A stretch of DNA of 64,000 nucleotides, taken from positions 62,001 to 126,000 of the forward strand of contig NZ_AP012541.1 of NCBI RefSeq assembly GCF_000829035.1. The letters run 5' to 3'. Numbering within the stretch: position 1 is the stretch's first letter; every line of letters starts with the position of its first letter. Shown here in pieces: positions 1 to 64,000 of the stretch. A program made the translations under genes and the position numbers. The notes under the pieces are model-generated. The model saw only the letters and a list, made by a program, of their open reading frames with translations, was not told the DNA's origin and searched no databases. Source of the DNA: Lacticaseibacillus paracasei subsp. paracasei (GTDB lineage: Bacteria > Bacillota > Bacilli > Lactobacillales > Lactobacillaceae).

Positions 1-1
1 G

Positions 2-94
2 GATGTGGCGTCGGTTATCATCGCGCTAAGCATACTGGTTACCAGTATCGCCAAAGCGTATGCGATAATCAAAAAAGCTAACCGCAAGGATTAG
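2..94 (+). CDS. C-terminal part of a small membrane peptide, candidate type I toxin
   Basis: Frame 2 from the window edge encodes 30 residues ending in KKANRKD and then TAG. The readable part is one hydrophobic helix (VIIALSILV...) followed by a short basic tail, the usual build of small toxic peptides of type I toxin-antitoxin loci. The start lies outside the window. The stop codon sits inside a bidirectional hairpin (73-99), and a strong minus-strand promoter at 170-199 would make an RNA antisense to the 3' end. The family (Fst-like or holin-like toxin) cannot be decided from this fragment, and a simple small membrane protein is possible. Confidence 0.5.
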   Translation, partial: DVASVIIALSILVTSIAKAYAIIKKANRKD

Positions 95-99
95 CTTTT
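73..99. terminator. bidirectional hairpin terminator at the toxin 3' end
   Basis: Perfect inverted repeat AAAAGCTAA / TTAGCTTTT with a 9-nt loop, flanked by T on one strand and T6 on the other. It overlaps the stop codon of the small peptide and would end a minus-strand antisense transcript after about 90 nt. Confidence 0.7.
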
Positions 100-125
100 A
101 CCCAAATAGTCATCTGAACCGCGTT

Positions 126-159
126 GAGGTCATCGGGCCGCCACCCGATGGCCTCTTTT
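126..159 (+). terminator. strong hairpin with 12-bp stem and T-run
   Basis: GAGGTCATCGGG (126-137) pairs with CCCGATGGCCTC (144-155) with one G-T wobble and is followed by TTTT. On the plus strand it looks like the toxin mRNA terminator. On the minus strand the same hairpin would be the 5' stem-loop of the putative antisense RNA. Confidence 0.7.
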
Positions 160-169
160 CAACGACTTA

Positions 170-199
170 ATTATACACAAGATGCTAACAAGGCGTCAA
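170..199 (-). promoter_or_regulatory. sigma-A-type promoter for the antisense RNA
   Basis: On the minus strand TTGACG (194-199) is followed after 18 nt by a consensus TATAAT (170-175). It lies downstream of trpA and points away from it, so it does not serve the trp genes. Confidence 0.6.
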
Positions 200-252
200 C
201 ATACTTACTTTAATGAAGTTATATGTGAACAATGCTGATCTTGGTCACACGA

Positions 253-1044
253 TTATTTCACCCAAAATTGCTTTTTAGCATCAACGGCCACTCGGATCTG
301 CTTAGTAAACTTTTCAATCGCAGCCGGTGCCTGTTGTTTTTCCTTCGCGACAAGATCAACGATGGCGCTGCCGATGATGACACCATCGGCGATGCCTGCC
401 ATTATTTGTGCTTGTTCAGGCGTGTGAATGCCGAAACCGATAGCGGTTGGAACGTTGGTATACTGCTTAATTTCTGCGACTAATGCCTTTAAGCCAGCAA
501 AGAATTCATCGCGTTCGCCAGTAATGCCCATTGAGGAAACGACATAGATAAATCCTGAGGCACTTTTGGCGATTTTTTCAATTCGATGACCGGAAGTTGG
601 CGTGATTAACGGAATAATATCGATACCGTATTTTTCGGCAATTGGCACAATTTCATCGCGACTTTCATACGGCAGATCTGGGATCACCAAGCCGGCGACA
701 TTTAAATCCGCACAGCGTTTTAAGAAGGCTTCGTAGCCGTATTTGAAGACAATGTTCAAGTAAGTTAAGACGATTGGCACCGCGGTTTCTTTGCGGGCAG
801 CCTCCACAATGTCAAAGACCGTTTTGGTGCGAACGTTGGCGGCGAATGCTCTTAGGTCGGCGGCTTGAATCACGGGACCGTCGGCGACTGGATCGGAAAA
901 AGGGATGCCTAACTCCACAATATCGGCGCCACCTTTGGCAAGTGCGACCACGTTTTTGACGGTGGTTTCAAAATCGGGATCATCAGCGACGATGAAGGGG
1001 ATAAAGACTTTATGATTTTTAAAAACATCTGCTAACTTACTCAT
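253..1044 (-). CDS. trpA: tryptophan synthase alpha subunit
   Basis: TrpA cleaves indole-3-glycerol phosphate to indole and glyceraldehyde 3-phosphate and passes indole to TrpB in the cytoplasmic alpha2-beta2 complex. The 263-residue product has the catalytic Glu in [12 protein letters not shown], the catalytic Asp in the following DPVADGP segment, and the phosphate-binding GFGIHTP and GVIIGSAIV motifs near the C-terminus. The frame stays open upstream, but the ATG at 1044 is preferred because AAGGAG lies 9 nt before it. That start overlaps the trpB stop by 8 nt, so the two are probably translationally coupled. Last gene of the trp operon; looks intact. Confidence 0.95.
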
Positions 1045-2257
1045 CAACATCGACTCCTTTGTATTTGGCAATGCTTGCGACGTCCTTATCGCCACGTCCG
1101 GACAAGGTACAGATAATGATTTGATCTTTTGCCATCTGTGGGGCAATCTTTTCAACGTAGGCGATGGCGTGACAGCTTTCAATCGCGGCAACAATGCCTT
1201 CTTGTTTCGCAATGTAGGTAAAGGCTTCAACTGCTTCGTCGTCGGTAATGCCAACGTATTGCGCCCGGCCTTCCTGAACGAGAGCGGCATGCTCGGGGCC
1301 AACGCCGGGGTAATCAAGGCCAACAGAAATGGAATATACCGGATCAATCTGGCCGTCTTCATTTTGCATGAATAAGGACTTCATGCCGTGGAAAATGCCA
1401 ACGGAGCCGCGTTCGATGGTTGCGGCGGTTCTGTCGGTATCAACGCCTTTACCGGCTGCTTCAACGCCGACTAATTGAACAGAAGGATCATCAATATAAG
1501 CGGCAAAACTTCCAATGGCGTTACTGCCACCACCTACACAGGCAACGACCATGTCTGGCAGCTGAGCTTCTTTGGCCTGAAGTTGCTGTTTTGATTCCGT
1601 TGAAATAACACTTTGAAAATGTTTTACCATTTCGGGGAACGGCGCCGGGCCGACTGCGGAACCTAGCACGTAGAAAGTGTCATCACTGCGACTCGCCCAT
1701 TCTTGCAGTGTGGCGTTAACCGCGTCTTTTAAAACCATTGATCCGCTTGTGACTGGATGAACCTTTGCGCCGAGAAGTTCCATGCGATAAACGTTTAACT
1801 TTTGGCGGTCAGTGTCTTCTTTACCCATGAAAATTTCACAGTCCATCCCCATGAGTGCGGCAATGGTGGCGGTAGCGACACCATGTTGACGCGCGCCGGT
1901 TTCGGCAATCAGGCGCTTTTTGCCTAAATGTTTGGCAAGCAAGGCCTGACCGATGACATTATTGATCTTATGTGCACCGGTATGATTTAGATCTTCTCGT
2001 TTTAAGTAGATTTTGGCGCCACCAAGGTCTTCGGTCATGTTCTTGGCATAATAAAGCAACGAGGGGCGATTGGCGTAATTAACCAATAGATCATTTAATT
2101 CTGCTTTGAATTCAGGATTATCTTTTAAGTCATTAAAAGCCTTAGTGACTTTTTCAAGCTCGGTCATGAGGGTTTCAGGAATATACTGGCCGCCAAAGTC
2201 TTTTCCATAACGACCGGCGCGTGTTGGCTGTTGGGTTGTTTCATTTAGTGTCTTCAT
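1037..2257 (-). CDS. trpB: tryptophan synthase beta subunit
   Basis: TrpB is the PLP enzyme that condenses indole with serine to give tryptophan. The 406-residue protein has the PLP lysine in HTGAHKINN and the PLP-phosphate loop GGGSNAIG, and matches the usual length of about 400. The start at 2257 (MKTLNETT) is chosen over an upstream in-frame extension because it gives the family length. It overlaps the 3' end of trpF by 17 nt. Intact, so with TrpA or external indole the last step could still work although trpC is broken. Confidence 0.95.
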
Positions 2258-2840
2258 AGATGGCTTCCTCTTTTGCTTGTTGAATGAATTGGGTGATTTT
2301 ATCAGCATCTTTATGGCCGTTGGTTTCAACCCCGCTGGAGACGTCGACCATCGTGGGCTGAACGAGTTGAACCGCTTGGCGCACATTCAGTGGCGTTAGA
2401 CCGCCAGCCAAAATGAGGGGTCGGCTGATGTGGGGGATAGCTTTTAAGTTAAGTAGTTGCCCGCTGCCCTTGCCGCTATCGACCATTAAATAATCAGCCA
2501 TTGAGGTTAGATCAATGGCCTGGCGTTCAAAGACCTGGATCACTTTTAAACCGGCTCGTTGAAGTTGCGTGATTTCGGCTGGGGTGCTTTTCCCATGAAG
2601 CTGAGCAACATCAATGGCACCTGCTTGATAGATAGCCAGAATTTCGGCGACTGGCTCGTTGACGAAAACGCCAACGGTCTTGATCTTAGGATGAAGCAAC
2701 TGTTTTAGGGATAATGCTTGCTCAAGCGATATTTGATGCCGCCCGGGAGCGAAGACAAAGCCGGCAAAGTCAGCCCCAGCAGTATTGACTGCCAAAATAT
2801 CTTCCGAATGCATGAGACCACAGATTTTAACGAGTACCAT
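2241..2840 (-). CDS. trpF: phosphoribosylanthranilate isomerase
   Basis: TrpF converts N-(5'-phosphoribosyl)anthranilate to the 1-deoxyribulose isomer, the step before TrpC. The 199-residue single-domain barrel begins [10 protein letters not shown], holding the catalytic Cys in KICG, and has GGLTPLNV and VDVSSGVE near the end, which are the phosphate-binding loops and general-acid Asp region. AAGGAGG lies 8 nt before the ATG. It is followed by trpB (17-nt overlap) and preceded by the trpC remnant, whose stop is 27 nt upstream. Confidence 0.94.
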
Positions 2841-2856
2841 TTTGGGAACCTCCTTA

Positions 2857-2877
2857 ACCGCGCCAGTTCACGCTCTT
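2857..2877. repeat. half-copy of the palindromic repeat family A
   Basis: CGCGCCAGTTCACGCTCT matches one arm of the palindromic repeats at 5915-6032, 21742-21832 and 26984-27107. The trpC stop codon lies inside it, so a repeat end seems to form the last codons of trpC. Only one arm is present here. Confidence 0.5.
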
Positions 2878-3523
2878 TCTTTAAATGCTGCAATTAATTG
2901 TCTCTTTTGGTTAGATCGCATGAGTGTTTCACCGATGAGAATGGCATTGAAGCCAGCTGCTGCCAGTTTTTCAACGTCTTCCTGCGTCTTAATGCCGCTT
3001 TCCGCAACGACGGGGATGTTGTCGGGCACCATGGCTCTTAATTTCAAACTATTGTTGAAATCAACTCGAAAGTCTTTGAGATTCCGGTTGTTAATGCCGA
3101 TTATCTTTGCACCTGACTGTAGTGCCCGTGTGACCTCAGCGGCTGTATAGGCCTCGACAATTGCGTGCATACCGAGCTTTTCAGCCAGTTGGCGATAATC
3201 GCGCAATTGCTGATCGGTTAGGATCGCAACAATCAGTAAAATAATGACAGCCCCGTTTGCCTTAGCCTCGTAGATCATATAAGGATCAATCGTAAAATCT
3301 TTTCGAAGCGTTGGCACCGACACTTGTTGGCTGATCTCCTTTAGATAATGAAGGTGGCCGTTGAAATAATCGGGTTCGGTCAAGACCGAGATAGCATCGG
3401 CACCGGCTTGATCGTACGCTTTGGCGATCGCCAAGTAGGGGAAATCTGTGACAATTGTCCCCTTTGATGGCGAGGCCTTTTTGACCTCAGCGATCACGTG
3501 TAGGCCAGGTTGTTTTAAGCGTG
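2868..3523 (-). pseudogene. trpC: indole-3-glycerol phosphate synthase, 3' fragment (IS-disrupted)
   Basis: This piece encodes about residues 45-260 of TrpC, including [10 protein letters not shown], the catalytic Lys region [14 protein letters not shown] and VAESGI. The first 44 residues are 1.1 kb away at 4639-4769, separated by an IS30-family element. Removing the element and one copy of the 4-bp duplication rejoins the frame as ...DFLTR-LKQPG..., giving a 260-residue protein of normal length. A GTG within the fragment could start a 209-residue product, but this would lack the N-terminal segment that helps form the active site, so activity is unlikely. Confidence 0.9.
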
Positions 3524-4638
3524 ACGAATTGTCAACTCAAGTGCAACTTTTTACCCATGAAGACTTCTGATGGCGTCTTCCAGCCTAAGACCTTGCGTGG
3601 TCGATTATTCAGTTGTTCAATGTAAGTCTCAATTTCCTGGTCGCTCTGAAGGTCTAGGTCTGTGTTCTTGGGAAAGTATTCTCTAATCAGTCCGTTGGTG
3701 TTTTCGTTAGTTCCTCGTTGTTGAGGCGCGTGTGGGTCAGGAAAGAAGACCTTTGTATTCAGACGTTCTGCCAGCTCCCTGTACCGGGCAAACTCCCTTC
3801 CACGGTCAGGAGTCACTGTTCTTACTCGGTTAGCTGGTAAGGCACCAAGCAGCTCAATCATGACGTCTCTAACAGTGTCAGCTTTTGCGTTGGCCGTTCG
3901 CTTCGAAAGCAGATAGCGTGATTTACGGTCAACTAATGTTACTAATGCAGAGTGTCCTGTTTTACCGCGTACTGTATCGCCTTCCCAGTGACCAAACCAG
4001 CTGCGATTTTCTGCCGACCGGGGTCGGTCGTGAATTGATGGCACGTCATTGAAGCGCCCCCGGCGTTCATTTATGGTGCCTTTGATTTTGCGCGTCTTGC
4101 CTCGGTGTCGAAGCAGCCTTGGTAGCCCGCGAGCACCATGGCTCTTCAATGGAACACCGAGATTATCTAGGTAGATACCTCTGTAGATAGTCGAATAGCT
4201 GATGCGAATAGGACTGCCTTCTAGTGACAAGCGACCGGCAATCTGCTCAGGCGACCAATGTAGCACCGTGATATATCGAATGACAGCGTCACGAGTCCCC
4301 GGTCGATCGAGGATCCGAGGACGCCTGCTAGCCAAGCGAACCCGCCGGTAGCGGTCCTGAGCGGTGGCTGCCGAATAGTTCCGCCAGCCGCCGTTACGTG
4401 CAATTTCACGGCTGACTGTACTCTTGGAACGACCTATCTCTTTGGCGATGGTATCAAGAGTTTTGCCTGTAGAGATACCAAGCAGTATCGATTCACGGTC
4501 TTTTAAGGTAAGATGGGTGTACGGACTCATAGTCGAGTTCTCCTTGTAGTTGGTCTTGTGGTGATTCCATTTTACAAGGACTCAGGCTATGAGTCTTTTC
4601 TATTTGACTAATTTGTTGCACTTGAATTGTAAATCCGT
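3524..4638 (-). mobile_element. IS30-family insertion sequence inside trpC
   Basis: The element is 1115 bp. Its ends are imperfect 24-bp inverted repeats sharing TCAAGTGCAAC, with about 20 of 24 positions matching: ACGAATTGTCAACTC... on the left, ACGGATTTACAATTC... on the right. It is flanked by a 4-bp direct repeat CGTG (3520-3523 and 4639-4642), read as the target-site duplication. One transposase gene fills it. The exact repeat suggests a recent insertion. Confidence 0.9.
3532..4530 (-). CDS. IS30-family transposase
   Basis: A 332-residue DDE transposase. The N-terminal helix-turn-helix contains [16 protein letters not shown] and [12 protein letters not shown], as is usual for IS30. The catalytic triad is visible in HWEGDTVRG (first Asp), TPDRGREF (second Asp) and [14 protein letters not shown] (Glu). 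Length and motif order agree with a complete, probably active enzyme. It is transcribed in the same direction as the trp operon it interrupts. Confidence 0.95.
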
Positions 4639-4769
4639 CGTGTTAGAAAATCCGGCTTGTGATTGCGCGGCATTTTGGCCACGGTTTGTTTTAAATCAGC
4701 AAGTGACTGTTGGCGTTGGTGACGCGCTAAACGAATTTTGGTCACAGTCACCAAATCGTCTAAGATCAT
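4639..4769 (-). pseudogene. trpC: indole-3-glycerol phosphate synthase, 5' fragment (IS-disrupted)
   Basis: The ATG at 4769 overlaps the trpD stop as ATGA. The fragment encodes the first 44 residues of TrpC ([18 protein letters not shown]...DFLTR). Reading then enters the insertion sequence, adds nine foreign residues and stops at 4608. Together with 2868-3523 this makes a complete trpC apart from the insertion, so the loss is due to the IS alone. Confidence 0.9.
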
Positions 4770-5791
4770 GCCACCACGTCCTTACGCTTGTCGGAGAAAG
4801 CCAGTAGGCGATTGAGTTCTTCAAAGGCTTTGCCATCGTCGATCGTTTTAGCGGCTAAATCAATCCCTGCTTGAATGGATAAGTCGGGATGAGCCACGTG
4901 AAGCGCTGCACCGGCATTCAACAACACGATGTCGCGTTGCGGTCCGTGATCGCCGGCTAAAATACGCCGGGTAATGTTGGCATTGGCCTCAGGTGTGCCG
5001 CCAACCAGATCAGCCCGCTGACGACGTTTCAAGCCAAATTGCTCAGGTGTCACTGTGTATTTCGTTAAGTGATCATCCTGCAATTCAACCACCGCGGTTT
5101 CATCGGCGGTGGTCATCTCATCAAGACCATCGCGGCCGTGAACGACCATCGCGTTGGTGACGCCGAGCTTTTTCAAGACATTGGCTAATGGCTCAAGCAA
5201 GGTTTCATCGTAAACCCCAAGTAGTTGGTGAGTTGGGTGTGCCGGATTTGCCAGTGGCCCGAGGATGTTGAAAATGGTGCGGAAGCCAAGTTGCTTTCTA
5301 ACAGGGGCAACGTACTTCATTGATTTGTGATATTCCTGTGCGAATAGAAAGGCCAAATTGTTTTCTTGCAGGCTTTCATAACTGACAGCGGGTGTTTCAT
5401 TGATGTCCAACCCTAAAGCCTCAAGAACATCGGCGGCCCCGCTTTTCGATGAAGCGGCGCGATTACCATGTTTAGCCACTTGGGTACCAGTTGCCGCGAC
5501 GACAATCGCGCTGGTTGTGGAAATGTTGAACGTGTTGGCATGATCACCACCAGTACCAACAATTTCAAGCACATCCTTGGTTTCGGGAAAAGCAAGCGCG
5601 TGGCTTCTCATGGAAGCAGCTGCACCGGCGATTTCATCAATCGTTGGATTCTTGGCGGTTAACGCGGTCAGTAAGCTGGCAGTTTGCACCTCAGATGCTT
5701 CACCGTTCATGATTTCATCCAAAACGGCTTCGCTTTCTTCAAACGTTAGGTTTTCGTGGTTCACGACTTTTTCAATGGCTTGTTTAATCAT
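4766..5791 (-). CDS. trpD: anthranilate phosphoribosyltransferase
   Basis: TrpD transfers phosphoribose from PRPP to anthranilate. The 341-residue protein has the PRPP-binding motif GTGGD (in [16 protein letters not shown]) and [12 protein letters not shown], both diagnostic of the family. The ATG at 5791 (MIKQAIEK) is preferred to the upstream in-frame Met because GGAGG lies a short distance before it. First structural gene of the operon, 240 nt downstream of the T-box terminator. No trpE or trpG is present in the window, so anthranilate synthase must be elsewhere or absent. Confidence 0.95.
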
Positions 5792-5914
5792 GATGAATGC
5801 CTCCAAATTGTGTTTTGACAGGGATTGTTGTGAGTTTTAAGTGATTGAAAGCTATATAAAAATCGCCATCGTTTAATCTCGTTTGTCTGATTCATACCCA
5901 AGACCTCCTTCGAT

Positions 5915-6032
5915 AACGCGTTCGCTGGCGCAGAAACCTGCGTGTAAGGACCTGAATTGCAATGATCAAAGACCGACCATCACGCTTCAAGCCGCTTACA
6001 CTCCGGTTCCTAAGCACGCCGGCTCACGCTCA
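5915..6032. repeat. palindromic repeat family A, copy in the trp leader
   Basis: About 118 bp of imperfect palindrome: one arm holds GTTCGCTGGCGCAGAAACC and ...TGTAAGGACC, the other GCTTACACTCCGGTTCC and GCCGGCTCACGCTC. The same arm sequences recur at 21742-21832 and 26984-27107. It lies between the T-box terminator and trpD, so it is part of the 5' untranslated RNA whenever the operon is read. Confidence 0.75.
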
Positions 6033-6362
6033 CAAAAAAATCCGCCCATAACTTTGAAAAGTTAAGGACGGATTTTCCGCGGTGCCACCTTAGTTCGATT
6101 AATTCGAGACTTCAACAAATAATAGCATCTGATTTGTCTAAAAATCCCCATTTAATCACGCTTAGCGAGAGACCAACATCTCTCCGACAACTGACGTATG
6201 CCTCTACGTTTCTCCGTACTTGAAGTCTTTCGGAGAACCCTCCGTGGTCCATTTAATCATCTGCGTTCGATTGCACTCTCAGCACCGGCAACTCTCTTTG
6301 CGCGCACAATGATCTTGATCTCCACATCATCGGTTTGTTCATGGACGAATTATTAATGATTG
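6033..6362 (-). promoter_or_regulatory. tryptophan T-box riboswitch (leader of trpDCFBA)
   Basis: The minus strand contains the diagnostic T-box sequence TAAGGTGGCACCGCGG at 6077-6092. Just after it comes a terminator hairpin (6033-6076) made by AAATCCGTCC and GGGCGGATTT with a T-run. Upstream, Stem I carries GGTGCTGAGAGTGC and the segment AAATGGACCACGG. The UGG in it (complement of 6249-6251) is the likely specifier codon for tRNA-Trp. Known mechanism: uncharged tRNA-Trp pairs with the specifier and T-box bulge and prevents termination, so the operon is read when tryptophan is short. Confidence 0.92.
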
Positions 6363-6368
6363 GTTTGA

Positions 6369-6397
6369 ATATTAGAGGCTCTCCTGAAAAATGTCAA
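6369..6397 (-). promoter_or_regulatory. promoter of the trp operon
   Basis: On the minus strand TTGACA (6392-6397) is followed after exactly 17 nt by TAATAT (6369-6374). This is a near-consensus sigma-A promoter directly upstream of the T-box leader. Confidence 0.8.
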
Positions 6398-6452
6398 CAA
6401 TTTTAATGCGTACTTTTGTAAAGATGTTTGAACAGGTTCGCAAAGTTGGCAA

Positions 6453-7166
6453 TTAACATGACTCGTGATGTAGGGCATTAAGATATTTTCCTAGGTACTT
6501 ATCGTGGTCTTTTGGGTGATACTGTGTGATAAAACGAGGATGTTCTAACGGCACGATTGTTTCAAAAAAATGATACTGATGATTAATGTTCACCAGCACC
6601 TTATAATTTTCGCCGCTTCCGATGCAGTAGCATACTGATGTATCTATGCCAAAGTCGATTTGGCGGCGCAGTGAGTGCACAATAAACGGAAGCAAAAGGT
6701 TCTGTACTTTTTTATTTTCATAGTAATTACAATTAACTTCATTTCCCTTGGCATTGATGCTAGCCAAGCCGAGTGGACAGACAAACCCTAGATAAAAAGC
6801 ATTGTAGAATTTTTTGCTGCCGCCATATTTGGTCATGACGTCATATAAAAATTTTGATGATGACTGGTTAATATAAAATTGATCAATCAGAATACCGGTT
6901 TCAGTTTGAAGATGTTTTGCGTCTTCAAAAGGTACGCCAGTCATAGCTGTTCCTCTTCGTGCAGGGGAACTTCCCAAAATTAATCGCCGAGGCTTCGTAT
7001 CATCAAAGTATTTTTGATAAAACGCTGTCGTTATCTTGCAAACAGCAGCTTGTTGTTTGCCACTATAAGGATTGATGAGCTTAAATTTGTCAGGTAAATC
7101 AATTGATACGGATGAGAGATCATTAGTGAATTTCAATACCTTGTCTGCAAAATTCGTGCGATACAT
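6453..7166 (-). CDS. DUF4918-type uracil-DNA glycosylase family protein
   Basis: The 237-residue protein carries LILGSSPARRGTAMTGVPFED near residues 63-83 and FITQYHPKDHDKYLGKYL at the C-terminus. These resemble the first motif and the C-terminal catalytic loop of the SMUG1-like/DUF4918 branch of the uracil-DNA glycosylase superfamily. A role in removing damaged bases is inferred from that resemblance. It lies upstream of and codirectional with the trp leader but ends before the trp promoter, so it is a separate unit. Confidence 0.7.
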   Translation of the reverse strand: MYRTNFADKVLKFTNDLSSVSIDLPDKFKLINPYSGKQQAAVCKITTAFYQKYFDDTKPRRLILGSSPARRGTAMTGVPFEDAKHLQTETGILIDQFYINQSSSKFLYDVMTKYGGSKKFYNAFYLGFVCPLGLASINAKGNEVNCNYYENKKVQNLLLPFIVHSLRRQIDFGIDTSVCYCIGSGENYKVLVNINHQYHFFETIVPLEHPRFITQYHPKDHDKYLGKYLNALHHESC

Positions 7167-7198
7167 TTTACACCGGCCTTCCTGCTATTCTCAGCTGC

Positions 7199-7330
7199 AT
7201 GTGGCGCATAGTTTTGCTCGATATTTTAGGCCTGATAGGCGCTTGGTTCCTAATGGTCGGCCCGGCCGCTTTTATGGTTAACAAGTTTCAATGCTTCTCA
7301 CTATCTTATAATAGTTGGGTAATTTCTTAA
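7199..7330 (+). CDS. possible small membrane peptide
   Basis: A 43-codon ORF starts ATG at 7199 and encodes a hydrophobic stretch (IVLLDILGLIGAWFLMVGPAA) and a polar tail. There is no convincing ribosome-binding site, and no family is recognised. It may be a decayed gene end or chance. The rest of the 7167-7505 gap shows only a possible TTGACT box near 7345 upstream of the lipoprotein gene. Confidence 0.2.
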   Translation: MWRIVLLDILGLIGAWFLMVGPAAFMVNKFQCFSLSYNSWVIS

Positions 7331-7505
7331 ATGTTTTTTGACTATGGATGTCATGCTAAGGTAACTGGACCACTAATAAAGGCGCCAAACCATGCAGTCA
7401 CTTTTAGGCTTTAATGAGTTAGCGCTGCCTTGTTCCGAGAATAATAGAAGCTTAGACTCAGTAACAATAGCAGCAGCACCTAGACGTGGAGAAGGAGAAA
7501 TGATG

Positions 7506-8642
7506 ATGAACAAAAAGTTGAGCGTGGCAGTGTTGGTGCTCGGATGTTTGAGCTTACTGGCTGCTTGTCAACCGAGTAACGTTGTGAGCAAGGTTAAGCA
7601 GCATACAGTGACCGTTTTAAACCAAAAGGATCAAGTGTGGCGCGAAACTGAGGCGGTTTCTGCCACGGTAACGAGTCAGGGGAGTTTGAAAAACGAGCAA
7701 GTAAAACCGGACAACAAGTTGTCACCTGCTATCACGAATGCCGGTAAATTTTACAGTGTCGCTACTTTCAAACAGAGCGATTATGCCACGATCAAAAAGG
7801 CTATTCAGAAAAATGAAGCACAGCCTAAGACACTCCGCTTCGTCACAGTGAAGCAAGTGAATGCGACGCTTAAAGCGATGGGGGCAACCAAACAGATTAA
7901 AGCATTAACGGATTTGGTCTATACACAACAAGCGGATGGTCACACTTTTCCTAGTAATGATGGCTATCTCATTGAAGGCGATCATTTGTATGAAGTGATC
8001 ATGGCTTACACGACAGGGGGTAATGCTAGTACCGTCAATCGCGGCAATGTTTACTCGCGGAAAATCAAGTACGGGACAACTAAGCAGCTGACTTTCAGTG
8101 AAGTGGCCGGCACTTGGCAAAGCGCTGCAGGCGATCAGGCTACCGTGCGAGATAATCAATTGGTGACCATTCAGAACAAGTCGTATGTTCGCGGCAAAGT
8201 TGAAAATCTAAGTCACTTGCAAGGAGAAAAGTTATATCGAAACACGGCGTACTCCCTGCGACAGACACAATTGGTCAAGCAAGATGCTAAGTTGACCCAG
8301 CAATCGTTGGTAGCAGGTGACTTGTATGACAATATGTATCTATTCCTATCAAAGACAAAGATGGCGCGTGTGAATACTAACGGTGTGACCATTTTTACGA
8401 AAAAGGCAGCGCAAAGCCAGATTCCTGATCAAGTTTTTGAGGTTTTTCGGTTATTAGACCAGCGCCATACAGACGAAGTCGCAGCTTATTTATTACCGCA
8501 CGGGACTGACACTTATTCTGTGGCACTGACTCGTAGCATCAACTATGCAACGGTAAATTATGAAGGCGGCGCAACGGGAGCAGAATCAGTGTCGATTCAG
8601 GATGGCAAAATTAGTGTTGGACCAGACTTAAATCACAATTGA
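7506..8642 (+). CDS. predicted lipoprotein of unknown function
   Basis: The 378-residue product begins MNKKLSVAVLVLGCLSLLAAC, a lipoprotein signal with lipobox LAAC, so it should be anchored on the outer face of the membrane through the Cys. Three ATGs follow each other (7500, 7503, 7506). The third gives the best distance to AAGGAG and is chosen. The remainder is hydrophilic and Lys/Gln/Thr rich, without a domain I recognise. It is monocistronic and ends before a strong hairpin at 8697-8754. Function not assigned. Confidence 0.8.
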   Translation: MNKKLSVAVLVLGCLSLLAACQPSNVVSKVKQHTVTVLNQKDQVWRETEAVSATVTSQGSLKNEQVKPDNKLSPAITNAGKFYSVATFKQSDYATIKKAIQKNEAQPKTLRFVTVKQVNATLKAMGATKQIKALTDLVYTQQADGHTFPSNDGYLIEGDHLYEVIMAYTTGGNASTVNRGNVYSRKIKYGTTKQLTFSEVAGTWQSAAGDQATVRDNQLVTIQNKSYVRGKVENLSHLQGEKLYRNTAYSLRQTQLVKQDAKLTQQSLVAGDLYDNMYLFLSKTKMARVNTNGVTIFTKKAAQSQIPDQVFEVFRLLDQRHTDEVAAYLLPHGTDTYSVALTRSINYATVNYEGGATGAESVSIQDGKISVGPDLNHN

Positions 8643-8696
8643 GCATGACTCACAACTTTACTCGCCCCAGTCAAAAATAAAAATTGGTCCATACTC

Positions 8697-8754
8697 AAAA
8701 AACATCAGCAGGCAGTGTGCGGTCCGCAGGTCAACTGCATTGCTGATGTTTTTT
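8697..8754 (+). terminator. terminator after the lipoprotein gene
   Basis: AAAAAACATCAGCA (8697-8710) pairs with TGCTGATGTTTTTT (8741-8754), with a second inner stem GGCAGT/ACTGC. The A and T tracts make it work in either direction. Confidence 0.8.
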
Positions 8755-9103
8755 GAATGTATAAGGGAGTATAAGTTTTTAGCTCTGTGGAAGCCTTGCG
8801 ACAGCTGAGATTGGAAACTTTTGATCCTGTCAAAACTTCGGTAAGATTGGAGTATGAAAAGTAATAGGGTTAAAGTGTCCACATGAGCCTAGCATGGACC
8901 AAATTTTATGCAACGATTTTATTCCAATCGTCTGACATTCCTCACATACAAACATATTGTGAAATAAGTAACGGATCGTGATCTGTTGGTGACGAGAATG
9001 TAAACGCATTTCAGTTGGCTTGAATAGATGCTTGGGTGTATTGTTATAGCGTAAGAATAACGAGAAAACTTGTGAATCTGCTTCTATGTTTGAAGGAACA
9101 AAC
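8755..9103. other. intergenic stretch without a supported gene
   Basis: Nothing convincing was seen apart from a possible plus-strand promoter (TTGAAT near 9018, 18 nt, TTATAG) that could serve the two small ORFs downstream. A minus-strand open frame of 91 codons covers it but has no ribosome-binding site and unusual composition. Confidence 0.4.
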
Positions 9104-9235
9104 ATGAAACTGAGGGCAGCGTTAATAACGCTGGTTGTTTCTAGTGCAGTTTCTTTAACCTCTCCGGAGGGCTTTATCGCAAAGTGGTGGGATCAGCACG
9201 ATGCGTACCCAAATAACGGGATCATCAACTTTTAA
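9104..9235 (+). CDS. small secreted or membrane peptide, 43 residues
   Basis: ATG at 9104 is preceded by GAAGGAA at a good distance. The peptide begins MKLRAALITLVVSSAVSLTS, which looks like an export signal or single membrane helix. It is followed by a short tail rich in Trp, Asp and Asn (AKWWDQHDAYPNNG). Stop TAA at 9233-9235. It is 44 nt before another small membrane protein gene on the same strand and may share its transcript. No family recognised. Confidence 0.5.
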   Translation: MKLRAALITLVVSSAVSLTSPEGFIAKWWDQHDAYPNNGIINF

Positions 9236-9279
9236 GGCCTGATCTGGATAACAGTTAAAACGATGAACGGAGGGAAGAC

Positions 9280-9462
9280 ATGAAATATTGGCGGAATTTC
9301 TTCTTAACGTTTGGCGTTGTCTTGGTATTGGCATATGTTGTCTCTGTTTGGTTAAAAATGCCATTCAGATGGTGGATCTTTGTTGGTGGCGCTATTGGTG
9401 TCCTTATTGTAGACTATGGGTTCGGAAAGCGCCGGAAGAAGCATAAGCATTCTGCAGATTAA
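9280..9462 (+). CDS. small two-helix membrane protein, 60 residues
   Basis: Preceded by GGAGGG seven nt before the ATG. Two hydrophobic segments (about residues 7-24 and 31-46) are separated by KMPFRWW, and the C-terminus is strongly basic (GKRRKKHKH), so that end should face the cytoplasm. Followed by a terminator shared with the convergent MFS gene. Function unknown; no catalytic residues are apparent. Confidence 0.6.
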   Translation: MKYWRNFFLTFGVVLVLAYVVSVWLKMPFRWWIFVGGAIGVLIVDYGFGKRRKKHKHSAD

Positions 9463-9511
9463 CAACTATTTCGTCGTACGGATTTACAACCACTCGTTAG
9501 GTTTACCTGAG

Positions 9512-9543
9512 AAAAGCCACCCGAAGAAGGATGGCTTTTTTTG
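9512..9543. terminator. bidirectional terminator between small membrane protein and MFS genes
   Basis: AAAAGCCA (9512-9519) pairs with TGGCTTTT (9532-9539), with a T-run continuing to 9543. It lies between convergent genes. Confidence 0.75.
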
Positions 9544-9578
9544 ATTTCTCCTCAAGGATGAGAAATGTCTAAAGGTGG

Positions 9579-11408
9579 TTATTCGCTTCGCAATGTGTCG
9601 ATATGCAGCCGATCCGTCCAAAAAGCCACTGGTGATAGACATAGGACAATCAAAGCGCCAATCAGGTACGTGTGACTAAAAGCCTGAGCTAAGCGGGTGT
9701 TTTTGCGTTGGGTAATGTCGTGAAAAGCGGTTTGCAGGGTTTGTTTCTGGGCGACTTGTTTGATGCCGGTCAAAAAGGCAGCTTGTCCTTGCGCCATGGT
9801 CGCAGCACCCGTGCTTAGTTGCACGATACTGGTGGCAAGCGGTGAACGGGTTTGTTGAGCCGCTTTTGCCAGTGCTTCCGAGCCGTTTGCCAACTTGTTA
9901 CTGCCTTGTTGTAAGCCTGCACTGGCATCATACAACTTGCGAAGATCACTGCCAGCAGCGGGCTTTGGTAGATTAGTTTTAACTTTGGCTGCTTCTGAGA
10001 TGGTTTGCCTCATCTTTTTCTGTTGGTGCTTTGTCGGGGTTGATGATCCGGCAAAGACCGCAGCGAGCTGCTGGTGAGCAACTGTTTTGACATGTGGCGA
10101 CAAGGTTTTTGCCGCTATGATTTGGTCGCCAGCATGATGAATCTGCGTTTTTGCTGTGTCGATATTGGTATCCAATACGGTGACCAGAATCGCAATACCT
10201 AAACAGGTACCAATTTGCCGGGCCGCGTTGACAATCCCGGAACCAATCCCACTTTTATTTTTGGGTAGATAACGGACCGAGGCGACCATTGAGACTGAAG
10301 CGAAGCCAAAACCGAAACCGTTAATGACGAGCAGCACCACGATTAAGGCGGTTGCGGTTTCTGTTTTGATGAGCGACAGCAGGAAAAGGCTGGCAGCCAT
10401 GAGCAGCATGCCGGCTAAGGTAACGGGAATAGCACCGGTTTTATCGAGTAGTTTGGTGCCAAGTGGCATGGCAATCATGATCGTTAGGGAAACTGGAATG
10501 ATGATGAGTGCGGCATGCAAAGGACTATCGCCTAATACATTTTGGAGGAAATAGTTCAGAATCAGACTCGGTGCTACTAACGCAAAGCCGGTCATGAAGT
10601 AAACAATGCTAGAGGCACTCAACGTTTTTTCACGGAAAAGCTCTAGCTCCAACAGCGGGTTCTTCACGCGCTTTTCGGTGGCGATGAACGCAATGAGGGC
10701 GAGGACACCGCCGATTAAACTGGTCAGAATCAGCAAGGATGTCCAGCCGTATTGGCGACCTTCCAACAGGCCAAATGTGACACCGCCAAGCGCGGCCGTT
10801 AGAAAGACAAGCCCCGGAAAATCGATACCGCCAGCGAGGGATTCATCATAGGATTCTTTTGCGCAAACGGCAATGAGCACGAAGGCAAGGATGGCTAAAG
10901 GAACATTGATGCCGAAAATCCAGCGCCAAGAAGCGACTTGCAGAATGATACCACCAATTGGCGGGCCGCCAGCCGCTGCTAGTGCCGTGACTGCTCCGAC
11001 AACGGAAGCAACGCGGTTGATTTTCTCTTTACCGAAGACCTCAATTCCCATAGGCAAGACAATTGGGGTGATGATCGCGCCACCGAGACCTTGGAAGAAA
11101 CGGAAGGTGATGAGCATGGACAGAGAAGTCGCCGTCATACAAACAGCGGAGAAGCCGCCAAAGAGAAGGAGACCAAGTAACATGATTTTCTTGCGGCCAA
11201 ACCGGTCAGCAATTTTCGAAGCGGTAATCATGAAGACCGACATGGCTAAGGTGTAAATCGTCATGACCCAACTCGTATTAGCAAGCGAGCCATTGAGATC
11301 CGTCATGATTTTTGGAATCGCAATATTGACGATCGTGGTGTCGAGGGTTCCCATGAACATCGCGATCGTCAGGCCAATGAAACAAAGTGCTTTGGTAAAA
11401 CGCGTCAT
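9579..11408 (-). CDS. MFS drug:H+ antiporter, DHA2 (EmrB/QacA) family
   Basis: The 609-residue membrane protein shows family motifs: LDTTIVNIAIPKI in helix 1, ADRFGRKK after helix 2 and RFFQGLGGA in helix 4. It is predicted to have 14 helices. Unusually, a hydrophilic insert of about 160 residues (roughly 425-585) sits between helices 13 and 14. It contains glycine-spaced repeats such as LYDASAGLQQGSNKL, reminiscent of the extracytoplasmic part of YhgE/Pip proteins. Start at 11408 is chosen for AAAGGA 9 nt upstream. It is divergent from a TetR regulator that probably controls it. Substrate unknown. Confidence 0.9.
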   Translation of the reverse strand: MTRFTKALCFIGLTIAMFMGTLDTTIVNIAIPKIMTDLNGSLANTSWVMTIYTLAMSVFMITASKIADRFGRKKIMLLGLLLFGGFSAVCMTATSLSMLITFRFFQGLGGAIITPIVLPMGIEVFGKEKINRVASVVGAVTALAAAGGPPIGGIILQVASWRWIFGINVPLAILAFVLIAVCAKESYDESLAGGIDFPGLVFLTAALGGVTFGLLEGRQYGWTSLLILTSLIGGVLALIAFIATEKRVKNPLLELELFREKTLSASSIVYFMTGFALVAPSLILNYFLQNVLGDSPLHAALIIIPVSLTIMIAMPLGTKLLDKTGAIPVTLAGMLLMAASLFLLSLIKTETATALIVVLLVINGFGFGFASVSMVASVRYLPKNKSGIGSGIVNAARQIGTCLGIAILVTVLDTNIDTAKTQIHHAGDQIIAAKTLSPHVKTVAHQQLAAVFAGSSTPTKHQQKKMRQTISEAAKVKTNLPKPAAGSDLRKLYDASAGLQQGSNKLANGSEALAKAAQQTRSPLATSIVQLSTGAATMAQGQAAFLTGIKQVAQKQTLQTAFHDITQRKNTRLAQAFSHTYLIGALIVLCLSPVAFWTDRLHIDTLRSE

Positions 11409-11449
11409 AGCATCCAGTCCTTTCATCTGATACGTTTGTGTCTATGTGA

Positions 11450-11459
11450 CACACGTGTG
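11450..11459. promoter_or_regulatory. candidate TetR operator
   Basis: The perfect palindrome CACACGTGTG lies in the 158-bp gap between the divergent efflux gene and tetR, within a longer GTGTC/GTGAC-rich stretch. Divergent TetR regulators typically bind such sites; inferred from position and symmetry. Confidence 0.4.
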
Positions 11460-11566
11460 ACTTTCGAGAGCACTTTGAGTATACTGGGGCTTAGGAGAAG
11501 CGGCAATAGGTTGCAGACAAGTGCTACAAATTGGCAGTATTTGTGTCAGATAAGGGGATGCGAGCG

Positions 11567-12145
11567 ATGAACGGTAAACAACGAATGGCGGCGCAGTCTA
11601 GACAGTGGTTGGTTGATGCCTTGATTGAGTTGATGCAACGCGAAGATGTGGCTGATATCTCAATCACGGAAATCGTGCAGACAGCAGATCTTTCACGAAA
11701 GACTTTTTATCGGGCATTTAAAACCAAAGATGACTTAATCGATTATCTCTGTGCCCAATTGACGGAAGGCTATTTTGAAAGTTTGCAAAAAGCCACCCGC
11801 GATCAGGAACCGATTAGTTTTGAAACAACCATGGCAAATTTCTTCAACTTCTGGTGGCAGCAAAAAGACCTTGTTCGCTTATTGATTCGACAAGGTCTGT
11901 TTGATCGTTTGAACGGGGTTTGGCTGCAAGACGCGGTTGCTCACTACCGCGCGTTTCCTGCGCCTTGGCATGTCGCCGGTACCGATCAGGAAGTGAACTA
12001 CATCATGGCCTTTGCCCTCGGTGGCTTCACGAATATTCTGCGCGTCTGGCTGGCGCAGGATGAGCCAGAATTGCCAGAACAGGTGCAAAAGGGGGCGCTG
12101 GCTGGTTTTGGACAATTGGCGCGGAGCATTGGTGGGACGAATTAA
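11567..12145 (+). CDS. TetR-family transcriptional regulator
   Basis: The 192-residue protein has an N-terminal TetR helix-turn-helix, ISITEIVQTADLSRKTFYRAFKTKDDL (about residues 38-64), and a C-terminal ligand domain without known signature (TetR_C-type). The ATG at 11567 follows AAGGGG by 9 nt and is preferred over an upstream in-frame start. It is divergent from the DHA2 pump, which it probably represses until a ligand binds. Confidence 0.88.
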   Translation: MNGKQRMAAQSRQWLVDALIELMQREDVADISITEIVQTADLSRKTFYRAFKTKDDLIDYLCAQLTEGYFESLQKATRDQEPISFETTMANFFNFWWQQKDLVRLLIRQGLFDRLNGVWLQDAVAHYRAFPAPWHVAGTDQEVNYIMAFALGGFTNILRVWLAQDEPELPEQVQKGALAGFGQLARSIGGTN

Positions 12146-12266
12146 GTACTTAACCAATAGTTTAATAGCTGAACTAATTGCGTATAAGTCTTTGTGGACA
12201 GTATGATGGGCATACAAATTAAGCTAATATGAAAAACACACAAAGTTGAAGGAGTCCAACAAACTC

Positions 12267-12641
12267 ATGAAAGCTCTCATTTGCCTCATTCTAAATGCAC
12301 TTCCGTATGCCGGTATCGCACTGTTGTTAGATTACCAGTATATTTCTGACGGCCCTGTATTGATATACTTTTTGTTGCAATTAAGCATATCTCTATCAAT
12401 ATGCTTAATTATGAGGGAGGAGACAAAGAAGATGTGGCGCATACTGTTTTTCTCCCAGTTTTTATCATTGCTTCTAAATCTACTGACGTTATATGCTGGC
12501 AACCTGCCATTCTCAACCTACTTTAAACCATTTACTGTTTATGGCTGGTCTGTATTGACCCAAGTTTTTGGGCTACTGTTGCAGGCGATAACGGCCGGGC
12601 TTTTCATTTGGGTGAAAAGGGTTATTAAAGATAAAAATTAA
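12267..12641 (+). CDS. small integral membrane protein of unknown function
   Basis: The 124-residue protein is almost entirely hydrophobic, with four likely membrane helices (about residues 2-20, 29-47, 58-75 and 93-115) and basic ends (KRVIKDKN). AAGGAG is 13 nt upstream of the ATG; an in-frame TTG at 12246 is a less likely start. Its last 17 nt overlap the 3' end of the convergent secreted-protein gene. No family recognised. Confidence 0.6.
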   Translation: MKALICLILNALPYAGIALLLDYQYISDGPVLIYFLLQLSISLSICLIMREETKKMWRILFFSQFLSLLLNLLTLYAGNLPFSTYFKPFTVYGWSVLTQVFGLLLQAITAGLFIWVKRVIKDKN

Positions 12642-13347
12642 TTGGTAACGTTAAGTCAGAGTTGTCAAACGTGAAACCATTTTGAATGGCCTTTTCTCGA
12701 GGAACATCAATCAAAAAGTTGATAGTTTTCTCTTCATTCGACTTGATCATCGGAAGCGGTGACTGCGGCTGTAGCGCGACTTGTTGATTGTCTGAATAGG
12801 CAGTGAAATTTGTTGGGGAAAACGCCAGCGGAATGGCGTAATGATAGTTATGGAAAGTGAGCGAAATGCCGGTCTTATTTTGAGGTGTGTTAGGTAGATA
12901 CTTGGTTTGAATCGTAAATAGCAGTTGGCTGTTAGCGCCGTAATAAGTTACCTTGCTACCAATAGCAACTGGTTTTCGATAAACTGATCGGCGCGGAATT
13001 TCGTATGATTCAGGTAGAGGAATGATCTTTTTGCTAGTATGGCGGTGACGTGAAGTTTTCAAAATCAATTTTGTTGAGGTGGGTCGCAGTCGGTTTAAGC
13101 TCACCGTGCCCTTTTTAACCATCCCAGCAGCCAATTGATTGTTATTCAAATCTTTCAATGTATAGCTGGTATTTGGCTGGGCATGAAAGCTAAGTTTAAG
13201 GCCGTTATTGCCAGTCGTTACCTTTACTTTTTTCACGATAGACGGTTTCGTTTCATCCGTATTAGTCTTGGATAAGGCTGATTGTCGCGGCACTAAAACG
13301 AAGACGGTTAAAAAGCTAATTAGCAGAACTAACACGCGTTTTTTCAC
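12625..13347 (-). CDS. predicted secreted protein of unknown function
   Basis: The 240-residue product starts at a GTG with GAGGAGG 8 nt upstream. It begins KKRVLVLLISFLTVFVLVP, a signal peptide or anchor, followed by a beta-rich polar region with many Ser, Thr and Asn. The C-terminal part (TGISLTFHNYHYAIPLAF...) resembles an Ig-like or DUF4352-like fold by composition, but no family is certain. It is expected at the cell surface. It lies between a membrane protein and the ABC transporter locus. Confidence 0.65.
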   Translation of the reverse strand: MKKRVLVLLISFLTVFVLVPRQSALSKTNTDETKPSIVKKVKVTTGNNGLKLSFHAQPNTSYTLKDLNNNQLAAGMVKKGTVSLNRLRPTSTKLILKTSRHRHTSKKIIPLPESYEIPRRSVYRKPVAIGSKVTYYGANSQLLFTIQTKYLPNTPQNKTGISLTFHNYHYAIPLAFSPTNFTAYSDNQQVALQPQSPLPMIKSNEEKTINFLIDVPREKAIQNGFTFDNSDLTLPINFYL

Positions 13348-13547
13348 GACGGAGGCCTCCTCGATTTTTGTGGGTTTTAACGATAAACAGAGGGTGTGCA
13401 AAGGTTATACAGCGACTGGATTAATTATTAATAACTATATCATAAGGAAATTACGTTTTCTTGAATGGTTCAAATATGTGCCACCGTCAAAAAAACGTAC
13501 TAGACGTCATGAAAGCAACAGTCTAGTACGTTCCAGAAAAATAGCGA

Positions 13548-14780
13548 TCAGACCCGTTCAACACGACTGCTTTTAGTTGAATCTCTGAATGGATACCAAC
13601 TCGCAAAATTAAATGAACTGATTACCTCAACAAGCAACAAGATACCTGACCAAATCGCGATGACCAAAGCTCCTTGTCCCAGTTGTAATCCCGGCAAGTC
13701 CACGGACTGGGCAATCGTGCCATTCGCAATGCCCCACACATGAAAGAAACTCAGTGGCAACCAGCTAATTGGCGGGATCAGCAATGCGCTAGCCACCACG
13801 ATTAACACAATACTTGTCGTTAACCAAGCGTTTTTGGAGATGAGTGCCACGGCAATATTAAACGCTGCAACCAGTGCAATCAGAAGCAACAAGAGGCCTG
13901 CAGAGCGAATCAATAGTTGTCCCCTAGTTGTAAAAGTTTCAGAAAAGCTGTTGAAAGCATCCTGATAGGTGTTATTCAGGACGGGAAATTCCCAGCTGCC
14001 AAAACCGCGTAGCAAACCGGTAACTAATGTTGTTAACGACAGCGGTAGAAAAACAATCTCGGCTAAGGTCAAACTGATCGTTAAAAACTGCACCATCATC
14101 TGTTTGACCAGACCTTCACCTTGTAGCTGTAACCAATTTGAATGGGCGCGTTTATGAGCCAACTCTTTGGCAAAAAAACCACCTGAGACAATGATGCCGA
14201 TGAGTAGAAGGTAAAATGGCACGTTTTGCTGGAAAAGATATTGTAAATAGTCAAAGCCGCGGACATAAAAAGTAGGGAACCACTCACGCACAAGCTTCTC
14301 GGTCTCATCTGGCATCGCTTGTAATTCTTGATCCGTAAATAACAGCCCTTGCGGATAGTATGCAGTTATCTTGTGCTGTGCGAGGATTTCATTTTGCTGA
14401 TAGGTTCGATTGATCGCATCCAGATAATCTGGTTTTGCTGTGCCGTTTAGGATCGCAATTCGGTAATTGGCACCTTCGTTTTCTTTGGTAGCAGGCTCCT
14501 TACCACTGATAATTGGCAATTCTGCCGCGAACCATTGGTTATAGGCGGCTTGTGGTCCATTAAGTTTTTTGAACTCGGTTTTCAATGTTGCCGGTCCGTC
14601 CGCCTGATCAGCCCCTTGCTGAATTAACGCTTGGCGATACTTTTGAACAAATTCATTTTGGGCAGCCTGTTGTTGAAAGTTACCGAGAATGCCAACACCC
14701 GTCAAAACGGCAATAAACAGCCAAATCCACCAACGACGATTGCGCTTGGTAAATTCAAACTTTAGATAGTGAAAAAGCAT
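13548..14780 (-). CDS. ABC transporter permease, ABC-2 type, second subunit
   Basis: The 410-residue protein starts at 14780 (MLFHYLKFEF) with GGAGGTG upstream. A first helix near residues 17-33 is followed by about 150 outside residues and then five or six helices from about residue 180 onward. This is the build of permeases in peptide-export or immunity ABC transporters. It is the last gene of a unit with ATPase 16751-17437 and an IS-split permease, four nt after the latter's stop. Substrate unknown; the upstream gene for a small secreted protein suggests a peptide. Confidence 0.75.
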   Translation of the reverse strand: MLFHYLKFEFTKRNRRWWIWLFIAVLTGVGILGNFQQQAAQNEFVQKYRQALIQQGADQADGPATLKTEFKKLNGPQAAYNQWFAAELPIISGKEPATKENEGANYRIAILNGTAKPDYLDAINRTYQQNEILAQHKITAYYPQGLLFTDQELQAMPDETEKLVREWFPTFYVRGFDYLQYLFQQNVPFYLLLIGIIVSGGFFAKELAHKRAHSNWLQLQGEGLVKQMMVQFLTISLTLAEIVFLPLSLTTLVTGLLRGFGSWEFPVLNNTYQDAFNSFSETFTTRGQLLIRSAGLLLLLIALVAAFNIAVALISKNAWLTTSIVLIVVASALLIPPISWLPLSFFHVWGIANGTIAQSVDLPGLQLGQGALVIAIWSGILLLVEVISSFNFASWYPFRDSTKSSRVERV

Positions 14781-14784
14781 CAGA

Positions 14785-15423
14785 TCACCTCCGGATTTGG
14801 GCGGCAAACAGACAGAGAATTTGCCAAATAAAATAAATAAGGCCAAAGCGGACAACTGATCCAAGCAAGTTTTCTTGAAAGAGCGCCTTTAAAGATTGCG
14901 TGATATTAGTAGCGGTATTTTGCCAGCCATGATGACCGCTGATAAATGGTTGACCCCAGATCTTGCTAATAAGCAAGCTTAAACTTAATGCGATACCCAG
15001 CATCATGAACCATGTGAGTAAGGCAACCAGAAAGTTCATACCAAGCCATATCCAACTGTTGGGCTGATTTAACATAACCCACTCGTGTTGCTTGCCGAAC
15101 CAAGATAAGGTCCAAGTTGTTGACAAAATCATCACCATCAATAGAATGACCGACCAATGGCTCAACAGGACACTGAAGTCCGTTAAGAAAACTGCTGGTA
15201 AAGTAGAACTGCCATTAATTTCATAACCCTGATGAGTGGTTAATAGTTTTCGAAAAAGGGATGCTTGGTGATGATTGGCAATAAGATTGGTGCTAAAATC
15301 ATCTGGACTCAGTTTCTTGAGAATCTTTTCTTGATCAAACACTTTTAAGCTGGTCTTTAAATAGTTTCGATTATCACCTTGGGAAAAAGCCTGCTTTTGC
15401 TGCTCATATAAACTCGTCAGTTG
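14785..15423 (-). pseudogene. ABC transporter permease, 3' fragment (IS-disrupted)
   Basis: This encodes about 211 residues beginning LTSLYEQQKQAF, with three or four hydrophobic helices toward the C-terminus. It continues in frame from the fragment at 16475-16754 (...QHAKQ) once the IS30 element and one copy of the GTTG duplication are removed. The rebuilt permease is about 304 residues. The short in-frame start provided by the IS end has no ribosome-binding site. Loss of this subunit probably inactivates the transporter. Confidence 0.85.
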
Positions 15424-16474
15424 CCTAGATTGCAATAATAAAGTTACCACCTAGAAAGAGGCTTGCTCACTGCTTGAACTGGGGTTTGCCAACGGAGACA
15501 TTTTCTAGGTTTGTTATTGATAAGCGCTGTGGCTTGTTGAATATCGGTCTCTGAAACCTGATCAAACTGTGTTCCCTTCGGGAAATAGTAGCGAAGTTCT
15601 CGATTGAACCGTTCATTTGTGCCCCGTTCATTCGGGTGATAGGCGTGGCAAAAGTAAACCGGTATCCGATAGCGCTTTGTAAGCGCCTGATCGCAGGAAA
15701 ACTCTTTACCGTGATCAACCGTCACTGATCGAACCGGACCCGGAAAGTCCACCATCAGTCTTGCAAATCCCTTGAGAACAGCATTTTGTGATAAGTTTTC
15801 AAGCTTAGTTGTCGCCATTAAACGTGTCACCCGATCGACAATGGTCAAAACAGCAGCCTTTGACCCGCGACCACCGCGAACTGTATCCATCTCTAAATGT
15901 CCTTTTTCGGTTCGCCGATTAGCTGACTCACTGCGAATCTCAATTGAGGTGCCTACTGCTTGGTTATAGCGCGACCGAAGGTCTTGTCTTCTTTTATGAC
16001 GTTTACCGTGATCAAAGAGTTGGCTTGGCTGAAAATCGACTTGTCTTTGATAAATCCAGTGGTAAATCGTGTGTGGCGCACAGTGAACGGCATAACCGAC
16101 CATTTCAGGGGACCAACCTAGGTTTAGCTTCTCAGTTACCATCCGCTTCAACTTAGGCGTTAAAATCGAGTGCCGACCACAACGATGCCGACAAGTATCG
16201 GCATGATCCTGAGCTATAATGGCGCAGTAATCACCTTCAGGGCAACGGTGAAGCTCATGCCTAATAGAAATACGAGAGCGGCCTAAGGTCGCGGCGATGT
16301 ATTGAATCGTGTTGTGTTGCATCAGTTCTATCTGAGATCGTTCAATTAAGGTTATAATGGCCATGGGACCTGTCCTTCTCTCTAGATGGTATGTTATGCA
16401 AACACCATTTTAGCAAGAACGGACAGGTCTTTTTTCACATTTTCTGGGTGGTAACTTTAATTATGCAATCTAGG
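15424..16474 (-). mobile_element. IS30-family insertion sequence inside an ABC permease gene
   Basis: The element is 1051 bp. Terminal inverted repeats of about 34 bp start CCTAGATTGCA and share TAAAGTTACCACC and AGAAA, with four or five mismatches. It is flanked by the 4-bp direct repeat GTTG (15420-15423 and 16475-16478). It is a different element from the one in trpC: the transposase sequence and ends differ. Confidence 0.9.
15444..16364 (-). CDS. IS30-family transposase
   Basis: The 306-residue protein begins with a helix-turn-helix region (HNTIQYIAATLGRSRISIRHEL). It carries the DDE residues in LEMDTVRGGRG, VTVDHGKEF and NERFNRELRYYFPKG. It is complete and fills the element. It is only distantly similar to the transposase at 3532-4530. 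Confidence 0.95.
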   Translation of the reverse strand: MAIITLIERSQIELMQHNTIQYIAATLGRSRISIRHELHRCPEGDYCAIIAQDHADTCRHRCGRHSILTPKLKRMVTEKLNLGWSPEMVGYAVHCAPHTIYHWIYQRQVDFQPSQLFDHGKRHKRRQDLRSRYNQAVGTSIEIRSESANRRTEKGHLEMDTVRGGRGSKAAVLTIVDRVTRLMATTKLENLSQNAVLKGFARLMVDFPGPVRSVTVDHGKEFSCDQALTKRYRIPVYFCHAYHPNERGTNERFNRELRYYFPKGTQFDQVSETDIQQATALINNKPRKCLRWQTPVQAVSKPLSRW

Positions 16475-16754
16475 GTTGCTTGGCATGCTGCACTTTTTGC
16501 CTTGCTTGTGCCACGCTGACCGGATTTGTTTCATTTGGATGATTGGCAACGTAGATCCAACTGCCATTGGCTTGATGCAACGCGGTTTGTTTCGCCGTCA
16601 TCTGAGCGCGTATCGCTTCATGGGTTTGCTGCTGGCGAACGCTGCTTATTAAAAAGAAAGCAATCGCACCGATGACGGCAAGGCCGAGCGCCAAGCTCAG
16701 GACAAAGCTTGCCGCCAAACGCCGCCACTCTAAAACAAAGAGCGCTTGCTTCAT
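16475..16754 (-). pseudogene. ABC transporter permease, 5' fragment (IS-disrupted)
   Basis: The ATG at 16754 overlaps the ATPase stop as ATGA, so the two genes were translationally coupled. The fragment encodes 93 native residues: a hydrophobic helix near 15-37 and the start of an outside domain (HEAIRAQMTAKQTAL...). It ends at ...VQHAKQ where the IS30 element begins. The remainder is at 14785-15423. Confidence 0.85.
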
Positions 16755-17437
16755 ACTGTTGGTGCGAACAGCGCATTGTAGCGCGCTTCTGCTGAATCAT
16801 GCGGACCCAGTACTTCTTCATGAATCTGATGTCCTGTGATGAAGAAGTAGTGCTGAGTAACTTTCATTAATTCGTCCAAATTATGCGATGAAATTAAAAC
16901 CGTCACGTCTTGTTGGGCAAGATCAAGTAAGGCGTCGCGAACAAGTTGAAGACTAGTTGGATCCAATCCATTCAATGGCTCATCGAGTAAGAGGATTGTC
17001 GGTTTAACAACCAGCGCCATGATCAACAACAATCGTTGCTTCATACCTAACGAATACTTGCTCACCCGTTGGTTCAGAAAATCGACTGCCTGTAATTGCC
17101 CAGCGATAGTCGCAACTGCCTGTCGATCAAGTCGATGAACCGCCGTCAAAAAATCTAAATGTTGCTGTCCCGTCAAATATGGATAAAGGACTGAATTATC
17201 TTGAAGATAAGCAACTTTTTCAAAGACTAATTGACGATTTATTGATTTATCCAACAAGCGAATGATCCCTTTTTGAGGATGTAGCAAACCTGTGAGCAAA
17301 TTTAGTAGGGTCGTTTTGCCATAACCGTTAGGCGCAACTAGGCCATAAATACCGTCACTTTTTATCGCCATAGTAGTATTTTCAAAAATCGTTCTGCCAT
17401 GGAATTTAAACGATAAATCCCTGATGTCTAGAATCAC
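16751..17437 (-). CDS. ABC transporter ATP-binding protein
   Basis: The 228-residue ATPase has Walker A APNGYGKTT, signature YSLGMKQR and Walker B ILLLDEP followed by LNGLDPTS. The H-loop is ISSHNLDEL. The usual GPNGxGKS/T loop is slightly altered. It starts at GTG with GGAGGGG just upstream. It lies 78 nt downstream of the small secreted protein gene on the same strand and is followed by two permease genes, the first of which is IS-split. Likely role: energising export of, or immunity to, a peptide. Confidence 0.85.
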   Translation of the reverse strand: MILDIRDLSFKFHGRTIFENTTMAIKSDGIYGLVAPNGYGKTTLLNLLTGLLHPQKGIIRLLDKSINRQLVFEKVAYLQDNSVLYPYLTGQQHLDFLTAVHRLDRQAVATIAGQLQAVDFLNQRVSKYSLGMKQRLLLIMALVVKPTILLLDEPLNGLDPTSLQLVRDALLDLAQQDVTVLISSHNLDELMKVTQHYFFITGHQIHEEVLGPHDSAEARYNALFAPTV

Positions 17438-17515
17438 TGGAATCCCCTCCAAACACAACTCTGCTTGATGTTAACAGTAGCTCATTCCCCACTCAAGATC
17501 TAAAACAGAGATATC

Positions 17516-17830
17516 TTAGGCATAAATGTAACCTGAATATACGCCAGAGTAATTCCCACCCGTAAGTCCTTGAACCCGATCAAGGTATAGTACACCATGC
17601 ATGTAAGTACCATTGACAACCGCCGCGAAGGACGTGTTTTGATCAGGATAACGTTGATAGAAATTCTTGATATAGTTTGTGACTCTCGCCTTTGTTGGAG
17701 AAATAGTTGCTGTTTCCGTTGCTTGGGCGATTTGAGGTGTTGCTGAGAAAACGGCTGCCCCTGCGCCTGCCAGTGCAGTCGTTGTCATTAAAGCAATCAT
17801 TGCGTGTTTAATACTTTTCCCAAGATCCAT
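17516..17830 (-). CDS. small secreted protein, possible bacteriocin-like effector
   Basis: The 104-residue product has a clear Sec signal peptide (basic start, hydrophobic core ALMTTTALAGAGAAVF, probable cleavage after AQA). This leaves a mature part of about 67 residues without Cys, rich in Tyr, Gly, Thr and Asn, ending YSGVYSGYIYA. AGGAGG precedes the ATG. It sits between a short hydrophobic peptide ORF and the ABC transporter genes. Size and position recall lactococcin-972-like peptides encoded beside ABC transporters, but I see no decisive sequence match, so the activity is unknown. Confidence 0.65.
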   Translation of the reverse strand: MDLGKSIKHAMIALMTTTALAGAGAAVFSATPQIAQATETATISPTKARVTNYIKNFYQRYPDQNTSFAAVVNGTYMHGVLYLDRVQGLTGGNYSGVYSGYIYA

Positions 17831-18013
17831 GATTATATCCTCCTAACAATAAGAAATAGCAAGTAACTGTGGGGGATACGCTATTGTTAACACCAACTAG
17901 AATCAAATAAATTGAAATTTGATATTGATGTTTTCCCATTACTAATTTATTAGCCAGTATGGTTTCTGCACTTTAGTAAAATCGAGAAAATTGGAGGCGT
18001 CTGTTTTTTAAGT

Positions 18014-18082
18014 TCATACTCTCACAATGATTCTAATTCCTTGTACCAAGATAAAGGCACTTATCATGAGCGTTGTAGTCAT
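18014..18082 (-). CDS. candidate short hydrophobic signalling peptide (SHP-like), 22 residues
   Basis: The ATG at 18082 follows GGGAGG by 8 nt, an excellent ribosome-binding site. The 22-residue peptide begins MTTTLMISAFILV and ends GIRIIVRV. Streptococcal SHP pheromones are similar: 20-30 residues, hydrophobic, with an Ile/Val-rich C-terminus, and encoded beside and divergent from an Rgg regulator. Here rgg lies divergently 130 bp away, with a perfect 30-bp palindrome overlapping the -35 region of this ORF. The N-terminus lacks the usual Lys residues, so the pheromone role is a hypothesis. Confidence 0.5.
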   Translation of the reverse strand: MTTTLMISAFILVQGIRIIVRV

Positions 18083-18124
18083 CGCCATTACCTCCCTGTG
18101 TTAGTATTAATGTAAATATACCCC

Positions 18125-18170
18125 ATTATAAATTCGCAGCGCTTTAATATGACATTTGTCATATTAAAGC
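18125..18170 (-). promoter_or_regulatory. promoter of the peptide ORF overlapped by a 30-bp perfect palindrome (likely Rgg operator)
   Basis: Positions 18141-18170 are a perfect inverted repeat with 13-bp arms GCTTTAATATGAC / GTCATATTAAAGC and a 4-nt spacer. On the minus strand a consensus TATAAT lies at 18125-18130, 18 nt from TGTCAT (18149-18154). The weak -35 therefore falls inside the palindrome, as expected for a regulator-dependent promoter. The divergent rgg ATG is 41 bp on the other side. Confidence 0.7.
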
Positions 18171-18211
18171 GTATACACATTTTCTTTCAATCCATAGAGA
18201 GGCTGTGATGA

Positions 18212-19102
18212 ATGATGCAAGACCCTAACATCGGTTCATACTTTCGTGAAATACGCAAACGAAGAAATTTACGAATAGAGGAAATACGCGGAAACTTGCA
18301 CCAATCCACTATTTCTCATTTTGAACGAGATCATGACGACATTACACTTCGTAACCTGCTTCAGATCCTCGAACCAACGTTCACAACACCTGAAGAGTTT
18401 TGCTTGCTTGTTGATGATCAAGATAGTTCAATCAACAGTATTCTCAAGAAAATTTCTGAACACTATGACAAACTGGATATTGATGGGTTAAAACATTTTT
18501 TAGCCGTTTTTAAGCGTTCAAACGCTATGACTCTCCCCGTTCGTTTAATCATCCTTATTGTTCAAAGCTGCTTGAATGAATTATCGGGAGAAAATCTTCT
18601 TCTCTCAAATGAAGACTGTGACTATGTACAGGATTATCCTCTTCAATCTGGTAAATGGTTCAGTTTCGAATATATTGTTTTTGGCAATCTTGCCCAATCA
18701 CTACCTGCTTCAGTCAATTTGCGGCTTTGGAAAAAGATGCTGACATCTTTTGATGAATTTCACTTGCCCACCTATGACGATTTACTCGTCAATATCTTGT
18801 ATAACGTTTCTGCCTCGTTTTTGAGTCAAAACGATTTGGCTTCGGCCACATACCTTACCGAGTCTCTTGATTTATCAAAATTAGATCATTACGTTCTTTA
18901 TGTGCGACATCATGTTGTTTTTTTGAAATTACTTTTGAAGTATCGGCAGGACCCAAAAGATTTGCAAAATATCGATCGTTTCAGAACCTTTCTTTTGGGC
19001 ACACAGATGGTTGATGAAACACTCTTTGACAAAAATATTGACGCCTTAAAGGCACTGGATGTTGACATTGATGTCATCTTGTCACCCGAAAGTGGCGTGT
19101 AA
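18212..19102 (+). CDS. Rgg/GadR/MutR-family transcriptional regulator
   Basis: The 296-residue protein has an N-terminal XRE-type helix-turn-helix (GSYFREIRKRRNLRIEEI...HQSTISHFERDHDDI). An all-helical C-terminal region of about 220 residues follows, the length and layout of Rgg regulators whose C-terminal repeat domain binds a peptide. GAGAGG lies 9 nt before the ATG. It is divergent from the 22-residue hydrophobic peptide ORF and has its own promoter region across the 30-bp palindrome. It probably controls the peptide, the small secreted protein and the ABC genes. Confidence 0.8.
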   Translation: MMQDPNIGSYFREIRKRRNLRIEEIRGNLHQSTISHFERDHDDITLRNLLQILEPTFTTPEEFCLLVDDQDSSINSILKKISEHYDKLDIDGLKHFLAVFKRSNAMTLPVRLIILIVQSCLNELSGENLLLSNEDCDYVQDYPLQSGKWFSFEYIVFGNLAQSLPASVNLRLWKKMLTSFDEFHLPTYDDLLVNILYNVSASFLSQNDLASATYLTESLDLSKLDHYVLYVRHHVVFLKLLLKYRQDPKDLQNIDRFRTFLLGTQMVDETLFDKNIDALKALDVDIDVILSPESGV

Positions 19103-19184
19103 CGGTTTCCCAGAAGTGTTACGTTGTATAAAAATGTTGCGCATGCCCTCTAGCTTGAATTACTTGTGCAAGAGAATGCAAAAA

Positions 19185-19219
19185 GCGCAACTTCATGTTG
19201 GCACTGAAGTTGCGCTGTG
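19185..19219. terminator. terminator between convergent rgg and pemK
   Basis: Perfect 11-bp stem GCGCAACTTCA (19185-19195) / TGAAGTTGCGC (19205-19215), with A-rich and T-rich flanks. It can serve both convergent genes. Confidence 0.75.
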
Positions 19220-19276
19220 TTTCTGATCCGAGTGTGAGTTGTTCATGATGAAATCAGCTACTTGAAAAACCTTTCG

Positions 19277-19675
19277 CTAGTTAAAGAGATCAGTGGCAGC
19301 CTGCTTAAGCTCTTTCACCAAAGAGGACTTGGCATGGCCCACTACTTCAAGATGGCAAGCGGCGGCATCATAAGTTGGTAACTGCCAAAGGACGATATTC
19401 CCTTTAACGCAGCTCTCGAAGTCAGCAAAAGGTTTTAACATTTCGTTCATGAAGTTATCTGATGAAGTCATGAACATACCAATGACCATTCCTGTTGCCT
19501 CGTTATAATCGTCATTTGATAGAACAATGAGTGGTCGCCGAATGTTGCCGTTATTGAAATTGTGACCTCCGTATTCTTTACCTAAATGCGGTTCAGCATC
19601 AACGAAAACAATGTCACCTTGTTTTGGCGTGTTCTGGTCATACTTCTTTACCTCTTGATGACTCTTCAGAAACAA
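19277..19675 (-). CDS. pemK: PemK/MazF-family mRNA-cleaving toxin
   Basis: The 132-residue protein has the MazF-fold start PKQGDIVFVDAEPHLGKEYGG, then RRPLIVLSNDDYN and MFMTSSDNF, and ends in a helix typical of PemK/MazF endoribonucleases. No ATG is available at the right place. A TTG at 19675 inside the antitoxin gene is the best start, giving a 38-nt overlap with pemI. Toxin translation would then be coupled to the antitoxin. Confidence in the family is high, in the exact start moderate. Confidence 0.88.
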   Translation of the reverse strand: MFLKSHQEVKKYDQNTPKQGDIVFVDAEPHLGKEYGGHNFNNGNIRRPLIVLSNDDYNEATGMVIGMFMTSSDNFMNEMLKPFADFESCVKGNIVLWQLPTYDAAACHLEVVGHAKSSLVKELKQAATDLFN

Positions 19676-19907
19676 TTCCGATCTCTTTTTTCATTGCTTT
19701 AAAATCAATCTTTTGAATAGCTTTCGTGTGCCACGGGTTAATTCGTTGTGGCTCATACTTTAACGTACCCTCATCATCAACCAGTAAAAGGTATTCTTGC
19801 CCCTCGTTAACGCCAGCATCGGCAGGTACTGTTAAACTTAGCGAGTTGCCAGATCGTCTAGTGGTAAAACGACCTAGTACGCGATCATGACGCTTCTTTG
19901 TATCCAT
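19638..19907 (-). CDS. pemI: PemI/MazE-like antitoxin
   Basis: The 89-residue protein contains an AbrB-like swapped-hairpin start (GRFTTRRSGNSLSLTVPADAG), as in MazE/PemI DNA-binding antitoxins. An acidic, flexible C-terminal part, which in this family wraps around the toxin, follows. It precedes and overlaps pemK. The pair is chromosomal and lies between the Rgg locus and dapB; it probably represses its own promoter. Confidence 0.85.
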   Translation of the reverse strand: MDTKKRHDRVLGRFTTRRSGNSLSLTVPADAGVNEGQEYLLLVDDEGTLKYEPQRINPWHTKAIQKIDFKAMKKEIGIVSEESSRGKEV

Positions 19908-20027
19908 TAAGATCCCTCCCGTAAGTACAAGTATATACGGACGTGTAAATGACCTTACGATTAACCATGGTTACTGATTTGGTGATTTATCAAAAATCCA
20001 GACACGAACGATTGGCCATACAGAAAT

Positions 20028-20056
20028 AAAAAAACGCGCTGATGTGCGCGTCTTTT
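20028..20056 (-). terminator. terminator of the dap arm
   Basis: ACGCGC (20034-20039) and GCGCGT (20046-20051) form a stem just after the dapB stop. On the minus strand a run of seven T follows. Confidence 0.75.
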
Positions 20057-20824
20057 CTATAAAAAGTTCTCCAACCCAACAACCAATTCATCAGCCGTTT
20101 GTACCTTACTAATCGCGACTGCGACGCCTTGCATGAAGCTTTGGCGCTCGAAGGAGTCTTGGCGGATGGTGAGGGCTTCACCAGGGCCGCCGAAGAGGAC
20201 TTGTTCGTGGGCAATGTAGCCGGGTAGGCGAACGGCGTGGATCGGGACGTCATCGACACGTTGGCCGCGGGCGTCATTGTCGATGGTTGGCAATGGCTTT
20301 TGGGTACGTCCGGCGGCGATTTTGTGGGCGGTGGCGATGGCGGTGCCAGAAGGGGCATCGGCTTTGTCCTGATGATGCATTTCGATGATCTCGGCATCAG
20401 GGAAGTAGGCAGCAGCTGCTTGCGCAAATTTCATCAAAAGAACGGCTGAGAGGCCGAAGTTCGGGGCGATCAAGCCACCAAGATGTTTGGCGTTAGCAAG
20501 TTTGATCAGTCGTTCCTGATTGGCAGGGTCCATGCCGCTGGTGCCGACGATTGGATGGATGCCGGCATTGATGGCAGCTTCAATGTTGGCAGCAACGGCG
20601 CTGGGATTGGTGAAGTCGACCCAGACATCTGCCACGTGTGCATGAAGCTGGTCATAGGTGTTGAGTACTTGCACGTTGGCAGGCAAGTTGTAACTTTCTG
20701 GATTAAGATCGGTGATTTTAGGGTCGAAAACGGCACTTAATGCGAAGTCTTGATGTGACTGAACCATTTTGACTGTTTTCTGACCCATGGCACCACGAAA
20801 ACCGGCAACAAGAACCTGAATCAT
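20057..20824 (-). CDS. dapB: 4-hydroxy-tetrahydrodipicolinate reductase
   Basis: DapB reduces hydroxy-tetrahydrodipicolinate with NAD(P)H in lysine and cell-wall diaminopimelate synthesis. The 255-residue protein starts with the nucleotide-binding GFRGAMGQ, has VDFTNPSA and VGTSG in the middle and the catalytic EMHHQDKADAPSGTA region. The usual length is about 250-270. Its ATG overlaps the dapA stop as ATGA. Last gene of the operon, followed by a terminator. Confidence 0.95.
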   Translation of the reverse strand: MIQVLVAGFRGAMGQKTVKMVQSHQDFALSAVFDPKITDLNPESYNLPANVQVLNTYDQLHAHVADVWVDFTNPSAVAANIEAAINAGIHPIVGTSGMDPANQERLIKLANAKHLGGLIAPNFGLSAVLLMKFAQAAAAYFPDAEIIEMHHQDKADAPSGTAIATAHKIAAGRTQKPLPTIDNDARGQRVDDVPIHAVRLPGYIAHEQVLFGGPGEALTIRQDSFERQSFMQGVAVAISKVQTADELVVGLENFL

Positions 20825-21726
20825 GCGAGCACCTCCGCTTCAATGGCTGATAGTTCTGGCACGCCCAGTAGATGGGCGAGTTCCTGCTGTTGGCTGGCGT
20901 TCAGGGGTAGTAACGGCAAACGTGGGCTGCCGACTTGAAAGCCTAGCGCATTGAGTGCAGCTTTGGTTGGCGCAGGGGATGGGAAATGGAATAGAGCCGC
21001 CATTTTTGGCAACAGTTGACGTTGCAAGGCGGCGACTGTGGTGATGTCGCCACGATCGAGTGCGGCGTACATTTCACGGATACTGTGGGCGTAAAGATGG
21101 GCTGCAACGGAAATGACTCCCATCCCACCGAGTGTCTTGATGTTGAGTGCCTGAGCGTCTTCGCCTGTCCAAACGTTGAAAGCGTCGTGCTTGGTACGGT
21201 CAATGATGTCACTCAAGGCAGGGAGGCTGCCGCATTGCTTGATGCCTTGAATCATGGGATTTTGCGCCAGTGTCGCAACGGTTGCTGGTAACATATCAAC
21301 ACCGGTGCGGCCTGGAATGTTGTAAATGACGATCGGCTTCTGCGCCGCTGCAGCAACGGCTGTGTAATGGGCGATCATACCGTTTTGATCTGGCTTGTTG
21401 TAATAAGGGACAACAACCAAGGTGGCATCAATACCGGCAATGCCGCCAACTTCATGAGTGAAGGCGGCGGTTTCTTTGGTGTTGTTAGAACCAGAATTAG
21501 CAATCACAAGTGCGCGGCCATGAACCATATCGGCGAAGCGGGTATAAAGCGTGATTTTTTCTGGATGACTGAGTGTTGGTCCCTCGCCGGTGGTAGCACC
21601 GACGACAAAACCGTCAGTACCTTCTGCGATTAAATGATCGACAAGTCGCTGCATGACGCCATAGTCAATTTCGTCGCGATCATTGAATGGCGTCACAATC
21701 GCGGTGATCAGTTCTGCTTTTTGCAT
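20821..21726 (-). CDS. dapA: 4-hydroxy-tetrahydrodipicolinate synthase
   Basis: DapA condenses pyruvate with aspartate semialdehyde through a Schiff-base lysine. The 301-residue protein shows GATTGEGPTLSHPEK, VPYYNKPDQNGM with the catalytic Tyr, YNIPGRTG and the Lys region GIKQCG. AGGAGG precedes the ATG. Between it and dapL lie a palindromic repeat and a 1566-bp insertion sequence. It may therefore be cut off from the L-box promoter and rely on read-through or a local promoter. Confidence 0.95.
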   Translation of the reverse strand: MQKAELITAIVTPFNDRDEIDYGVMQRLVDHLIAEGTDGFVVGATTGEGPTLSHPEKITLYTRFADMVHGRALVIANSGSNNTKETAAFTHEVGGIAGIDATLVVVPYYNKPDQNGMIAHYTAVAAAAQKPIVIYNIPGRTGVDMLPATVATLAQNPMIQGIKQCGSLPALSDIIDRTKHDAFNVWTGEDAQALNIKTLGGMGVISVAAHLYAHSIREMYAALDRGDITTVAALQRQLLPKMAALFHFPSPAPTKAALNALGFQVGSPRLPLLPLNASQQQELAHLLGVPELSAIEAEVLA

Positions 21727-21741
21727 GATGACCCTCCTATA

Positions 21742-21832
21742 AACGCGCTACCCAGTCCAGAAACCTACACATAAGGACCTTGGCCGCAATGGCCACTTAT
21801 GTTCCGGTTTCTACCCGCGCCAGTTCGCGCTC
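21742..21832. repeat. palindromic repeat family A, copy upstream of dapA
   Basis: A 91-bp palindrome whose arms are CCAGAAACCTACACATAAGG and its near-complement CACTTATGTTCCGGTTTCT, and whose outer part CGCGCCAGTTCGCGCTC matches the copies at 5915, 26984 and the half-copy at 2857. It lies in the dapA leader, 15 bp from the ATG, and 12 bp from the target duplication of the IS. Confidence 0.75.
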
Positions 21833-21847
21833 TGTCTTAATGTAACT

Positions 21848-23413
21848 AGTGGCTGGTGAATTAGGTAACATTCCGGCTACCTGAAACGTGAATTTGATAG
21901 TGAATTAAGATGGATTCCTGCTTATATTTTACAAAAATCAAAATTGGTCCATTAAAAAGCCTTAATAGCATCTTTAGATTGGCTAGATTGATCGCAATAT
22001 CAATCGTCACTGCGATGCTGGCTACCGTTTTAGTCCGCACCAATGAAAGGCCCAAAGGGCCTTTCATGAAGGCAAAACCGCGTTCAATTTTCCCGCGCCG
22101 CTTCTCTGCGTCACGATCAACTTGCCGCTGCTTAGCATCCATCTTTTTAGGCTTACGTCCTAAACGTGGTCCCGACAACCTAATGCCTAGTCGTTGACAG
22201 AGCTGACGATTCTCGCGGGTACGATAAAGTGTGTCAGCTAAGATTTCATCGGGATAATAACCATGCACGTCGAAATAATGATCGATGGTTGTTGCTAAAT
22301 CTTGGCTTTCATTGAACGCCTTAAAATCAAATCGTTCGATATCGATCATGCCATCGGCAATTGAAGCATCAATCTTGGGACCAAATTCGGTTCGTTGTTT
22401 GGCTTTACCACGGTTAATCGGGCGAATCCACGGTTGTGCCAAGCTAACAATCCGTCCTGGGACCCGATGGGTCCGATTTTCATACATGAACATTTGCTGG
22501 TCAAGAAGTTCACGAATCACAGCCAATCGTTTGGTTTGCCTTTCGTTAAGAGAGGCACCGTGGGCCAACAGCACATCGATATAACGTAGATCACGTCGGA
22601 CATACTGGAGCTGTACTTTGATCTGCTTGCGTGTTTCCTTAGCCCAACGCCGCGGTTTTCTAGCAAAAGCGGTCCACTTAGCTTTTGCTTCACGTTTGTA
22701 GGTTCGTGGAGGCTTGATTTGCAACTGATGAGCCATGTCTAATAACATTTCTTCTAGATTGAGCCGAGCTTGATTTAGCAGCGAAGTATCTTGTGGAAAA
22801 CGAATTTCAATTGGCACCGCAGTAGCGTCTGTGATCAAGACACGGAGCTCATCATCTGGCAATAAACTTTGGATTTGTTCGCGCAAGGTATCACTGATGA
22901 TATTTCGCACTAGTTCCGTTATTTGACCCATGCGTCGTCTAAAATAAACCAAGGTTGAGTGGTTGAACGGCAGGTCGGTTGTGTAGGTGTCTAGCCCGAT
23001 AAAGTACTGGTAAGCCGGGGTATCACGAATAGCGGTAACGACCGAACGGTCGGTTAGATGTTCTGCTTGCTTGATCAAACTGGCACCGTAAAGCAGACGA
23101 AAGGGTTTAGCAGCGCGCCCACCCATCTCAGTAAAAAGAAGTTGATAGGCTTCATCGAGCTGTTGCCACGGGAGCATGTCGGCTAATTGAACCCACTCAT
23201 TGTCGGAAGAAAGTGGCACACCAAGGCCGTTGTTAAAGGATTGAAATGACAATTGGGTAGCACGATGTCGATAAGCCATGATGGTTTCCTCCAGGAAAAA
23301 TAAAAAGTGCAAGGAAAACAGGGGTTAGCCCATGTTTACTTTGCACTAATTATAATCTTTACTATTCTTTGATGCCAATAAAGCTTGCAGTTATGCTGCT
23401 TTCACCAGCCACT
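21848..23413 (-). mobile_element. IS5-type insertion sequence between dapL and dapA
   Basis: The element is 1566 bp, bounded by the inverted repeat AGTGGCTGGTGAA at 21848-21860 and its complement at 23401-23413. It is flanked by the direct repeat AACT (21844-21847 and 23414-23417). The transposase is codirectional with the dap genes. Family (IS5 or IS1182) is judged from the transposase motifs only. Confidence 0.85.
21861..23279 (-). CDS. IS5/IS1182-type DDE transposase
   Basis: The 472-residue protein starts MAYRHRATQLSFQSF. An N-terminal DUF772-like region contains LPFNHSTLVYFRRRMG. Acidic residues fitting the DDE triad lie in LITDATAVP, PDEILADTLYRTREN and EKRRGKIERGFAFMKG. It is full length and looks functional. 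The ATG at 23279 has an upstream GGAGG and is preferred over an earlier in-frame Met. Confidence 0.85.
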   Translation of the reverse strand: MAYRHRATQLSFQSFNNGLGVPLSSDNEWVQLADMLPWQQLDEAYQLLFTEMGGRAAKPFRLLYGASLIKQAEHLTDRSVVTAIRDTPAYQYFIGLDTYTTDLPFNHSTLVYFRRRMGQITELVRNIISDTLREQIQSLLPDDELRVLITDATAVPIEIRFPQDTSLLNQARLNLEEMLLDMAHQLQIKPPRTYKREAKAKWTAFARKPRRWAKETRKQIKVQLQYVRRDLRYIDVLLAHGASLNERQTKRLAVIRELLDQQMFMYENRTHRVPGRIVSLAQPWIRPINRGKAKQRTEFGPKIDASIADGMIDIERFDFKAFNESQDLATTIDHYFDVHGYYPDEILADTLYRTRENRQLCQRLGIRLSGPRLGRKPKKMDAKQRQVDRDAEKRRGKIERGFAFMKGPLGLSLVRTKTVASIAVTIDIAINLANLKMLLRLFNGPILIFVKYKQESILIHYQIHVSGSRNVT

Positions 23414-23439
23414 AACTACTAATGATAATTTGTGCTGGC

Positions 23440-24591
23440 TTACACTTTTTCAAGCATTCGATGTTCAAGAAAGTGCACAACGGCGGTGACACCGGGCACG
23501 AGTGCGGCTTCGTCAGGTGAAAAGTCGGCTGCATGTAGTTGTGAGTCAGGGTCATTGACGCCTAGCCAGAACATGGTGCCAGGAATCTTATTTAATAGGT
23601 AGCCAAAATCCTCACCTGTCATGACAGGCTTTGTATCAACAAATGTCACGTCAGGATCATCTTTCATCACTTGAATAAAGTCTTTGGTGAGTTTGTCATT
23701 ATTTTCAACGGGATAGTAGCCGCCTTGGTTCAAGGCAACTTTGACTTGGCAGTTAAAACTGGCGGCAATGCCTTGACCGATGTCACGGATTCGTTGTTGC
23801 AGAAAGTCAATCTGCTGCTGGGTGAAACCGCGTAAAGTGCCTTCGAGATGCGCCCTGCCAGCAATGACATTGCGGATCGTACCTGCGCGCATCAAGCCAA
23901 AAGTAATCACGGCGCTGTCGGTTGGTCCGACATTACGGGCAACGACCGTTTGAATCTGACTGATGAAGCTTGCCGCCGCGACGATCATGTCATTGGCATT
24001 TTGCGGCAAGGCAGCATGACCGCTTTTGCCGATGAGGTCAACGTTGATTTCGGTTGTGCCGGCAAAAAGGGTGCCGAGGCGTGTGCTGATCGTCCCAGCC
24101 GGTAGATCTGGGCGATCATGCAGGCCATAAAACTCATCAATGTGCCAATCGCCGGTGAATGCGCCCATATCGTAGGCGAGCTTGCCGCCATTTTTACTTT
24201 CCTCGGCTGGTTGGAAGAAAAAGATGAGGTTATCTTTTGGTTGATGTTCAGCAAAATAACTGAGGATGCCGAGGGCGACAGTCATGTGGATATCATGTCC
24301 GCAAGCGTGCGCGATGCCGGAATGCTTAGAGGCAAATGGCAACCCGGTTTTTTCGGTAACCGGTAACGCATCGATATCGGTCCGATAGCCAATCGTACGC
24401 TGCGGATCGCGCCCTTGGACCTTGACGAGTAAAGCGGTTGGCAGGTCTGGCAAGGTGCGGATGGTGAGATATGTTTGGGGCAGCCCTTGAATGGTTTTTA
24501 GCAATAAGGCGTGCGTTTCTTTTTCCTGCAAGGCTAGTTCGGGGATTTGATGGAGTTGGCGGCGAAGGGTGATGAGGTCAGCTTCCTTCAT
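23440..24591 (-). CDS. dapL: N-acetyldiaminopimelate deacetylase
   Basis: The 383-residue M20-family metallopeptidase shows RRQLHQIPEL at the start, GYRTDIDALPV, the metal-binding HACGHDIHM and the EES motif of the active site (FFQPAEESKNGG). In the acetylase branch of lysine synthesis it removes acetate from N-acetyl-diaminopimelate. The start at 24591 (MKEADLITL) is 7 nt after the dapD stop. It is assigned to this step rather than to a generic amidohydrolase because of its place after dapD. The aminotransferase of the same branch is not in the window. Confidence 0.9.
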   Translation of the reverse strand: MKEADLITLRRQLHQIPELALQEKETHALLLKTIQGLPQTYLTIRTLPDLPTALLVKVQGRDPQRTIGYRTDIDALPVTEKTGLPFASKHSGIAHACGHDIHMTVALGILSYFAEHQPKDNLIFFFQPAEESKNGGKLAYDMGAFTGDWHIDEFYGLHDRPDLPAGTISTRLGTLFAGTTEINVDLIGKSGHAALPQNANDMIVAAASFISQIQTVVARNVGPTDSAVITFGLMRAGTIRNVIAGRAHLEGTLRGFTQQQIDFLQQRIRDIGQGIAASFNCQVKVALNQGGYYPVENNDKLTKDFIQVMKDDPDVTFVDTKPVMTGEDFGYLLNKIPGTMFWLGVNDPDSQLHAADFSPDEAALVPGVTAVVHFLEHRMLEKV

Positions 24592-24598
24592 TAATAAG

Positions 24599-25303
24599 TC
24601 ACAGCTTTCTGAGTTCGTCGAGTAGGACGGTTTTGGCTTCGGTTTGGTCATTCACTTGTTTGATGACTTTCGCAGGAACACCAGCGACTACGGTGTGCGC
24701 GGGAACATCGTTAATGACAACCGCGCCAGCAGCAATAACCGCGCCTTCACCGACTGTGGTGCCTTCGAGGACAACGGCATTGGCGCCGATCATGACGTGA
24801 TCACCAATCGTGACGGGCTTAGCTGAAGGTGGCTCCACAACCCCGGCGAGCACGGTGCCAGCGCCGATATGGCAGTGCTTGCCGACGATTGCCCGGCCAC
24901 CAAGGACCGCTCCCATGTCAATCATGGTGCCAGCACCGATTTCTGCACCAATGTTGATAATCGCGCCCATCATGATCACCGCATTGTCGCCAATAAGCAC
25001 CTGATCACGAATAATGGCGCCAGGTTCAATGCGCGCATTAGCCGCCTTGATATCCAGCAATGGAACCCCGGTGTTGCGGCCGGCGGTTTCAACATAATAG
25101 TCATCTAACTTGGCTTTTTTCAAAATGGGTTTAATTTCTGCCCAGTCGCCAATCACGGTGCCGGTATGTTTACCGATGAAAGCATGAACGCTTTTGGGGA
25201 AATGCAGCTCGCTTAGTTTGCCCTTGAGATAAACCTTAACTGGGGTGGTTTTTTTGCTATTAGCGATGGTGGAAATAATTTTTTGAGTATCTAACTGTGC
25301 CAT
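24599..25303 (-). CDS. dapD: 2,3,4,5-tetrahydropyridine-2,6-dicarboxylate N-acetyltransferase
   Basis: The 234-residue protein is a left-handed beta-helix acyltransferase with hexapeptide repeats ([16 protein letters not shown]..., [36 protein letters not shown]). The N-terminal part has the DapH-type sequence [12 protein letters not shown]. The length of about 235 marks the acetyl-using form (also called DapH) rather than the succinyl-using DapD. AGGAGG lies upstream of the ATG at 25303, and lysA ends 10 nt before. Confidence 0.93.
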
Positions 25304-25313
25304 AATCGGCCTC

Positions 25314-26660
25314 CTATTTGGTTGCGGCAGTGGCGTCGGTTTGAGCTGGAGCAGGCTGCTCAGTTGGTGCGGCGTAATGTAAGTCATTTTTAATGAGATC
25401 AGCATCGGTTTCGCGGGTCACGACCAACTGGGCTTGGCCATTTTCCACGAAAACAACGGCGGGTCGCGGATTGCGATTGTAGTTGGATGCCATTGAGTAG
25501 CCGTATGCGCCAGTGTCAAAAACAACAACGACATCGCCTGATGTGGTGGTGGGCAGCGGTGCATCATCGATCAAAATATCGCCGGATTCGCAATACTTGC
25601 CGACCAAGTGGACATGTTCAGCTGGCGCAGCATTTGGCTGGTCGGCTAAAACGGCCGTGTAGGTTGCTTGATACAAGGCGGGACGAATATTGTCGCCCAT
25701 GCCGCCGTCAACGGCAACGTATGGCCGCAATCCCGGGACATCTTTACGGCTGCCAACGGTATAGAGACTGTAGCCGGCCGGCCCGACAATCGAACGGCCG
25801 GGTTCAATCCAGATGGCTGGTAACGGCCAGTTAAGCGTTTGACTTTGTGATTTCAAGGTTGCCAGAATTGCCTTAACAAAGGCTTCTGGTGGCAGCGGAT
25901 CGTCTTGCTTGGTATAAGCAATGCCGAAGCCGCCGCCAACGTTCAGGACTTTGGGGATGAAGCCGAATTGCTGATGCCAGTTATTAAGGACATGCAGCAG
26001 CTTTTGGGTAACGGCTTCGAAGCCTGCCACTTCAAAGATCTGGGAGCCAATGTGGGCGTGGATGCCAAGCAGGTTGAGATGATCGTCGGCTAAAATGCGC
26101 TTGGCGGCTTCATCTGCTTGACCACTAGCGAGATCGAAACCGAATTTACTGTCGGTTTGGCCTGTCTGGTCATAGGCATGTGTGTGCGCGCTGATACCAG
26201 GGGCGACACGGATTAAAACGTCCTGTTGACCAACGGTGGCACCTAAAAGGTCATCAAGGAGATCCAGTTCGTGAAAATTGTCCACAATGATGGTGCCAAC
26301 CCCGGCATCCAATGCTTGTGTCAGTTCAGCTTTGCTTTTGTTGTTGCCATGAAAACTGACCGCCGCCGTTGGAAAGTCGGCTGCCTGAGCGGTGTAAAGT
26401 TCACCGCCGGACACCACGTCAACGTGCGCGCCTTCTGACTTGGCGACTTCGTACATCGCAATGGTCGCAAAGGCTTTGGAGGCATAACTGACGGCATATG
26501 ACACATCTGCTTCTTCAAAAACACGTTTAAATGCGCGAATTTGCTGGCGAATGGCGCCAACATCGTACACATAAAGTGGGGTTTGAAATGTTCGGGCCAA
26601 CTGGCTGGCAGCGACCCCGCCGATGGTTAACTGGCCTTCATGATTTGTGGCAAAATCCAT
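25314..26660 (-). CDS. lysA: diaminopimelate decarboxylase
   Basis: LysA makes lysine from meso-diaminopimelate with PLP. The 448-residue protein has the PLP lysine in [14 protein letters not shown], the glycine-rich phosphate loop NVGGGFG, the EPGRS motif and CESGD with the catalytic Cys. The ATG at 26660 has GGGAGG upstream. First gene of the operon, directly after an L-box riboswitch, which fits its place as the step that makes lysine. Confidence 0.95.
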
Positions 26661-26703
26661 AAGTTCATCCTCCCGAATTTGGCAGGGCGATGGCAAACGA
26701 AAA

Positions 26704-26939
26704 GGGATCCTTTTGTTTGGCCACGCGTCAAACAAAAAGATCCCAACTTGCAATCTACTTGAATGATAGCGCCCCGCTTAGGTTTCTAAGCGACAGTACA
26801 GGATTTGTTCAATCCTGGCCCAACAGGCTTGCCGATCCCGGCGCGCCCATTTCGGCAACCGCCCCTTTGGCTTGATGTCATCACGAAGGATCCCGCTCGA
26901 TCAAGCTACTCATGTTGGTTGCAACCTCTATCTGTTTGT
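26704..26939 (-). promoter_or_regulatory. lysine riboswitch (L-box) controlling lysA
   Basis: On the minus strand the leader contains AGATAGAGGTTGCAACC, CATGAGTAGC, AAGGGGCGGTTGCCGAA, TTGGGCCAGG and the closing ACTGTCGC. This is the order of conserved blocks of the L-box aptamer (about 26790-26936). It is followed by a hairpin GGGATC...GATCCC with inner TTTTGTTTG/CAAACAAAA (26704-26744) ending in CTTTT. Known mechanism: bound lysine favours the terminator. Confidence 0.93.
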
Positions 26940-26945
26940 CACCAG

Positions 26946-26973
26946 CCTATAATAAAAAGACGTGGACGTCAAA
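26946..26973 (-). promoter_or_regulatory. promoter of the lysA operon
   Basis: On the minus strand TTTGAC (26968-26973) and TATAGG (26946-26951) are 16 nt apart, just upstream of the riboswitch. Confidence 0.55.
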
Positions 26974-26983
26974 TAAATAATGA

Positions 26984-27107
26984 GAGAGCGCGAACAGGCC
27001 CGCTTAGAAACCGGAGCATAAGCGGCCTCAAGCCTCAATGGCTGGGTCTTGGCCAGTGATGCTTGAGGTCCTTATGTGCAGGCTTCTGGGCCTGTTCGCG
27101 CGCTTTA
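26984..27107. repeat. palindromic repeat family A, copy between lysA and lysC
   Basis: The longest and best-paired copy. GAGAGCGCGAACAGGCCC pairs with GGGCCTGTTCGCGCGC, and AGAAACCGGAGCATAAG with CTTATGTGCAGGCTTCT. An inner stem GCCTCAAGC / GCTTGAGGT closes it. It lies just upstream of the lysA promoter in the gap between the two divergent lysine arms. Confidence 0.8.
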
Positions 27108-27373
27108 AGTGAGATAGGTCTGTCTTTGAGGCTTTTAGTTCTCCTATAGTTGGCATTTGTCCGATAGTCCGAGCTGGCCCTGCGGTGACAGAGAATGGTG
27201 ACTGTGAACTCAGGTCATTAAAAACAAATTTAAAAACATTGTCTCTATGCAGTAACCCGAAAACGTGTCATGTTAGCGACATGCTGGGGCTTGTGTTTCT
27301 GGGAGAGTCTGTTAAAGTACAGGATAAAATGACAAAGTTCTCATTTGTCGTGACGTCTAGGAGGCAGTTTATC

Positions 27374-28753
27374 GTGCGTGTCGTAAAATTTGGCGGTTCA
27401 TCGCTAGCAAATGGTTCACAATTCGCCAAGGTCGTGGCGATCATGAAGGCTAACCCAGCTCGGCAGGTGATCGTGACGAGTGCGCCAGGTAAACGGCACC
27501 CGGGAGACACCAAGGTGACCGATTTATTGATTCAGTATGCACAGGCAGTGATGCGGCATGAAGCTGTGGCTGCCATTGTTGCAGAAATCGTTGCTCGATA
27601 TCAGGCAATCGCCGATGATTTTGAGCTCGAAGCATCGATCATGGCCACGATTGAAGAAGAGCTAGACCAGTTACCAAAGTTGACTTTCAAGAACAATGAT
27701 TATTTAATGGCAGGCTTTAAGGCGCGCGGTGAAAAGTTGAACGCGTTTTTAATGACCGCGGTGTTGAATCATGAGGGGATTGAAGCTACCTATGGCGAAC
27801 CGAAGTCGTTAGGAATTGTGGTCACAGATCATCCCAATGATGCCGAAGTTTCACGTGAAACCTATCGCAACCTCGCTACATTTCGACGACCAATCGGGGT
27901 TTTGGTTGTACCGGGATTTTATGGCTATACCAGCGATGACGATATTGCCACCTTTTCTCGTGGTGGCTCCGATATCACGGGAGCGATTTTGGCTAACGGT
28001 TTTCATGCCGATTTATATGAAAACTTTACCGATGTCGATGGCGTAGCGGCTGCTGACCCACGGGTGGTGGCGAATCCGCAAATGATTCGTGAAATGACCT
28101 ATCGGGAAATGCGAGAGCTGTCTTATGGCGGCTTTGGTGTTTTTCATGATGAAGCAATTCTGCCAGCGATTGCTGGGCAGGTACCGATTAATCTTAAAAA
28201 TACCAATCATCCTGCTGCTCCAGGGACAATGATCGTCCCAGAACAGCATTTTGTCCCGAAGCATGCCATTACCGGGATTGTAAGTTCCCAACATTTTGGG
28301 GCGATCTACCTGCATCGATATCTGTTGAATAAGGAAGTTGGCTTCACTCTGAAGATTCTTCAGGTGTTAGCCCACAACGGCATTAGTTATGAGCACATGC
28401 CCAGCGGAATTGATGATCTAACCATTATTTTAGATGATCGCCAGCTAACTGAGGCCAAACGCAAGACAATTTGTGCCGAGATTCAAGCGGCGGTTCATCC
28501 AGATGTGCTGAAGTGGATTGATGACTATGCGATCATCATGGTCGTTGGTGAAGGGATGGCGCAACGAATCGGATTGATTCAAACCATTCTACAACCGCTC
28601 GCAACCGCCGGCGTTCATGTCTCAATGATTAATGAGGGGGCCTCTCAGATTTCTCTGATGCTGGGAACCTCACGTGAGTCGGCCAATCGCGCTGTTAAAA
28701 CGATCTACAATGCTTTTTTTATACCGATTAATCAACGTTTGGAGGTGCACTAA
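27374..28753 (+). CDS. lysC: aspartate kinase
   Basis: Aspartokinase phosphorylates aspartate, the first step to lysine and threonine. The 459-residue protein begins VRVVKFGGSS, the kinase signature, has the amino-acid-kinase core (FSRGGSDITGA, FTDVDGV) and C-terminal ACT segments (GISYEHMPSGIDDL, GVHVSMINEGASQISL) that usually bind lysine or threonine. The GTG at 27374 with AGGAGG upstream is the start; the open frame runs further upstream without support. First gene of lysC-dapF-asd. The 270-nt leader shows no L-box. Confidence 0.93.
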   Translation: MRVVKFGGSSLANGSQFAKVVAIMKANPARQVIVTSAPGKRHPGDTKVTDLLIQYAQAVMRHEAVAAIVAEIVARYQAIADDFELEASIMATIEEELDQLPKLTFKNNDYLMAGFKARGEKLNAFLMTAVLNHEGIEATYGEPKSLGIVVTDHPNDAEVSRETYRNLATFRRPIGVLVVPGFYGYTSDDDIATFSRGGSDITGAILANGFHADLYENFTDVDGVAAADPRVVANPQMIREMTYREMRELSYGGFGVFHDEAILPAIAGQVPINLKNTNHPAAPGTMIVPEQHFVPKHAITGIVSSQHFGAIYLHRYLLNKEVGFTLKILQVLAHNGISYEHMPSGIDDLTIILDDRQLTEAKRKTICAEIQAAVHPDVLKWIDDYAIIMVVGEGMAQRIGLIQTILQPLATAGVHVSMINEGASQISLMLGTSRESANRAVKTIYNAFFIPINQRLEVH

Positions 28754-28754
28754 C

Positions 28755-29762
28755 ATGGTGACTTTGCAAAAGGTTCATGGTTCCGAAAATAGTTTCTTTC
28801 TTTTCGATGAAACGCAGTTAACTCAGCCGTTGACAAACACCCAATTAGCAACCGTGACCCAACAGCTAACGAACGCTGAAACAGGGTTGCTTGGCGGTGC
28901 GGACGGGGTCTTGGCCGTCACGGCGGCGCCGGGAACGGCTGGCAAAATGACGGTGGTCAACACTGATGGTAGTTTTGCTAAATTGTGTGGTAACGGTCTG
29001 CGCACGGTTGCCCGTTATCTGAGTGAAAAAACTGGGCAAGCGACATTCAAGGTGCACACGGATTTTGCTGATCTTGCCGTTGCTCGTCAGCCGCAACTGG
29101 CAGAAGGCGTACCGGCCTACTCAGTGGAAATTTCGCCGGTTAGTTTTGCGCCTCAGGACTTGCCGTTTGCCAATCTTGGCGTTGACCGAATTGTGGATAC
29201 TGTTTTGCCAGCGATTCATCCGAGCTTGAAATTCACCGCCATTGCTGTGCCCAACCCGCACCTAATTGCTTTCGTCTCACCTGAGGAATTAGCCGGTCCC
29301 GATCTTGAGCGGATTGGCAAGATGCTGAATGCAAAAAATCCGTATTTTCCGGAAGGGGTCAACGTGACTTTTGCCGAAATCTTAGATAAGGATACCTTAT
29401 TTGCCCGGACGTATGAGCGAGGAGTCGGGTTCACCAATGCATGTGGCACAGGCATGTCAGCAACGACCTTGGCTTTTATTTTGACGCATCCAGAGGAAGC
29501 TGCTTTTGATCGGGTCAATACCGTGTATAATCCAGGAGGAATGGTCAAAACAATTGTCCATCATGACGGCGAGCGTTACTGGATTGAATTGATCGGGAAT
29601 GCAACGGTCACGGCGACGATTACCTTGCCAGACACGGCGTTACTCGCAGGCGACTGGCAACAAGCCAAGATTAAAGCGACTGGCGAACAGGCTGAGTATG
29701 AACGCTTTATTGACGCACTGCCGCATCGGAAGTTAGCAAACACATTGACAGAAGGAGTTTAG
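28755..29762 (+). CDS. dapF: diaminopimelate epimerase
   Basis: DapF converts LL- to meso-diaminopimelate. The 335-residue protein has both catalytic Cys motifs, KLCGNGLR near the first third and ACGTGMSAT near residue 235, and begins VHGSENSFFLFDE. It is longer than the usual 270-280 residues, the extra length being in loops and a C-terminal extension. GGAGG precedes the ATG, and the lysC stop is one nt upstream. Confidence 0.93.
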   Translation: MVTLQKVHGSENSFFLFDETQLTQPLTNTQLATVTQQLTNAETGLLGGADGVLAVTAAPGTAGKMTVVNTDGSFAKLCGNGLRTVARYLSEKTGQATFKVHTDFADLAVARQPQLAEGVPAYSVEISPVSFAPQDLPFANLGVDRIVDTVLPAIHPSLKFTAIAVPNPHLIAFVSPEELAGPDLERIGKMLNAKNPYFPEGVNVTFAEILDKDTLFARTYERGVGFTNACGTGMSATTLAFILTHPEEAAFDRVNTVYNPGGMVKTIVHHDGERYWIELIGNATVTATITLPDTALLAGDWQQAKIKATGEQAEYERFIDALPHRKLANTLTEGV

Positions 29763-29765
29763 ATC

Positions 29766-30824
29766 ATGAGTGGTTATCACGTAGCAGTTGTTGGGGCAAC
29801 TGGAGCTGTTGGCACCCGAATGTTAAAAATGGTGGCAGAAAGTAAACTGCCGATTGCGTCTGTCTTGGCACTTGCCAGCAAGCGCTCAGAAGGAAAGCAA
29901 GTCCCTTACCGTGATGGGACGCTGACCGTCCATGAGACGACCGATGATTCATTCAAGGGCATTGATATCGCCTTATTTTCTGCTGGCGGTTCAGTTTCCA
30001 AGCGATTTGCACCAGCCGCGGTTAAAGCCGGGGCGATCGTGGTTGATAATACGAGTGCTTTTCGAATGGAACCAGAAATTCCGCTGGTTGTCCCAGAAGT
30101 GAATCCGGAAGCGTTGCGGCAACACAGTGGGATCATTGCAAATCCAAACTGTTCGACGATTCAAATGGTCACTGCGCTTGAACCGATTCGAAAAGCTTTT
30201 GGTCTTAAACAAGTGGTCGTTTCGACCTATCAGGCTGTTTCTGGCGCTGGGCAATCAGCTGTGAATGAATTGCTTGATGAAACTCGCGCTGCATTGGACG
30301 ACAAACCGCTTGACCCGCAGATTTTACCAACGGCAGGTGACAAGAAACATTATCCGATCGCCTTCAATGCCTTGCCGCAGATCGATGTTTTCGAACCAGA
30401 CGGCTATAGCCATGAAGAATGGAAAATGATCCACGAAACTAAGAAAATCATGGCTGGGGATATGAACAGCGATGCCATCAAAGTGACCGCAACCTGTGTT
30501 CGAATTCCGGTGCCGATTGCCCACTCTGAAGAAGTGTACTTCGAAGTCGAAGACGACAAGGCAACTGCCGATGATATTCGCGAGGCATTGGCGCATGCTC
30601 CCGGTGTCGTTGTTCAAGACGACCCAAGCAAACAAGTGTATCCGCAAGCGATGAACGCTGTTGGCAGCAAAGATGTTTTCGTTGGCCGCATTCGGCCAGA
30701 TGCCGAAAACCCACGATTCTTCCATATGTGGAATGTTTCCGACAATCTATTGAAAGGCGCTGCTTGGAATTCCATGCAGATTGCTGAAACGATGGATGCC
30801 ATGGGTCTCATTCAACCTAAGTAA
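29766..30824 (+). CDS. asd: aspartate-semialdehyde dehydrogenase
   Basis: Asd reduces aspartyl phosphate to the semialdehyde, the branch point to lysine and threonine. The 352-residue protein starts [15 protein letters not shown] (NADP fold) and has the active-site Cys in [10 protein letters not shown] and TYQAVSGAG, followed by C-terminal substrate residues. Three nt separate it from dapF, and AAGGAG precedes the ATG. A terminator follows, so it is the last gene of the arm. Confidence 0.95.
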
Positions 30825-30835
30825 ATCATTCGGTG

Positions 30836-30895
30836 AAAAAGCCGGTATCATCATTGTTCAGGAGGTTCTGAACAACGACGATGCCAGCTTTTTTG
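30836..30895 (+). terminator. terminator after asd
   Basis: AAAAAGCCGG...CATCATTGTTCAG pairs imperfectly with CTGAACAACGACGATGCCAGC and is followed by six T. It is a long stem with few mismatches. Confidence 0.75.
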
Positions 30896-31019
30896 TTGCT
30901 TTGAGATTATCCAAAAATAACGCCCACATTTATTGCGAGAAGCTTAAGGTTGGTACGCAAAGATTGACCGTCCAGATTAAATAACTATAATAGTTAAAAA
31001 ACAAAGGAGCAGTTGTCAA

Positions 31020-31397
31020 ATGAAAAAGCATCGTTTTGTCATCGCACTGGTGGGTCTGTCACTCTTTGCCGCCAGCAGTACGATTGCGGCTGATATGACG
31101 CAGGCGAATATGGATCAACACAGTGTGACCTACACGATCAAAGGCGACGGGTTAGTCATCTTCGACAAAACTCGAACCTATCGAACAAAATCAACCGCTG
31201 CTGCCTATAAAGGAACTTTCGCCGCCGATGCACCAACGGCCAGCTTTGAAAAGGTCGGGACACTGGCTAACCACAAGGACTATCGCGTTACCCGCAAAAT
31301 CAAAGTAAAAGCTAAGATGCAAGGCGCTGCTGCACAGACCTTTTTCTATGTGAATGGACATGGCTGGGTTAAGGGCAGTGACTTGACGCGGGAGTGA
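31020..31397 (+). CDS. small secreted protein, SLAP/GW-like
   Basis: The 125-residue product has a typical signal peptide (MKKHRFVIALVGLSLFAASS, cleavage probably after IAA). The beta-rich mature part ends in FYVNGHGWVKGSDL, a motif of bacterial SH3-like/SLAP or GW modules that bind the wall. AAAGGAG precedes the ATG. Monocistronic, followed by a strong terminator. A surface role is likely; its partner is unknown. Confidence 0.7.
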   Translation: MKKHRFVIALVGLSLFAASSTIAADMTQANMDQHSVTYTIKGDGLVIFDKTRTYRTKSTAAAYKGTFAADAPTASFEKVGTLANHKDYRVTRKIKVKAKMQGAAAQTFFYVNGHGWVKGSDLTRE

Positions 31398-31435
31398 TTT
31401 GTTTTAAAATCAATACCTTCATCTAATTTAAATAA

Positions 31436-31480
31436 CCGTGATGAATCTTTTATATGAAAAAGGTTCATCACGGCTTTTTA
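31436..31480 (+). terminator. terminator after the small secreted protein gene
   Basis: CCGTGATGAA (31436-31445) pairs perfectly with TTCATCACGG (31464-31473), followed by CTTTTTATTT. Confidence 0.8.
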
Positions 31481-31521
31481 TTTCCTTATCAGATGTATGA
31501 ATATATTTATGGTAATAATAG

Positions 31522-31549
31522 TTGACGTAGCACTAGCAGGCACTATACA
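31522..31549 (+). promoter_or_regulatory. promoter for the Nudix-EamA pair
   Basis: TTGACG (31522-31527) and TATACA (31544-31549) are 16 nt apart. A hairpin CCTCATACGTGAGTGAGG lies in the leader about 40 nt downstream. Confidence 0.5.
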
Positions 31550-31684
31550 ATCAAAGCTCTCTTGATGGACTAGTCTCATCACCTCATACGTGAGTGAGGC
31601 TTCTAAGCTAGAGATGACGCATCATAGTTTTATCTACTTCTAGAGGATGTTTGAAATGCGAGATAAGCAAAGGGGGGGTATCCT

Positions 31685-32098
31685 GTGGTAAAGGTTCATT
31701 TTGGTCTCACTCATAAAAAAGTTGATTCAGTTCTAATCATTCAATTCTTTAACGCCGGTATTATCTGGGTTCATAACTCAAAGCGCCGTTGGGAATTGAC
31801 TGGTGGCAAGTTAGAACCGGGCGAGACGATGGTGCAAGCAGCTGTCCGCGAATCGTATGAAGAATCAGGTGCTGTTGTTCAGGCCAGTGCGATTGTGCCA
31901 TTGGGCTACTATGTTTTACCTACTGGACACACAACAGCAGTGGTTAGTGCTAAAGTTGAACGTTTGCAAGCTATTCCTGCGTCCTCTGAGATTGATGATC
32001 GGCAAGTATGGTTTAAGCCTGTCCCGGATGCTGAGCGTTCTTTTCATGATGATATTTACGCCCAGATTTTTCAACATATTGGGTGGCCAGATGAGTAG
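31685..32098 (+). CDS. Nudix hydrolase (MutT/YtkD-like)
   Basis: The 137-residue protein carries a complete Nudix box, G-x5-E-x7-REUxEExGU, as GKLEPGETMVQAAVRES followed by YEESG (about residues 40-62). It is preceded by WELTGG, so it should hydrolyse a nucleoside-diphosphate-linked substrate with Mg2+. Which one cannot be told. It starts at GTG with a GGGGGG-type Shine-Dalgarno. The last 8 nt overlap the EamA transporter gene (ATGAGTAG), so the two are co-translated. Confidence 0.85.
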   Translation: MVKVHFGLTHKKVDSVLIIQFFNAGIIWVHNSKRRWELTGGKLEPGETMVQAAVRESYEESGAVVQASAIVPLGYYVLPTGHTTAVVSAKVERLQAIPASSEIDDRQVWFKPVPDAERSFHDDIYAQIFQHIGWPDE

Positions 32099-32957
32099 CC
32101 GCCAACACGGGTTTCTGCTGAATATTTTATCGGTAGCCGTGATGGCTGTGACACCGGTCATGAACAAGTTCTCGATGATCACGCTCTCGCCATTAGCTGC
32201 AAGTTTCTACAATGCGCTTGTATCATTGATCCTGACTTTGGTCACGATCGCCTTTACCAAAACAAAATTAGTTTGGATTAAGCAGCCGATTATTTGGACG
32301 TTGGGTTTGACGAATTGTTTAGGCATATTTTTGCAATATATGAGCCTTTTCTTCCTTGATCCGGTCAGCGTCGGGTTGGTCGGCAGGTTTTACATTGTCT
32401 TTGCGATATTGCTTTCAGTGCTTCTGCTACGTGAACGATTTGATCGAAAAGAGATTGTTCCGATCGTCTTATGTATGATTGGCACAGCTTTGGTATCTGA
32501 CTTTTCCGGCGATGTTAATAACATACTGGGTCTGGCTTGTGCGCTTGGCTACACGTTTAGCTTTGCCCTGACCAACACCTTAGCCAAAAAAGCTCTTATC
32601 AACATAGACGAGAAGATACTACTCTTATATAACCAAGGCACCGCCGTCGTCATTCTAGGCGGTTTTTTATTCGGAAGCGGACAATTATCCCTCGCGCCGA
32701 ACCTTGGCATAGGTGCGGTCGCCATCTCAGCCTTCTGCTCTGGTTTTTTGGGACTGCTACTCTTTTATCGCGGCCTGAAGTTGATTTCATTTCGCGATGC
32801 TAATCTTATTCGGGCATTGAATCCTATTTTTGTCTTAGTGTATTCATTGCCGTTCTTCACAATTCAAATGACGCCAGCGTTTCTGCTTGGCGGTTTCTGT
32901 ATCATTCTTTCGATTGTTTGGATGTCGTTGCCGATGAAGAAGGTTGGCGTTGATTGA
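32091..32957 (+). CDS. EamA/DMT-family transporter
   Basis: The 288-residue membrane protein has ten predicted helices in two EamA halves (about residues 10-140 and 150-280), the second beginning GLACALGYTFSFALTN. It is of usual length for drug/metabolite transporters. It overlaps the Nudix gene by 8 nt, suggesting coupled use, but the substrate is not visible. Confidence 0.85.
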   Translation: MSSRQHGFLLNILSVAVMAVTPVMNKFSMITLSPLAASFYNALVSLILTLVTIAFTKTKLVWIKQPIIWTLGLTNCLGIFLQYMSLFFLDPVSVGLVGRFYIVFAILLSVLLLRERFDRKEIVPIVLCMIGTALVSDFSGDVNNILGLACALGYTFSFALTNTLAKKALINIDEKILLLYNQGTAVVILGGFLFGSGQLSLAPNLGIGAVAISAFCSGFLGLLLFYRGLKLISFRDANLIRALNPIFVLVYSLPFFTIQMTPAFLLGGFCIILSIVWMSLPMKKVGVD

Positions 32958-33379
32958 GACGAATGTTTCTTATAGGTTCAGCGAAAGTATAAATGGCATA
33001 CAAAATAGATTTATTAAAGTATGGCGCAAGAATGCTTTCTTTTTATTGTTCAATAAATCATTTCTTTGTTGATGCGAAAACTGAAACAAAAAGTTGCTGC
33101 ATATATTCGCTAATAACAGGTGCTATTGCCAAGAGCTGAAGTTGCTTGGTAGTGGCGCTTGTTTTCCTTTTAGGATAGAGATAAATATTTTAGAACCATC
33201 AAAATCACTTGGCTGATAACCATCTCAAAATATATCGATATAACAGCATTGCCCATATTATGATATCTTATAGATAATAAAATGCTTCGTTTTTAGTAGA
33301 CTCTTATGTATAATAATTGGTGTAAACACTCGCTTGTGGGTGTTGGCAATGATAAAGTCAGAAAACATTGGAGGGAAAT
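32958..33379. other. AT-rich intergenic stretch before the phospholipase gene
   Basis: No supported gene. It is clearly richer in A+T than its surroundings. An extended -10 element TGTATAAT (TATAAT at 33309-33314) lies about 70 nt before the phospholipase ATG. A 48-codon open frame near 32995 has no ribosome-binding site. Confidence 0.5.
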
Positions 33380-33967
33380 ATGAAATTTTCTAGACGTTCA
33401 AAAAGGTTTGTTATAGTCAGAAGAAGTGCCGCAGTCGTTTTTGCCCTGATCAGTATGACACTATTTTTTCAATTTAGTAGTGGGGTTGAGGTCCACGCAA
33501 CGACTAAGACTGAGTTTAATGACACTGAAATCAACAGAGAAACAAGTGAACAATTAAAAATGATCGATCCGTACTTAAAGAATGTTGATGGTATCACAAG
33601 TTTTGACTATGATGCTGCCATGCATGACAATGTTGATCCCGTTGTCCTAAAAATTGGCGCAGAAATAAATAAATGGGCTCGCAGTCTTAAAAATGATGGT
33701 CCAGAAAAAGGCATGCTGCTCTCAATGGCTAGGTTTAATTTGTTGGTGTATGGAAATTATTGCGGTAAAGGCAACAACGGCAAAGCGCCGATTGATTATC
33801 TTGATGGTGCATGCCAAGCACATGATACATGTTATGCGTGGGGCGGGAACAATGAAAAGTGTAATCAGGAATTTCGTCAACGCTTATTGACAATTATGCA
33901 GAAGACATCGCTTTTTGATTACAAGCACATTGTTGCCGTTGCGGCATATAAGTTGTTTGGTGGTTGA
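33380..33967 (+). CDS. secreted phospholipase A2-like protein
   Basis: The 195-residue product has a signal peptide (basic start, core SAAVVFALISMTLFFQF, probable cleavage near VHA). The C-terminal half carries the phospholipase A2 signature: calcium-loop-like NYCGKGNNGKAPIDYLDGAC followed by QAHDTCY, with the His-Asp catalytic pair, and a later Cys (EKCNQEF). Four Cys could form two disulfides. GGAGGG precedes the ATG. The expected activity is release of fatty acid from sn-2 of phospholipids outside the cell. Flanking DNA is AT-rich, which may point to acquisition. Confidence 0.82.
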   Translation: MKFSRRSKRFVIVRRSAAVVFALISMTLFFQFSSGVEVHATTKTEFNDTEINRETSEQLKMIDPYLKNVDGITSFDYDAAMHDNVDPVVLKIGAEINKWARSLKNDGPEKGMLLSMARFNLLVYGNYCGKGNNGKAPIDYLDGACQAHDTCYAWGGNNEKCNQEFRQRLLTIMQKTSLFDYKHIVAVAAYKLFGG

Positions 33968-34053
33968 AAATCAATCATGAATAAGGGTTAGAAGAAGGCT
34001 TTCGTTTTATCTAAAGGGATCTGCCAAAGGCGCTTTTAATGGAGAACTGAAAA

Positions 34054-34353
34054 ATGAAGACTAAAGCGAAAATGGTCATTGGTAATGGCGGTATCTTGAC
34101 TGTTATATTTGCCTTAATGACCATCATAACTTTCTCTGGGAAAAAGAACTTCGTTGGAATCGAGCTTGGCACTGGGTTTATTGGGCTATTAGTGATTGCC
34201 TTGCTGATTATCTGCTGGCAAATTTACCTTTTATTAGAAAAGTCCGCCCTTGGCTGGAGCTTTAACATTATCCTCGGTAGTTACACATTGGTTGTTGGAG
34301 TAGCCATTTTTTTCATTGCCTCATTTTTCATTGGCTTTGCGCTATTTCCGTGA
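34054..34353 (+). CDS. small membrane protein of unknown function
   Basis: The 99-residue protein has three likely helices (about residues 11-28, 38-60 and 68-97) joined by short polar loops. GGAG precedes the ATG. It lies 86 nt after the phospholipase gene on the same strand and before a strong terminator, so it may share that transcript. No family is recognised. A role in protecting the cell from the phospholipase is only a guess from position. Confidence 0.55.
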   Translation: MKTKAKMVIGNGGILTVIFALMTIITFSGKKNFVGIELGTGFIGLLVIALLIICWQIYLLLEKSALGWSFNIILGSYTLVVGVAIFFIASFFIGFALFP

Positions 34354-34664
34354 TTTTCCCACCTAGGAATAACGGTGAAGGGCCTGGGCTATAATGCGAC
34401 GTTACCAAACAGACTAGTGAGAATGATTTGCCATGTTTAGGCAAATCATTCTTTTTATGTTTCCATAAATAGTCTGGTTAAGTTTAAAGATTGTGGCGTA
34501 TGGCATGGCAAGCCACTTCATAGACCGGCCTTGTTGCCACTATTTTGTAAACGTGATGCTATCAAGCAAGGGCTAGGTCACTCGCAGAATCTAATTGCAC
34601 AGTATGGTAGAATAGCTAAAGAAATCCTTAAGTATCTGCGCTAAGTGAAAGCGAGTTTTTCTAT
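34354..34664. other. intergenic stretch before gdpP
   Basis: It holds the terminator at 34421-34457. About 200 bp of ordinary sequence follow, which should contain the gdpP promoter; I did not find a strong -35/-10 pair. No ORF or RNA gene was recognised. Confidence 0.4.
34421..34457 (+). terminator. terminator after the phospholipase region
   Basis: Perfect 12-bp stem GAATGATTTGCC (34421-34432) / GGCAAATCATTC (34440-34451) followed by TTTTT. Confidence 0.85.
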
Positions 34665-36671
34665 ATGAAGAAATTGTTTGAGCGGATTCGTATGCCGGAG
34701 TTTCTTGAAGACATGCGAATGCGATATGCAGCTATTGCGATGGTCGTGCTGGCGGTGATCGGTATTCTGATGGGAGCACTGATCCGTCCGTGGTTGGCTT
34801 TGTTGATGCTGCTGATTTTGATTAGTCTAGTGGCCACGATTTTTTATGCCCTAGAAACCATTGCCAAGAATACCAATCAGTATATTTCGGACCTCAGTTA
34901 TCGGATCAAGCGCGGCGAACAAGAAGCGCTGATCAAAATGCCGATTGGGATCCTGATTTATGACGAGAATCTCAATATTGAATGGACGAACCCATTCCTG
35001 CAGAAGTATTTTGGCGACACTGACGTTCTTGGTCAGCCGTTGGAACATGTTGATGCGGAATTGGCGGAGTTGATTCGCAGCAACGAGAACACCAATGAAA
35101 CGAAAATGGTGACTTGGGGCCAGCATCAGTTTGAGATTATCGTGCAAAAGAGTATCGGGGTTGTCTATCTGATGGACGTGACTCGATATGCTGAAATTGA
35201 AGAGCGGGCAGAAGACGAGAAGATCGCCATTGGCCAGATCTTCATTGATAACTATGACGAGATCACACAAACCATGGATGATCAGGTCATTACTAATTTA
35301 AATAGTTACGTCACGAATCAGCTGACGGATTGGGCCAATCAATTTGGCATGTTCTTGAAGCGGATTGACAACGATCGCTTTTTCCTGCTGGCTTATGCCA
35401 AGTCGCTGAAGGATGTTGAACGTGACAAGTTCAAGATTCTAGATGTGATTCGGGAAGAAACCTCGAAACAGAATTATCCATTGACGCTGTCGCTGGGGAT
35501 CGCATATGGCGATGAAGACTTGGCTCAGTTGGCGGTGACTTCGCAGAGTAACTTGGATCTGGCGCTTGGTCGTGGCGGCGATCAGGTGGTGGTCCGCGCC
35601 AAAGGCCACGAAGCCCGTTTCTATGGCGGCAAGACGAATCCAATGGAAAAGCGGACGCGTGTGCGGGCGCGCATGGTTGCGCAGGCCTTGCAAGAATTGT
35701 TTAAGCAGACGGACAAGGTCTTTGTTGTCGGCCATAAGCGGCCGGATATGGATGCAGTTGGCGCCTCGATGGGGATTCGCCGGATTGCGCAGATGAATGG
35801 CAAAGAGTGTTACATTGTGATTGACCCTGACCATCTGCACTCCGATGTTGAACGCCTCATGGGCCAAGTGGGTCAAGATCCTGAAGTTGCTAATGCCATT
35901 GTGACGCCGGAAGCAGCGCTGTCGCAAGCGACGGATCAGAGCCTGCTGATCTTGGTCGATCACAGCAAGCCGTCGATCTCAGCGGCGCCTGACTTGTACA
36001 AACGGTTGGCGGCAAGAACGGTTATCATCGATCACCATCGACGCGGCGAAGAATTTCCGGACAACCCGATGCTGGTTTATATCGAACCGTACGCCAGCTC
36101 CACTTGTGAGCTGATTGCGGAGATGTTTGAATACCAGCCAACAAATGTGCCAAGTCTTGATAAGCTTGAGGCAACGGCGATGCTGGCAGGGATCACGGTG
36201 GATACCAAGTCCTTCAGCCTACGCACCGGCACGCGGACGTTTGATGCTGCCAGCTATCTGCGTTCCATGGGCGCTGATGGCATGTTGGCTCAGAACCTGT
36301 TAAAGGAAAATATCGACAGCTTCATCCAACGGAATCATTTGATCGATACAATTGAAATGATTGCGCCAAATATGGCACTATGTACTGGGGAAGAGGATAA
36401 GCGTTATGACCCAGTGATTGCAGCACAAGCGGCTGATACGATGTTGTCACTCAATGGCGTTGATGCCAGTTTTGTCATCACAAAACGCCCAAGCGGTGAT
36501 GTCGGCATTTCCGCCCGCTCGACTGGGGATGTCAACGTGCAGGTCATCATGGAAGCCATGGGCGGCGGCGGTCACTTGAGTAACGCAGCCACCCAGATTA
36601 AGGGCAAAACGATCGCCGAAGTTCGGACTGATCTGCTTGCTCAGATCAAGAAAGCAGACGAAGACGCATAG
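34665..36671 (+). CDS. gdpP: cyclic-di-AMP phosphodiesterase GdpP
   Basis: The 668-residue membrane enzyme degrades c-di-AMP and so affects osmotic balance, wall stress and beta-lactam tolerance. Order of parts: two helices (about residues 18-62), a PAS-like region (85-170), a degenerate GGDEF domain (175-305), then DHH phosphodiesterase with HKRPDMDAVG near 355, LVDHSKPS near 430 and DHHRRG near 456, and DHHA1 with GGGGH near 632. Length is typical. It is 12-15 nt before rplI, an arrangement common in Firmicutes. The Shine-Dalgarno is weak. Confidence 0.95.
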   Translation: MKKLFERIRMPEFLEDMRMRYAAIAMVVLAVIGILMGALIRPWLALLMLLILISLVATIFYALETIAKNTNQYISDLSYRIKRGEQEALIKMPIGILIYDENLNIEWTNPFLQKYFGDTDVLGQPLEHVDAELAELIRSNENTNETKMVTWGQHQFEIIVQKSIGVVYLMDVTRYAEIEERAEDEKIAIGQIFIDNYDEITQTMDDQVITNLNSYVTNQLTDWANQFGMFLKRIDNDRFFLLAYAKSLKDVERDKFKILDVIREETSKQNYPLTLSLGIAYGDEDLAQLAVTSQSNLDLALGRGGDQVVVRAKGHEARFYGGKTNPMEKRTRVRARMVAQALQELFKQTDKVFVVGHKRPDMDAVGASMGIRRIAQMNGKECYIVIDPDHLHSDVERLMGQVGQDPEVANAIVTPEAALSQATDQSLLILVDHSKPSISAAPDLYKRLAARTVIIDHHRRGEEFPDNPMLVYIEPYASSTCELIAEMFEYQPTNVPSLDKLEATAMLAGITVDTKSFSLRTGTRTFDAASYLRSMGADGMLAQNLLKENIDSFIQRNHLIDTIEMIAPNMALCTGEEDKRYDPVIAAQAADTMLSLNGVDASFVITKRPSGDVGISARSTGDVNVQVIMEAMGGGGHLSNAATQIKGKTIAEVRTDLLAQIKKADEDA

Positions 36672-36686
36672 AAAGCAGGGATTTTG

Positions 36687-37142
36687 ATGAAAGTCATCTT
36701 TACACAAGACGTTCGTGGCAAGGGCAATCGCGGTCAGGTGAAAGAAGTACCTGATGGCTATGCTGAAAACTTTTTAATTCGCAAGGGGCTGGCTAAAGCA
36801 GCGACACCGCAGGCTATGAGTGCTTTGCGCGGCCAGCAGCGGCTTGAAGAGAAGAAGGAAGCTGAAAAGAAAACCGAGGCTGAGGCCATGAAGGCTAAGA
36901 TCGAAGACGACAAAACCGTTGTTCAGATCCAAAGCAAAGCCGGTGAAGATTCCCGGTTGTTCGGTTCGATTCCTAGCAAGCAGATCGCGCAGGCTTTGGA
37001 TAAGCAATATCAGATCAAAGTTGATAAACGTAAGATCGATCTGAAGCAGCCTATCCGTTCACTGGGTTTCACTAATGTCACGGTTAATTTATTCCCTGGC
37101 ATTGATGCCCGCATTCGGGTACACGTGATTGAACAAAAATAA
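36687..37142 (+). CDS. rplI: 50S ribosomal protein L9
   Basis: The 151-residue protein begins MKVIFTQDVRGKGNRGQVKEV, with the L9 signature GYAENFLIRKGLA, a central charged helix and a C-terminal RNA-binding domain ending in VHVIEQK. The ATG at 36687 is preferred over an adjacent TTG. A terminator follows. Confidence 0.97.
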   Translation: MKVIFTQDVRGKGNRGQVKEVPDGYAENFLIRKGLAKAATPQAMSALRGQQRLEEKKEAEKKTEAEAMKAKIEDDKTVVQIQSKAGEDSRLFGSIPSKQIAQALDKQYQIKVDKRKIDLKQPIRSLGFTNVTVNLFPGIDARIRVHVIEQK

Positions 37143-37160
37143 GAATAGTTATTCTGCCAG

Positions 37161-37189
37161 AAGACGCGACCAGATGATCGCGTCTTTTT
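37161..37189 (+). terminator. terminator after rplI
   Basis: AAGACGCGA (37161-37169) pairs with TCGCGTCTT (37178-37186), followed by TTTG. It separates gdpP-rplI from dnaC. Confidence 0.8.
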
Positions 37190-37384
37190 GTCCATCTGGT
37201 CCAAATTAGTGGGTTGTGGACTGAGTCAATCACCGGTGAGAACAGCAGTGACCATTGCTTTTCGTTAAATTGTTTGTGTGGCTCGACTGTATGCGGTGAT
37301 GCTTGTCTTGACTGCGGGTTTAACGTAGACTGTTAGGGATAAGCGACAAAAAATTTTTGACGATCAATCTGAAGGAGGACGCGC

Positions 37385-38773
37385 ATGGATAATCAATTAA
37401 TTGACCAGCAGCCGCCGCATAGTGACGAAGCAGAACGTGCCGTCCTTGGCGGCATTTTTCTAAATGCTGACACATTGCCGGATGCACAAGAGTATGTCAC
37501 GGCGGATGACTTCTATAAGAAAGCACACAGGCTGTTGTTCCAAGCTATGACCGATCTACAGGATAACGGCACAGCGATTGATACGGTTACGGTGTCGGAT
37601 TATCTGGACAATCATAACAACCTCGACGATATTGGCGGGGTTGGTTATATTACAGATTTGGTTGCGGCGACGCCTATTGCCAGTAACGTGGTATACTACG
37701 CCAAAATCGTGCAGCAGAAGAGCACGTTACGCAAACTGATTAGTACGGCGCAAAACATTGCCAGTCGCAGCTATACGGAACAAGACGATGTTGAAGGGCT
37801 AGTTGAAGACGCCGAGCGCCAGATTATGGATGTCTCGGAGAACCGCAATCAGGCCGGCTTCAAACAGATCAAAGATGTGCTGAATCAGGCTATGGCGCAG
37901 ATTGATCAGTTGTATCAAAATGATCAGGCAATCACCGGGTTGCCAACCGGTTTCCGTGATTTGGACAAAATCACGACGGGGCTGCATGAGGACGAAATGA
38001 TTATTTTAGCGGCGCGGCCTGCTGTCGGGAAAACCGCATTTGCTTTGAACATTGCCCAAAATGTTGGGACGAAAACAGACAAAAGTGTCGCCATTTTCAG
38101 TTTGGAAATGGGCGCTGAACAGCTGGTAAACCGGATGTTGTGTTCAGAAGGTAGTATTGATGCTAATCACCTGCGAACTGGTCAGCTGAATGAAGAAGAA
38201 TGGCAAAACTTGATTATCGCCATGGGTAGCTTGAGCAAGGCGAAGATCTATATGGATGACACGCCAGGCATCAGAATGGCGGAGATTCGCGCGAAGTGTC
38301 GGCGGCTAGCGCGTGAGCAAGGTGATTTAGGGCTGATTATCATTGATTATTTGCAGTTGATTGAAGGTTCTGGCCAAGAAAACCGCCAACAGGAAGTCAG
38401 CGCTGTTTCCCGGCAGCTGAAAAAACTGGCGAAGGAATTGCATGTACCCGTGATTGCGTTGTCCCAGCTGAGTCGTGGCGTTGAACAGCGACAGGATAAG
38501 CGGCCGGTGTTGAGCGATATTCGTGAATCCGGTTCGATCGAACAGGATGCCGATATTGTGGCTTTCCTGTATCGTGATGACTATTACCGCGATGCAGAAG
38601 GCGATGAGGATGACGACGATCAAGGCGGCAATGATGACGGGGATGATAATGTTGGTGAAGTTGAAGTCATCATTGAGAAAAACCGTTCAGGCCCGCGTGG
38701 TACCGTCAAGTTGTTGTTTGTGAAGTCGTATAACAAGTTTACGAATATTGCCTATAATGGTCCGGATCAATAA
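37385..38773 (+). CDS. dnaC: replicative DNA helicase (DnaB type)
   Basis: The 462-residue hexameric helicase unwinds DNA at the fork. The N-terminal domain begins PPHSDEAERAVLGGIFL. The ATPase domain has Walker A ARPAVGKTAF near 210, LEMGAEQLVNRM, Walker B LIIIDYLQL near 317 and SQLSRGVEQR. Near the C-terminus an acidic insert (about residues 405-422, EGDEDDDDQGGNDDGDD) is longer than in many relatives. AAGGAGG lies 6 nt before the ATG. Called dnaC in Gram-positives and dnaB in E. coli. Confidence 0.96.
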   Translation: MDNQLIDQQPPHSDEAERAVLGGIFLNADTLPDAQEYVTADDFYKKAHRLLFQAMTDLQDNGTAIDTVTVSDYLDNHNNLDDIGGVGYITDLVAATPIASNVVYYAKIVQQKSTLRKLISTAQNIASRSYTEQDDVEGLVEDAERQIMDVSENRNQAGFKQIKDVLNQAMAQIDQLYQNDQAITGLPTGFRDLDKITTGLHEDEMIILAARPAVGKTAFALNIAQNVGTKTDKSVAIFSLEMGAEQLVNRMLCSEGSIDANHLRTGQLNEEEWQNLIIAMGSLSKAKIYMDDTPGIRMAEIRAKCRRLAREQGDLGLIIIDYLQLIEGSGQENRQQEVSAVSRQLKKLAKELHVPVIALSQLSRGVEQRQDKRPVLSDIRESGSIEQDADIVAFLYRDDYYRDAEGDEDDDDQGGNDDGDDNVGEVEVIIEKNRSGPRGTVKLLFVKSYNKFTNIAYNGPDQ

Positions 38774-38838
38774 ACCATTAGCAAGAAAGATTAGAAAGTT
38801 ATTTTTAGATTTAAGCGCAAGAAAGTGAGGGATGCCGC

Positions 38839-40002
38839 ATGGATGCCATTTTGATGAGTTTAATGACAGCACTCAATGAACACCTGCTGATCAATGTGTA
38901 TCAGCGCGATACCGACGATTTTTACACCGGATACGTACAGGTGTTAGGTCATGATGCGGTTGTTCTGGGAACCTACAATGATTCAGGGATTGCCGATGGA
39001 TGTGCCTTGATCGCATTTTCTGCGATTGATCAGGTTGAATTTGCCGGGGATGATCTCGATAGCATGAATTTTCGAATTAACTTGGCACAGGCCCAGCATT
39101 TTTTGACGCTGCAAGGCCAAGAAAAGCCATTGCAGTTCGATGCAACACAGAACTTGATTCAGCAACTGGCGACGCAGGCTAAGGCGAATGGTCAAATGGT
39201 CATGGTCGTGGTGGCCGATGATGATGCCTATCTTGAAGGGCAGGTAACAGCTGTGGCTGAGGATCGCTTTAGTATGGCGATCTTCAACAAATTCAACTAC
39301 ACCGATGTGCGCGCCTTGCAGGTTGATTTCTCGGATATTTTAGTCATGGAATTCCATGGCCTTGATCTCAAACTGGAAACGGAACTGGTCCGGCAACGTG
39401 ATCATCTAAAGCACGTGGCCACCAAGCTGTACCAAAATGACGGTCAACTGGCTGGCGTGTTTCAGAATGCCTTGGCGAACAATCGCTTGATTTCAGTCGT
39501 ACCCAAGGGACCGGAAGACCAGTTCTTTGTGGGTCGCGTCAAAGCGGTCAACGACCGGGTTGTGGTGTTGAGTCTTAAAGACATGGCCGGCCAGTTTGGT
39601 GGCTACATTTTACTGACGTTACCAAGCATCCAAAATGTAGCGACGGCCTCGGATTATTTGCAAACGATCAGCTTTTACGAAAAATGGGATCAAACCCATC
39701 ACTTCAGCCAGCAGCCAGTGTTGAATGCTGATCGTGAGTTCGATCCAAATGATGACTTGATTCAGACCATCATCTCAGAGGCCGCTGGGTTTGAACGGGT
39801 GGTGCGCATTAAAGTAGCCGACAGCGATGAACATTTTCTGGGCTATCCGGAAAATGTCGGTGAAACCGATTTTGACTTAAACCTAGTCGGACCAGATGAT
39901 GGCGAAACGGCGCAAATTCGCTATGGTCAGATTCGTGAAATTGCCTTTGGCCACATCTTTGCGTATTTGCAAGAGGCACAATTGAAAAATGCTGGACGCT
40001 AA
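38839..40002 (+). CDS. protein of unknown function with four internal repeats
   Basis: The 387-residue soluble, acidic protein consists of four divergent repeats of about 90-100 residues. Each has a beta-strand run starting near VYQRDTDDFYTGYVQVLG (20), VVADDDAYLEGQVTAVAEDR (130), VPKGPEDQFFVGRVKAVNDR (225) and VADSDEHFLGYPENVGETDF (330). Each also has a later phrase such as IDQVEF, FSDILVMEF or IREIAFG. The pattern suggests small beta-barrels of the Sm/SH3 type, but this is inference. It lies 65 nt after dnaC on the same strand. No known family recognised. Confidence 0.75.
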   Translation: MDAILMSLMTALNEHLLINVYQRDTDDFYTGYVQVLGHDAVVLGTYNDSGIADGCALIAFSAIDQVEFAGDDLDSMNFRINLAQAQHFLTLQGQEKPLQFDATQNLIQQLATQAKANGQMVMVVVADDDAYLEGQVTAVAEDRFSMAIFNKFNYTDVRALQVDFSDILVMEFHGLDLKLETELVRQRDHLKHVATKLYQNDGQLAGVFQNALANNRLISVVPKGPEDQFFVGRVKAVNDRVVVLSLKDMAGQFGGYILLTLPSIQNVATASDYLQTISFYEKWDQTHHFSQQPVLNADREFDPNDDLIQTIISEAAGFERVVRIKVADSDEHFLGYPENVGETDFDLNLVGPDDGETAQIRYGQIREIAFGHIFAYLQEAQLKNAGR

Positions 40003-40110
40003 TTATCGGCAAGGTGATCAATGTGACGCCCAGTCGAACCATAATCATCATCTAAGACTTGTGATTTGCTGAATTCCGAATAATCGGGGAAAACAAGGCA
40101 GGCTAAAAAA

Positions 40111-40310
40111 TCCTTTGCCGTGCCAAACTCCGCAATCTCCGGCCAGATGGGGCTTGCGACGCGAAGCTAGAGCGGAGACGACGCTTCGAGCCCAAAAACC
40201 GGTCTCGAAGTCGCCTACAACATCAGCTCCATAGACCGTCGCTGTGTTGTTTGCACGGCTGAGCCCGATCTGGCCTACGATTGCTCCGCCTTGGCACTGG
40301 GATTTTTAAA
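40111..40310. repeat. dispersed repeat family B, complete copy 1
   Basis: About 200 bp, nearly identical to 58585-58786. The ends are inverted to each other (CTCCGCAATCTCCGGCCAGAT near the left, GATCTGGCCTACGATTGCTC near the right). An inner hairpin is formed by GACGCTTCGAGCCC and CCGGTCTCGAAGTCGCC. It is intergenic and has no ORF. Confidence 0.8.
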
Positions 40311-40358
40311 TGCTATCAGGGTATCTATCAAAAGACGAATTGTGTATCAACCGCAAGC

Positions 40359-40407
40359 AAAAAATCGTTCCTAGAGAAACTGTGCTTTCTCTAACAACGA
40401 TTTTTTT
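40359..40407. terminator. bidirectional terminator between the repeat protein and murP
   Basis: AAAAAATCGTT (40359-40369) pairs with AACGATTTTTT (40396-40407), with an inner stem TAGAGAAA/TTTCTCTA. Confidence 0.8.
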
Positions 40408-40468
40408 AGTTGGCACACACGATCACTCAGATATAAGGTTAAGTCAATCTGCCGTCGACTTTCATATA

Positions 40469-42460
40469 CTAACTTTCTGATTGACTGGTGACGCGCAGGA
40501 CGTCTTCGCCAGCAGTGATCGATTGATCTGTGAAGCTGGTCATGGCGGCGACATGGGTCATGTTGGTGATGACGGTGATGATTGTCGTACTTTTGCCAGC
40601 TGTTTTGATGGCAGGTAGATCCATTTCGGCAATTTGCTGACCTGCCTTTACGGTTTCGTTTTCTGTCACATGAACAGTGAAGGGGTCACCGTTCAATGCG
40701 ACGGTGTCTAATCCCATGTGGACGAGAATTTCAAGTCCGGTTGCGGTTGTCATAGTCCAGGCGTGTTTGGTCGGCATGATGCTGACGATGGTACCGTCAA
40801 CAGGTGCGACAACCGTGCCATGACTTGGGACAATGGCAAAACCATCCCCCACCATTTTTTGAGAAAAGACATCATCTGGCACTTCGGACAAGGCTTGAAG
40901 TTGACCAGCGGCAGGAGCCACAAATTGAGTCGCATCCGGGCTAGCTGCTCTAGTGGAAGGGGTTTCAGGAACAGCTGCTGTATTTACTGCGAGCGGTTCA
41001 ATGATGGCGCCGTCAGCGCTGGTCGGCACCATCGCGCTTTCTGGCACACCGAAGAAGTAAGTTGCCAGAAAACCGCCTGCATAGGAAGCCAGTAGGCCGA
41101 AAACATAACCCAGCCATTGGTGATTGGCGATGAGTGGAATCAGGGCTGCGCCGGAAGGACCAATGGTGATGGCACCGATATGGCCGATCATGCCGATAAC
41201 GGCGCCGCCGATGCCACCGCCAATACAGGCAGTCACAAATGGCCGGCCCAGCGGCAGACTGACACCATAGATCAACGGTTCACCAACCCCTAAGATGCCG
41301 ACTGGTAGAGCGCCTTTTATCAAGCGGACGAGCTGTTGATTTTGTCGACACTTGATCCATAGTGCAAGGGCGGCACCCACTTGACCGCCGCCAGCCATGG
41401 CCAAGATTGGCAGCAGGCCGGTGTAGCCAATGCTCTTGATTATTTCAAGATGAATAGGCGTCAGAATCTGGTGTAATCCCAACATGACCATCGGCAAGAA
41501 GGCGAGGCCTAAGATAGCGCCTGAGAAGGCACCGCCAACTTGTAACGTCCAGTTAATCGTGCCGACCAATGAACTTGAGACCCAACCGGCGAGTGGCATG
41601 ATGAAGAAAATGGTCAGCAGCCCGATGGATAAGAGACTGAGCATCGGCGTGAAAATGATATCGATGGCATCCGGAATGAGTCGATGCAGGCGTTTTTCAA
41701 CCACAGCCAACAACCAGACGGCGAAAATGACGCCGATGATGCCACCTTGACCAGGAGATAACGGTTGATGGGTGAAGACGTTGTTGATCGTGATCGGGGC
41801 CACAACGCCAGGCAGATAGACTAAGCCGCCGATGATGCCGCCAAGGCCAGCGGTTGCGCCAAACTCGGTTGCGGCGTTTATCCCAACATAGATATTAAGA
41901 AAGGTGAAGAGCCCGCCGTTGATGACTTTTAAGACAGTAATAAATGACGCCCAGCTGGTTGGTAAATCGCCAGCGGTTAACAAATTGGCTAAAATACCAG
42001 CAACGCCGGAGATTAAGCCGGCACCGACGAAGGTAGGAATTAGCGGAATGAAAATAGCGGAAATATGTTTTAAAGCAGCCCGCCACCAAGTTTGCTTTAA
42101 CTTGGCTTTATGCGCTGCCCGAACCTCTGCGGCTTTAGCTTCAACTGCCGATTGATTCGATTCAGCAGGCGGTTGCGTGTTGGCTGGGAAAGGGTCACCT
42201 AATGCAACCCCTACTCGATCAACCATGGCTTGTGCGACTTTGTTGACAGTCCCTGGACCAACAATGACTTGGAGCGTTTCTTCTTGGACAACACCCAGCA
42301 CGCCAGGCACTTTTTTAAGTGCGGCTTGATCAACTTTGGCCTCGTCTTTGATCGTCAGCCGGACTCGTGTCATACAGTGGATCAATTTGGCCACGTTTTG
42401 CGGTCCGCCGACGTGGGCGTAGATACCATCGCCCATCGCTTGATACTTATCTTGTGCCAT
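40469..42460 (-). CDS. PTS EIIBCA transporter, probably for N-acetylmuramic acid
   Basis: The 663-residue permease has an EIIB domain (about 1-90) with the phospho-Cys in HCMTRVRL and an EIIC domain of ten or so helices (about 130-490). A C-terminal EIIA-glc-type domain (about 525-655) has the His in LVHMGLDTV. It takes up and phosphorylates a sugar using phospho-HPr. Substrate is inferred from the overlapping murQ gene (14 nt) and the RpiR regulator. MurP in E. coli is only EIIBC, so this form supplies its own EIIA. Sucrose or trehalose specificity cannot be fully ruled out. Confidence 0.85.
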
Positions 42461-43376
42461 CTGTTTTCTCCTCCGAACTTGCTGTGACAGTTTGGCTAAT
42501 GAAGCTGTTCGTTTGTGTCAGTAGTTTTTGAGCGTCCGTGCTTGATCGCTGTGTCAGAATCATGACGATCGCTAATTTAACGTGCTGATCGGCTGCTTCA
42601 AATGCCTTTGCTGCAGTGGCGGCATCGCAACCAGTGGCTTGTTGAATGATGCGCTGGCTGCGAACCACGAGTTTTTCATTCGTCGGCAGCACATCGACCA
42701 TGAGATTTTGGAAAACTTTGCCAAGGCCGATCATGGCGCCAGTTGACAGCATATTCAAAACCAATTTTTGGGCAGTGCCAGCCTTGAGCCGAGTTGAGCC
42801 GGTCAAAACTTCTGGTCCAACAGGTACTTCAATGGCGATCTGGGCGTGCTGGCTGATTTCGGCGTTGGTGTTGCAAGCGAGGCTGATGGTTGCAGCACCG
42901 ACAGCTTGCGCATAATCAAGACCGCCGATGACATAAGGTGTACGGCCGCTGGCAGCAATCCCGACAACGGTATCGTCTGCGGATAGGTGCCGTTGCAGCA
43001 GATCCGTTTTCCCGAGCTCTTTAGAATCCTCTGCGCCTTCAACCGCGACAGTCATGGCTTTCATGCCGCCTGCAATTAGGCCCTGCACCATTTCTGGATC
43101 AGTGCCAAAGGTCGGCACGCATTCTGCTGCATCTAAAACGCCCAGTCGGCCACTGGTGCCTGCCCCGATATAAAACAAGCGGCCATCTTTCTTGAGTGAA
43201 TGACTGATCGTCTGAATGGCCGTTTCGATAGCTGGTAGTGCTTGTTGTACTGACTGGGCAACGGTTTGATCTTCGGCATTCATGACGGTGGCAAAGTCAT
43301 GGACCGTCATCGTGTCTAATGCCATTGTTTTCTGATTTCGAGTTTCCGTCGTCATTTGATCTAAATTAATTGCCAT
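42447..43376 (-). CDS. murQ: N-acetylmuramic acid 6-phosphate etherase
   Basis: MurQ splits MurNAc 6-phosphate into GlcNAc 6-phosphate and lactate in recycling or use of peptidoglycan sugar. The 309-residue SIS-domain protein has TETRNQKT at the start, [33 protein letters not shown] and [19 protein letters not shown], all family signatures. It precedes the PTS gene, which starts within its last codons. Confidence 0.95.
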
Positions 43377-43534
43377 GTTTTTAGCCTCTTTCTTTGGAAA
43401 ATCAGTCTGACAAGTTGGCTGATAAACGTTACGTCAAGTTAAAGGGCAGGCGTCGTCGGAAAATTGATAGAAGCCCGTTATTGATAAAAACGTACCTGAT
43501 ATCCACTTTTATTTCAACTATTTTCTTTTAAATG

Positions 43535-43549
43535 TGAAATAAAATTTCA
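43535..43549. promoter_or_regulatory. candidate operator for the RpiR-type regulator
   Basis: TGAAATAAAATTTCA is a perfect palindrome (6-bp arms, 3-bp spacer) in the gap between murQ and the regulator gene. Known RpiR/MurR sites have this TGAAA..TTTCA form. Confidence 0.55.
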
Positions 43550-43560
43550 AAAAAGGCTAG

Positions 43561-43590
43561 AAAAAAGACACGTCAGCTGCAGACGCGTCT
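43561..43590 (-). terminator. terminator of the RpiR-family gene
   Basis: On the minus strand AGACGCGTC and GACGTGTCT form a stem with one G-T pair, followed by six T. It separates the regulator from the murQ promoter region. Confidence 0.7.
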
Positions 43591-43612
43591 GAAATGTGAA
43601 AGCTTCGAAGAC

Positions 43613-44479
43613 TCATTTAAAGCCGTTACGTAAAAATTCACGATAGGCAGTCACCGCAGCCTTTGATTGATCCGTGGCTATTTTTGCTGCATCGTAGTAT
43701 CGGCTGACATAGGCATAGTATAGAATATCGATGAGCATAAACTGAGTGTGGAGTGATTGGGTAGCAGCGAAGTGGTTGCGGGCCTCCATCGGTTGGGATG
43801 TTTGAATGCTCACATCAGCATACTTGGTGAGCGAATTTTTCCCGAGTTTGGTGGTAACAATCACCTGCAAGCCAGCCTTTTTGGCCAACTTGGCAGCTAA
43901 CACGACTTCTGGCGATTCACCTGAATTCGAAATGAACCAGCAAAGTGTCTGTTCGACATCTGCAGTTGCTGCAAGTGGCAAGAACAAATTGAGGTCATCA
44001 CTGAAATGACAAGGATAGCCAAGCCGCCCCCATTTTTGGGCAATGTTTTGCGCTGCTAAGTAAGAAGCGCCCACGCCAAACACAAGCAGACGATCACTTT
44101 GATGAATTAAGTTGATAATTGTGTCGACATTGGCTTCGTTAATCTGGTCGACGGTTTCACGCAAAGATTGGTTGGCATCTATGAGCAGTTTTTGCTTGAT
44201 CGTTGTCAGGGTGGCGTTTTTTTGAATTTCTTGATCATCCGATTGATTGGTATCACCTTTTAGATCAGCCGCTAACTGCATTTTCAGCTCGTTATAGCCA
44301 CTGAATTGCAGCCGACGCGCGGCGCGACTGACGGAGGCCGGACTGGTACCAGCTGCTTTAGCTAGATCATGCACACTCATCGTTAAGACTGCTTGACTGT
44401 GTGCCATCACATAATCAACAATTTTCTTCTCGGTTTCAGATAGCTCGCTGCGGGTACTTTGATAATTGCCTTTAACACT
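43613..44479 (-). CDS. RpiR-family regulator of MurNAc genes (MurR-like)
   Basis: The 288-residue protein has an N-terminal helix-turn-helix (LSETEKKIVDYVMAHSQ..., LAKAAGTSPASVSRAARRL) and a C-terminal SIS sugar-phosphate domain (LLVFGVGASYLAAQN, WFISNSGESPEVV). The start at 44479 has GGAGG upstream; an earlier in-frame Met has none. It lies upstream of and codirectional with murQ. The ligand is probably MurNAc 6-phosphate, inferred from its neighbours. Confidence 0.85.
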   Translation of the reverse strand, partial: SVKGNYQSTRSELSETEKKIVDYVMAHSQAVLTMSVHDLAKAAGTSPASVSRAARRLQFSGYNELKMQLAADLKGDTNQSDDQEIQKNATLTTIKQKLLIDANQSLRETVDQINEANVDTIINLIHQSDRLLVFGVGASYLAAQNIAQKWGRLGYPCHFSDDLNLFLPLAATADVEQTLCWFISNSGESPEVVLAAKLAKKAGLQVIVTTKLGKNSLTKYADVSIQTSQPMEARNHFAATQSLHTQFMLIDILYYAYVSRYYDAAKIATDQSKAAVTAYREFLRNGFK

Positions 44480-44584
44480 CATTTGAAGCGCCTCCTTGAG
44501 GAAATTGGATGCCAATTAGTCGACAGAGAAAACCAATGGGCTGGTGGTTGTCAGCGATAGACTGGGCTGGCATATTTTCACAAT

Positions 44585-45190
44585 CTATTTCTCTAATGCC
44601 AGTAATTGATAAGGGGACAGAAACCGGGTTTTCATTAAAATGTCAACAATTTCAGCCTCAGAGCGCGGCTGCGGCTCATTAAGCCATAGTTGAATGATGT
44701 CAATGATGCCATAAACGATGATCTGGCTGACGTAAGCATCAGGAATATCGTGGATAAAATGGGCTTCGCCTTTTAATTCGGCGAGATGGCCGAGAATTTT
44801 ATCACGTAACAGTTTGGCGACGCGGCCAAGTAAACTCGGGTCACCAACTGGACTTAGTAAGAATTGACAAATATCGCGCCGCTGGTTAATTAAATGCACC
44901 ATATTGACCATCAGCGGCGACTGCTTACCAGAGACGATAGCATTGGGATTCATCGCGGTATCCATGCCAATGTCTAGGCCGCGTTCCAGATCGCCTAATA
45001 GCGAAGCTTCAACTTTGGCAACAAGATCGTCTTTATCCAGATAATGCAAATAAAAAGTACCGCGGCTGATGCCGCTTGCCCTAGTGAGGTCAGCCACTGA
45101 AACCTTCGCTAGGGTCTTTTTTCGGCCCACTGTGATTAAGGACGCGGTTAGTGCTTGCTTCGTCTGCGCAGTCTGTTCTGCTTTTTTCAT
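44585..45190 (-). CDS. TetR-family regulator of the adjacent ABC transporter
   Basis: The 201-residue protein has the TetR helix-turn-helix VSVADLTRASGISRGTFYLHYLDKDDL (about residues 30-56). Its C-terminal domain is of the TetR_C type often seen next to ABC or efflux genes in lactobacilli. AAAGGAG precedes the ATG. It is divergent from the ABC ATPase gene, with 129 bp between them holding the likely operator. No clear palindrome stood out. Confidence 0.85.
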   Translation of the reverse strand: MKKAEQTAQTKQALTASLITVGRKKTLAKVSVADLTRASGISRGTFYLHYLDKDDLVAKVEASLLGDLERGLDIGMDTAMNPNAIVSGKQSPLMVNMVHLINQRRDICQFLLSPVGDPSLLGRVAKLLRDKILGHLAELKGEAHFIHDIPDAYVSQIIVYGIIDIIQLWLNEPQPRSEAEIVDILMKTRFLSPYQLLALEK

Positions 45191-45319
45191 GAGCTTGCTC
45201 CTTTACTGAACACTTTTCAAAAAATTGCACATAGTTATTCCCAAAAGTATGTTTTATGATGTTCCTCGTAAAGATGCTTAACACGATGTTCATGATAAAT
45301 CATTTTGGAGGTTATGACA

Positions 45320-46024
45320 ATGGACAATTTCATCACGGTTAAAAATGAAACGCGTCAGTATGGTAGCGGTGAGCAAACTGTTTATGCCAATCACGAAGTT
45401 TCTTTTACCATCAAACCTGGCGAAATCACGGTTATTTTAGGCGCTTCCGGTGCTGGAAAATCAACCTTGCTCAATATTCTCGGCGGTATGGATCGCCCAA
45501 CCAGCGGTCAGGTCGTGATTAATGGGCACAACATTGCGCAGTATGACGATCACCAGTTGACAACTTATCGCCGTGATCAGATTGGTTTTGTTTTCCAGTT
45601 TTATAACCTAGTACCGAATTTAACGGCTTTGGAGAATGTAGAGCTAGCGAGCGAAATTGCCCCGGATGCGCTAGATCCGAAACAGACGATGGTGGATGTT
45701 GGATTAGGTAAGCGGATCAATAACTTCCCGGCGCAGCTATCCGGCGGCGAACAACAGCGAGTGGCCATTGCCCGGGCGATTGCGAAGAATCCATCATTGC
45801 TGCTAGCGGATGAACCAACGGGCGCGCTGGATTATAAGACTGGAAAAAGTATTTTGAAATTGTTTGAGGACTTCTCCCATCAAACGAATAAAAATGTGAT
45901 GATCGTGACTCACAATTCGCTCATCAAGCCGATGGCGGATCACGTGATCGAGATTCACGATGGTAAGGTTCAGGCTGATTACCAAAATGAGCAGCCAACC
46001 CCAGTTGAACAACTGAAATGGTAG
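45320..46024 (+). CDS. ABC transporter ATP-binding protein (MacB/LolD type)
   Basis: The 234-residue ATPase has Walker [18 protein letters not shown], signature [15 protein letters not shown], Walker [13 protein letters not shown] and the Q-loop in [17 protein letters not shown]. These are the features of the MacB/LolD group that drives FtsX-type permeases. GGAGG lies before the ATG at 45320. It is 10 nt before the permease gene and divergent from tetR. Confidence 0.92.
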
Positions 46025-46034
46025 GTGAGGCGCG

Positions 46035-49000
46035 GTGAGCAAGAAAACACTTTGGAAAGACATCCGCAAGTCGTTTACAACTTCATGGGGGCGTTTCTTC
46101 TCAATCCTGTTACTGATGATGCTCGGATCTTTTGCATTGGTTGGTTTGTGGATTGCCGGTCCCGATATGCGAGCGACAGGTGAAACGTATTTCAAACAGT
46201 ATCATCTAGCAGATTTGACAGTTATCGGCGAAGATGGTCTGGATGCACATGATCAAAAGACGATTCAGCGTGCTTCTGGCACAGAGCAAATCGAATTTGG
46301 TTATCTCAAAGACGTGACGCTTAAAGGTACCCATTCAAGCTTCCGAATCTTATCAAAACCAACTAAGATTTCGCAGTACCGGTTGGATTCCGGACGTATG
46401 CCTAAAGCAACCAATGAGATTGCGATTGATGCCAATTATAAAAGCAAGTACAAACTTGGCGACACGATCAAGTTTGTGCAAAGGGCAGATCAAACCGGCA
46501 GTAAGGTTTTGAAAAGAATAAGTTTCAAAGTTGTTGGGTTTGTGTATTCCCCGGAAATTATTTCGTCGGTCAATAAAGGCAATAGCACCTCTGGCAGTGG
46601 TGATCTTAAGGGTTATGGTGTCGTTACAAGCAATAATTTTGATTCAGATGTTTATATGATGGCACGGTTAACTTATCGCAACACAAAAGGCTTGGATCCG
46701 TATTCGAGCCAGTACACTGACCGAATTCAAGCGCATAAGACGGCACTGAATCACTTGTTGCAGAACGCACCACAAGCCCGATTAGCTGCCATTAAGAAAC
46801 AGTATCAAGCCAAAATTGATGCCGGCCAGAAAAAAACTTGATGATGCTAAAGCCCAATTGAATGCAGCTCAGGAGCAGTTAACGACTGGGGCACAACAAC
46901 TGGCGACGGCTAAACAACAAGTCGCAGCAAAACAGCAAGAACTGGATGCTGGCGTTAAAAATGGCCAAGCCCAAATTGCCAGTGGTGAAACGCAACTGCA
47001 GCAGGCATCGACCCAGTTGAGCCAGAGCCGACAGCAATTGACCACGGCAAAGCAACAGTTAGTAGCAGGTCAGCAGCAATTAGATGACAAGCATCAAGCA
47101 CTAGTGGCGGCTAAACAGCAATTGGATGCGGCCAAGCAGCAACTAGACAATAGTCAACAGCAACTGGCTACCGCTAAACAACAACTGACGACCGGCCAGC
47201 AACAACTAAACGCGAAACAACAAGATCTAACGACTGCCAAGCAGCAATTAAACGCTGCCAAACAGCAGCTTGATGCCAGTCAACAACAGCTCACGATTGC
47301 TAAACAAAAGATTGATGCCGCTTTGGCACAAAACCCAGCAATTGCTGAGAATCCAGCTTTTCAACAACAGCAAGCCAGTTATCAAGCGGGGGTTGCGCAG
47401 TATAACGGCGGGTTAAAAACTTATAACCAGAACTTAGCTGTATACAACCAAAACATGGCAAATTGGACAGCTGCCAGCCAAGAACTGGCAAAGAAAATCA
47501 GCACCTATCAATCAGGTACTGCCCAGTACAGCAGTGGTTTAGCGACTTACAATCAAAATTTGGAAACCTATAACCAAAATGTTGCGGCTTGGACAGCTGC
47601 TAATCAGCAACTTCAGCAAAAGTCCAGCGAGTTCAATGCTGGGGAGGCTCAACTGCAGCAAGGTCAAGAGCAGTATGCTTCTAAGCAGGCGGCGCTAGCA
47701 CAGGCCAAGCAACAGTTGGCAGCGACTCAGCAATCTGGTCAACAACAACTTGATGCAGCCAATCAAGAGATTGTAACTAATGAAGCAACCTTGAAAACCA
47801 AGCAAGCCGCATATGATAAACAGTCACCATCGGCCCAGAAGAAAATTCAAGCTGGCACAGTTACACTTGAGGATGCCAAGGAAGCCTTGAGCAAGCTGGA
47901 GGCGCCTACCTATACTGTTGATACACGCAGAGAAACACCAACCGGCCAGGGCTACACGGTTTACGACAGTACCTCTAATATTGTCGATTCGTTGGCCAAT
48001 ATTTTCCCGTTCTTTATGTATTTTGTGGCAGCATTAGTCACCTTCACCACCATGACCCGGTTTGTGGACGAGGAACGTATCAACTCTGGCACTTTAGTTG
48101 CATTAGGTTATACGCGTCGTGATGTCATCAATAAATTTACAATGTACGGTTTTCTTGCAAGTTTAATCGGTTCACTTTTAGGCATTACCGCAGGACACAT
48201 TATCTTGCCAATGATTGTCTATCAGGCTTATCACAATGGTATCAATGTGCCGCCGATTGAGTTGCATTTCTATCCGGGTATTAGTGCTGTCGCGTTGCTA
48301 TTGGCGATGGTCAGCGCGGTATTGCCAGCTTGGTGGGTCGCTTCTCGAGAGCTAAATGCTCGGCCTGCTGAACTCATGTTGCCAAAGCCACCAGCTAACG
48401 GATCGAAGATTTTCTTGGAAAGAATCCCATTCATTTGGCGGCGCCTGAGCTTTACCCACAAGGTAACGGCTCGCAATATTTTCCGGTACAAAAAGCGGAT
48501 GTTTATGACGATCTTTGGTGTGGCGGGGTCGGTGACACTTTTGTTTGCTGGTTTAGCCGTGCAGCATAGTATTAGCGGCGTCAATGATCGCCAGTTCAAC
48601 GACATCATTAAATATGACATGATTGTCGCTCAAAAAAGTAATATCACCGATAAACAGCAGCAACAACTTGATCAACTGTTTCAAGAAAAAGCAGTTGAGC
48701 GCACCAAGTCAGTCTATTATGAAACTGTTACAAAGAATGCCGGTACAGACAATGATCGTCAGGATATTACCATGATCGTGCCTAAAGACCAGACCGGATT
48801 CAGCGACTATATTCGGTTAGCAACGCGTCAGGGTCAAACGAAACTGACATTATCAAATGACGGTGCAGTGATTTCTGAGCGGTTGGCTTCGCTTCTGAAC
48901 GTTAAGATTGGAAGCACCATCACGGTAAAAGATGCGACCGGCACCAAGCATCAAGTCAAAGTGACGGGCATCACTGAAATGTATATGGGACACTTCCTGT

Positions 49001-49593
49001 TCATGAACAAAACGGCCTATCAAAAAGCGTTTAACACAGACTTTAAGCCAAATGGTCGGTTGGTGACCTTGAAGAACCGTTCCATTAGCAATACCCGGGC
49101 TGAAGCGGCTAAGTTTATGCAAGCCGGCGGAGTTGAAAGCATTCAGCAGAACTCAGCGTTACGCAGTCAAATTACAACGATTGTTCATTCACTGAATACG
49201 ATTATGATTGTGTTGATTGTTTTAGCGGCAGTGCTGGGGGTGGTTATTTTGTATAATTTAACCAATATCAACGTTGCCGAGCGAATGCGGGAACTTTCAA
49301 CCATTAAGGTGCTGGGTTTTTATAACCAAGAAGTCACCATGTATATCTATCGAGAAACAATTCTTCTGTCCATCTTTGGCATTTTCGTCGGCTGGGGATT
49401 GGGCGAACTGCTGCATGAGTACATCATCACAGTTGTACCACCGAATAACGTGATGTTTAACCCAGCGTTGTCCGCACTAACCTTCATCATGCCGACATTG
49501 GTCATTACGATCATCACCATTGCACTTGGCTTCTTCGTCAACAGTTCCTTGAAAAAGGTTGATATGTTGGCCGCGCTGAAGTCAGTAGACTAA
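46035..49593 (+). pseudogene. FtsX-like ABC permease with long coiled coil, frameshifted in an A7 run
   Basis: Two overlapping frames belong to one gene. The first part (GTG 46035, 268 codons) has the N-terminal helix and a MacB-like outside domain and stops at 46839-46841, straight after seven A (46830-46836). With six A the frame would continue GQKKLDDAKAQL into the second part, giving about 1190 residues. That part has a heptad coiled coil (QQLxxAK), a duplicated YNQNL..YNQN..WTAA block and two FtsX permease domains with four helix pairs. It could be a true loss, slippage-dependent expression or a sequencing error. Confidence 0.8.
46850..47330 (+). repeat. 21-bp-period tandem repeat coding for a coiled coil
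   Basis: Within the permease gene, about 480 bp repeat a unit coding for QQLxxAK or QQLxxGQ with a 7-residue (21-bp) period, many units differing by one or two codons. This DNA is prone to length change by recombination or slippage. Confidence 0.75.
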
Positions 49594-49636
49594 GTTAGAT
49601 TGATATAGTTATTTCATACCGGTCTTAAAAAAGCGC

Positions 49637-49672
49637 GGCGGCCTTGGTTTTTGACAGGGCCGCCATACTTTT
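49637..49672 (+). terminator. terminator after the permease gene
   Basis: GGCGGCC (49637-49643) pairs with GGCCGCC (49658-49664), followed by a weak T-rich stretch ATACTTTTG. Confidence 0.55.
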
Positions 49673-49735
49673 GTCAAAGCAACATGGCTTTTGCAGGATT
49701 GCTTCAAGTTGAATTGAGAACGAGGAGAATACGCT

Positions 49736-50791
49736 ATGGCAGAAATTATTGATTTTCACACACACTTCTTACCGCGGTTATATGCGCAAGCTTTGAAAAA
49801 GCATATTCCTGGCGATCCGGATGGTTGGCCCACGCCAGGCTGGGATGAACATCTCACGCTCACTTTTATGAAAAAGAATCATATTGGCTACTCAATTCTG
49901 TCGCTTTCTTCACCGCACTTCAACTTTGGCGATAAGGAAGAGACGATCGCAATCGCAAGGGATGCCAATGATACTGGCGAGCGCGTCACCCAAGACCATC
50001 CTGATCAACTTGGTTACTTTGCCTCATTGCCGCTACCCTATGCCCAAGAAAGTGTGAGCGAAATTGATGTGGCATTGGCGCATTCGGCTTTGGGATTCAC
50101 AGTTCCGACGAATAGTCGAGGGCTTTACTTTGGCACACCAATTTTTGATCCTGTTTATGCTAAATTGAATCAAGAAAAAGCCATTGTGTTAATGCATCCT
50201 AATCGCCCTGCACAAGGACCGATGAATGTTAATATTGATATGCCAATTCCGTTAATGGGTTTCTTCATCGACACGACGATGACGTTCATGAACTTGCTGC
50301 GATATCACTTTTTTGACCGTTATCCGGATATTAAACTCATTGTGCCTCATGCCGGTGCGTTTCTGAGCATCTTGGCCGATCGCGACGCGGCATTTGTCAA
50401 ACAGCAATACAACAGCGATATGTTTGCGGCGTTGCGGCACGTTTATTTTGATGTGGCAGGGACAGTTTTTCCGCGCCAACTACCGATGCTGTTGACCCTA
50501 GCAGATGAACAACATCTCGTTTTTGGCAGCGACATTCCCTATACACCGCCATTGCTGGCAAGTCAGATGATCAAGTTGTTTAACGAAAGGGAGTATCATG
50601 ACAAGATGTCGCGGCGGGTATCGCGACTGCAACGGTTTGACGGTTTCTTCAACCACTTTAAAAAGCTTCGGCCGCTGCCAACTGTGTTGAAGATGTCATC
50701 CAACATGCTGACAGGTGCCGAAATCCTAAGCCCGGAAATGGCTCAGGATATTCTGGTTAATAACGGTAAGCGACTGCTGGAATTAAGCTAA
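49736..50791 (+). CDS. amidohydrolase-2 family metal enzyme (ACMSD-like)
   Basis: The 351-residue protein starts IIDFHTHFLP, the HxH metal motif, then has VLMHPNRP, a metal His in VPHAGAFLS near residue 204 and the Asp in FGSDIPYTPP near residue 262. These are in the order of the ACMSD/gamma-resorcylate decarboxylase group of amidohydrolases. It may decarboxylate or hydrolyse a small aromatic acid; the substrate is unknown. GAGGAG precedes the ATG. Single gene between two terminators. Confidence 0.8.
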   Translation: MAEIIDFHTHFLPRLYAQALKKHIPGDPDGWPTPGWDEHLTLTFMKKNHIGYSILSLSSPHFNFGDKEETIAIARDANDTGERVTQDHPDQLGYFASLPLPYAQESVSEIDVALAHSALGFTVPTNSRGLYFGTPIFDPVYAKLNQEKAIVLMHPNRPAQGPMNVNIDMPIPLMGFFIDTTMTFMNLLRYHFFDRYPDIKLIVPHAGAFLSILADRDAAFVKQQYNSDMFAALRHVYFDVAGTVFPRQLPMLLTLADEQHLVFGSDIPYTPPLLASQMIKLFNEREYHDKMSRRVSRLQRFDGFFNHFKKLRPLPTVLKMSSNMLTGAEILSPEMAQDILVNNGKRLLELS

Positions 50792-50817
50792 ATAAAATCA
50801 ATACGACGATTTTGTAG

Positions 50818-50847
50818 AAAGACCATGCCGAATGCGACATGGTCTTT
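50818..50847. terminator. hairpin after the amidohydrolase gene
   Basis: Perfect 10-bp stem AAAGACCATG (50818-50827) / CATGGTCTTT (50838-50847). The T-run is short, so termination may be partial. Confidence 0.6.
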
Positions 50848-50923
50848 CGTGTAGAGACGATAAAAAGCGCATTTATAATATTTTCGTTCGTGTTTTTGTG
50901 GAAAATGTTTTTCGTGTCATTTT

Positions 50924-50936
50924 AAAGTTCGGATTT
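50924..50936. promoter_or_regulatory. PurBox upstream of purA
   Basis: AAAGTTCGGATTT is, on the other strand, AAATCCGAACTTT, a full match to the PurR site AWWWCCGAACWWT known from lactic acid bacteria. A weaker relative (CACGAACGAA on the minus strand) lies around 50885-50895. It is about 85 nt before the purA ATG. Confidence 0.65.
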
Positions 50937-51020
50937 TGCTTGTCTTCAAGGCGTCATCCTGTTAGACTACCAGATGGCGGGTAAAAATGCCCGCACTAAG
51001 CCGTGAGGAGCGATCAGTTA

Positions 51021-52316
51021 ATGGGAACTGTAGTTATTGTCGGTACACAATGGGGCGACGAAGGTAAAGGGAAGATTACGGATTTCCTGAGCCAAGGCGC
51101 CAAGGTGGTCAGCCGTTATCAAGGCGGTGACAATGCAGGCCATACGATCCATGCAAATGGCGAGGTTTATAAGCTGCGCCTCGTACCATCAGGGGTACTC
51201 TACCCGCATCAGTTATCGGTGATCGGTAATGGTGTTGTTGTGAATCCTAAGAGCTTGGTCGGTGAATTGGCCCGGCTCGCAGAACAAGGCGTGACTGGCG
51301 AAAATCTGCGGATTTCAGACCGTGCTCACGTGATTTTGCCTTATCATATTAAATTAGATAAATTGCAGGAAGCAGCAAAGGGCGCCGACAAGATTGGGAC
51401 GACCAATCGCGGCATCGGCCCAGCCTATATGGACAAGGCTGCTCGAGTTGGCATTCGGATGGCTGACTTGCTCGACAAAGAAATCTTTGAAGAACGCCTC
51501 AAAGCTAATTTGAAAGCTAAGAATGAAGAATTCGTCAAAGTTTATGATAGTACGCCGATGAATTTTGATGATATTTTTGAAGAATATTATCAATATGGCC
51601 AACAATTGAAACAGTATGTTTGCGACACCTCAATTGTGTTGAACGACGCGATTGACAAAGGTGAACACGTTTTGTTTGAAGGCGCGCAAGGGATTATGCT
51701 GGATATTGATCAAGGGACCTATCCGTTCGTCACGTCATCGAACCCTGCTGGTGGTGTGACGGTTGGTGCCGGCGTTGGTGTCTCCAAGATTGATCGGGTT
51801 GTTGGGGTTGCGAAAGCTTATACATCCCGAGTTGGCGACGGTCCGTTCCCAACTGAATTGCTCGATAAAACCGGAGATTTCATTCGCAATGCTGGCCACG
51901 AATTCGGTACTGTAACCGGCCGACCTCGGCGGATTGGCTGGTTCGATGCTGTCGTTGTTCGTCATTCTCGCCGTGTTGCCGGGATTACGGATCTGTGCCT
52001 CAACTCAATTGATGTGCTAACCGGTTTGGACAAAGTCAAAATCTGTGTTGCCTACGAACGCGATGGCGAACGGGTTGAAAACTACCCAGCTTCGCTCAAG
52101 TTCCTCAGTGAATGCAAGCCAGTGTATGAAGAACTGCCAGGTTGGCAAGAAGATATTACCAAAGCCAAAACTTTGGATGATCTTCCGGAAAATGCGCGGC
52201 GTTACGTTGAACGCATCACAGAATTACTTGGTGTTGACCTGCTGACATTCTCAGTTGGCCCTGACCGTGACCAAACCAATGTCCTTGAGAATGTTTGGGA
52301 TAAGGTATCGCGCTAG
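51021..52316 (+). CDS. purA: adenylosuccinate synthetase
   Basis: PurA uses GTP and aspartate to turn IMP into adenylosuccinate, the first step to AMP. The 431-residue protein begins [21 protein letters not shown], with the catalytic Asp and Lys, then [26 protein letters not shown] and a C-terminal GTP site ending [10 protein letters not shown]. The ATG at 51021 has GAGGAG upstream. Single gene with an upstream PurBox and a downstream terminator. Confidence 0.97.
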
Positions 52317-52352
52317 ACTCACCGCGATTTGATAATTCAATAGCGATTTTTT

Positions 52353-52392
52353 AAGAGCTGCTAGGTGAAAATTCACTGGTGGCTCTTTTTTT
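52353..52392 (+). terminator. terminator after purA
   Basis: AAGAGC and GCTCTT bracket an imperfect stem (AGGTGAA / TTCACT inside) followed by seven T. Confidence 0.7.
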
Positions 52393-52423
52393 GACAAATT
52401 AGGACATCATTCATTGGATTCTA

Positions 52424-52521
52424 AAAGAGCCCAGTGCCAAGGCGGAGCAAGTGTCGGCCAGAGGAGGCTCGAAGCGTCGTCTCCGCTCTACCAGCCCCAT
52501 CTGGCTGGAGATTGTCGCAAT
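52424..52521. repeat. dispersed repeat family B, shortened copy in opposite orientation
   Basis: About 98 bp. CCCAGTGCCAAGGCGGAGCAA and GGCTCGAAGCGTCGTCTCCG are complements of the right end and inner arm of the copies at 40111 and 58585. The middle is missing. It lies between purA and the metal ATPase promoter. Confidence 0.75.
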
Positions 52522-52537
52522 CAAGGTATTTTCATGA

Positions 52538-52595
52538 TTGACACCGTCCCTTAAAGTCGGTATATTGAAGATGATATATGAACATATGCTCATAT
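52538..52595 (+). promoter_or_regulatory. promoter and ArsR-type operator of the metal ATPase gene
   Basis: TTGACA (52538-52543) and TATATT (52561-52566) are 17 nt apart. The 20-bp imperfect palindrome ATATGAACATATGCTCATAT (52576-52595, 18 of 20 positions symmetric) covers the expected start of transcription. It is followed by a further half-site GAACATT. Known ArsR/SmtB metal sensors bind palindromes of this kind and block transcription until metal binds. Confidence 0.8.
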
Positions 52596-52624
52596 GAACA
52601 TTAAATGTAAGGGCGGGATCAAAG

Positions 52625-54484
52625 ATGAAAAAAAACAAGGCCATTATTTTTTATATGCTTGGCGTCATCACCTTCATTGGCGGCTTACTCATCACCCAAC
52701 CGATAGCTCGCGCGGCGTTGTTGGTTTTTGCCGCGATTGTTGCGGGTTATCAAGTGATTGCAGAAGGTATCATGGCAACGATTCAAGCAACTAGAAAACG
52801 GCGCCGTTTTTCGCCAAATATTCATCTCCTCATGGCACTGGCTGCACTTGGCGCCATTGCGATTGGCAGTTTTGAAGAGGCCGCGATGCTAATTCTGATT
52901 TTTGCTGGCGCGCATTTTTTGGAGGAGTACGTTGAAAACAAGAGTCGCAAAGAAATTACGGCACTGCTGGCTATGGCGCCTCAAGAAGCGCGGCGCTATA
53001 CCTACACCGGTGCATTAGAAGTTGTACCAGTGACAGCATTAAACATCGGTGATCAATTACAGATTCTGAATGGCGCTCAGGTACCAACGGATGGCGTTAT
53101 TATTGCCGGCACTGCTAGTCTCAATGAAGCTGCGATCAGTGGTGAAAGCATTCCCCGTGAAAAGCAAACCGGCGATGAGGTTTTTGGTGGGACCATCAAC
53201 GGCAAGTCAACCTTTGATATGCGGGTTACCAAGTCAAGTGATGAAACGGTTTTTGCTAAGATTGTCCAGATGGTGCAGTCAGCCCAAGACTCCCCAACCA
53301 AAACAGCCAGCGTGATTCAACGTTTTGAGCCGATTTACGTGAAGGCGGTATTGGCCGTATTGCCGATTGTTTTACTTGCGGGACCATTTTTACTTCATTG
53401 GTCATGGGCAACCAGCATCTATCGCACGATCGTCTTCTTAGTGGCTGTGTCGCCGTGTGCCTTGGCCGCCAGCGCGGTGCCGGCCACATTGTCAGGCATT
53501 TCAAGTCTGGCGCGGCAGGGGGTTCTTTTTAAAGGTGGCAGCTATTTAGCTAATCTGACCCAGTTAAAAGCCATTGCGTTTGATAAAACCGGGACGTTGA
53601 CGGAAGGCGTACCAGTGGTGACGGACAGCGAATTTGTGTCGGATGTGGATGAAGCCGCCTTGACTCAGATTATTACAGCAATGGAAATGCAAAGTAATCA
53701 TCCGTTGGCGAATGCGATTGTGAGCCATTATTCAAAAAGTGATGTACCTATCACGGATGTGCATAACGAAATTGGCAAAGGCTTGACCGCTGAGTATCAG
53801 GGACACACTTACACCATTGGTAAGCCGCAGCGATTCAAGCAAGTTGATTCGGCATTTCGCAAGCGAGCCGCAACACTCAGTAAGCAAGGCAAAACCGTTG
53901 TTTTCGTTGCGGTCGATCAAAGGGTCGTTGGCCTGATCGCCTTGATGGATCAAGCAAAAAGCAGCGCTAAATCGGCCATTAATTACCTTAAACGGCACGA
54001 CATTCAACCGGTGATGATCACGGGGGATGCGCAACAAACCGGTGAAGCCGTGGCCGCCGACTTGGGCATTGATCAAGTGGTCGCTAATGTGATGCCCGAA
54101 CAAAAGGTTGCCGTGGTCCGTGAGCTGCAGACCACCATGCGGCCCGTTGCCATGGTCGGCGACGGGGTCAATGATGCACCAGCCCTAGCCAATGCAGAGG
54201 TTGGCATCGCGATGGGATCAGGAACTGATGTTGCCATTGATGTCGCCGATGTGGTTCTAGTCGAAAATGACCTTTCACGTCTAGCATTGGCCCATCAAGT
54301 TTCAACTAAAATGAATCGCATTGTGATCGAGAACCTGTTACTCTCCATGGCTGTTGTTGTCATGCTGGTTGTCCTAAACGTCTTGCAACTCACCAACATT
54401 GCTTGGGGCGTCATGTTCCACGAAGGCAGCACGCTGATTGTCATCTTAAATGGCCTACGCTTGTTAATTCCGCAGAGAGCTTAA
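52625..54484 (+). CDS. P1B-4-type heavy-metal-transporting ATPase
   Basis: The 619-residue pump has no N-terminal metal domain. Order of motifs: two helices, ISGESIP, the membrane motif SPC (AVSPCALAASAVPA), phosphorylation site FDKTGTLTEG, NHPLA, VGDGVNDAPAL and a last-helix HEGSTLIVILNG. SPC together with HEG(S/G)T marks the P1B-4 group, whose members export cobalt, iron or related divalent ions. The metal is inferred, not shown. It is transcribed with, and probably repressed by, the ArsR-type regulator that follows. Confidence 0.88.
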   Translation: MKKNKAIIFYMLGVITFIGGLLITQPIARAALLVFAAIVAGYQVIAEGIMATIQATRKRRRFSPNIHLLMALAALGAIAIGSFEEAAMLILIFAGAHFLEEYVENKSRKEITALLAMAPQEARRYTYTGALEVVPVTALNIGDQLQILNGAQVPTDGVIIAGTASLNEAAISGESIPREKQTGDEVFGGTINGKSTFDMRVTKSSDETVFAKIVQMVQSAQDSPTKTASVIQRFEPIYVKAVLAVLPIVLLAGPFLLHWSWATSIYRTIVFLVAVSPCALAASAVPATLSGISSLARQGVLFKGGSYLANLTQLKAIAFDKTGTLTEGVPVVTDSEFVSDVDEAALTQIITAMEMQSNHPLANAIVSHYSKSDVPITDVHNEIGKGLTAEYQGHTYTIGKPQRFKQVDSAFRKRAATLSKQGKTVVFVAVDQRVVGLIALMDQAKSSAKSAINYLKRHDIQPVMITGDAQQTGEAVAADLGIDQVVANVMPEQKVAVVRELQTTMRPVAMVGDGVNDAPALANAEVGIAMGSGTDVAIDVADVVLVENDLSRLALAHQVSTKMNRIVIENLLLSMAVVVMLVVLNVLQLTNIAWGVMFHEGSTLIVILNGLRLLIPQRA

Positions 54485-54578
54485 GGGAAAACTGCCGACA
54501 TCCGCCCTCAGTGAAAAGTGCCTTTCGATACCAAAGTCTGTTAAAATGGGCCATAAGTATCTTAAGGAGCGCAGTGCT

Positions 54579-54929
54579 ATGACAACTAATGATGTTCGTA
54601 ATGCGGACATGAATGAGAACGCGGTGCCTAGTGACGCCGAATTGCGGGATGTGCTTGATGTGTTTAAAACCATGAGTGACCCGACCCGCATGCGGATTAT
54701 TCTTGCTATTGCCAAAGGGCCAATTACAGTCACCGATCTGGCCGCCATGCTCGACCTCGGTCAGTCAGCGGTTTCCCACCAACTGCGCCTGCTCAAACAA
54801 GCGCGGTTGGTTGTGGGGGATCGCTCCGGCAAACAGATTTATTATCATTTGGTGGATGACCATGTTTTGGAAATCTACGCGTTGACGAAGGCACACATTG
54901 AAGAAAAGCAGCATGGACAAGAAAATTAG
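54579..54929 (+). CDS. ArsR/SmtB-family metal-sensing repressor
   Basis: The 116-residue winged-helix protein has MSDPTRMRIILAIAKGPITVTDLAAML and LGQSAVSHQLRLLKQARLV (DNA-recognition helix). A C-terminal helix carries DDHVLEIYALTKAHIEE, which matches the D-x-H...H-x2-E/H alpha-5 metal site of CzrA/SmtB-type sensors. AAGGAG precedes the ATG at 54579. It lies 94 nt after the P1B-4 ATPase on the same strand and probably binds the palindrome at 52576-52595. Confidence 0.9.
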   Translation: MTTNDVRNADMNENAVPSDAELRDVLDVFKTMSDPTRMRIILAIAKGPITVTDLAAMLDLGQSAVSHQLRLLKQARLVVGDRSGKQIYYHLVDDHVLEIYALTKAHIEEKQHGQEN

Positions 54930-54954
54930 TCATTGCTTATTTTAAAAGCACACA

Positions 54955-54995
54955 AAAACCACCAGTCCGAATTTGAAGCGGATCGGTGGTTTTTG
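54955..54995. terminator. bidirectional terminator between arsR-type gene and proton ATPase gene
   Basis: AAAAACCACC (54955-54964) pairs perfectly with GGTGGTTTTT (54986-54995). Confidence 0.85.
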
Positions 54996-55015
54996 GGTAA
55001 ACAAAGCACGCATTA

Positions 55016-57436
55016 TCATGCAATCTTTAACCAACGAAAGACAGCAACTTTAAGGAAATCAAGCACGATTGTGGCTGCCAGTATCAGTAGCAGAATGGTG
55101 ACTAAAAGCGGTGAGCTGATGGCCGGCATGAGCCAGCCAGTCAAGGCTAACAGCGCAAAGATGACAATTGTGAAAAGATTGACAGCTAGCAAGGTGCGGC
55201 TTGGCCAAGATGTCCAAAAGTGGCTCCGTTCCCGGACGATCAGCAGCCGGAACTGGGAGTTGAAGACCAAACCAATTAAAACAGCGGTTTGCAAGACTGG
55301 CAAGCTGAGGTGGAACAGATTTAGCCCTAACCAAACGATCACGAGGTCGACTAAGGCGAACCACAAGCCCAAAACGCCGGAAGCCGCGGTTAACGGGCCG
55401 AGTCGCCATTGATTAGGACCGGCAGTTGACTGGACATTATCGGTAGCGATGGACATGGTCGCAAAGTCATTGGCGAACACGAGCAGCGACATCCCCAGCA
55501 GCGACACTAGGCTGACTTTTAACCAGAAGAAGCCGAGTGTAAACAAGATAATGATCTCAATGACTTTGGTGATTTTGTTGATGACCCAAGTCAGCATACG
55601 CTGGTAAGTTTGGCGACTGGTCGTGATAGCAGCGATGATGTCATGCAAGCCCGGGTGCGTCAAAATGATGCTGGCTGAAGCCTTGGCAACATCACTGGCG
55701 CTGCTGACGGCGGTCCCTAACTCTGCCTGTTTCAGCGCAGGGGCATCGTTTACCCCGTCACCGGTCATGCCAACGAGATGGCCATCTTCTTGTAACAACT
55801 TAACGATTTGATACTTGTCATCTGGAAAAACATTGGCAAACCCGTCACTTTCATGAATCAATTGAATTTTATCGGCTGTGGTGCCGGTTTTCAAAGCTTT
55901 GGCTGGTAGAATTTTGGTGCCGATGCCAACTTGTTCGGCAACATCACGGGCAATCGGTACACTGTCACCGGTGATCATCATCGGCTTGATACCTAAGTTT
56001 TTTAGCCGTGCAAGCATGGATGCTGAATCCGCTCGCGGCGGATCGGCGATTGCCAAAACGCCGACTAACGCCATTTGCGAATCGACGACGCTTGCGACAG
56101 CTAGGGAACGATAACCTTTTTTGGCGTTGGCGGTTGCTAGTTGTTGAATAGCAGCGCTGGCAGGCGCAGTGTCAGCAGGATGCTGCTTGGCGTATAACGC
56201 CAGAATCGTCGGAACAGCACCTTTGATGACCCGCATTTGCCGGTGATCAGTGGTTGTGATGACCGCTTCGGTGCGCTTGGTGGCAAAATCGAACGGCGTG
56301 AACTGCTGCCGTTTAGAGAAATCGAGGGGATGCTTGATTTCGGCGGCATAGTTGAGCACCGCCTGGTCAATCGCATCCGGATGTTCTTGATCTGCCGCTA
56401 ACCCTGCAGCATCCAACAGTTGCTCGGCAGTATAGCCGGTGAGCGGTTGGCAAGCAATGATCGACAATTTGTTTTGGGTGATGGTGCCGGTTTTATCAAA
56501 ACAGAAAATATCGATTGAAGCAGCGTCTTCCAAGCTCGTCAAGCGACTGACGATGATGCCTTTTTTGGAAAGTGCCATTGCCCCGACAGCCTGAACAATG
56601 GTTAGGACAGCAGGCAAGGCGACTGGCACGGAGCCAATCAGGAAAATGAGCACGAAGGACAGAATAAAAACCGGACTTTCATGCAGGTAAAGGCCGTAAA
56701 TGGCGACAATGACCGATGCGGCAATGCCAAGATAGAGCATATAACGGACAATGGCGAGCATCAGTTCTTCTTGTTTTGACTTTGGCTTGGCGGTTTTCAC
56801 CAACGTCACCGTTTGACCGAAGTAAGTCGTTGTGCCGGTGTTTAAGACGACGGCCTGAACTTCGCCGCTTTTGACAATGCTGCCAGAGTAAAGCAGGTTG
56901 CCAGCGCTAGCAGTAGCTGGCAGCGATTCGCCGGTCAGGGCGGACTGATCGACGGTGACATTGCCAGCGATAATCGCAAGATCAGCTGGGACAATGGCGC
57001 CAATTTTCAGTTGCACGATATCGCCAGGCACAACTTGGCTAGCGGCGAGTGCTTGCCAAGCCTGATCGCGGCGAACAGTGGCCATAATCTCCAGCTTCTT
57101 TTTTAAAAGGGCAACCGCTTTTTGCGAATTGTTCGACTGGACAAAGCCAATCACCGCATTAATCGTCAGCAATACGAAGATGATGATGCTTTCAGTGTCA
57201 TGGCCTAAAATCAAGGTCAGTACAATCGCCAATTCCAACAACCACGGCATTGGACCCCAATAGCGCTTTAAGAAATCAAGCAAGTTATTGCGCTTTTGCT
57301 CAGGAATCGCATTCGGACCATACTGAGCTAGTCGCTTTTTAGCTTCATTACTCGTGAGACCATCCGTTGTCGTGTTGAGTTGCTTTAACACTGCTGCCTG
57401 ACTTTTATCTTGATAACTGCGAGTATCTGCAAGCAT
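55016..57436 (-). CDS. P-type proton-efflux ATPase (P3A-like)
   Basis: The 806-residue membrane ATPase has an N-terminal cation-ATPase region (GLTSNEAKKRLAQYGPN), ALTGESLP, the PVALPAVL helix, phosphorylation site FCFDKTGTITQNKL, MITGDSVPIA, MTGDGVNDAPALKQAELG and about ten helices. Sequence and length are those of bacterial homologues of plasma-membrane H+-ATPases. Proton export is inferred. It is convergent with the arsR-type gene and divergent from a LysR gene. Confidence 0.88.
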   Translation of the reverse strand: MLADTRSYQDKSQAAVLKQLNTTTDGLTSNEAKKRLAQYGPNAIPEQKRNNLLDFLKRYWGPMPWLLELAIVLTLILGHDTESIIIFVLLTINAVIGFVQSNNSQKAVALLKKKLEIMATVRRDQAWQALAASQVVPGDIVQLKIGAIVPADLAIIAGNVTVDQSALTGESLPATASAGNLLYSGSIVKSGEVQAVVLNTGTTTYFGQTVTLVKTAKPKSKQEELMLAIVRYMLYLGIAASVIVAIYGLYLHESPVFILSFVLIFLIGSVPVALPAVLTIVQAVGAMALSKKGIIVSRLTSLEDAASIDIFCFDKTGTITQNKLSIIACQPLTGYTAEQLLDAAGLAADQEHPDAIDQAVLNYAAEIKHPLDFSKRQQFTPFDFATKRTEAVITTTDHRQMRVIKGAVPTILALYAKQHPADTAPASAAIQQLATANAKKGYRSLAVASVVDSQMALVGVLAIADPPRADSASMLARLKNLGIKPMMITGDSVPIARDVAEQVGIGTKILPAKALKTGTTADKIQLIHESDGFANVFPDDKYQIVKLLQEDGHLVGMTGDGVNDAPALKQAELGTAVSSASDVAKASASIILTHPGLHDIIAAITTSRQTYQRMLTWVINKITKVIEIIILFTLGFFWLKVSLVSLLGMSLLVFANDFATMSIATDNVQSTAGPNQWRLGPLTAASGVLGLWFALVDLVIVWLGLNLFHLSLPVLQTAVLIGLVFNSQFRLLIVRERSHFWTSWPSRTLLAVNLFTIVIFALLALTGWLMPAISSPLLVTILLLILAATIVLDFLKVAVFRWLKIA

Positions 57437-57680
57437 TCAATCATCCCATCCTGAATCAAAACATTAACGACAAAATTTTTAGTTGGTGCGAAACAGTTCC
57501 TGGACGTCGTCGACATGACTGACCAACTTATCAGCTGCTTCATCACAAGCTTGTGACTCAAGTGTAACGCGTGGTGAGCAATATAAAAAATACATATTCG
57601 AGGTACTATCCATACAATTTGTGTATAGTGGAGCTGAAGGATTGCGAAGCTGACGATTAAAAATGAAGGGATCAATCGCG

Positions 57681-58559
57681 ATGAATCTCAAGCAAATTAC
57701 CTATTTTTTAGCGGTAGCAGAGGCTGGCCAGATGACTGCGGCGGCGAAACAATTGCACATGGCGCAGCCGCCGTTGAGTTATCAATTGAAAGCACTTGAA
57801 GATGAACTGGGTGTACGCCTGTTTGAACGTGGGTCGCGCGGTGTCCGACTCACTGGTAGCGGCCAACAGTTTATGACATACGCACAACAGATCGTTGAGA
57901 CGGTTGCGGCAGCTGAGAACGCAGCGCGGCGTAGCGGTGAAGGTGAGATTGGCACACTGGCGCTGGGACTGACTTCTTCGGCCGGTGATGTCCTGCCGAG
58001 GCAAAAATTGCAGGCCTTTAATCGCCGCTATCCGCAGGTCGAGTTTGAGCTTTATGAGGACAACACTTATGGCATCCTCGACAAGTTACGCCGCAACATT
58101 CTGGATTTGGCCATCGTCCGAACGCCATTTAATGATGACGGTCTAGCTTCATGTCGCCTAAGCGGTGACCACATGATCGCCGTTGCTGCCGCGTCGCAGC
58201 CCTTGCCAGCCACGCTAACCATTCCCGACCTCAAGCAGCAGCCGCTGATTGTGTATCGCCGGTTTAGTTCGCTATTCAAAACCACGTTTGCCGAGTATGG
58301 CATCACACCGACAATTGCGGTGTTGTGTGATGACGCGCGCACGGCGTTGCATTGGGCCCAGATGGGGATGGGGGTGGCGTTGGTACCGGCGACCATGGCC
58401 GCTTTGGCGAGTCAGCAAAGTCACCTTGCCATGATTGATTATGAGCCATGGGTGACGCACATGACGCTCGTTTGGCAGCCTGAGTCGTTACACAATCCAT
58501 TAGTGGCAAGATTTGTGGAGCAACTTTCGGGTGGGGAACCGGAGAAATATTCAAAATAA
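57681..58559 (+). CDS. LysR-family transcriptional regulator
   Basis: The 292-residue protein starts MNLKQITYFLAVAEAGQMT, with the LysR helix-turn-helix AAAKQLHMAQPPLSYQLKALE and LFERGSRG. It is followed by a two-lobed ligand domain of normal length (about 90-285). The start at 57681 has AAGGGA upstream. It is divergent from the proton ATPase gene, which may be its target; no ligand can be inferred. Confidence 0.9.
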   Translation: MNLKQITYFLAVAEAGQMTAAAKQLHMAQPPLSYQLKALEDELGVRLFERGSRGVRLTGSGQQFMTYAQQIVETVAAAENAARRSGEGEIGTLALGLTSSAGDVLPRQKLQAFNRRYPQVEFELYEDNTYGILDKLRRNILDLAIVRTPFNDDGLASCRLSGDHMIAVAAASQPLPATLTIPDLKQQPLIVYRRFSSLFKTTFAEYGITPTIAVLCDDARTALHWAQMGMGVALVPATMAALASQQSHLAMIDYEPWVTHMTLVWQPESLHNPLVARFVEQLSGGEPEKYSK

Positions 58560-58584
58560 GGTTCGATTAGTTTTGTAGAAAGAG

Positions 58585-58786
58585 TCCTGAGCCGTGCCAA
58601 ACTCCGCAATCTCCGGCCAGCTGGGGTGGCGACGCGTAGCTAGAGCGGAGACGGCGCTTCGAGCCCAAAAACCGGTCTCGAAGTCGCCTAACAACATCAG
58701 CGACAAAGCCCGGTCGCTGTGTTGTTTGCACGGCTGAGCCCCATCTGGCCTACGATTGCTCCGCCTTGGCACTGGGATCTTTAAAT
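58585..58786. repeat. dispersed repeat family B, complete copy 2
   Basis: About 200 bp, closely matching 40111-40310 over its whole length in the same orientation (GCCGTGCCAAACTCCGCAAT ... TGCTCCGCCTTGGCACTGGG), with a few substitutions. It lies between the LysR gene and a terminator. Confidence 0.8.
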
Positions 58787-58803
58787 CCCTATGAATTATC
58801 CAT

Positions 58804-58846
58804 AAAAGGGCCAACAATTCTGAGGCAAAAATTGTTGGTCCTTTTT
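58804..58846. terminator. bidirectional terminator after the LysR gene
   Basis: AAAAGGGCCAACAATT pairs with AATTGTTGGTCCTTTTT, with one mismatch, and has A and T tracts on both sides. Between it and the XRE gene (58847-59024) only ordinary promoter-like AT-rich DNA was seen. Confidence 0.75.
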
Positions 58847-59024
58847 CATGGATGTGAATGATGTCCAAATATCTTTGCATTTTTTGACGAATTACAAATG
58901 CTTGTTTTGTTGAGATGAATTATGAGTATCTCAATGGTTGATTTAGCGATGGCTAAGTTAACAACCGTTCGATATACTTACCCATATTGAGCCGCTACAA
59001 TGATAAGTGAAAAGAGGGAACAAG

Positions 59025-60146
59025 ATGGAAATTAATGTCGGTGCTGTGATCAGTGCTAATCGCAAGCAAAAAGGCATCACCCAGCAAGCTTTGGCAGATT
59101 TTGTCGGTGTTTCCAAAGCCTCGGTTTCAAAATGGGAGACAGGGCAAAGCTATCCGGATATTACGTTGTTGCCGATTCTGGCCGCTTATTTTGACGTTAG
59201 CATCGACAAGTTGATGGCCTATGATGCGCAACTGAGCAGCACGGAAATTCGTCGCATCTATACGTCAATGAAGCAGGCCTTTGAAACTCAACCGGGAGAC
59301 GCGGTACTGAAATCAATTCGCAACTTGATTCGGCGGTATTACGCCTGCTATCCATTTTTGCTGCAAATGGGGCTGCTGATTTTGAATCATTACGATCTTT
59401 TACCGGGAACATCACAAACCGCGAAAGTTACCGAATATGTGAATGAAGCCCGCCTATTGTTTGTCCGTGTGCGGCAAAATAGCCAAAAGGCGCAGTTAAC
59501 GGCAAAGGCGGTCGAACTGGAAGGCTATAGTCTGCTGTTGCTCCAACGACCCGATGATGTGTTAGCGTTGCTGGGCGAATATGTGCCAGAACAACTGCCT
59601 GCAGACAGTTTAATCGCCGGTGCTTTTCAGCAAAAAGGCGACTTGCGGCGTGCCATTGCAACCAGTCAAAGCGGTTTGATGCAGGACTTGAGCATCATCA
59701 TGAGTCAACTGACTAATTACATGACCTTGCTAAATGATGATCCTAACCGATTGGCTGCGACGTATCAACGTGGGCAAGCGATTGCCAAGGCTTTTGATCT
59801 AGCAACACTCAATCCGGCAGTCTGGCTCAATTTCCAACTAGCTGCCTTGAATGGCTTTGCAAAACAAGATAAAACGGATGAAGCCGTGGCCCTTTTGCAG
59901 GAGTTCACGCATGTTTTGACGGCAACCAAAATGCCATTGACGCTGCATGGCGATGCTTACTTTGATGCCATTGAGCCATGGCTAGAACAACTGGACCTAG
60001 GTAGCCAATCACCGCGGGTTAGTGGTCAAGCCAAACAGGTTCTGGCTGATTTCGTCTTGCAAAACCCCGCATTGGCTAAGATCAGAACACTGTCAGAAGT
60101 GCAACCGTTGTTGGCTGAGTTAAAGCAAGTGAGCGGACATCGCTAG
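59025..60146 (+). CDS. XRE-family regulator with helical C-terminal domain
   Basis: The 373-residue protein has a classical helix-turn-helix (ISANRKQKGITQQALADFVGVSKASVSKWETGQSYPDI, residues 9-45). A long all-helical region without enzyme motifs follows, resembling TPR-like domains of RNPP-related regulators. GAGGGA precedes the ATG. It lies 66 nt before the yxlE-like/ABC cluster on the same strand and probably controls it. Confidence 0.8.
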   Translation: MEINVGAVISANRKQKGITQQALADFVGVSKASVSKWETGQSYPDITLLPILAAYFDVSIDKLMAYDAQLSSTEIRRIYTSMKQAFETQPGDAVLKSIRNLIRRYYACYPFLLQMGLLILNHYDLLPGTSQTAKVTEYVNEARLLFVRVRQNSQKAQLTAKAVELEGYSLLLLQRPDDVLALLGEYVPEQLPADSLIAGAFQQKGDLRRAIATSQSGLMQDLSIIMSQLTNYMTLLNDDPNRLAATYQRGQAIAKAFDLATLNPAVWLNFQLAALNGFAKQDKTDEAVALLQEFTHVLTATKMPLTLHGDAYFDAIEPWLEQLDLGSQSPRVSGQAKQVLADFVLQNPALAKIRTLSEVQPLLAELKQVSGHR

Positions 60147-60212
60147 AACTCGTATGTACGGGCATTCAGAGCCTAAATAATTTAAATCAAAGCAAACCTT
60201 GGAGGAAAGAAA

Positions 60213-60428
60213 ATGAATACCAATTGGCAACTATTTGCAGACTACTGGCCATTTTTAGTGCCACTGATCATTTTAGAATTTGGCTTGATGATCGCCGCAG
60301 TGATTCATATCCTGCGCCATCAGCATTATCGGTTCGGCAATCGTCTATTGTGGCTGTTGCTCGTGATTTTCATCCAGATCATTGGTCCGATTGTGTACTT
60401 TGTCTTTGGACGGGAGGATGAAAATTGA
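60213..60428 (+). CDS. PLD_N (cardiolipin synthase N-terminal) domain protein
   Basis: The 71-residue protein has two helices (about residues 11-33 and 44-66) and ends in IIGPIVYFVFGREDEN, the PLDc_N signature of YxlE. GGAGG precedes the ATG. Its stop overlaps the start of the ABC ATPase gene. In B. subtilis, yxlE-yxlF-yxlG have the same order and belong to the sigma-Y operon. Here no sigma gene is present; an XRE regulator takes that place. Confidence 0.8.
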   Translation: MNTNWQLFADYWPFLVPLIILEFGLMIAAVIHILRHQHYRFGNRLLWLLLVIFIQIIGPIVYFVFGREDEN

Positions 60429-61354
60429 ACATCCTAACTTTGCAACATGTCAGCAAGCATTTTGGTAGCAAGCAAGTGCTGCAAGATCTGAATCTGACTG
60501 TGCCGGCTGGGTCGATTTATGGCTTTGTTGGCGAAAATGGTGCCGGGAAAACCACGACCATGAAACTGATTCTAGGCTTGGATCAAGCCAGCGCCGGAGC
60601 CATTGAAGTCGCTGGTCAGCCTGTGCATTTCGGTGAAACGGAGACGAATCGGCAGACAGGTTATCTGCCTGATGTGCCGGCTTTTTATGGGTACATGACG
60701 GCACCAGAATACTTGAAATTATGCGGTCAGCTGACAGGTTTGCGCGGCGCTGAATTGCAGTCGCGGGTGGCTGCCATGTTGATCCAAGTCGGCTTGGCAG
60801 ATGCCAAGCACCGTATCAGTGGCTTTTCGCGGGGGATGCGTCAGCGCTTGGGGATTGCGCAGGCCTTGCTCAACACCCCGAAACTCTTGATTTGTGATGA
60901 ACCGACCAGCGCGCTTGATCCACAGGGCCGCACGGATTTTTTACAGTTATTGGCTAGTCTGCGTGGTCAGACTACGATTCTGTTTTCAACGCATATTCTG
61001 AGTGATGTGGAGCGGATTTGCGACCATGTCGGGATTCTACATCATGGCCGTCTACAAGTGAGTGCGCCATTGGACGATCTGAAGCAACAGTATGCTAAAA
61101 ACCAGATTGCCTTGTCGTTTGCGACGACTGCCCAAGCGCAACAAGCCGCGCATTTGTTGGCAACCTTGCAGCAGCAGGGCCAGCTGACGCACCTTGAGCA
61201 ACAAAAAAACAGTCTTCAAGCAGCATACACCGGTACCTATGCTGCCGCGGCTGATCGCGTCCTCACCATGTTACTTGAAGCCAAACTCATTCCGATCACG
61301 CTTGCCCAGCAAGAAGCCAATTTGGAACAGATCTTCATGGAGGTGACGCGATGA
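60425..61354 (+). CDS. ABC transporter ATP-binding protein (YxlF-like)
   Basis: The 309-residue ATPase has Walker A GENGAGKTTTMKLILGL, signature ISGFSRGMRQRLGIAQAL, Walker B LLICDEPTSALDP and the H-loop FSTHILSDV. A C-terminal extension of about 90 residues is as in drug- or bacitracin-type ABC ATPases. It starts at TTG, overlapping the previous stop, and its stop overlaps the permease start as ATGA. It probably powers the adjacent permease; substrate unknown. Confidence 0.9.
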   Translation: MNILTLQHVSKHFGSKQVLQDLNLTVPAGSIYGFVGENGAGKTTTMKLILGLDQASAGAIEVAGQPVHFGETETNRQTGYLPDVPAFYGYMTAPEYLKLCGQLTGLRGAELQSRVAAMLIQVGLADAKHRISGFSRGMRQRLGIAQALLNTPKLLICDEPTSALDPQGRTDFLQLLASLRGQTTILFSTHILSDVERICDHVGILHHGRLQVSAPLDDLKQQYAKNQIALSFATTAQAQQAAHLLATLQQQGQLTHLEQQKNSLQAAYTGTYAAAADRVLTMLLEAKLIPITLAQQEANLEQIFMEVTR

Positions 61355-62112
61355 ACGCAGCCATTATTTTCACCAAAAAAGAACTACTTGAAAGCTGGCG
61401 GACTCACCGCTTGTTGATTTTGACGGTTGTTTTCCTCATTTTCGGCATTTTGAGTCCGCTGATCGCCAAACTCATGCCGGAACTGTTAAAAGGCGGTCTG
61501 GGTGGCATTAAGGTGGCGGTCCCTAAGCCGACTTCGCTGGATGCATGGACCCACTATTACAAGAACATCACCCAGATGGGCATTTACGTGTTCGCCCTCA
61601 TGCTTGGCAGTTGTGTCAGTCAGGAGATTCAACAAGGCACACTCGTTAACTTGGTCACCAAAGGCTTGCCGCGCTGGACGGTCATTGTTGGCAAAGCGAT
61701 TGTCGGGATGTTGCTCTGGATCTGGATCACCAGCCTCGCCTTTTTGGTAACGTGGGCTTACACCGCGTACTACTTTCCTGATACGCGCAGCCCGCATGTG
61801 GTACTCGCGTTCTTACCATTATTAGTCTTTGGCTTATTCTTCCTCAGCCTGATCGTGTTTGGCTCCACACTAGCAACGAATAATTATGGCGGTTTGCTGC
61901 TGACGATTGTGGTGATGGCACTGTTGTATTTGGCACAAATGGTCAAAAGTTGGCAACATGCTAATCCGGTTGCCCTCATTGGCGACAATATGAAAATCCT
62001 TGTCAACAGTGATGCGCTAACGAAATTGATGCCGGCCATGGTCATTGCTGTCGTTGCCGCCGTTGTTTTATTTTTCGCGGCGATCAAGCTGCTGGATCGA
62101 AAAAAGCTTTAA
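61351..62112 (+). CDS. ABC-2-type permease (YxlG-like)
   Basis: The 253-residue protein has six predicted helices, the first near 19-39 and the last near 225-245. It carries the ABC-2 feature of a long first loop and the coupling-like segment EIQQGTLVNLVTKGLPRW. It overlaps the ATPase gene by 4 nt. With the PLD_N protein it forms a three-gene unit. Confidence 0.85.
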   Translation: MNAAIIFTKKELLESWRTHRLLILTVVFLIFGILSPLIAKLMPELLKGGLGGIKVAVPKPTSLDAWTHYYKNITQMGIYVFALMLGSCVSQEIQQGTLVNLVTKGLPRWTVIVGKAIVGMLLWIWITSLAFLVTWAYTAYYFPDTRSPHVVLAFLPLLVFGLFFLSLIVFGSTLATNNYGGLLLTIVVMALLYLAQMVKSWQHANPVALIGDNMKILVNSDALTKLMPAMVIAVVAAVVLFFAAIKLLDRKKL

Positions 62113-62124
62113 AAAATTAGCCGA

Positions 62125-62160
62125 ATTTTTGTTGATTAAACTCAAACTTCAACAAAAATA
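62125..62160 (+). terminator. terminator after the YxlG-like gene
   Basis: ATTTTTGTTGA (62125-62135) pairs with TCAACAAAAAT (62149-62159). No long T-run follows. Confidence 0.5.
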
Positions 62161-62294
62161 TCGATTATTTTTGGGCTATGATCAAACGATTTTTGAAAAA
62201 GCAGAAGTCGGGTTCACATGCGCAAACGTTATAACACTCGGGCCTACCGTCGTTATCGTCAAGATGAATCGTGAACAACCAAATAATGCAAAAC

Positions 62295-62377
62295 ACACTA
62301 TATAGTGTATGCAGTCGATAATTAACCACAAAATTTAGTGGATAACCCGTTACTTTTCCTGCTGAGTCTTGTATACT
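62295..62377 (+). promoter_or_regulatory. two NrdR boxes and promoter of nrdD
   Basis: ACACTATATAGTGT (62295-62308) is a perfect 14-bp palindrome matching the NrdR consensus. CCACAAAATTTAGTGG (62326-62341) is a second, imperfect one. Their centres are 32 bp apart, three helical turns, the known spacing for NrdR pairs. A -10 element TATACT (62372-62377, preceded by TG) follows. NrdR-(d)ATP would repress here when deoxynucleotides are plentiful. Confidence 0.8.
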
Positions 62378-62425
62378 AGATACATTGTTACAAGCACTTC
62401 AAGTTAACGTAATGGGGGATTAGCC

Positions 62426-64000
62426 ATGATCGAATTTTATACACAAATCAAGAAACGAGACGGGCGCATTGTTGATTTTGATGCATCCAAGATCAGCACT
62501 GCAATCACGAAGGCGGCAGAAAGTGTGGCAAAACTGGCACCGAGTGACGTGCTGACGATCGATCACTTGACGGATACGGTCACGGCTAAGATTCGCGATC
62601 GCTACCACGATGATGTGGAAATCGCGGAGATCCAAACAGTGGTTGAGCAGACCTTGATCGCTGCAGAAAAGTATAACTGGGCTGAAGCGTATACTGAGTA
62701 TCGCTTGAAGCGTGATTTAGCTCGCAAACAGAAGCAAGATGTTAATTATAACGTCTCGCGCTTAGTGAATCGCGACGAAAGCGTTGTTAACGAAAATGCC
62801 AATAAGGACAGCCGGGTCTTTTCAACCCAGCGGGATCTAACTGCAGGCGCAGTGGCCAAGGCAATTGGCCTGAAAATGCTGCCGCCTGCTGTTGCCAACG
62901 CGCATTTACGTGGCGATATTCATTGGCATGATCTTGACTACACCCCGTTTATGGCCGAAACCAACTGTTGTCTGATTGATTTTGACTACATGTTGAACCA
63001 TGGCTTCAGCATTGGCAATGCCGAAGTTGAACCGGCCCATTCGATTCAAGTTGCTGTGACGCAAATGACCCAGATCATCGCTAATGTGGCCTCCAGTCAA
63101 TACGGCGGCTGCTCCAGCGATCGAACAGATCAGGTCTTGGCGCCATTCGCCGAGAAAAACTATCAAAAACATTTGCGTGAATTCGGCAGCGTGATTGATG
63201 ATCCGGCTAAGCTGGAAGCACTGGCTGTGAAGCAGACTAAGAAGGATATTTATGATGCCTTGCAAACTTTGGAATATCAGGTGAACACCCTTTATTCCAC
63301 CCAAGGCCAGACGCCATTTGTCACAGTCGGCTTCGGTTTGGGGACCAGTTGGATTGAACGCGAGATCCAAAAAGACATCCTGAAAATCCGAATTCTAGGT
63401 CTGGGTAAAGAACGGCGGACAGCCATCTTCCCGAAATTGGTCTTTACTTTGAAACGCGGTTTGAACCTGAAACCAGAAGATCCAAACTATGATATCAAAC
63501 AATTGGCGATCGAATGTGCCACCAAACGGATGTATCCTGATGTCGTTTCCTATGACACCATCAAACGATTGACCGGTTCCTTCAAAGCACCAATGGGCTG
63601 CCGTAGCTTCCTGCAGGGTTGGACTGATCCAAAGACAGGCAAAGAAGTGAACGCTGGGCGGATGAATCTTGGTGTTATCACCGTCAACTTGCCGCGGATT
63701 GCAATGGAAGCCAATGGCGACAAGGCGAAATTCTGGAAGATTTTTGAAGAACGGATGCGCATCTGTAAGGAAGGCCTGCTCTATAAGGTTGAACGCACCA
63801 AACAAGCAACGCCAGAAAGCGCACCGATCCTCTACAAGTATGGGGCCTTTGGTCACAAGCTGGCTGACACCGACAGCATTGACGATCTTTTCAAAAATGG
63901 GCGGGCAACGGTTTCACTAGGTTATATTGGGTTATATGAAGTCGGTACTGTTTTCTACGGCTCTGCATGGGAAAAGAATCCCGATGCCAAGGCATTCTCA
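62426..64000 (+). CDS. nrdD: anaerobic (class III) ribonucleoside-triphosphate reductase, N-terminal part
   Basis: 525 codons are open to the window edge; the gene continues beyond it. It reduces ribonucleotides to deoxynucleotides without oxygen. An ATP-cone (IKKRDGRIVDFDASKI, residues 8-23, through about 95) is followed by the class III core with GDIHWHDLDYTPF, ETNCC, SSQYGGCSS and GFGLGTSWIER. The glycyl-radical region is not in the window. Its activase NrdG would be expected downstream. The ATG at 62426 has GGGGGAT upstream. Confidence 0.95.
   Translation, partial: MIEFYTQIKKRDGRIVDFDASKISTAITKAAESVAKLAPSDVLTIDHLTDTVTAKIRDRYHDDVEIAEIQTVVEQTLIAAEKYNWAEAYTEYRLKRDLARKQKQDVNYNVSRLVNRDESVVNENANKDSRVFSTQRDLTAGAVAKAIGLKMLPPAVANAHLRGDIHWHDLDYTPFMAETNCCLIDFDYMLNHGFSIGNAEVEPAHSIQVAVTQMTQIIANVASSQYGGCSSDRTDQVLAPFAEKNYQKHLREFGSVIDDPAKLEALAVKQTKKDIYDALQTLEYQVNTLYSTQGQTPFVTVGFGLGTSWIEREIQKDILKIRILGLGKERRTAIFPKLVFTLKRGLNLKPEDPNYDIKQLAIECATKRMYPDVVSYDTIKRLTGSFKAPMGCRSFLQGWTDPKTGKEVNAGRMNLGVITVNLPRIAMEANGDKAKFWKIFEERMRICKEGLLYKVERTKQATPESAPILYKYGAFGHKLADTDSIDDLFKNGRATVSLGYIGLYEVGTVFYGSAWEKNPDAKAFS

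Follow-up and report, generated by a model that had tools for sequence, protein, structure and literature searches.

The question raised by this locus is whether an rgg-type gene in a 64-kb stretch of Lacticaseibacillus paracasei DNA (the window) forms, together with a divergent open reading frame (ORF) of only 22 codons, a peptide-signalling circuit that drives a small secreted protein and an ABC transporter, as an original prediction made on this DNA had proposed. In our view, the locus is probably a peptide-sensing switch for these genes, since rgg stands back to back with the tiny ORF and with a palindrome common to close relatives. Table 1 collects the features on which the following argument is built.

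Table 1. Features of the locus in window coordinates; the 22-codon ORF, its ribosome-binding site and the likely promoters were assigned by sequence.
Feature	Position	Strand	Remarks
rgg-type regulator gene	18212..19102	+	296 aa, HTH + Rgg C-terminal domain
Likely rgg promoter	18149..18177	+	ATGACA 18149-18154, 17 nt, TATACA 18172-18177; -35 within operator
Alternative promoter-like site	18161..18190	-	TTGAAA-18-TAATAT; consensus scan, 9/12 matches; -10 within operator
Putative operator	18140..18171	.	15-bp inverted repeat, 2-nt centre
Likely -10 of 22-codon ORF	18125..18130	-	TATAAT
Ribosome-binding site	18090..18096	-	GGGAGGT
Hydrophobic 22-aa ORF, candidate pheromone precursor	18014..18082	-	MTTTLMISAFILVQGIRIIVRV
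104-aa protein	17516..17830	-	signal-peptide-like N-terminus (by eye), no known family
ABC transporter ATPase gene	16751..17458	-	PF00005 E=3.5e-26; TTG start listed, true start may be internal
First permease gene, 5' piece	16470..16754	-	by eye, matches the start of an unbroken frame of 304 aa in G049
IS30-type element within first permease gene	15426..16472	-	ends approximate by several bases
First permease gene, 3' piece	14785..15450	-	matches the remainder of that G049 frame, by eye and blastn
Second permease-like gene	13548..14864	-	start uncertain; 438-aa counterpart at same place in G049
Secreted-type protein ending putative operon	12625..13401	-	234-aa counterpart at same place in G049

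The regulator and its clade

The regulator itself, as predicted, is a true Rgg by family and fold. Namely, its frame is open, with an Rgg_C match at E=1.9e-14 in the Pfam search, and its product exceeds the curated Pfam cut-offs for Rgg_C (PF21259; 54.2 vs 27) and HTH_3 (27.5 vs 23) as well as the NCBIfam cut-off for the Rgg family (TIGR01716; 64.8 bits vs 36.9). In a fold search with the AlphaFold2 model (pLDDT 77.3), the best PDB match was Rgg144 (TM 0.65), followed by Rgg2, NrpR and Rgg3, while ComR first appeared at rank 43 (5juf, TM 0.27) and was not among the nine sequence matches.

With one genome per species compared, the ten best matches of the Rgg search were picked as a clade before any tree was built, and the tree, from which one fragment was left out, then supported the grouping as a single branch (99/96). 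The clade lies apart from streptococcal Rgg2/Rgg3, Rgg144 and NrpR, the deep branches being weak and long. In particular, NrpR, which we infer to be a receptor of the leaderless communication peptide (LCP) type and which groups apart from the clade, has a long branch of its own; this branch and the clade fall within one half of the tree, whose support is weak (29/84). RopB is absent from the tree. A scan of named genomes for the locus returned no loci in its first pass and four in its second, alignment-based pass.

Operator and promoters

The strongest part of the case is the inverted repeat between the two divergent genes, which appears to behave like an operator of the Rgg clade. It had been described as a perfect 30-bp palindrome at 18141-18170; an inverted repeat is indeed there, but not a perfect palindrome, its 15-bp arms (18140-18154 and 18157-18171) being separated by a TT centre. 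A listing of inverted repeats across the whole window (seed 12, length of at least 13, gap of at most 40 nt) has five entries, of which this one alone is 100% complementary with arms longer than 13 nt. Its core, AATATGA-N6-TCATATT at 18146-18165, occurs exactly at five places in four genomes, i.e. two in the source genome of the window (G000) and, among the other genomes searched, two in G049, one in G277 and none in G335, and every one of these places is directly upstream of an rgg of the same clade. The reversed pattern, used as a control, was found at one place in G049 and nowhere in the other three genomes. What is more, the core with at most two mismatches is present at 7 of the 10 clade loci vs 0 of 58 other Rgg loci, and in 0.9% of 1000 resampled clade regions. 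The rgg of G335 is an open 300-aa frame, its apparent stops falling where the match overruns the frame end.

A wider regulon may extend beyond the clade rgg loci. Six single-mismatch sites lie elsewhere (three in G000, two in G049 and one in G335), five of which were viewed, G000:2302585 being left out. One of the G049 sites precedes a membrane-protein frame of 463 aa by approximately 60 nt, and the G335 site precedes a frame of 242 aa by approximately 30 nt.

Within the window locus, the repeat spans two -35 regions, one for each likely promoter: that of the 22-codon ORF, as had been claimed, and that of rgg, too. The former (GTCATA, 18148-18153, 17 nt upstream of the likely -10) is poor. A consensus promoter scan of the region, which gave three sites vs 2.8 expected by shuffling, missed the likely -10 of the ORF, and it also missed the likely rgg promoter, as it demands a T at the last -10 position. 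The alternative minus-strand site that it did list has its -10 in the operator and would, therefore, suit repression; that the scan lists this site and neither of the likely promoters speaks against the circuit.

The 22-codon reading frame

Could the divergent ORF be a pheromone gene? We consider this plausible. The ORF and its ribosome-binding site, predicted to be excellent, are both present, with GGGAGGT preceding the ATG by 7 nt, and the ORF lacks annotation. The encoded peptide, MTTTLMISAFILVQGIRIIVRV, is hydrophobic along the greater part of the chain (mean Kyte-Doolittle 1.6), while its last nine residues, QGIRIIVRV, have a mean hydropathy of 1.0 and include two Arg, a terminal Gly being absent. 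When the upstream region was resampled 5000 times with a first-order Markov model, a divergent ORF equally hydrophobic and well led arose in 0.04% of the cases; the thresholds, as in the counts below, were chosen after the candidates had been seen. Under the strict test, a strongly hydrophobic ORF of 19-22 residues is found at 3 of the 10 clade loci vs 0 of 58 other Rgg loci (resampled clade mean of 0.006 vs 3 observed), and under looser criteria at four clade loci (P=0.004), the other six having no candidate at all. Over all 68 Rgg loci counted (72 distinct frames, less four with short upstream DNA or truncated frames), such ORFs occur at about chance level, with 6 observed vs 4.27 expected. 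At the three strict-candidate loci, the gaps from operator to ATG are 63, 67 and 53 nt. Candidates in other clade members, with the ends DDVIIVPG and GIIIVCG, look more like streptococcal short hydrophobic peptides (SHPs) than does the window peptide, which has no detectable similarity to the other clade candidates (shuffle p 0.12, 0.15 and 0.22).

The genes downstream

The 104-aa protein is present as claimed, with a GGAGG preceding its gene and a signal peptide judged by eye. It scores above the cut-off of no Pfam or NCBIfam model and has no PADLOC match at E<=0.001, and on these grounds we rejected its identification as a known bacteriocin. A search at E<=0.01 matched 13 of 397 Lactobacillaceae genomes, namely the source genome (E=3.2e-65) and 12 weak cases (E of at least 0.001), which, among the matches listed, look by eye like signal-peptide or chance similarity; the plasmids searched gave zero matches. 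A single-sequence structure model (pLDDT 48.4) was too poor for use.

The ABC genes claimed on the strand of the ORF are there with an intact ATPase, but the IS30-type element, whose transposase (15444-16364) matches PF00665 at E=2.9e-9, interrupts the first permease gene. The listed first codons of the 3' piece fall in the IS end, and a blastn match to G049 extends across 13705-15376. The best NCBIfam model for the ATPase is TIGR03740 (lantibiotic protection), whose 153.9 bits are below the cut-off of 309.75, and the last protein of the putative operon belongs to no family in the Pfam and NCBIfam searches. No known structured RNA was found in 12000-26000 at gathering scores. By gene layout, with an Rgg-family regulator next to genes for a small secreted protein and an ABC transporter, the locus also resembles MutRS and other Rgg-type bacteriocin regulators; MutRS is linked to bacteriocin regulation. 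A clade member in L. zeae adjoins a double-glycine bacteriocin-like gene.

Discussion

The family and fold of the regulator, the conserved inverted repeat, its overlap with promoters and an ORF with a ribosome-binding site can all be read directly from the sequence. To the full reading that we prefer, we give somewhat better than even chances: a Lacticaseibacillus clade of Rgg regulators would serve as the basis of a one-component peptide switch of the RRNPP type. An Rgg dimer would sit on the inverted repeat, where it would mask its own -35 as well as the poor -35 belonging to the opposite promoter, whose transcript would begin with the 22-codon ORF. After export, trimming of the ORF product would yield a short C-terminal peptide of hydrophobic character, which an oligopeptide permease would re-import and Rgg would bind; peptide-bound Rgg would then activate the minus-strand operon, that is, the precursor gene, the 104-aa secreted protein, the ABC ATPase and the permeases. 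Activation, and not relief of repression, is what we infer for the direction of control, and the output would most likely be a bacteriocin-like or cell-surface function. The export and import genes of SHP/Rgg systems (PptAB-type exporter, oligopeptide permease) are represented in the genome by an EcsB/PptB-like exporter gene (EcsB 345.8 bits) and by eight SBP_bac_5 oligopeptide-binding matches over the cut-off, two of them neighbouring pieces, all of which speaks for presence only.

What if the ORF were not the signal? A real Rgg on a real operator could be a stand-alone or MutR-like regulator or could sense a peptide coded elsewhere, for instance near the paralogous rgg locus of the source genome (G000:C1:413.6 kb), and control the secreted-protein/ABC operon directly. 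Relatives without the ORF favor this possibility. Namely, at the nearest Rgg ortholog (72%, in G049), operator and ABC genes are both retained, but it has neither the 104-aa gene nor the 22-codon ORF, whose place is taken only by a frame of 6 codons (MLLILA), while at the paralogous loci of G000 and G277 the operator core is exact and a candidate ORF is absent; furthermore, some rgg genes are described as having no adjoining peptide gene (PMC12445099). In other words, the expectation that ORF and palindrome recur beside the rgg genes of relatives holds for the operator and, at three of ten clade loci, for the ORF, but not at the closest ortholog. That said, the strong ribosome-binding site of the window ORF, its improbability by resampling and a distance from the operator about equal to that at two other clade loci make this alternative doubtful in our eyes. 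Absence from the nearest ortholog and dissimilarity to the other clade candidates would equally befit a chance reading frame in the leader region, which we regard as highly improbable given a resampling probability of 0.0004 in this upstream region, even with thresholds set post hoc. Alternatively, the ORF may be translated, but into a small membrane peptide (a partner of, or immunity to, the secreted protein) or a leader peptide. Its hydrophobic character would fit such a role, as would the next gene at three paralogous loci of 50-51%, which by eye resembles a small membrane protein. However, the length and place of the ORF agree with those of the clade candidates having more SHP-like ends, and no terminator-like hairpin is found in 17400-18300, so that we find this explanation improbable as well.

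How does the preferred peptide switch relate to known systems? In streptococci, SHPs are encoded by unannotated ORFs of 22-23 aa on the strand opposite rgg (PMC3150281), and the systems of groups I-III, including Rgg2/Rgg3 with SHP2/SHP3, thus combine an Rgg receptor with an opposite-strand ORF just as here; Rgg3, moreover, acts at shp promoters, and the hydrophobic C-terminus of SHPs may have a counterpart in the window peptide. SHPs are described as ORFs of 20-26 aa with an N-terminal Lys, often a central Asp or Glu, which is the usual start of the mature peptide, and often a C-terminal Gly (PMC12445099). The window ORF agrees in its 22 aa, its GGGAGGT and its adjacent place, but its peptide lacks the N-terminal Lys, any Asp or Glu and the C-terminal Gly, and its receptor is on a branch apart from the SHP receptors Rgg2/Rgg3 and Rgg144. 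Of the proposed Rgg peptide circuit, the Rgg, the clade operator and SHP-sized hydrophobic ORFs at some loci are supported, whereas membership in the streptococcal SHP/Rgg groups is not. In the RopB/LCP circuit of Limosilactobacillus reuteri, tested with synthetic peptide (2023), the regulator likewise diverges from a tiny gene for a hydrophobic peptide, which precedes genes of an ABC transporter (PMC10518010). The operators of such systems are likewise palindromic, the S. salivarius half-site ATGTAACATATT having CATATT in common with the window operator, but LCPs are mostly 8-10 aa long, in contrast to the 22 aa here (PMC10518010). The window locus contains no hydrophobic ATG ORF of 4-14 aa with a ribosome-binding site, and among the ten clade loci only the G049 ortholog has a hydrophobic ORF of LCP size. 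On composition or length, we rejected the idea that the window ORF encodes a typical SHP or a typical LCP.

The original description of such circuits as little known in lactobacilli is partly outdated: a divergent RopB-peptide-ABC circuit has already been shown in L. reuteri (PMC10518010), and the window system is, therefore, not new in kind. In L. paracasei HD1.7, Rgg2/3/4 genes have been measured by qPCR and quorum sensing proposed, with a comS-coded XIP as the signal, the term SHP being absent from the main text of that report (PMC12346395). More tentatively, and with less than even confidence, we suggest that Lacticaseibacillus has its own class of Rgg-peptide circuits, in which the clade and AATATGA-N6-TCATATT persist, whereas the pheromone gene, situated between operator and output genes, has time and again been exchanged, shortened or lost, so that every species would be left with either a signal of its own or a deaf switch; the window peptide, which contains Arg but neither Lys nor acidic residues, would then be a new type of signal. 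Should the preferred switch be right, a food and probiotic genus would possess a peptide-signalling system private to it and acting through a defined operator, and comparison of paralogs could show receptor and operator persisting while the signal gene turns over. The locus would also add a 22-codon gene missing from the annotation, as well as an orphan secreted protein of 104 aa.

As for mobility, no close Rgg was found in the plasmids, phages or viral contigs searched, the sole plasmid match being distant (Vagococcus, 20% identity), and a mobile origin of the locus was rejected on this account. The ends of the IS30-type element are nearly identical by eye, and many plasmids of L. paracasei contain a match to its right end.

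Regulator and probable operator

That the Rgg gene and the inverted repeat beside it are real as sequence features is close to certain, and it is very likely that the former encodes a regulator and the latter is an operator. Among the five inverted repeats listed for the 64-kb window, this palindrome is the sole fully complementary one with arms longer than 13 nt. When four whole genomes were searched for its core, AATATGA-N6-TCATATT, at a tolerance of one mismatch, exact copies were found in G000, the source genome (two), in G049 (two) and in G277, L. zeae (one), every one just upstream of an rgg of the clade formed by the ten closest relatives of the window's Rgg; the whole genome of G335 had none. 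Six single-mismatch sites lay elsewhere (three in G000, two in G049, one in G335), and the backward-pattern control matched one place in G049 and none in the other three genomes. Across the ten clade loci, the core is exact at five, carries two mismatches at two and three at one, a credible site being absent at the other two (four and five mismatches); none of the 58 other Rgg loci came below three mismatches, and two or fewer were reached by chance in 0.9% of 1000 resampled regions. The putative operator is thus conserved in the clade.

Features of the window (G000:C1:62001-126000, in a genome of 3.02 Mb); the output genes follow the 22-codon ORF in the order shown
Feature	Position	Strand	Details
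22-codon ORF	18014-18082	- (opposite to rgg)	product MTTTLMISAFILVQGIRIIVRV
Ribosome-binding site of 22-codon ORF	18090-18096	-	GGGAGGT
Palindrome (candidate operator)	18140-18171		two 15-bp arms, centre 2 nt
Site from consensus promoter scan	18190-18161	-	TTGAAA-18-TAATAT
rgg regulator gene	18212-19102		296 residues; Pfam and NCBIfam
Output gene		-	104-aa protein, signal-like N-terminus
Output gene		-	ABC ATPase
Output gene		-	permease, interrupted by IS30-type element
Output gene		-	second permease-like
Output gene		-	secreted-type protein
PemK/MazF-like toxin gene and upstream 89-aa ORF	19277-19907	-	toxin: PF02452, E=2e-10
Transposase gene	21861-23312		DDE_Tnp_1_2, DUF772

An AlphaFold2 model of the window's Rgg, built from nine clade members, reached a pLDDT of 77.3 and a pTM of 0.63, and a fold search with it returned Rgg144 first (TM 0.65), followed by Rgg2, NrpR and Rgg3, with PrgX and ComR ranking lower. 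A tree built from 71 Rgg proteins plus four streptococcal receptors places the ten closest proteins on a single branch (support 99/96), the G049 ortholog being the sister of the window's Rgg (100/99). Rgg2/Rgg3, Rgg144 and NrpR fall outside this branch, and the half of the tree that NrpR shares with the clade is weakly supported (29/84), the deep branches being long and weak. The window's Rgg found matches at E<=1e-20 in 9 of 397 Lactobacillaceae genomes, eight of the nine (G000 counted) in the same genus, and at E<=1e-15 in 10 of the 30 genomes of the genus; a clade profile at E<=1e-28 matched 5 of 395 genomes of the order, all five in the window's genus. Besides the window's Rgg, G000 carries a paralog (L011, G000:C1:413.6 kb) at whose locus the operator core is exact and a pheromone ORF is not evident; cross-talk between it and the window locus is possible.

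The palindrome covers the -35 of the likely rgg promoter, ATGACA-17-TATACA, as well as the -35 place of the likely promoter opposite, which has a TATAAT -10 and a poor -35, GTCATA. Such a geometry fits autorepression of rgg combined with an activator-dependent divergent promoter. That said, a consensus promoter scan of the region listed neither of these, and it did list the minus-strand TTGAAA-18-TAATAT site, whose -10 lies within the operator (3 sites were found, where 2.8 were expected). If this site were the one used, Rgg would be a repressor and the peptide would relieve repression.

The candidate pheromone

The balance tips slightly towards the 22-codon ORF encoding the pheromone of the window's Rgg. 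Under strict criteria (ATG start, 16-28 aa, a Shine-Dalgarno match of 6 bases or more, mean hydropathy of at least 1.5), with thresholds fixed only after the candidates were known, a divergent ORF was found at 3 of the 10 clade loci, compared with 0.006 on average in resampled regions, and at none of the 58 other Rgg loci; the resampled chance of such an ORF at the window locus alone is 0.0004. The other two strict candidates are MTVLLSILVPLGGRVIAGG at the second locus of G049, to which earlier starts would add one or two codons, and MLEMAIGMFYHLAGIIIVCG in G335, and the operator-to-ORF gaps of the three are 63, 67 and 53 nt. Looser, equally post hoc, thresholds gave four of the ten clade loci (P=0.004); the one added, a frame in L. 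zeae, is less convincing. With all 68 Rgg loci pooled, 6 were observed against 4.27 expected, so that the ORF signal is restricted to the clade. Similarity of MTTTLMISAFILVQGIRIIVRV to the other candidates was undetectable (p 0.12, 0.15 and 0.22).

The original refutation test, conservation of the short ORF in relatives, gives a mixed picture: a similar ORF stands in a similar position in some of them, and it is absent from the closest ortholog. Namely, at that ortholog (G049, 72%) the operator is followed by the ABC ATPase, with neither the 22-codon ORF nor the 104-aa gene, and at the G000 and G277 paralogs the operator is present and a candidate ORF was not found. Upstream of the 72% ortholog (L003, G049:C1), at about the position of the window's ORF, lies a 6-codon ORF, MLLILA, whose ribosome-binding site, GGTGA, is weaker than that of the window's ORF; it may encode a leaderless signal peptide or have arisen by chance. 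At the third clade locus of G049 (L015/L030, G049:C1:2.366 Mb), a 23-aa GTG-start ORF, MPDLTEILNDTYPVGDDVIIVPG, lies opposite a 34% Rgg paralog, with a gene for a 186-aa secreted-type protein after it. Its C-terminal end, DDVIIVPG, resembles streptococcal short hydrophobic peptides (SHPs) more than the window's own candidate does, and it fails both the strict and the looser ORF tests.

Putative output genes and known systems

The window's permease is seen as interrupted because its G049 counterpart is an intact frame of 304 aa, and the transporter in G000 is probably impaired by IS30. The output of the locus, a small secreted protein and an ABC transporter, may be bacteriocin-like, given that one L. 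zeae member of the clade adjoins a double-glycine bacteriocin-like gene. At that locus (L029:7615-7998, G277), a 36% Rgg paralog faces an ABC ATPase and two small ORFs whose leaders are of the double-glycine type (ISGG/ITGG). One of these ORFs matches Bacteriocin_IIc (PF10439) at E=5.5e-5 and 23.5 bits, under the cut-off of 27.1, and the other matched no family; the arrangement looks like a two-peptide bacteriocin locus controlled by a clade Rgg.

The circuit proposed here would work like streptococcal SHP/Rgg and like RopB with leaderless communication peptides, yet we class it as a member of neither. In S. pyogenes, rgg2 and rgg3 have unannotated ORFs of 22 and 23 aa opposite them, shp2 and shp3 (PMC3150281), predicted salivarius-group SHPs have 20-26 aa, an N-terminal Lys and a hydrophobic end, often with Gly and Asp/Glu (PMC12445099), and SHPs are exported via PptAB (PMC5167397); in G000, one gene belongs to the EcsB family and eight matches to SBP_bac_5 were found. 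Most relevant is a study of Limosilactobacillus reuteri, in which a RopB-type regulator is encoded divergently from an 8-aa peptide and an ABC transporter, and the synthetic peptide induced that transporter; the study also places such systems in Lactobacillaceae, among other families (PMC10518010). A count of Lactobacillaceae gene clusters putatively under RRNPP control gave six (PMC10075063), and in L. paracasei rgg2, rgg3 and rgg4 were measured, with XIP proposed as the signal (PMC12346395). Literature uniting Rgg, SHP and Lacticaseibacillus was not found in a search mostly outside subscription journals, and none of the matches listed, judged by title and the start of the abstract, concerned the window's locus.

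Neighbouring genes

Directly after rgg lies the PemK/MazF-like toxin gene, whose upstream 89-aa ORF had no Pfam match; this is a variable spot, because G049 has a different frame there. Further on, the transposase gene sits between two apparent lysine/diaminopimelate genes, which we take to be dapA and a deacetylase gene.
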